A DNA stretch of 26,390 nt, from contig NW_003109985.1 in assembly GCF_000003605.2 (NCBI RefSeq), positions 284,483-310,872 of the forward strand. Reading direction: 5' to 3'. This document shows, piece after piece, positions 1-26,390 of the stretch. Within the stretch, counting starts at the first letter, position 1, and every line of letters begins with the position of its first letter. This stretch comes from Saccoglossus kowalevskii (Eukaryota; Hemichordata; Enteropneusta; Harrimaniidae). The position numbers were made by a program, and so were the translations under genes. The notes below the pieces were generated by a model. That model was not told the origin of the DNA. It searched no databases and saw only the letters and a list, made by a program, of their open reading frames with translations.

Positions 1-385
1 CACACCCTTGTGTGCGAAATTTGTTTACCTTTCCACTGTGGTCAAACTTCTGACAAACATCACAAAACATTACGTTATTTTTTTCATCGAATATTAGCCA
101 TTTTTTCTCTTGAAGCCACGTCTGTTGAAAACGATAAACTTTTTTTTTCTTAGTGGGTGGCGACTCAATCACCCCAGTGTTGACACATGATGCCGCACTC
201 GTACTCTGCTGAGATTCAACATTTCCTTCAGTGGTAGAAACGTGTCCAAGTACTACATCCTGTTCAGAAATGTTTCCATTATCGGGATCATTTTTTGTTG
301 CTTGAGATACTGGGCATTCAGCCGTCTCAGATTTTTTCAACGATGTCAATAGTCCACACTCGAAAAGGCTTCGTTGTTTTGACAT
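1..385 (-). CDS. hAT-type transposase, N-terminal part with TTF-type zinc finger (runs off left edge)
   Basis: An open frame of 128 codons starts at ATG 385-383 and stays open to the left edge, so the protein is truncated by the window. The first ~85 residues are polar and low-complexity, ending in a basic KKKK patch. They are followed by WLQEKKWLIF and VMFCDVC, about 13 residues apart. This is the aromatic-plus-CxxC start of the TTF-type zinc finger found at the N-terminus of hAT transposases and their domesticated relatives (ZNF862, KIAA1586, C17orf113 type). In that family the finger binds DNA and is followed by an RNase-H-like catalytic domain and a dimerisation domain, which would lie left of this window. 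The frame has no stop, so the copy may be recent. It sits inside an element end at 732 and downstream of SLC26A11 exon 13. A domesticated gene is the alternative, but the terminal inverted repeat argues for a transposon. Confidence 0.72.
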   Translation of the reverse strand, partial: MSKQRSLFECGLLTSLKKSETAECPVSQATKNDPDNGNISEQDVVLGHVSTTEGNVESQQSTSAASCVNTGVIESPPTKKKKVYRFQQTWLQEKKWLIFDEKNNVMFCDVCQKFDHSGKVNKFRTQGC

Positions 386-732
386 GATTGTATACCAACC
401 GAATGACACACGACTACCGAGCATGCGCAAATTTGTATGCTGTTCTGAGGTCACGCGAGACCCAAAGTACTCTCACAATGTACGCGAGTACGCTACCAAT
501 TTACTTCCGGGTTCTCGATCGATGCGATCACGGACGAATTTGATTTTTTTCACTTGTGCTTTTGAATTTTTTTACAATATTGGTTAAAACTAATTTAGGC
601 TTAGTGAATATAATGAGAAAATGTTGTGTTAATTTCTACATGCACAGCGTGCACATTGGATTTTGAGTTTACTTGCACTAGCTAATAATCTATGTGCATA
701 GTGCAGTGTGCACCCGAGTATTTCGAACCCTG
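1..732 (-). mobile_element. hAT DNA transposon, 5' end
   Basis: Read on the minus strand the element begins CAGGGTTCGAAAT at 732, a typical hAT terminal inverted repeat start. It then has about 350 bases of non-coding leader with clustered TGCAC/GTGCA motifs at about 640-712, and then the zinc-finger transposase frame. hAT elements make 8-bp target duplications; the candidate here is GCAAAGCA at 733-740. The other end is outside the window. It lies in what is probably the last intron or 3' flank of SLC26A11, in the same orientation as that gene. Confidence 0.68.
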
Positions 733-940
733 GCAAAGCACACATAAACCAAAACTTGCATTTTTACCATGAAAAAATTTACATAATTATATGTGTTAAT
801 AATAGAATGAATACAATAGGGGTAGAATTATATATTGGTCCATGCGTTCAAACTCGTAGAAGGTGACAACACTTTACGGTGTACAGTCCAACTATGACAG
901 TCATTTCAGTACTTTAGTTTTAATAGTTTTGTTTACATAC
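733..940. other. Segment between hAT end and SLC26A11 exon 13
   Basis: AT-rich intron-like sequence begins with the candidate 8-bp target duplication at 733-740. I see no acceptor followed by a plausible SLC26A11 C-terminus on the minus strand. Confidence 0.5.
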
Positions 941-1094
941 CTTTCATAGCTTTGATTGCATCTTCAACGGTGTCATAATGTTCAAAACCTTTGATATTTG
1001 CTCTAAGTATGATTTCTAAAAGTTCAGGTTTTAAGCCAGCTAGTGCTACTTTAACATCACGTTGTGCAAATTCAACAAATATTTCTTTTATTGC
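941..1094 (-). CDS. SLC26A11: SLC26A11 coding exon 13, STAS domain second half (residues 590-640)
   Basis: The acceptor CATTTAG lies above 1094 and the donor GTATGT is at 940-935. It encodes AIKEIFVEFAQRDVKVALAG and then ANIKGFEHYDTVEDAIKAMK, matching human KGFQYFSTLEEAEKHL. It ends one base into a codon, so one more exon is expected. If the donor is not used, the frame stops after two more codons (Gly-Met-stop). Confidence 0.92.
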
Positions 1095-4000
1095 CTAAAT
1101 GAAAGATAATACAACAATGAAATGAGACATTTAAATAAACACAATATGATGTGTATTTCTGTGGTTTGTTTTCAATAATAGCATCAGACTGTGCCCCTTA
1201 TCACATAATTTGTTTTGTATAAATGTTAAATTGATAAATACAGCAGTACCAGGTAACCATGGTGATATACTTACAAGAATAGACGTATAATCAATATGAG
1301 TGACTCTTGAGGCATCAACAACTGCTGATTTGGCGTGTTCTCCTTCAATACATTCACCTTTAACAGTATCTGTGACATGTTCAACGGCGGGAAAATATAC
1401 ACCAGCTTCAATCTCAATCACAGTCACTTCTCTTTCTTTCACCTGCAATGGTTATACTAATTATTAATGTGGCAAACAATCTGTTATTGTGCTATGATGT
1501 AGTGCCTAAATGGACAATATATGTATTTACGCTTTCGCTCTACCAAGGAGTGCATGGATGGCAGTTTTTAATGGAATTCTTTGTTGAATGTCTCACAAAA
1601 GTTGATATAATTCGATAGTAATACAGGTACCATGCCCTAAATTATTACTTGTCATGGTGATAATGCTGTGCTAAACTTAGAAATCTAATATATAGAGTGT
1701 GAATTCACCTGGATTTTTTCAGTATAATTTCAAATACAGATCGTTTTAAGCATTGTTGGGAGAACAGTTGTTAATATTACCTCAATATCTGGCTTAGCTT
1801 GACCATACAGAAGAAAACACAGGTCTATGCCAATACCAATTATAATACCAATCTCAACACCTTGCACCAAAGAACCAATAAAAGTCCCAAGCCAAGATAT
1901 CAAATCAATTTCTGTTGGTTATAAAAGTATGATAACACAATGAAATTTCCTGCAATACATATAATCTTCATTTCAAAACTGATACAATGTATAATCAGTC
2001 TAGACTGTATATGGATGATAGACAATTGATCAATGAATTATTTTGGCAGGCTGACGATATTTTTACCAAGTAATGCAAGAAGAAATGGAAACTGGTGTTT
2101 GGTTCTATTTATTGGTAGTCAAGTCAACAAGATACAGCCACATTTAAACAGACCAACGATCACAATCAAGATAGCAGATAGGAAAAGATATTTTGAAAGA
2201 CGAATGTGTGTGCAATCTCTACTGTTCATTCATCTGCCACTAATCAGATGGTTCTCGTCAACCATGCAGGTGATGTTGGCCAACTGATCAGACAGCTCTG
2301 ATCAACAATTTCATATCAGGGTAACAAAATTTGCAGTGTAAAAATTGTCATCACTCGCACCTCAAAAGATAAGGTACAGTCTTTTGATACATGGATAACA
2401 TCTACTTACTTCTGACTACCCATAGCTTTTTAATTGACGAATGGTCAAACATGTTGATAACAGCACATATAATAACAGCAGCGAGAGCGGCACTTGGAAT
2501 GTAGAAGAATAGTGGAGTCAAAGTTGCTAGTGATATAAGAACTAACGCTCCAGTAAAGACCCCACCAAGGGGAGTTATAACGCCACTCTGGGAGTTCACA
2601 GCAGTCCTGTATGAACGAAAAACATTTGTTATACCTTATTTGTGGATTAAATTTAAGGATTAAAATTAAATATTGTTTTATTGATTGGAGAGTTTTTAAG
2701 TTTATCTGTATAAGTACATGCATGTTGTTAATGTAGGTATCTGACCTTTTTTTTTTCAATTTCAGTATCATTAGTTTTATCATTAATCAAACATTTTACA
2801 CACAACTTTAAGATGAGCCTGTAATATGTACATATGTATGCTCTAAATTAAATGTATGCAGTGGAATAATGTAATCTAGTACTTAAACCAACTATTACCA
2901 CAGCAACAGAGCTCCAATACCATGGTAACAATACATCTCAACTATACCAGCTATAACTACTGGATAAGATGAAAACACTGATTATACAGTACTGTCATCT
3001 GTCCAAATTTGCTATAATGTACTCATGATCTGATCACAAATGTGTCAACGCAATTTTGTAAACATTGCTAAAAATGTTCACTGCTACCAAATGTCAAGTT
3101 TACAGACTCAACTTTAACTTGTGCAAAATGTACAGTCCAGTTTAGGTGCAACTTTAATTTTTCATAAAAATTAATAATTTTAAAATCATTGTGATTGATA
3201 ATTTCAACTTTTTCCATGTAGTATTTACATATTACGTTCTTATATTTAAGCAGATTCATGGTGGTTTTGAAAGCAAATTACCTTAAAGTGCGCTAAATGT
3301 TATGTAAGGACTATAATATAACATCAGTACCACACCACGTTATCCCCATGTCCCTAAAAATACCCTAAAATGTTTACAAAATCTCACCTTGAGAAACTAC
3401 CAGTTACAGGGTAAGCACCAACAAATGAACTCATGACATTGGCAGTACCTGAAAACATAATCATAAGAAAGTCATAACTATGAATGTACCGGTACCCCTG
3501 ATTAGAAGATTCAGAAAAACTGAAAGTGTTTATCATAATTATGTTGCTATTCAGAATGGTGTCAATTTTTTTTTAAGTTCAATGACATGAAATATAATGT
3601 CACAGAGACTACCATTTTGCTCTGACAGTTCTGTAGGTGTTTGTTTATATTAGTGTAAAGGTGCTTGTGTTATACAAAAAAAAATTACTATTACAAACTG
3701 TACCCTGAATTTGAGCTAACTTGAAATTTATAGTGAATTTGTACCCAGATGTGTGATAAGGCAAGTAACGTAACTGAATGCTAGATAACATAGATAACAA
3801 TGTCCTGTAATGTAAATGACAGTCAGTGTGCTAAGAATGAATAGAGTGACCAAAGACAGGAATAGAAGTAGATAAATAAAATACGCATACCAAGGGCTAA
3901 CAATTCTTGGTTTGGCCATACTCTGTATTTATTTCTTCTACCTGTAATAAAAGAAAGTAACTTGTAGTGTTTCCCAAAATAAAGGTAACAAACATTAGAC

Positions 4001-7000
4001 CATTCTAAAACAACAGATACTCTCGATAGATAGCTCCGCTGTGAGCAATGCAGGTTTCAAATAAAGAACTGAAGATATCATTAGAAAATGAACAAATCTG
4101 AGCGAGGTCTATCTGTGGTACCTACATGTATAACATAAAAGTTTGAAAGAGCCTTAGATAATCTACATGTTGTACATAAAAGTATGCAAATCTTTTAATC
4201 AAACATTAAAATTGTCAAATTTTGTGAGGTCCAAAAAAACTTTGAATAAACACCAGTTAGGGTGAACCATAAATTTAATGATTTGATAATATTCACAAAT
4301 AGAAAACGTGATGAGAATCACTGCGACTTTGTATTCATTGTCAAAACGTGCCATTGCAGTGAAAATTTGGATTTCTAGAAATGTACGTTTCTTTTGCAAT
4401 TTGCAAGACTTCTTCAATTCACACATGATCTTTATCACATAGCACATCCTTTTGTATCCAAATCATACAACAGATAACTTAATGTTAGGTACCCCGGTAC
4501 TTCAGACACTGGCTCATAATTATGGCACTTTAATAACTTTATTTAATTTTACAATGTTATTTAATCTTCATGTGGAGACTTTTTAACAGTTTATGTCACT
4601 GTAATTATTCAGTCATGGAAATTAAATTTTAAATTATGATTGTGAATAGTAATCATGAATATTAATTACAGACCGTTTCTCTCGTATTGGTAACTTCACT
4701 TACCAAAAGCTTTTGCAATGGCAATACTTTCCAAGAATCCAATTAAAGGTACAACAGCAAATCCAATGCCACCTTCCTGCAAGTAACAGAAGGCAGGTTA
4801 GTACAATTGTCTCCCACAATTCCAAGGTGCAATCTCAGGGATTCACCTTTGAGCATGAATCGAAGTACAGAATTTTCAGAATAAATTAAACATGGATCAA
4901 GGATTCTAACTGTCATTGTGTTAAAAGGCAGTGGTCATTGGCAGAGGTAAATATTGGTTTAAATAAATAAACAATGTAATTCAAATTTTTACTTCGCATG
5001 GTATCCATGGGAACACAACATGATCACAGTTTTTACAACTATAGAGAAGTAACAGTTAGCAGCCCTTCTCCGTCAATGTTCTCCACAGCACATCTCAAAA
5101 AATAAGTTACCAGTATAATTAAAGATACTGAAGGCAAAGATGTATTAAGAAAAATGTCACGGTAGAATAATTCCAGGCCAAACCATAGTTCACAATGTAC
5201 GAGGGACTGTAAAAGTATAACTTAATAACTTACATTAAATATGTCATTCACAGAGACATACTCTTTCTCACTTCCAGGATCTGTAGTCGGGGCAACAGTA
5301 GATGCATTCCACAACTGCTCCATGGTGCCATTTAAACTACGCTGATATTCTACAACTGTGTCATTGACAATGGTGATGTTAGGATCAGTGTTCATCTTGT
5401 AATGATCGGCTAATGGCGGCATTGGACGAAGATATGGAGGGAAGGGAGACTCAAATGGTGGAAGACCGGCTGGAACATGGCCAACAAGTGCGAAAGGCGA
5501 TTCCCCATTGTATATTGCATAAGATACACAGGCTGCTAGAATCACTATGACTGCATTTTTGGCTGTTGAAAGAATATGATACACATAAATTTGGATTTCA
5601 CAAACTATTTTACTATGATGCTATTTGACAATTGTTCTGAGCATGCAGATCTTTAGTACCGGTATGGACCAAGACTTAGAAGAACATGTTAGCAGGATTT
5701 CAGAAAGACTCGTGTGAAAATCAAAACATATTTAAGTGCATCTGTTTCATTTGTGGAGGAGAGAGAAATGGAACGAGCACCATTATATTATAAATGTCTA
5801 TTAGTATTTAAATACAATTCATGATTTCACTGTTTGTACAATGAGTTTGACTTGTCACACAATATGAAAGAAACTATCAATTAAAATTCTGATAACCATG
5901 TAATACAAATCTATCAAGCTGAAACCCAGTGAATATTTCCTTTTTTGGGCCTGTGTTTCTTGTCAGTGTGCGCACCACAAAAACGTGCACAAACATTTAT
6001 TTTCACTTATTTTGCATAGCGCCCTCTATTGACAATTTGATTTATGACAAAATTTATGTTCCATGAAATGTTTTAGAAAAAAGAATGCCTCATCAAAATT
6101 TACAACTTGAACACAAACATTTTTCACAAGGCCTTACAATATAAGTACAATATAACATGGATGCTACTTGTCAGATTTTAAGACGAGATACTCATGATGA
6201 AAGAAAATGGAAGTATTCAGTCTATATTGAATATGGACGTCCACTATGATTTTGAGTAGATGAAATTTGTTTAGATGCAAGGACAGAAATAACTTCCCTT
6301 AAATCTTAGATTTCTGATTATCAACTAACCCTTTATTGGCTTCTAATACAAAATCTGTATGTAGAAAAGAAAGTATTTTCTTGATGCTTACCTGTTCCAA
6401 AAAGCCATATGACTTTATATAAAATCTTCTGGGATGTGGTTTTCGCTTTTTTACCAGAATACCTTTCTTTAACTTTCTGAAGAAAAAAAAAATGGCGTAT
6501 GTTAGACACATACAAATCAGACAGTAGAATTACACAAAAAATTAACATATCTACCACCTGAAAAACTAATTTTTACAAAATTATAAACATTTCTAACATA
6601 AATCTTAAGGCAGGTACCTTGCTCAATATATCACCACATTTAATAACTTGAATTTTCAGCTCATCATTTTTTTTTTTAAAGTATAGTAATATATGGCTAA
6701 TGCCACACAGTGAAACTAAGTAATTCATTGGCACTTTGCACCCACAAGAATAACCTACATATATATCACAAATATGTTAATATTGTCATGTATCAGCTTG
6801 TGGATTAGTTGGGTTTAAATTCTGTTCCAGGTTAAAACAGATTTAATTTTCCACTGCACACATAAAAACAAATTTGATGTGGACTTGGAACATGAATAAT
6901 CAAATACATACCTTCATTACCATGAGAAGAATAAAACATGTGGCCCCCATTACAAAGTCTTGCCACCTAGAAAGTTGTAATAAAAAAGTTGTTAAAAATC

Positions 7001-10000
7001 ATGCAGACTGGTTCACTACCGAATAAATTAATATTTTCTTTTGGCTGAAAATAATGATTATTATACATCTGTATTGCAACGCCATAAGTTACTACCATAT
7101 TAGTTCCTACAGCATTAGGAAAAGTTAATCACGCGCATAAGCATCCTAATAATAAAAACAAACATGTGCCGCCACCATGTGTTTGGACTTCACACAAAGA
7201 AGTTCGCTGATTCTGTTCTAAACTTTTTAAATTTTGGCATTCCCATGACGTATAATAAAAGGTTATTACAAAGATATCGCAAAGTACACAGACAGTATGT
7301 CGTCGCATTGACCTCCACTGACCGTCGGTCGATCCTTCTACTGTACTGTATTTGTGTATACTTTGAATATCCGTATTCTCATAATCTAATATTATATAAA
7401 ACAAATAAAATGGATTATTATTGCCACCAATTTGTGTTGTGAATGACTTGAGTATTAGTGGTTTGCAATTTTTTATTTCATTCATAGTCTATATAATGTG
7501 TAGACAGAATCCACATACACAGCTTAGCATCTGTCTACTGCCATGACTGGTGGAATCTTTGCAGGAGATATATTATCAGATGTTTCAAATTAAATATACC
7601 TAGTTGAACAAAAATCACAATGAAATACAAATATTTGAATATCAGAGTAAATCAAAGTTCATAAAAAAATATTTTATATCTAGAAAACTGACTGGAATCA
7701 TCTCAGGGCATGAGTATTTTCTATTCTTTCCAACAATGGCCGATACAGTCTTTGGTCAAAGATGGCCTGGAAATTATAAATCATTTTTTCCCCTTAAAAC
7801 AGCAATATTCATTATCCTATATTTAATATCAATAACAAAGTTTTAACAATGTTGAAAAGTTCTTATATATGAAAGTGGTTTTTAATATCTAACAAAACAC
7901 CAACAAAAAATTAATTTGACCAGAATAAAATTCAATTTACTTTGAGATTGTCTTGTATTAAAATGAAAAACGAAAGGTACATAGTACTATCTTATACATG
8001 TACTGCATTTGTTTTATAAGAATTACATCAATAGTGCATATAAACCAAAATTGCACTTGTATACTTGAGTACTTGATCATTAAAATATTATATATTATGA
8101 CCATAAATGCAGCATCACTTCTGTAATTTACATAAGCACATACTCTAATACAATAAATACAGTACTGTATGTAATCCCCAACTTTTTTTTTCAACGTTAG
8201 GGAAATAATATATAGTACATCGTAGGATGGGAAAGCAGGCACTTAGGTGTAACAGTTTTTTTTTTCTGTTTAAATATTAAATATGATAATATCAGTTTAT
8301 GTAACAGGTGGTAAGCATTGACGTTAATTATATTATTCACAGGAAATGACGTGGTAATGACTGTATTGACTTGATTCAGTGTCAGCTTGGATGCTATCAA
8401 TAGGCGACAACAGCTGACGAATCAGTGACGTCAATCAGTCGTCAATACGTACTTTAGAATAGTCAATCATACTTTTATATATTGTGATAAGTTACAATGG
8501 AAAGGTTAAATGAGTTGTTGATGAGAACGTTTCGTGGGAAATACTGGTTTGGTGTAACTTTAATGGTACAGCCAAACTGCAAATGGAGAATCCAGAAAGC
8601 CAACTGATTGAACATAGACAAATTAGCATGTCAACTATTACAAGCATAACAAAAATACCCAGGTAGTCAAATTTAGATACATTGGTACATCCACGGAACT
8701 AAAATGATAAAAGCAGCCTTTGCATATAAATGAATTCCCGGTAGTACACAGGCTCAACTAAGCGCTGCTGGACATAAATTAAATATTTGAGAAATTTGGT
8801 TCAAAATGGAATTGTAGAAAAATAGTTATAAATGATGCACCAAAGTTATGGTCGGTTAACTCAAATCTCCCACCCCCAATTTAGTACAAGATTGAGGATT
8901 TCTAGTATCTGATTTTTGAGTTGAATGTAAAATACAGGAAATATATATATTCGCTGGATTTTATTTTCACTGAATCATTTCTTCAGCGAAAATTAATTCC
9001 AAGCGAAAATAAAGTATTTTAATACAGTATGAAATAGATCATTTGAGTTGATCAGAAATGGCCAAGACTTGACTCAAGGCCAATAAGGTTACGATATTGA
9101 TGATATGGGTTTCATTACAAGGTGGTTTTCTAGTGGGAAAAGTTTGTTTTGAATCCAGAAATAGTTTTTACGGAAAACAAATATCAAATATAATTACTCA
9201 TTTGTCATGGTCTTATCTGATTAAGTTCCTGTTTTGTTGTTTAGGAACACAGAAATGCAGTGTGAGACTATCTACACTAAGCAGATGATTTTTATTTGAT
9301 CAGTTTATCTGCTGTTAAACAAACCTGATATAGTACTTTTTTAAATGAACACCTTATCTGATGATTTTTGAGATACTTGGCAGCAAAACACCAAGCTGTA
9401 ATAGTATTCCATGCTTACCTTGTCTTGGGAATTCCCAGGGCAGTATAGTAGATATCATCAATAAAACCATGAGACTTGAACTTGGGAATACCAAATATAT
9501 GCCGCAATTGACCCACACCAATAATGACGGCAGCAGCAGATGTGAAAGCATTGATGACATTAAAAGATATAAAATTCACTAAAAACCCTGAAGAAACAAA
9601 AATAAAAAAACACATTGGAATTACAAATTACATGTCATGTAGGTATTTGAGATTAACATTACAGATTTTCGAACTGTTTTGACAAATACGAAGCTTAAAA
9701 GAATGAAAATTGAACTAGTCTAATGAACTTGCTTGTGGTATCACTAATTTACGAGATCACTAGTTCAATGGCCTGGTGAAATAGCATCGAACTAGAACTG
9801 AACCGCTAGAAACTTTTTTCTTGTTAAGAAATGCAACTCCAATACAAATCATCTGCTCCATATTGTATGCTACTGGACCATTCACTCACACTGCTGTTAT
9901 TTTCGCAAGCACTACTAATACTGCAAAAGCGTCAATTATTCACTGGGTTTTAATTTTGCCTATTTCGCTGACTGGAAAATGTGTTAAATTAAAACACAGT

Positions 10001-12547
10001 GAATATGTAAAAATTAGCATAAAATACATTATCTAAATGATAAAACAGTGAATTTAAAACCTACTGAATATGCCTGAAATGGTAAATCAGCGAAATTTAA
10101 ACCCAGTGAAAATACGTCATTTTACAGTAAAGCAAATACAGAATTCACTGATCCACACATTATACGTCACTCCACTAACTCGTACTTAGATATTAGCTGA
10201 GTAAGGAATAGTGTGTTTGAATACCACAAAGATTCTTGGCTACTTTTGATTTTAAAAACTTACCAAGATGAAATATGCCCATCAATAACTGAGTTATCCC
10301 ACAAAAGAATGCTATCGTGATAGCGTAGACGGGATTATGTAACCCGTCTTCTCGCTCCTGGCCACTGCTGAATTCAGACATAATAAGTGACATAACAGCA
10401 GTCGGTCCAAGCGTAATATCTTTTGCAGTACCCATAAAACAGTAGACAAAGTTACCCATAAATGCAGAGTAAAGTCCATACTGAAACATAATATAAACAA
10501 AAGTTACAAACTTAGTCATTATATTATATAAAATAATGTTGGTATACTCAACATTCAAGTAATACATGTCATATTTACCCTAGCAGTAGCACATTTCTAA
10601 TCTGTGCATAAGGCAAAAACACTATTTTTGCTGATTTTTTTTTTTTATTTTTTATTGCTATAGCCTAATTTTGCTGAAGCACATGTTCACTGAAACACAC
10701 ATGGACCAAAAATTGCCTTTACTGTATGCTGGATCATTAAAATATAACAAGCTTTTACCATTGACACTTATTTACGTAAATGAATGCGCTACTATCGGTA
10801 ATAAATCAAAAATACTGTGTATGCAAATATACATTGAAAATTTTTTTTAGCAGTTCCAGTAGCATTAATGTTTCACACCATCAGAAATGTACTCGTACGG
10901 ATACCGTGACACTTTATCTAAATTTATCTTCTTTCAATGTTCTTATTTACAGATGAGTCTAAAACAAATCTTTCTAAATTGGGCATTACTAGTATTTACA
11001 AAATACATGTACAAATAAACAGAAATGTGCAATGTTGCATTAATATGGTGGATAACATACAACCACACTTGACAAATACTAGCACTTATACTGCCCTAAT
11101 ATATATTCTATTTATATTTAATTGGGGCTAGTACGATTGACAGTTTTAAAAAAACTTAAAGAGGGTCAACTGACATGCATTGCTGAACATTCTAATTCAT
11201 TTTTAAAGGCCTGGGCAGAAATAAGAAGTGTTAACCAACTGTTGATGTAAACACAAAAGCTAAGACTGCTTTAAGTATATAACTTTAGGACTAGCTTATT
11301 TATCATTGCCAATATGTAAAAGTTATCTGGAGACTGGAGTTTATTCATACACTACTTTCTCTGCCATGTAATTTGGGTTTTAGGGAAATTTTGGTAGGTG
11401 ATCCAGGTTTATTACATACCGGTACATGCAGTCAGAAAGAGGGTGTTAAATTAGAACTCTGACAACCGAGACTAGAATAATGACCAAGATGCAAGTAAAC
11501 AACTCTGGCATTGCAAGTGATTAATGACGTACTGTAAATAAAAAAGCATAATTTTGCAACTAGGCAAGGCATTCAAAGTTATAAATCGATAATTTGAATA
11601 CACAGACTTGTGAGCCAATCTTCAGTTTTCGAACAATCAATTTATCAACAAGTTTAGTTGCAAAGATTCACACAAAATCAGTGAATACAGATATGGTTGC
11701 AGCAAACTTTGAACAAAGATGAAAGATGCACGTGTTATGCAGTGCCCATAAACAGAAGCGTTTATGATTTGTTTTTTCTTCCACGGTTCAAAGGTCAAGA
11801 AGTGTAAAAGGGGGGAGGGCAAACTGTAGTATGGTTACAGGGAAGCTGCTATTAAAATACCAGTATATTAACAGTTACTGTGCCCACACACAGCACTATT
11901 ATCAGAATGTATACAAATTTTAGAAAGTTTTGCTCAGGCTTAACAAATAGTCCATGTTTCCGAAAACTGGTTTATACTTCTGAGGCACAGGTAAGACTAC
12001 TCAATATTTGATATGGACTGAAGCGACTTAAATCAACATGGTAACCTGCAGAATACAAATATCATGTACCATAAAACAGTTTATGTTTTACACAAGACGA
12101 AAAACTAGGAATTTTTTGTCGCAATTGTCACTGACTATCCCGAAATACCGATCTAAGTATCGATTGAGTTGGGTTATGGATTAAAAACTATATTTTGTTA
12201 TTGGTCTTGTATGTAGACTATGAGGGGAGTTATAAAATCAACACCACCACTACATTGTACCGCCGCTGTGGTGTGCACTGTTTTTATTCAAATATTTAAG
12301 TTAATTTTCAACTTACCTGAAGTGGAAGTTTAGCGACCGTTGCATACGCCAATCCTTGCGGTAACACTGTCAATCCAACTGTGATTCCAGCAATAAAATC
12401 TGATATAAGCCATTTTGGTTTATATTTGGGTAGCCATTGTGTGATGGGAAATTTGGATTTGACATTGTCAACTGTACAGCTCTCTTTGGCAAAGTCTCCA
12501 CATTTCTTTCCTACAAATCTAGCATTGGTTCTTAATCGAGTCGTCAT
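941..12547 (-). CDS. SLC26A11: SLC26A11-like sulfate/anion transporter, 13 coding exons, 3' end missing
   Basis: This is an SLC26/SulP family anion transporter, closest to SLC26A11 (sodium-independent sulfate transporter; plasma membrane and internal membranes in vertebrates). Thirteen exons (12317-12547, 10264-10480, 9419-9587, 6912-6966, 6392-6476, 5234-5562, 4704-4776, 3891-3941, 3388-3448, 2410-2606, 1781-1911, 1275-1442, 941-1094) all have GT/AG borders and join in frame to 640 codons plus one base. Landmarks are SDFIAGITVGLTVLPQ (about 58-73), YGLYSAF (78-84), TSAAAVIIG, GFLESIAIAKAF, NQELLALG, YPVTGSF, YIPSAALAAVII, and a STAS domain (about 534-640) with HIDYTS. Human SLC26A11 has 606 residues; the excess is mainly a ~50-residue insertion in one loop (289-362). 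The last exon splits after one base of a codon, and no terminal exon is visible before the hAT element, so the final residues probably lie left of the window. No frameshift or in-frame stop was seen in the exons. Confidence 0.93.
1275..1442 (-). CDS. SLC26A11: SLC26A11 coding exon 12, STAS domain first half (residues 534-589)
   Basis: The acceptor TTGCAG lies above 1442 and the donor GTAAGT is at 1274-1269. It encodes the STAS beta-strand opening (TVIEIEAGVYFPAVEHV) and the strand-helix motif AVVDASRVTHIDYTSIL, equivalent to human CLVLECTHVCSIDYTVVL. STAS domains regulate SLC26 assembly and trafficking. Confidence 0.94.
1781..1911 (-). CDS. SLC26A11: SLC26A11 coding exon 11 (residues 490-533)
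   Basis: The acceptor CCAACAG lies above 1911 and the donor GTAATA is at 1780-1775. It encodes KIDLISWLGTFIGSL and QGVEIGIIIGIGIDLCFLLY, the final helices (human RLDLLPLCVTFLLCFWEVQYG), ending in the charged linker to STAS. Confidence 0.93.
2410..2606 (-). CDS. SLC26A11: SLC26A11 coding exon 10 (residues 424-489)
   Basis: The acceptor CATACAG lies above 2606 and the donor GTAAGT is at 2409-2404. It encodes TAVNSQSGVITPLGG, then FTGALVLISL and FFYIPSAALAAVIICAV, the last conserved transmembrane helices before the STAS linker. The end phase is 1. Confidence 0.95.
3388..3448 (-). CDS. SLC26A11: SLC26A11 coding exon 9, 61-bp exon (residues 404-423)
   Basis: The acceptor GTTTTCAG lies above 3448 and the donor GTGAGA is at 3387-3382. 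It encodes TANVMSSFVGAYPVTGSFS, matching human TNMLGSLVSSYPVTGSFG. It ends with two bases of Arg. Confidence 0.93.
3891..3941 (-). CDS. SLC26A11: SLC26A11 coding exon 8, 51-bp exon (residues 387-403)
   Basis: The acceptor ATTACAG lies above 3941 and the donor GTATGC is at 3890-3885. It encodes RRNKYRVWPNQELLAL, aligned with human NNYRIDANQELLAIG. The phase is 1 in and 1 out. Confidence 0.92.
4032..4130 (+). repeat. Short copy of the AGCTCCGCTGT tandem-core element
   Basis: This segment aligns with the left end of the element at 13048-13708: the same AGCTCCGCTGT start, then GCAATGCA, TTTCAA, AAGAACTGAAGAT, ATCATTAGAAAATGAACAAATCT and AGGTCTA. It carries no tandem core and no right terminus. 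It lies in SLC26A11 intron 7 (3942-4703), whose remainder shows nothing else. Confidence 0.75.
4704..4776 (-). CDS. SLC26A11: SLC26A11 coding exon 7 (residues 363-386)
   Basis: The acceptor TTGCAG lies above 4776 and the donor GTAAGT is at 4703-4698. The exon encodes EGGIGFAVVPLIGFLESIAI and AKAF, one of the most conserved SLC26 blocks (human GAGLAVVPLMGLLESIAVAKAF). The end phase is 1. Confidence 0.95.
5234..5562 (-). CDS. SLC26A11: SLC26A11 coding exon 6 with enlarged glycosylated loop (residues 253-362)
   Basis: The acceptor TTTCAACAG lies above 5562 and the donor GTAAGT is at 5233-5228. It begins AKNAVIVILAACVSYAI, matching human ARNALVVSFAALVAYSF. After GLPPFESPF it carries a long hydrophilic loop (289-362) with four N-x-S/T sequons (NIT, NDT, NGT, NAS). 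The human loop is about 50 residues shorter with one sequon, so this loop is a lineage-specific expansion facing the exoplasmic or lumenal side. Confidence 0.93.
6392..6476 (-). CDS. SLC26A11: SLC26A11 coding exon 5 (residues 225-252)
   Basis: The acceptor is a T-run followed by CTTCAG above 6476; the donor GTAAGC is at 6391-6386. The exon encodes a lysine-rich cytosolic loop (KVKERYSGKKAKTTSQK) and then ILYKVIWLFGT, leading into the next transmembrane helix. The end phase is 1. Confidence 0.9.
6912..6966 (-). CDS. SLC26A11: SLC26A11 coding exon 4, 55-bp mini-exon (residues 206-224)
   Basis: This short exon is not visible as an ORF. The acceptor TTTCTAG lies above 6966 and the donor GTATGT is at 6911-6906. 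It encodes WQDFVMGATCFILLMVMK, aligning with the human segment RVGDAVLGLVCMLLLLVLK. Phases match on both sides (needs one base in, phase 0 out). Confidence 0.9.
7130..7395 (+). repeat. Dispersed repeat, copy A
   Basis: About 260 bases align with the reverse complement of 18460-18700. The longest shared block is CACACAAAGAAGTTCGCTGA and its continuation TTCTGTTCTAAACTTTTT. Later blocks include GGCATTCCCATGAC and TGTACTGT. It lies in SLC26A11 intron 3. I see no coding potential or terminal repeat; the family is unknown to me. Confidence 0.8.
7396..8904. other. SLC26A11: SLC26A11 intron 3, middle part
   Basis: AT-rich sequence without coding exons. A small cluster of CRE-like sites lies at about 8347-8442, including a perfect TGACGTCA at 8426-8433. 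Confidence 0.45.
8905..9029 (+). mobile_element. Truncated copy of 213-bp foldback MITE
   Basis: It carries the right two thirds of the element seen complete at 21840 and 22924: GAGTTGAATGTAAAAT, TTCGCTGGATTTTATTTTCAC, CAGCGAAAATTAATTCCAAG, and the terminus AAAGTATTTT..ACAGTA. The left terminus is missing. It lies in SLC26A11 intron 3. Confidence 0.8.
9419..9587 (-). CDS. SLC26A11: SLC26A11 coding exon 3 (residues 150-205)
   Basis: The acceptor is TTCTTCAG above 9587 and the donor GTAAGC is at 9418-9413. The exon encodes FISFNVINAFTSAAAVIIG and GQLRHIFGIP, matching the conserved block in human SLC26A11 that reads ...IKGFTSAAAVTIGFGQ. It ends with two bases of an Arg codon. Confidence 0.94.
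9936..10130. mobile_element. Degenerate foldback MITE related to the GCGAAAATAAA family
   Basis: The left arm (TTCACTGGGTTTTAATTTTG, then TTTCGCTGA) is repeated in inverse as TCAGCGAAATTTAAACCCAGTGAA near 10087-10110. It ends in TTTTACAGTA like the 213-bp MITE copies. It lies in SLC26A11 intron 2 (9588-10263). A separate 11-bp perfect inverted repeat (ATTGAACTAGT) lies at 9709-9719 and 9759-9769. Confidence 0.55.
10264..10480 (-). CDS. SLC26A11: SLC26A11 coding exon 2 (residues 78-149)
   Basis: The acceptor is TTTCAG just above 10480 and the donor is GTAAGT at 10263-10258. The exon encodes YGLYSAFMGNFVYCFMG and DITLGPTAVMSL, close to the SulP signature region, where the anion site forms between TM1 and TM3. 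The end phase is 1. Confidence 0.95.
10481..12316. other. SLC26A11: SLC26A11 intron 1, no recognised features
   Basis: This is 1.8 kb of AT-rich intron. I found no exon-like, RNA-like or repeat structure shared with other parts of the window. Confidence 0.5.
12317..12547 (-). CDS. SLC26A11: SLC26A11 coding exon 1 (residues 1-77)
   Basis: The ATG at 12547-12545 is the first in-frame ATG; the frame upstream offers only TTG. It encodes a cysteine-containing hydrophilic N-terminus, then WLPKYKPKWLISDFIAG and VGLTVLPQGLAYATVA, the first transmembrane segment of SLC26 proteins. The donor GTAAGT lies at 12316-12311 after a phase-0 CAG. A CTCAG acceptor-like site borders 12568. A TATATAAA on the minus strand near 12615-12622 offers an alternative local promoter. 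Confidence 0.93.
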
Positions 12548-13047
12548 TGTACAGTTTGGACGAAAACACTGAGCACACAATTCAGCTCTCGTTCAGAAGA
12601 GATCAAACCGTTGTTTATATAAAAACTTCAATAGATGATAAAGAATACAAAGAAAGGTTGAGACCAGCAATTCTGTTATCTGTTAAAAGAGATAAAAACA
12701 TTACGATCTGAATGAAAAAAAAGCTAATCACTACGATGTACATTACATGGTTTGCAGGCACGTGCTAAAATTTGCGATAACCTAAAGTTTACACAGAGAC
12801 TAACCCTATTACGTTCACATAGCAATGCAACCGGGTTGAAACTGTTCGACAACGCCTCGCTTTATATCATATTAAACAAAACAAACATTGATATCAAAAT
12901 CAAACAAAAATTAGGACAGAAAAATTGTCACGCTATAAATATGTATAAATGAATGACCTTCAATTCAGATAATAAATATTTTAAATATATTGCCTCCATG
13001 TGAATAATTCTACATTGGGCGATAGAAAACAAATTTTACATAAAACA

Positions 13048-13708
13048 AGCTCCGCTGTTAGCAATGCACGTTTCAATTAAGAACTGAAGATACATGCATC
13101 ATTAGAAAATGAACAAATCTAAGAGGTCTACCGTGAGGTCCCTATGTGTAATCAGATCAGACTTGCTGTTTTCAACAAGAAGTCGAAAATATCACTTTTT
13201 ACCAAAAATGAAAAACATATTCACCAAAATTAGAGAATTAAAGATACGTATCATGAAATGAACAAATCTAAAAGGTCTACCATGAGGTCCCTATATGTAA
13301 TCAGATCAGACTTGCCGTTTTCAACAAGAAGTCGAAAATATCACTTTTTAGTAAAAATGAAAAAATATTCACCAAAATTAGAGAATTAAAGATACGTATC
13401 ATGAAATGAACAAATCTAAGAGGTCTACCGTGAGGTCCCTATATGTAATCAGATCAGACTTGCTGTTTTCAACAAAAAGTCGAAAATATCACTTTTTACC
13501 AAAAATGAAAAAAATATTCACCAAAATTAGAGAATTAAAGATACGTATCATGAAATGAACAAATCTAAGAGAGGTCTACCCAAGGTACATACACACCAAA
13601 GCATTCAGGCTTGTAGTTTTCAGGTCGAAAAAGTAAAAAGTTGACACTAACGACCACAGATAATCACTCATATGATAAGCTCCGCTCGTCTAAGTCAACA
13701 ACGGAGCT
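13048..13708 (+). mobile_element. 661-bp non-autonomous element with tandem core and inverted ends
   Basis: The ends are AGCTCCGCTGTT (13048-13059) and its near-perfect inverse AACAACGGAGCT (13697-13708). Between them a core unit of 148-149 bases recurs: GAACAAATCT starts at 13111, 13260, 13408 and 13557. There are three near-identical full units and a diverged partial fourth. A further AGCTCCGCT at 13678 pairs with the right end to form a terminal hairpin with a 7-bp stem. A fragment of the left end recurs at 4032. No coding capacity is seen. The layout recalls the tandem-core pearl elements of bivalves, but that is structural resemblance only. Confidence 0.8.
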
Positions 13709-14539
13709 AAAAATATGTTATCAAGATGTTATGCTATCACTGCATTTGTTCTATTATTGGTGCATGCACATGTATGAAGAATACAGTCATGTCTATGGTT
13801 AAATTAAGCAATATTATAATTATTCAACATACAAATAATGCAATTGTTCACTCACACGCACTTGATTGGAGATGCACTTTTAATAGAGCAAATATGATAT
13901 TTGCTTTATGAAAATTGCATCTTCCATGGAAGTCAGGAAATATACTTATAAACTGTTGCTCATGTTGAAGAGAAATTTTGAAAATGAATATCAATTAAGA
14001 CAACCATGATGCAGTTTGTTTTGAAAATCTTAAAACGAGGACAAATATGGAAATACATGTAAATGCAACAGATGACAGATGCAAAGTGATATATCAGTTT
14101 GTCCTTTTCATTTCACACAACTACTAGTAAATGTGAAATCAAAACTTGACCAGTCAGATAAAAATGTGAACTTCTGGCAACAAATATAACTAAAATATAT
14201 GTATGTAATTAAATGCTGTCTTTACATGCCACCACAAAGTTTGACGAAATCATGAATTTGATCATTAAAATATTCATGCATGATACTGTAATCCAACACC
14301 AAAACGTGTGAGCTTTGTGATGAACTGCAAGTACTTTTATAAGTACAAACAGTACATGTATCAGTAAGTATCATAGCGTGCATCAACAACTGACATACAT
14401 GGAGGTATATTACATGTACAAGGAACATCTCCCTCAAACCTAACATATCCTGGAACTTCATGGGCGAGACAGCAACAAATTCACTATTAGTGATTTTGTC
14501 ATCCATATGCTTACCCAGAATCTGTAGCGACACACTCAC

Positions 14540-14688
14540 CCAGGCAGGGTGTGGGTTTTGTACTTGTGTTGTACTCAGCTTCAGTAACAATGCTAGCATA
14601 ATCAGCAAAACCACACTAACAGCAAGAGTGTAAATAGCACTTGTGAGATGTACGTCCTCTAAGATTAATTTATATATTGCCAAGTAGC
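14540..14688 (-). other. Orphan exon-like segment encoding an SLC26-like transmembrane stretch
   Basis: The minus strand reads CTAG acceptor, 149 bases, then a strong GTGAGT donor. The open frame holds 49 codons. They include AIYKLILEDVHLTSAIYTLA and SVVLLIMLALLLKL, an organisation similar to the SLC26 segment just after the TSAAA block (human ...LRIAETRVGDAVLGLVCMLLLLVLKL). It lies between SLC26A11 exon 1 and the shared promoter, with no companion exons. A chance hydrophobic frame, a relic of a duplicated SLC26 exon or an alternative exon are all possible. Confidence 0.2.
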
Positions 14689-15455
14689 CTAGTTATGGTA
14701 CAAGAACTTATCAAAAGTACATCTTTACGAGTGTCGTAAAAATCTCTGCATGATAAAGCGACAACTATCAGAGCTTCTTATACCAACATAATAAATTACA
14801 CGCCAGAGCGTCTTCTTCTACAAGGTACAGGCATACTTGTCCTCATTAAAATTCAGTGGTACAGGTCAAGGAGTCTCAACCAGCAGAAAAAAAATCAAGA
14901 CCATAATAAAAGTACATGTATGACTAATGGGTACAGTGACACATGTACCAAGTTACAGGAACAAATAAAAGTAAATAAAAGTGTGTTAAATTTTGAGGTG
15001 AACTCTACCCGATTTCAAGGTAATCTAAAATAATTGCATTTTAACTGAGCTGTTTTGGGGGTATTCTCTGAGCAGTTATACAGATCCAGTAGTGTGCGTC
15101 ACAACAGAGTAACAACCCTGAATTACACACACATACCTGCCACATAGGAAGAGGACAGATAAAGAAATAATAGGTCACATGACAATGACATAACCAGTCA
15201 CAGCCACATTAGCAAGTATAAAGGCATGATTCTTTAGCAGAATACATGTGGTATACAATTACCTCACTTCACAGGACTGTAGTACTAAAAGTTGCTTTTT
15301 TTTTATTTATATCTTGTTCTGGTCCCACTTATACAGGAAGTAAACACTAGGTCAACTATTCAGGAAGTTTTTAAATAACACTTATTCGTTCTTAAACTCG
15401 TGTAACCATTGCCAATCCCTCAGGGGAATGTGCAAGTGTTATAAAATTAAAAATG

Positions 15456-15629
15456 TACTGTAAACTGCAATTTTTTACATTTTTGGTGAAAATTGTGAAA
15501 TTTTGTAGCAGTGAAAATTTCTATGAATCCTTTGACATAGGGTGTCACTAACTTTGCTGAAATTTGTCTTCACAAATGCCATTAAATCATGGAATAACTA
15601 AATTACTAGCAGTGAAAAAGTTTACAGTA
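15456..15629. mobile_element. 174-bp MITE with TACTGTAAAC ends
   Basis: It begins TACTGTAAAC (15456-15465) and ends GTTTACAGTA (15620-15629), a perfect 10-bp inverted terminus including flanking TA, consistent with TA target duplication as in Tc1/mariner-type MITEs. The interior has GTGAAAATTT-type motifs related to the GCGAAAATAAA family. Confidence 0.6.
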
Positions 15630-16583
15630 CTAACTTTCTAACTTGAAGTATGCAAATTATAACTAAACTCTTTACCACGAAACTGTCAAAGAGCAATAAA
15701 AGAATAAATAATGCAACTAATTCCCAAACTTGTGCATGTGCTTATAAGCAACATAGCATGAACAAATACAATACAAAGTTTAAAATCCTATTAACCTACC
15801 ACCAGAAACAAGAAGCCATTGTCATGCTAATAAGTTGGCGCTTGACAATAGAAACCATTAGATACATTTATTTAGTTACGTGTGAAGGACAGGGATTCCA
15901 CTAGATAGAATACAATGTAATTTCATACTACGTTCTGAATGTCATACGTGGGCACAGCTGATACACATTATAAATATTGTATTAAAATTGACAGACACAA
16001 TTTAACGTTCCAGTACAATCGAAATTAAGTTTCGAATTGTATTCACTGTGAAAGAAATCTTTCAAGAATCATATCGCACAATGCTCATAACTACGTATAA
16101 ATCACGTGTACAAGTCAGATCACGAGGTGTCTTTTCTTAAAGTCGCATGGATATGTCAATCATATGACAGTAGCGGGCGTTCAGCTGTGGATGAAGTCTG
16201 CTTTACATAATATTTATCGTTGGAAGAATTTCACCGAAACGTGTTTAGTTAATCATGTGAAGATTTCAAATTACTTATTTAACACTACGATAATTTAAGT
16301 TTCAAGACATTACACGTTCAGTTCCGATGATCGCCTCAATAGCCGCGGTAAACAGAGCACTCGCTAATCACATTCGCCAAGTTTCAATAATGTAGAAGAT
16401 GATTATACTGCTACAGATGCAACAGGAAAAGCATGTATGTTTTTTACTTCAGAATTGAACGCCGTAGTTTCTGTGTGAACGTAAACAATAGAACGCCATG
16501 GAGGTGTCAATTGATCTCAAGTAATGAACACGGAGGTGAATGCCGGGGTGAATGAAAGTGATGGAATATTCCGAACAACTTAC

Positions 16584-16760
16584 CGGCGAAGCGGTGTTCA
16601 CGGCGCCGGTGACTTCTTTCGCCGCAAAATTCCCTGCCCAGTATTATTTCGACAAAACAGTCACCGATATTCACTCCGGAGTGGAACGCATTAACACTAC
16701 CAACCCACTCCCTTAGCATACACGTTCAAACACAAACGCCACGCAGTCGTGCCAGTCCAT
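16584..16760 (-). other. SLC26A11: Putative non-coding first exon of SLC26A11
   Basis: The minus strand has a perfect splice donor GTAAGT at 16583-16578, following a CpG-dense stretch unlike the AT-rich surroundings. A donor here would pair with the CTCAG acceptor at 12568, 21 bases above the SLC26A11 ATG, giving a 5' UTR intron of 4.0 kb. This puts the transcription start a few hundred bases from SGSH, as expected for a divergent pair. A short frame (16507-16719) runs through the donor and is unlike any protein I know. The 5' limit is a guess. Confidence 0.4.
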
Positions 16761-16919
16761 CTGGTGCGTGTATTTTCACCTATTATATGCTAATTTAATA
16801 CAATACGTCACAGCTAAAGCTTTGGGTTAGAGTTTGTACTTCCGTTACCGCATTTAGGTTGCATTGTGGGATATAAAAACAAGTTTCCTGGCCACCTGAC
16901 CTGTTTCCTCACTATAAAA
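16585..16919. promoter_or_regulatory. Putative bidirectional SGSH / SLC26A11 promoter
   Basis: The block at 16540-16760 is CpG-rich (more than a dozen CpG in about 150 bases). Toward SGSH there is an ETS/GABP site ACTTCCG (16838-16844), a ZNF143-like GCATTGTGGGA (16861-16871) and TATAAA-like strings just before the ATG (near 16871 and 16914). A second ETS core CCGGAAG lies at 17098-17104 in SGSH intron 1. ETS sites and CpG richness are typical of divergent animal promoters. Which start sites are used is not known. Confidence 0.45.
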
Positions 16920-17040
16920 ATGTCGTTCAAGATACTTATGTCTGTCTGCTGGAAAAGGGGGCGTACCATGTTCCTGTTTTTGCTGTTTTTATCAATAATG
17001 TTGTGTTTTCCATCACACGGGAATGTCTTGCTGATTGTTG
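16920..17040 (+). CDS. SGSH: SGSH exon 1 (residues 1-40, leader)
   Basis: The ATG at 16920 is the first in-frame ATG; the frame continues upstream but offers only a GTG. Met7 and Met17 are alternative starts; starting at Met17 gives a classical signal peptide. The exon ends with NVLLIV, the first beta-strand of the sulfatase fold, and donor GTATGT at 17041, phase 1. Confidence 0.88.
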
Positions 17041-20000
17041 GTATGTTCACATTGATTCAATAATATGGCGTTAAGAATTCGGCGGAAAAATTCAAACCCG
17101 GAAGGGTTTAGTTTAGAGGGTCTATGGGCAGCTGGTGGGAGGGTCTATGGGCAGCTGGTGCAGTAAGTTTCATGTTTTCTTCTCTCAAGTTAAAGCACTG
17201 ATAAATGAATTTAACAAGTTTGATCAATGTGTTTCATTTTTGCTTTCTAGAATTTTTATTAAACAAATTTGATCAATGTTTGCGTTGCCATTTTTTTTTG
17301 GAAAAATTCATTTCTGATGTTATTGTAGCATGGGCAGTGAAGAAGGAAATGTTCTTCATCTTCAATTTGTTGAGTGTTGCAAACTGGGCATTTCCTTTCT
17401 GCTACCTTTATATCTTGATGCCTTCCAGTCTCAATCTTAAGAGTGTGTGCACTAATTCTGAGTTTTGTCATGGCTGATCTATGGTATGGATTTTTTACAA
17501 CTGCCAGATATTTTTCAAAGAAGGTGTCTTTTTTGAGTTGCCTATATGTGCAGAGCATGCAATAAATCAAAACTACTTTGCTGAAATTTTAACTTTAGTC
17601 TTTCAACCAAAGTTTTAGTAATGTTATCTTCCTTCGTTGTTTTGATTTCCTTCCACATGTTTTCCATATTCAGAAGTTTTAGTATGTGTTTTATCCCAGA
17701 CACCCAATTTTTCATTCCCACATTGTCTAGTAGTACACTAAGTCTGTATGCTTTAAGTACGAGAGAGTTGTGTGGTTTTTTAGTGATGTTAATACATTAT
17801 TTTATCATGTGTGTAATACTCGAAAGAAAGAGTGGAAGTCTTCCCAGCTCTAGTAGGCATGCTTTGCTATTCACTTTTAATAAGTATTTACAAAATTTAA
17901 TATGGACTTTTTCCATGGGCAAAGTGAAGTTTATTATGCTGGACTAACCCTACCCCTGAGCTGAAATGGAGAGAACCTGAAGAAAAGATTAAAAAAAAAA
18001 TGGGACACTGTCTACATTATTGACACTTTCAATTTGGCGTATGTTACCCTTTGTAATTTCACAAATCTGCTAGTATATTGCTTGATGAGATTATTGGCTT
18101 GAAGACAGAGACCACTAAATATAGTTTTATGATAATTACTGATAATGGACCAGGTATATTTTATAAAATTTCAGGAGATGATGCTGGATTTGAAACACAG
18201 GTGTACAACAATACTGTTTGTCGTACTCCAAATATCAACTATTTGGCCAAGAAGAGTGTGATTTTCAAACATGCCTACACAACAGTGAGTAGCTGCTCAC
18301 CAAGTAGATCATCAATCCTGTCAGGACTTCCACAACATCAGAATGGAATGTATGGTCTTCATCAGGGTTACCACCACTTCATGTCTTTTGATGCTGTACA
18401 GAGTCTGCCAAGAATATTAAAACATGCACAGATAAGAACAGGTAGGAGTAGTGATAATTTAAGGTTATTACGAGAATACCTCAAAGTATGCACAAAGACA
18501 GTACAGCTGGAGTATCGTCCAACACCCAGCAGAGGTCGATGCGCGGAATACTGTCATAACCTTATTATTATACATCTTTTCTTTCCAAGCATATGTCATG
18601 GGAATGCCGAAATCCAAAAAGTTTAGAACAGAATCAGCGAACTTCTTTGTGTGGAGTCCGGTCAAACCCAGATGGCAGCTTATGCGCATAATTATTTCAT
18701 ATTTTGAATTTGTAGGATGAAAATACCCTGTAAAATATCGCAAAATTACGGCACGCTGTAACTTATGGTGTTACAATGACAGATGTATAATAATAATCTT
18801 TATATTGAACTTGTATCCTCATTGAGATGACATGACAATAAAGAACAAAATTCTAGTATGTATAGAGAAAAAAAAATGGAAAATCATAACTCTATTATTA
18901 GATTAGATTTTTTAATTGTGAGGCAGCTGGTTGTCTGAATTTTATATTGTTCTCCCTTTGTTAGAGTATTGATTTCTAGTTTTCATTTTGTAGGTTTCTA
19001 GTGAGTTTAAAGCGTTTTGCAGCCCGGATTCAGAAATAGACAGCAAAAGCAGATCATCTTCATATAACTGTTAGAGAAAGGGGGTCATTATTGGACTGCT
19101 CTATTTCATTTTTAATATCGTTTACATGAATGTTGAACAGAAGAGGTTCATCGCCCTGTCTGTATGAGAATCATGCATATTTGGTTACACGTGCATATCA
19201 TAATTTTTTTGTATTTTGACAAAAATGGCTGATTGACAGTCATTTGTTTTTATTCATTTCTATGCTGATTCTTTGCTATTATATGATTAACTTGAAAGTT
19301 TGTACACAACTGCTTCTCTGTGATGGCTTGCATGATTTCGTTCAAACTCAGTACAATAACAATATTAATAACAAATTTGTTATCGCATCCTTGAAATAAA
19401 TTTTTCATCAGTTAAAAGCAATAACAATGAAATACATAAAAAAAAAAATGTAAAATGCTCAAAAGAAAAGGAGAAAAAAATGATAAAAGTAAGAATTTTT
19501 TTTTTAATTGGATGTTCTGTTCTAATGTCAAATGTGGCATATACATATTCACCCACTTGTCTTATAATTTCAACATCATTGCAACTCATCAGGTATATAA
19601 ATTTGTGATTAATGTTGTGGGCTGTACAATGATTCTACATACCAGATTTTGGTTGTACATTACATTTTTCAGTGATTTAATCAAATATGCTCCGTTTCTT
19701 TACAGTACAATTATCAGCAAAGACTGATCGCATCACAGCACTATTTTGCCAAAAGTATACCCACATTCCTGGATTGCTGTTAGTGATGGAATTTAGCATT
19801 AAACACAGAACCTGGACTGTGCATTGGCAATGCTTGTTCTATATTTCTTTTACCAATGCATGCAATATGCAATTGATAATCATTTGAAAGTCAAATGTTA
19901 AAATTAATTTTGTTAGCAATACGATTGAGCAGAAAGAAATTGACTGTAGGTGCATAGTGCAATCAAATGGCATGAGAAAACATGCCTATAGGTAAATTTG

Positions 20001-23000
20001 CAAATAAATTGACCATCGTGAGTTTGTTGTTTTAACGATTCTTACAAATGTGAGCAAACATTAGATATTGCTGATTTATTCAATATATATTTTAGTGACT
20101 AACTGACAAACACAAGACGCTGATTACAACTAATATATGTACATATGTTTGATCTTTACTGGTCTGCTATCAGATTAATCAGGTAATCGCCTGGGCCCTT
20201 GGTTCATGACCTTCATACCCTACATTTGCACTCATCTTTTTTGAGATGTGACATAGGTTTTTTACAATCTTCTGATGAGATAATGATTGGTTTCTAATAT
20301 AAAATATCTGATTTAAAATATTTATCTAATATCAATGTTAACATTGACTTCTATGATTATGGCAAGGTGAAAAAGATGTCAAGTAAACTGACCTTTGACC
20401 TTTCTTCCACCATTGTCAAAATATTGCAAACAAACAAGTTCTGTTTACTACATATTTGCTGTTTTCCAATCACAAAACACAGAAGCAATGTTGAAAACTA
20501 TATTTAAAATTGTTGAAAACCAATCAGTTTCTTTTCTTAAAGCGCAGTATTCATGCCATGTATGCGCGAGATATATAGGTCTCATATAAACAAAGATGCT
20601 GACTTCGGCTATTGCGCAGATCAACGAGTACAAACTGAGATGTTACAAAGTTTTAATTAGTTGCACCCAGGTCAAACCTCATACTTGTGATTTCCATTAG
20701 AAGAGCGCATTGGATTGTGGGAAAATCAATGTTTATCAACACAAATGTCGCACATGCGTTGGGCGGCGACCACCGTCCTTTAAACGTTTCTCAAATTCTA
20801 AAAACCTTTAAAAAAATATTTTTAACTAATGCACTTGATTACCTTGACCTACCAAGATAACGATAGTCTGGGCGTAATGTCACTTCTAAGCTAGCTATCA
20901 GCCTGCTTTGCCTTTTCATTGAAACTTATTAATATTAAAGTCTGTAACATTATTATCAATAATTTCAACTTATTCTTTCTAGTGTTTACTAATATGAAAC
21001 ATATTTATACAAACTGCAAAATATAAATATATGGGAGGTTTGAAAACACGCAAATCTAGCTCTAAGTCAGCTAAATGTTAGGTTATGCTCAGACCATACT
21101 GTATGTAAGAGTAAAAATATTCTGTTTTGTGTGTCAGGAATAATTGGAAAGAAACATGTTGGACCAGAATCTGTCTATCCATTTGACTTTGCTGAGACAG
21201 AAGAGAATAATTCTATAATGCAAGTTGGGAGAAATATCACCAGAATTAAAGAACTTGTACAAGAGTTTTTTAACACCCAGGATACGAGGTACAATTCATA
21301 CATTATGCCAAATAGTTCATGATGGGTTTTCCCTTGGCATATATCCTTCATGGTAGCACATTTTTTAGTAACCGTGATGGTAGGATCTGTCAAAAAGAAT
21401 GTGCTTATATCCTTGCAAAACACCTGACATAAGTTCTTGGCTGTGCATGTATGTCTAAAGGTCAATATATCTTTCTCTTTCTGATTTGACTATGCATTGT
21501 TATATGATTGTCAGTCATTTGTTTGTTGTCCATTGTTTACTGTTCACCGATTATTAAAACGAGTGGGTCGTCACCTGCGCATGCGCGGGAATTGAGTCCC
21601 AAGCAGCGATAACAACACACACTGAAAACGCAAAGGCTCATGGGTAGACACTTGTTTGTAAACAATGACACGCTATGGCCATCTGACACATGCGCAGGTG
21701 ACGACTCCCCTGCTTTAATTTTGATTATTACGGATTCTTATAATATTAGTTTCTGTCAAATATCTGTGCATTAGCATTACCTATTGTTGTCCATGATAGT
21801 TGCATGCAAATAGCTGGAAATTTATTTTACAACTTCCTATACTGTGAGATACTTCATTTTAGCTGGAATTAATTTTCTCTGAAATCACTTTTTAAGTGCT
21901 TTGTATGGAATTTATTTTCACTGATTTTTGGCGAGTTGAATGTAAAATATAGGAAAAAAAGGTATATTCGCTGGATTTTATTTTCACTAAATTATTACTT
22001 CAGCGAAAATAGCGAAAATTAATTCCAAGCGAAAATAAAGTATTTTACAGTAGGTGATTTTATATAAGCATAGCATGTATATTCATTTGGTCATTCTGGC
22101 TTACCTAGTTACATTTATCAAAAATATGAAATACCGTAGTGGCAAAAACACAGGCCCTCTACTTTTGCTACTGACATCAGCAGGTTGCTTTTCTTTTTCT
22201 CCGACTGATTAATTGGAAGGAATAATCTCAGCATGTACTCAATGCTTTGAATATTGTGCAGTGACTACACATTGTTTATTGACTTGTATCATAATTTTTA
22301 TTTCAGACCATTTTTTCTTTATGTAGCTTTCCATGACCCACATCGATGTGGGCACACACATCCAGAATATGGAAATTTCTGTGAGAAATTCGGGAATGGT
22401 GATCCAGGAATGGGGATAATAGCTGACTGGAAGCCGATCCATTATACCGCACTGGATGTGCAGTTGCCACCATTTGTGCAGGATACACCAGCAGCCAGAG
22501 CTGATATTGCAGCTCAGTATACAACTATTAGTAGACTGGATCAAGGTATATACCAAACACATTGTTTCATCCTCAATTATCCTGAAAAAATTTTGAGTTA
22601 TTTCTCATCATATTATTATTAGATGCATTTCATTATTGATATGTTTTCATTGGTTGATTTGTACCACATGCAGCCCTGTTATAAGGTGACAACTGGACAG
22701 TGCTTGTGGTCAAATTATGAACTAGATTGTATGCGACTCCGTCATGTCTAATATTATCCCAATTTTGCTTGAATCGTTAAAAGTTTGAAAAGTTCTTTGG
22801 ATACCATATTTGCGTATCCAATTGTTGTTTATTGTCATTTTATAAGTTCCCCATACCATATATTCACACTTTGTTCACCTGTATTTCATTTATACACGTG
22901 CACTCCTAATAAAGCAAATACATTACTGTGGAATACTTTATTTTCACTGGAATTTATTTTCGCTGAAAAGGCTTTTTGGGCGTTTTGTATGGAATTTATT

Positions 23001-24017
23001 TTCACTGATTTTTGATGAGTTTAATGTGAAATATAGGAAAAAAAAGTATATTCGCTGGATTTTATTTTCACGGGATCGTCCCTCCAGCGAAAATAGCGAA
23101 AATAAATTCCAAGCGAAAATAAAGTATTCTACAGTATTTACAGTTTTGAATTATAGATGTTTGTATAATGTTTGATGATAACAATTCATTAAGAACATGA
23201 ATTGATGCTTAAATCTCCTACATTTTTTCATTGAAAAGGTATTGGTTTGGTACTGAAAGAATTACACAATGCCGGACATGCGAATGACACCCTAGTGCTC
23301 TATACATCTGATAATGGCATACCTTTCCCTAATGGAAGAACCAATCTTTACGAATCTGGAATGTCTGAACCGATGCTGGTATCATCACCAACTCACAAAA
23401 CGAGATGGTCACAAGAAACCAATGCCATGGCCAGTACGTTAGATATTCTTCCAACCATACTGGATTGGTTTCAGTTGTCGTATCCAAAATATAAGATTTT
23501 TAAAGAAAATGTGAAACTCTCTGGAAAGTCATTACTTCCCATTTTGAAGGAGGAACCAACGAGTGGTTGGGAGACAGTGTATGCTAGTCACAATTTGCAT
23601 GAAATAACAATGTACTACCCAATGAGGGTGGTCAAGCATAAAAATTACAGACTGATACAGAATTTAGCTTATAGAATGCCTTTTCCAATTGATCAGGACT
23701 TTTACATCTCGCCATCATTTCAAGATATCCTGAACCGTACCAGAGATCACACTGAAACACACTGGTTTAAGACACTAAACGACTATTACTACAGATCTGA
23801 ATGGGAGTTGTACGATTTAAAAACTGATCCTCTAGAAACGCACAATTTGGTGAGTGACAAGAGCTATGCAGATGTCTTGAAAAATCTCAAAAAGAAGCTG
23901 TTGTCATGGCAACTAGCAACTGATGATCCCTGGAGATGTTCTCCTGGAGGAGTTTTAGAGGATTCAGGTCCATACAAGGAGAACCCACAGTGTATGCCCT
24001 TAGATAATAGATTATAG
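16920..24017 (+). CDS. SGSH: N-sulfoglucosamine sulfohydrolase (heparan N-sulfatase), 5 exons, complete
   Basis: A lysosomal sulfatase that removes the N-linked sulfate from non-reducing-end glucosamine during heparan sulfate breakdown. Exons 16920-17040, 18175-18441, 21138-21288, 22307-22545 and 23239-24017 join in frame to 518 residues (human 502). Residues 1-36 contain a hydrophobic leader ([18 protein letters not shown], from Met17) after a short basic stretch. Metal ligands are D42, D43, D284 and N285; the formylglycine cysteine is C81 in CSPSR; other active-site residues are K134, H136, H192 and R293. These match human D31, D32, D273, N274, C70, K123, H125, H181 and R282 with a constant offset of 11. 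Five sequons (N52, N153, N162, N275, about N425) match the human glycosylation sites. The C-terminal [15 protein letters not shown] motif is typical of this sulfatase branch. The reading frame is intact and presumably functional; it is divergently placed with SLC26A11. Confidence 0.96.
17116..17160 (+). repeat. 23-bp tandem duplication in SGSH intron 1
   Basis: The unit GAGGGTCTATGGGCAGCTGG plus TGG occurs at 17116-17138 and again, lacking only its last base, at 17139-17160, without mismatches. It is a recent local duplication. Confidence 0.9.
17205..17940 (-). pseudogene. LINE reverse transcriptase C-terminus, decayed, antisense in SGSH intron 1
   Basis: On the minus strand from about 17940 the translation reads [13 protein letters not shown], then LELGRLPLF, and after a stop and a frame change [34 protein letters not shown] and [17 protein letters not shown]. 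This is the characteristic C-terminal tail (CxxC...HxxxxC-like knuckle) of non-LTR retrotransposon polymerases common in aquatic invertebrates. At least one in-frame stop (MIK-stop) and one frameshift (near 17545) show it is dead. Confidence 0.8.
18175..18441 (+). CDS. SGSH: SGSH exon 2, sulfatase signature (residues 41-129)
   Basis: The acceptor is ATTTCAG and the donor GTAGGA at 18442. It carries DDAGFE (metal ligands), the sulfatase signature [13 protein letters not shown] with the cysteine converted to formylglycine, and [13 protein letters not shown], nearly identical to human. Decayed LINE fragments flank it on both sides, and a dispersed repeat starts within about 20 bases of the donor. 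Confidence 0.96.
18460..18700 (-). repeat. Dispersed repeat, copy B
   Basis: This is the reverse-complement match of 7130-7395. It shares CACACAAAGAAGTTCGCTGA, TTCTGTTCTAAACTTTTT, GGCATTCCCATGAC and the TGTACTGT...TTTGTG block. It lies about 20 bases past the SGSH exon 2 donor. Compared with copy A it has a short insertion after CATGACATAT. Confidence 0.8.
18950..19175 (-). pseudogene. LINE reverse transcriptase core fragment, antisense in SGSH intron 2
   Basis: The minus strand encodes [18 protein letters not shown] and, after a frame change, [20 protein letters not shown]. This is the reverse transcriptase block with the catalytic YADD box written YEDD (19064-19053), followed by the usual ES-LQ-LN-L helix. 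It is broken by a frameshift just before the box. It has the same orientation as the fragment at 17205-17940. Confidence 0.75.
19176..21137. other. SGSH: SGSH intron 2, remainder
   Basis: AT-rich intron without exons. A perfect DR1 nuclear-receptor element (TGACCTTTGACCT) lies at 20389-20401. The GC-richer stretch at 20590-20780 has no structure I can name. Confidence 0.5.
21138..21288 (+). CDS. SGSH: SGSH exon 3 (residues 130-179)
   Basis: The acceptor is GTGTCAG and the donor GTACAA at 21289. It encodes [20 protein letters not shown], with active-site Lys and His, and [10 protein letters not shown] with a conserved sequon. It ends with two bases of Arg. Confidence 0.95.
21549..21730. mobile_element. 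MITE with GTCGTCACCTGCGCATG inverted ends
   Basis: The left end GGGTCGTCACCTGCGCATG (21565-21583) is inverted at the right as CATGCGCAGGTGACGACTCC (21689-21708). Both ends extend to TTAA (21554 and 21715), suggesting piggyBac-type TTAA duplication. An identical 8-mer GATTATTA also flanks it (21549-21556 and 21723-21730), which would suggest hAT-type duplication instead. It is non-coding and lies in SGSH intron 3 (21289-22306). Confidence 0.65.
21840..22052 (+). mobile_element. 213-bp foldback MITE, complete copy 1 (SGSH intron 3)
   Basis: It runs from TACTGTGAGATACTTCATTTT to AAAGTATTTTACAGTA. Ends are inverted and flanked by TA. Subterminal blocks TTCGCTGGATTTTATTTTCAC and AGCGAAAATTAATTCCAAGC can pair internally. 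It has exactly the same length as the copy at 22924. Confidence 0.85.
22307..22545 (+). CDS. SGSH: SGSH exon 4 (residues 180-259)
   Basis: The acceptor is TATTTCAG and the donor GTATAT at 22546. It encodes [16 protein letters not shown] with active-site His192, FCEKFGNG, and [13 protein letters not shown], all close to human. The end phase is 1. Confidence 0.96.
22924..23136 (+). mobile_element. 213-bp foldback MITE, complete copy 2 (SGSH intron 4)
   Basis: It runs from TACTGTGGAATACTTTATTT to AAAGTATTCTACAGTA with TA at both ends. It has the same internal order as copy 1, including GAATTTATTTTCACTGATTT and ATATTCGCTGGATTTTATTT. It ends about 100 bases before SGSH exon 5. The rest of intron 4 (22546-23238) is plain. 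Confidence 0.87.
23239..24017 (+). CDS. SGSH: SGSH exon 5, C-terminal half (residues 260-518)
   Basis: The acceptor GAAAAG precedes 23239. It encodes [17 protein letters not shown] (metal ligands D284/N285 and R293), [42 protein letters not shown], and the C-terminal domain 2 with [13 protein letters not shown]. It stops at TAG 24015-24017. A single large last exon is also the layout in vertebrate SGSH. Confidence 0.97.
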
Positions 24018-25004
24018 CATCAACAGCAAACAGAGTATGACAGATCTCCGAGGTTATAGCTCGCAAACAAAATTCGGTATTTCATGGAGTCAACAAAATA
24101 TTTGTGCAGTTAATTCATTTTTAGAGTTCTGGAGCAACATCTCTTACATGCCTTGACAGATGCCATTCAAACTTTACACATATGTACATCATGTTCATGA
24201 TCCAGTTCAAGATGGCCAGATGGCAGCCATTTTAACGCTTCAAAATTGAAGGAAAACTCAAGGCTAACAACCTAATACTCCCAGATGAAAGAGCTTGGCA
24301 AATGTAAGGACATGTAATTTACAGTTTATTTATATCACTTTTCATTCTCTAGATATTCAATTTTTCACCAGTATTATGTAGTCCACCATCTTGCTTCTTC
24401 TGCAAAGGATTATGGGTAAAGTATGACATCATATTCACTGTTGTCAGAAATTAAGATGATGTCACACTTTACCCACAATCCTTTGCTGGAGAATCAAGAT
24501 GGCGGACTACATAATATTGGTGAAAAGTCAAATATCTAGAGAAAGAAAAGTGACACACAAAAACTATAAATTGCATTCTCCTACATTTGGGGAGCATTAT
24601 GTTGCTTGGCTTGACTCCCCTTTTAAGTATGGATCGTTAGATTCAATTCAGACTTGGTACATACATTGATTATCATTTTGTTTCATAAATCTAATCTCTG
24701 ACATGTGTTGACTGATTGCAATCAGACACATATGTTATACTTCGTGTCACATGTATTGACATGAATATGTTTCAAGTTGTGATTTAAAACGATTGATTTG
24801 AAGCTGAGAACTGTGCCACGATCAAAATCTTTGTGGGTAGATTTTATTAAAATGTTGTACATAAATAAGATTTTCCAGAACCTATAATTTGTCAGATGTT
24901 TTGAATAATTGAATCCACTGTAAATATACATCCTAGAACATGTACACAGGCAATTTTTACTAAAAACAGACAGGGACTGTCATTGCCATGACTTGTAAAA
25001 TAAA
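24018..25004 (+). other. SGSH: Probable SGSH 3' UTR
   Basis: The first AATAAA after the stop is at 24999-25004, so a 3' UTR of about 1 kb is likely. It would contain the large foldback at 24233-24639. No other gene is seen. Confidence 0.5.
24233..24639. mobile_element. Large foldback (inverted-repeat) element in SGSH 3' region
   Basis: The left arm (about 24233-24432) and right arm (about 24456-24639) are inverted copies around a 23-base loop. Matching blocks include GCAAAGGATTATGGGTAAAG against the inverse of CTTTACCCACAATCCTTTGC, TCTCTAGATATT, and ATTATGTAGTCC. The inner half is best preserved and the outer part is diverged with indels. The right arm contains a YY1-like CAAGATGGCGGA (24495-24506). 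No coding capacity. Confidence 0.85.
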
Positions 25005-26079
25005 ATTGTACTGTATTTTTTCCAAATTGTTTTATATTTTATTATTGAGTAAAAATGTCTCGTGTGTACCAAATGTAGGATAAAACACAATGTCACATTT
25101 ATGTCTAGGTGCTGTTACATGTACATATACGAACATTTTACATGAGCACTTTCAATGATGTGAGAAATGCAAATTGTGTCCACACTGCTTTTCAATGTAC
25201 TGGTGCCAGTAAATAATATCAGTACACTTTACAATGTGACTTCACTATTGGGTGATAAAATATATTTACAGATTATATTACAACCTTTCAGAATATGTAT
25301 ATTATAAAGAAGTTTTATTAAAGTTTCATAAAACTAAATTTGCTTAAACTTGATCTTTAAAATCCCAAAATGGTCCACTCTATCCGTAATAGGAGTTGCT
25401 TTTTGAACAGAGAACTGGTACGAGGAATTGCTCATATCGGATTAGCATTCAGTAGAGCGCCCTCAATGGTGATGTACATCACTGAAGAGTAAGCGTGACA
25501 AGTAGAGGGATCGTAAGCAAAAGTGTTTGGAAGGTAATACCTCATTAACTTTTAGCATATGTGATTCCACATAGCGCACTTCAAAATGGTCAAAAATCAA
25601 CTGTAACCCATTGTCTCGCAATGGTGGTTTCAGTCCCCATTAATTCAAATTGAAACGTAATTTCTGCCTGCGGACAATGATTTGAAAGTGTTTAACTCGA
25701 AGCAAACATGAGTGTACAAAATTTGGATATCCTTGGAGGTAGACGTGTATAGTATTTACCTCTCTATGAGGACTAATAAATACTCAAAAATAATTCATTT
25801 GGAACCTAGATTAAATGCGAATAAATAACAGGAAAACAAACTAGACAAAGAAAGACATTCAGGTAGCAGTGTTTTTTTTTAATTATTTGTGGTATTGATT
25901 TCAAAAATTGTCTGAGATCATTATACAGACTAGGGGGGTTACTAGTATGAAATGTAATTCATCTTCAATTCGGTTGTTCTTGCAGTATAGATAAGTTGTC
26001 TTCTAGCGTTTGGTATGTATGTTTACTCGTACTAGCGTATTGTCAACAACTTGATAGAGGTGAAACAAAGTTACCAACT
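25005..26079. other. Intergenic stretch downstream of SGSH
   Basis: AT-rich sequence with an AGAGCGCCCTC repeat-like string near 25453. No exon-like, RNA-like or inverted structure was recognised. Confidence 0.5.
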
Positions 26080-26220
26080 ATAAAGTACGTTATTTTCGCT
26101 GACATAAAATACAGTAAAATACCTTTTTTTCTTTGTTTTACATTTAACTCGTCAAGAATCGGTGAAAATAAACTTCATACAAAACAACCAGCTAAAATAA
26201 AGTACTTAAAATTGTACGGT
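26080..26220 (-). mobile_element. Degenerate copy of the 213-bp MITE family, inverted
   Basis: Read on the minus strand it gives TACTTTATTTTAGCTGG, GTTTATTTTCACCGATTC, GACGAGTTAAATGTAAAAC and CAGCGAAAATAACGTACTTT, the same block order as the copies at 21840 and 22924 with an internal deletion. Confidence 0.65.
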
Positions 26221-26291
26221 ATTTAACAATACTTTGCTTTATTTTTATTTTCCCAAAACTCTATCTGTCACGTCGCGACACTGGTAACAAT

Positions 26292-26363
26292 GACTCCGTG
26301 GCGCAACGGTAGCGCGTCTGACTCCAGATCAGAAGGCTGCGTGTTCGAATCACGTCGGGGTCC
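26292..26363 (+). tRNA. tRNA-Trp (anticodon CCA)
   Basis: The 72 bases fold as a full cloverleaf: acceptor stem GACTCCG/CGGGGTC with one G-T pair, D arm GCGC/GCGC, anticodon arm TCTGA/TCAGA with CCA at 26324-26326, variable loop AGGCT, T arm GCGTG/CACGT with TTCGAAT. It is nearly identical to vertebrate nuclear tRNA-Trp. There is no intron and no encoded CCA. A T5 run at 26374-26378 is a suitable polymerase III terminator. The discriminator base is C where eukaryotic tRNA-Trp normally has A, so a pseudogene cannot be excluded. Confidence 0.93.
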
Positions 26364-26390
26364 GTGGTTTCTCCTTTTTAGGGGCACTCT

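Follow-up and report, generated by a model that had tools for sequence, protein, structure and literature searches.

The hemichordate Saccoglossus kowalevskii carries SGSH, the gene of a sulfate-releasing lysosomal enzyme, and SLC26A11, that of a sulfate transporter, as close neighbours, which raises the question of whether they merely inherited their order or are held together by shared control. We addressed it in a stretch of 26,390 nucleotides (the window; positions 284,483 to 310,872 of contig C453). A sequence-only reading had proposed a conserved head-to-head pair, and our gene models confirm that the two lie on opposite strands with their 5′ ends facing. The SLC26A11 start codon is at 12547 on the minus strand and that of SGSH at 16920 on the plus strand, so that 4,372 bases (~4.4 kb) separate these divergent neighbours. 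The first coding exon of SLC26A11 (12317–12547, minus strand) and exon 1 of SGSH have their 3′ edges at 12317 and 17040, respectively, and both edges are GT donors in the gene models.

The proposed gene identities are borne out by comparison with known structures. The SGSH orthologue (16920–24017, plus strand) has five exons (16920–17040, 18175–18441, 21138–21288, 22307–22545 and 23239–24017, the last with the stop) that encode 518 amino acids, complete to the stop. It is full length, has the Pfam domains Sulfatase (4.2e-45) and SGSH_C (3.5e-17) and aligns over 497 residues with human SGSH (PDB 4mhx) at 714 bits, against 92 for the next match. The CxPSR motif is present, and in the alignment to human SGSH its Cys81 (CSPSR; codon at 18294–18296, plus strand) is equivalent to human Cys70, which we take to be the formylglycine site. 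Residues D42, D43, C81, R85, K134, H136, H192, D284, N285 and R293 match, at an offset of 11, human D31, D32, C70, R74, K123, H125, H181, D273, N274 and R282, presumably the key residues of the enzyme.

The SLC26A11 orthologue (copy A; 941–12547, minus strand) comprises 13 coding exons and 640 codons, with GT–AG introns and a frame that is open throughout. Exons 1–7 lie at 12317–12547, 10264–10480, 9419–9587, 6912–6966, 6392–6476, 5234–5562 and 4704–4776, and exons 8–13 at 3891–3941, 3388–3448, 2410–2606, 1781–1911, 1275–1442 and 941–1094; the last exon or exons fall beyond the window, at whose left edge a 1,740-base run of N (C453:282743–284482) ends. The protein matches the Pfam families Sulfate_transp (PF00916, 2e-100) and STAS (PF01740, 3e-11), and ranking PDB chains by bit score places human SLC26A11 (9iar) at the top with 474 bits, the next match at 281 and other animal SLC26 chains at 260 or below. 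Glu378 (GAA codon at 4729–4731, minus strand), aligned as LLESIA/FLESIA with FLESIA in copy A, is the equivalent of human Glu-320, and a glutamate is also kept at this position in copies B and C. In the human family Glu-320 is unique to SLC26A11, where it has been proposed as the key residue that couples protons (PMC13408680). The human protein, which is upregulated during lysosomal biogenesis, was itself proposed in 2026 to be the lysosomal sulfate exporter, a proton:sulfate/chloride exchanger, and the premise that one gene releases sulfate and the other transports it is now the stronger for it (PMC13408680). Because the transporter is a proposed lysosomal sulfate exporter and its key glutamate is kept here, the idea that the two genes are coupled is biochemically sensible.

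The expected agreement with human 17q25.3 holds as well. The accessible parts of two papers place the human SLC26A11 5′ end at 78194200 (PMC3140517) and SGSH exons 2–8 within GRCh37 78183648–78190994 (PMC10334611), and excerpts of two others link the genes in gar and medaka (PMC6684226) and show both on a single BAC from a sole (PMC7915175). Assuming 20,000–30,000 genes, a given gene would by chance have a second given gene as its divergent neighbour in roughly 1 of 50,000 cases, from which we infer that the adjacency was inherited. SGSH and SLC26A11 thus form an inherited divergent pair whose order matches that of vertebrates. ENDOV, which we take to be a neighbour at human 17q25.3 and which was the single such neighbour tried, matched only contig C363 and not C453, and a larger conserved 17q25.3 block was rejected on this ground. 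The genome also holds two further SLC26A11-like genes (copies B and C) and two further SGSH-like genes. Copy B lies in tandem on C453, which was read outside positions 1–244500, and matches the first coding exon of copy A at 97% identity over 247 bases; no SGSH adjoins it, so the pairing is not obligatory. The SGSH-like genes form a tandem pair on contig C218 without a visible transporter partner, and upstream of both copy C (C3222) and the first C218 gene lie long runs of N, which would hide any partner on that side.

The region between the start codons, seemingly long for a shared promoter, contains no recognised gene: of the 11 open frames that reach 60 codons and lie wholly inside it, 8 were compared with Pfam, and none scored above a family cut-off. 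The longest, at 14222–14692 on the minus strand, was rejected as an intervening gene, as nothing in Pfam matched it above the cut-off and its one PDB match (E 0.71) was of chance level. Across the genome, the 321 bases at 14400–14720 find no match other than themselves; codon usage is no guide to coding here, one real exon having scored 0.00 bits per codon. A probable dispersed-repeat insertion occupies 13040–13700 (its left end set by a genome search and its right end by visual judgement) and includes a tandem array of ~3.2 copies of a 149-bp unit (13107–13580). About 45 bases of it, at 13048–13093, recur in at least 39 further places in the genome (scored among 515 first-look candidates). 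Dispersed repeats recur both inside and beside the window, which fits the description of this genome as transposon-rich. Its mitochondrial COX1 agrees with an invertebrate source: ATA stands at conserved Ile positions and the single AAA at a Lys position, the frame contains TGA, and AGA and AGG are absent.

CpG content offers a marker of transcribed DNA on this contig. In windows of 500 bp, the median CpG observed/expected ratio is 0.36 in gene bodies of C453 (55 windows) and 0.90 between genes at 271.5–278.5 kb (14 windows, range 0.71–1.33). Control copies outside C453, computed after the C453 profile, uphold the marker on the whole: gene-body medians are 0.42 for copy C (26 windows) and 0.56 and 0.31 for the two C218 genes (5 and 10 windows), and the median between the latter is 0.94 (17 windows). 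There are exceptions: within the body of copy C, 7 of the 26 windows lie above 0.6 and reach up to 0.97, and 2 of the 17 between the C218 genes fall below 0.25. Within the gap, where segment borders were set after the profile was seen, 13701–15750 holds 19 CpG against 59.4 expected, its four windows (0.20–0.51) lying at gene-body level, and 15851–16919 holds 51 against 41.6 expected. The depleted stretch is most likely transcribed as a 5′-UTR intron of SLC26A11, and this depletion is the best evidence suggesting that such an intron spans most of the gap; in copy B, depletion likewise extends ~1.5 kb upstream of the start codon. The CpG-rich segment, near 15.85–16.92 kb, is probably a bidirectional promoter.

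Splice signals lend moderate support to the putative 5′-UTR intron. Upstream of the SLC26A11 start codon, two candidate acceptors, with exon starts at 12707 or 12679 on the minus strand, suggest a non-coding 5′ exon; scored by a model that learned from all 16 acceptors in SLC26A11 and SGSH, they rank 10 and 18 among 1,295 minus-strand AG sites. Chance sites score alike, since 12 of the top 25 minus-strand acceptors are neither known nor in the gap. The predicted non-coding first exon of SLC26A11 (16584–16760, minus strand, its 5′ end guessed) ends in CCG|GTAAGT at 16584|16583, a donor within the CpG-rich segment and 336 bp from the SGSH start codon. GTAAGT occurs seven times on the minus strand of the window, six times as the donor of a coding exon and the seventh time at 16584|16583. 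This donor ranks 13 among 1,650 GT sites, and a stronger one, at 15137, ranks 3. Among the top 25 minus-strand sites, 3 of the 15 acceptors and 5 of the 14 donors that do not belong to coding exons fall in the gap, with ~2.5 and 2.3 expected by length.

Core promoter motifs are compatible with more than one arrangement. A TATAAA at 16872–16877 (plus strand), 48 bp before the SGSH start codon, may mark the SGSH core promoter, and TATATAAA at 12616–12623, ~70 bp before the SLC26A11 start codon, a possible gene-proximal promoter of the transporter; TATAWA is common in the window, with 55 occurrences on the plus and 46 on the minus strand. The available text of PMC6537441 reports higher SGSH under a nutrient deprivation in which TFEB also goes up. 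TFEB/CLEAR control of the pair was rejected, as the motif is not enriched: CACGTG occurs 5 times in the window (expected 2.6), a number attained in 11 of 100 shuffles, and 2 of the 5 lie in the gap. No exact GTCACGTGAC (CLEAR) was found, and one site with a single mismatch, GTCACATGAC, lies at 15174–15183.

We favour, with modest confidence, an inherited pair in which no more than a few hundred bases part the starts of the two genes, both within 15.85–16.92 kb, with a shared promoter, which we infer from the CpG and splice patterns, and a metabolic coupling suggested by the literature. The plus-strand start of SGSH would lie at ~16.9 kb. SLC26A11, on the minus strand, would begin within the CpG-rich segment; its short non-coding exon would end at 16584, and a first intron of ~3.9 kb would run to the start-codon exon at 12707 or 12679. 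With a single open promoter region activating the two genes at once, enzyme and exporter would be made in the same cells. In the lysosome, SGSH would strip heparan sulfate of its N-linked sulfate, and SLC26A11 would export this sulfate together with protons while taking up chloride, so that sulfate, an inhibitor of sulfatases, would be kept from building up. Of the shared control first suspected at this locus, a shared promoter region is what these signals lean towards; an obligatory coupling is not, given the unpartnered transporter copy and the SGSH-like tandem pair on C218. We advance only tentatively the wider proposal of a sulfate-release-and-export unit, the animal counterpart of a two-gene metabolic operon, that may have shared a single bidirectional promoter from the deuterostome ancestor or earlier onwards, and whose order selection may have held against transposons and local scrambling to keep sulfate production in the lysosome in step with export.

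A somewhat unlikely, though serious, alternative is that the order is inherited without function, simply unbroken since the deuterostome ancestor, and that each gene has its own promoter, SLC26A11 at ~12.6 kb and SGSH at ~16.9 kb. The repeat insertion and the 4.4 kb between start codons are in keeping with this, and SLC26A11 may have a promoter of its own, 4.3 kb from SGSH, given TATATAAA and the CpG-normal DNA just before the start codon (14 CpG against 12.6 expected at 12548–13040). Many animal gene blocks date back to the bilaterian ancestor (256 new ones, compared with 45–56 in shuffled genomes, in the excerpt of PMC8851819), so survival of the pair alone is not rare. Against separate promoters, the CpG depletion of 13.7–15.75 kb and the acceptor candidate point to transcription across the gap. 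Survival by neglect is also less likely in a hemichordate, as local order is heavily shuffled in this phylum, two members of which have no apparent microsynteny in the available portion of PMC11175523.

It is improbable, in our estimate, that the pair persists as a bystander, with a control element of one gene embedded in the long first intron or flank of the other and no metabolic reason for the adjacency. The predicted 5′ intron of SLC26A11 is indeed long, and such regulatory constraint is a known cause of conserved neighbours, according to the accessible part of PMC8851819; the bystander model does not, however, predict that the two products act in one pathway. Far less probable still is chance adjacency or the acquisition of a bacterial two-gene unit. 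SGSH relatives do occur in bacteria, at 37–44% identity among the 80 of 312 loci taken, but none of these 80 loci yielded a transporter relative in its flanks (6 kb at most and often less; tblastn with E up to 1e-3), with SGSH itself recovered in 80 of 80, and a bacterial origin of the pair was rejected on this result. The spliced genes, the vertebrate order and the best matches to human proteins favour vertical descent.

The occurrence of the pairing in both an invertebrate and vertebrates provides independent evolutionary support for SLC26A11 as a lysosomal sulfate exporter. The pairing also predicts that some regulatory variants near SGSH would alter both sulfate release and export, with a bearing on how MPS IIIA alleles are read. 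In the titles and opening parts of abstracts searched, from a collection covering a minority of subscription journals, we found the pair neither described as co-regulated nor said to be conserved beyond vertebrates.

As at human 17q25.3, SGSH and SLC26A11 stand side by side here. The human 5′ ends presumably abut. The locus differs from the human one in the 4.4 kb, including a repeat insertion, that lie between its start codons, and SLC26A11 is followed by its tandem copy here and by RNF213 in human. The next-best match of the transporter, plant SULTR4;1 (7lhv; 281 bits against 474 for human SLC26A11), which we take to be a vacuolar sulfate exporter, likewise has a glutamate at the human Glu-320 position (ILESVGIAKAL alignment). 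SGSH has five exons here, compared with the human exons 2–8 named in the available part of PMC10334611. With bidirectional gene pairs as a class, the locus has in common an inherited head-to-head order and a presumed shared promoter; the class needs less than 1 kb between genes, and here the short 5′-end distance is predicted from CpG and splice signals. Close divergent pairs are not enriched in non-vertebrate animals, in the accessible text of one gene-order survey (PMC2871058), which counts against the reading we favour. The part of PMC8895820 available to us, which treats bidirectional pairs, does not name SGSH/SLC26A11 and describes GALNS/TRAPPC2L, where a lysosomal sulfatase gene likewise lies head to head with its neighbour and shares its promoter, but where the partner, TRAPPC2L, is not a sulfate transporter.

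The sequence-only reading had SLC26A11 and SGSH as divergent neighbors, and this arrangement is borne out by exon models, domain content and matches to PDB chains. Two genes are recognized in the window. SLC26A11, here called copy A, runs on the minus strand from its start codon at 12547 down to 941, with 13 coding exons, GT-AG borders and an open frame of 640 codons; SGSH occupies 16920–24017 on the plus strand, where 5 exons encode a complete 518-residue protein. The transporter contains Sulfate_transp and STAS domains, and the enzyme contains Sulfatase and SGSH_C domains. Among PDB chains, the top match of the transporter is human SLC26A11 (9iar, 474 bits), followed by plant SULTR4;1 (281 bits), with the remaining animal SLC26 members at 260 bits or less. 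For the enzyme, human SGSH (4mhx) scores 714 bits and the runner-up 92, and ten residues that we assign to the SGSH active site are all kept in the alignment (offset 11). The interval that had been singled out, 12317–17040, spans exactly the first coding exon of one gene to the first coding exon of the other, and we conclude that SLC26A11 and SGSH are a real, inherited, divergent pair.

A search of the 572-Mb assembly (4,830 contigs), where the window forms the right-hand end of contig C453, returned two further SLC26A11-like genes and two further SGSH-like genes. Copy B of the transporter lies in tandem with copy A on the same strand (C453:260617–270033), and copy C is found at C3222:372012–385013. 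The SGSH-like genes are both on contig C218, in tandem (C218:7309–9755 and C218:18259–23444); they share 54–71% identity with the window's SGSH in matched pieces, retain the CSPSR motif, and may represent an expansion of sulfatases specific to this lineage. No last exon turned up for the second of them, which is followed by an N run of 4,565 bases. Upstream of copy B, C453:270,034–284,500 was read apart from two N runs (67 and 1,740 bases) and no SGSH exon was found in it; the neighbor of the second C218 gene, 8.5 kb off, is the preceding SGSH-like gene. One head-to-head pair is therefore seen in this assembly. Copy B and the second C218 gene are not paired in this way, and long N runs hide the neighbors of copy C and of the first C218 gene. 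A mitochondrial contig of 17,037 bases has ATA at Ile positions and, within its COX1 stretch, a single AAA, which falls on a Lys position; this codon use is in keeping with a hemichordate. Two exons of copies A and B are 97% (window 12310–12556 and C453:269796–270042) and 94% (window 1253–1449 and C453:261820–262016) identical in DNA, against 68–82% for the five other exons that could be aligned. Homology around the 97%-identical first exon ends within about ten bases of the start codon and of the donor. These observations suggest gene conversion, confined to exons, between the two tandem copies.

Several other features lie in the window. Short dispersed repeats, MITE-like by eye, occur at 9919–10131, 8909–9030, 21838–22052, 22923–23139 and 26104–26197 and recur in neighboring loci. 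A minus-strand open frame at 2–472 matches the zf-C17orf113 zinc finger (2.1e-7), is possibly transposase-derived, and exits the left end of the window, where an N run starts. Another minus-strand frame (17259–17588), inside SGSH intron 1, has a motif like that in the cysteine region at the C terminus of a non-LTR retrotransposon; its only Pfam match, to an unrelated family, is sub-threshold. A tRNA-Trp (CCA) gene is located on the plus strand at the contig end (26292–26363).

The start codons of the pair are 4,372 bases apart, and this distance alone disfavors a shared promoter. CpG content, measured as observed/expected in 500-bp windows, is the best of three signals leaning towards one. On C453, the median is 0.36 in gene bodies (three genes, 55 windows, range 0–1.05), 0.90 between the tandem transporters (271.5–278.5 kb, 14 windows, range 0.71–1.33), and 0.76 in unclassed outside windows (36, nearly all left of copy B, range 0–1.97); the 10 windows at 278.5–285.4 kb, which we read as the copy A 3' end, have a median of 0.42. 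Outside C453, control gene bodies have medians of 0.42 for copy C (26 windows) and of 0.56 and 0.31 for the C218 genes (5 and 10 windows), and the DNA between the C218 genes (17 windows) has a median of 0.94. The marker has exceptions: 7 of the 26 windows in copy C exceed 0.6, and 2 of the 17 between-gene windows fall below 0.25. In invertebrates with gene-body methylation, CpG depletion marks transcribed DNA. Since 13.7–15.75 kb is at gene-body level (19 CpG where 59 are expected, windows 0.20–0.51), we read it as probably transcribed; the Poisson probability of so low a count at the intergenic rate is about 5e-8, a value that ignores clustering and uses borders picked after the profile was seen. 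Upstream of the copy B start codon, depletion likewise extends 1.5 kb (three windows, 0.08–0.27), and an AG acceptor is seen by eye 60 bases before the ATG. The proposed shared promoter at 15.85–16.92 kb, whose right edge is the SGSH start codon, is CpG-rich (51 seen, 41.6 expected). A 156-codon minus-strand frame at 14222–14692 has no Pfam or PDB match above chance, and part of it (14400–14720) is single copy within CpG-depleted DNA.

Weight models built from the two genes' own splice sites (17 donors, 16 acceptors) give a moderate signal for a putative SLC26A11 5' exon. Close to the SLC26A11 start codon, the best-scoring minus-strand acceptors lie at 12707 (160 bases before the ATG; score 10.9, rank 10 of 1,295 AG sites) and 12679 (132 bases before it; score 8.4, rank 18); true acceptors left out of training score 1.8–14.7. 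A candidate GTAAGT donor at 16584/16583 scores 8.5 (true donors 3.1–11.3) and is the only one of seven minus-strand GTAAGT sites in the window that is not a coding-exon donor. Donors at 15137 (rank 3 of 1,650) and 15800 (rank 12) outscore it, so it is one of several candidates for the first-exon donor. Among the top 25 minus-strand sites, 3 of the 15 acceptors outside coding-exon sites fall between the start codons (about 2.5 expected by length), as do 5 of the 14 such donors (about 2.3). It is also possible that SLC26A11 has a separate promoter within 12548–13040: CpG is normal there (14 seen, 12.6 expected; p about 3e-4 at the gene-body rate), and the segment contains TATATAAA, both of which speak against a single promoter. 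The rest of this CpG-normal stretch, about 13040–13700, carries a 149-bp tandem array and looks like a dispersed-repeat insertion. Weighing these sequence features together, we judge one promoter region common to both genes to be somewhat more probable than not.

The proposal that lysosomal sulfate production and export are matched is on firmer biochemistry than the sequence-only reading had to go on, as SLC26A11 is now argued to be a lysosomal sulfate exporter and its key glutamate is kept here. In a 2026 study (PMC13408680), the human protein is reported as a proton:sulfate/chloride exchanger argued to be the long-sought exporter, prevention of sulfatase inhibition depends critically on sulfate efflux, and Glu-320 is a key residue unique in the human family; SGSH occurs 0 times in that text. 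The equivalent in copy A is Glu378 (codon 4731–4729, minus strand), and copies B and C also have Glu. The plant SULTR4;1 chain has the same residue at the aligned position, so this Glu extends beyond animals. Selection for coupling of the two genes is plausible, though less probable than not.

Linkage of the two genes is described for human, with the SLC26A11 5' end at 78194200 (PMC3140517) and SGSH exons 2–8 at 78183648–78190994 (PMC10334611), for gar and medaka, where both genes lie within one conserved segment (PMC6684226), and for sole, where they are adjacent in the table of one BAC (PMC7915175). Survival of the pair stands out in a hemichordate, as apparent microsynteny is described as absent between two hemichordate genomes (PMC11175523). 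Survival alone is no proof of selection, since hundreds of blocks are reportedly retained from the bilaterian ancestor (PMC8851819) and, in one survey, close divergent pairs are not enriched in non-vertebrate animals (PMC2871058). The SLC26A11/SGSH pair described here is a new example of an already known type of arrangement, and the role newly proposed for SLC26A11 makes it timely.
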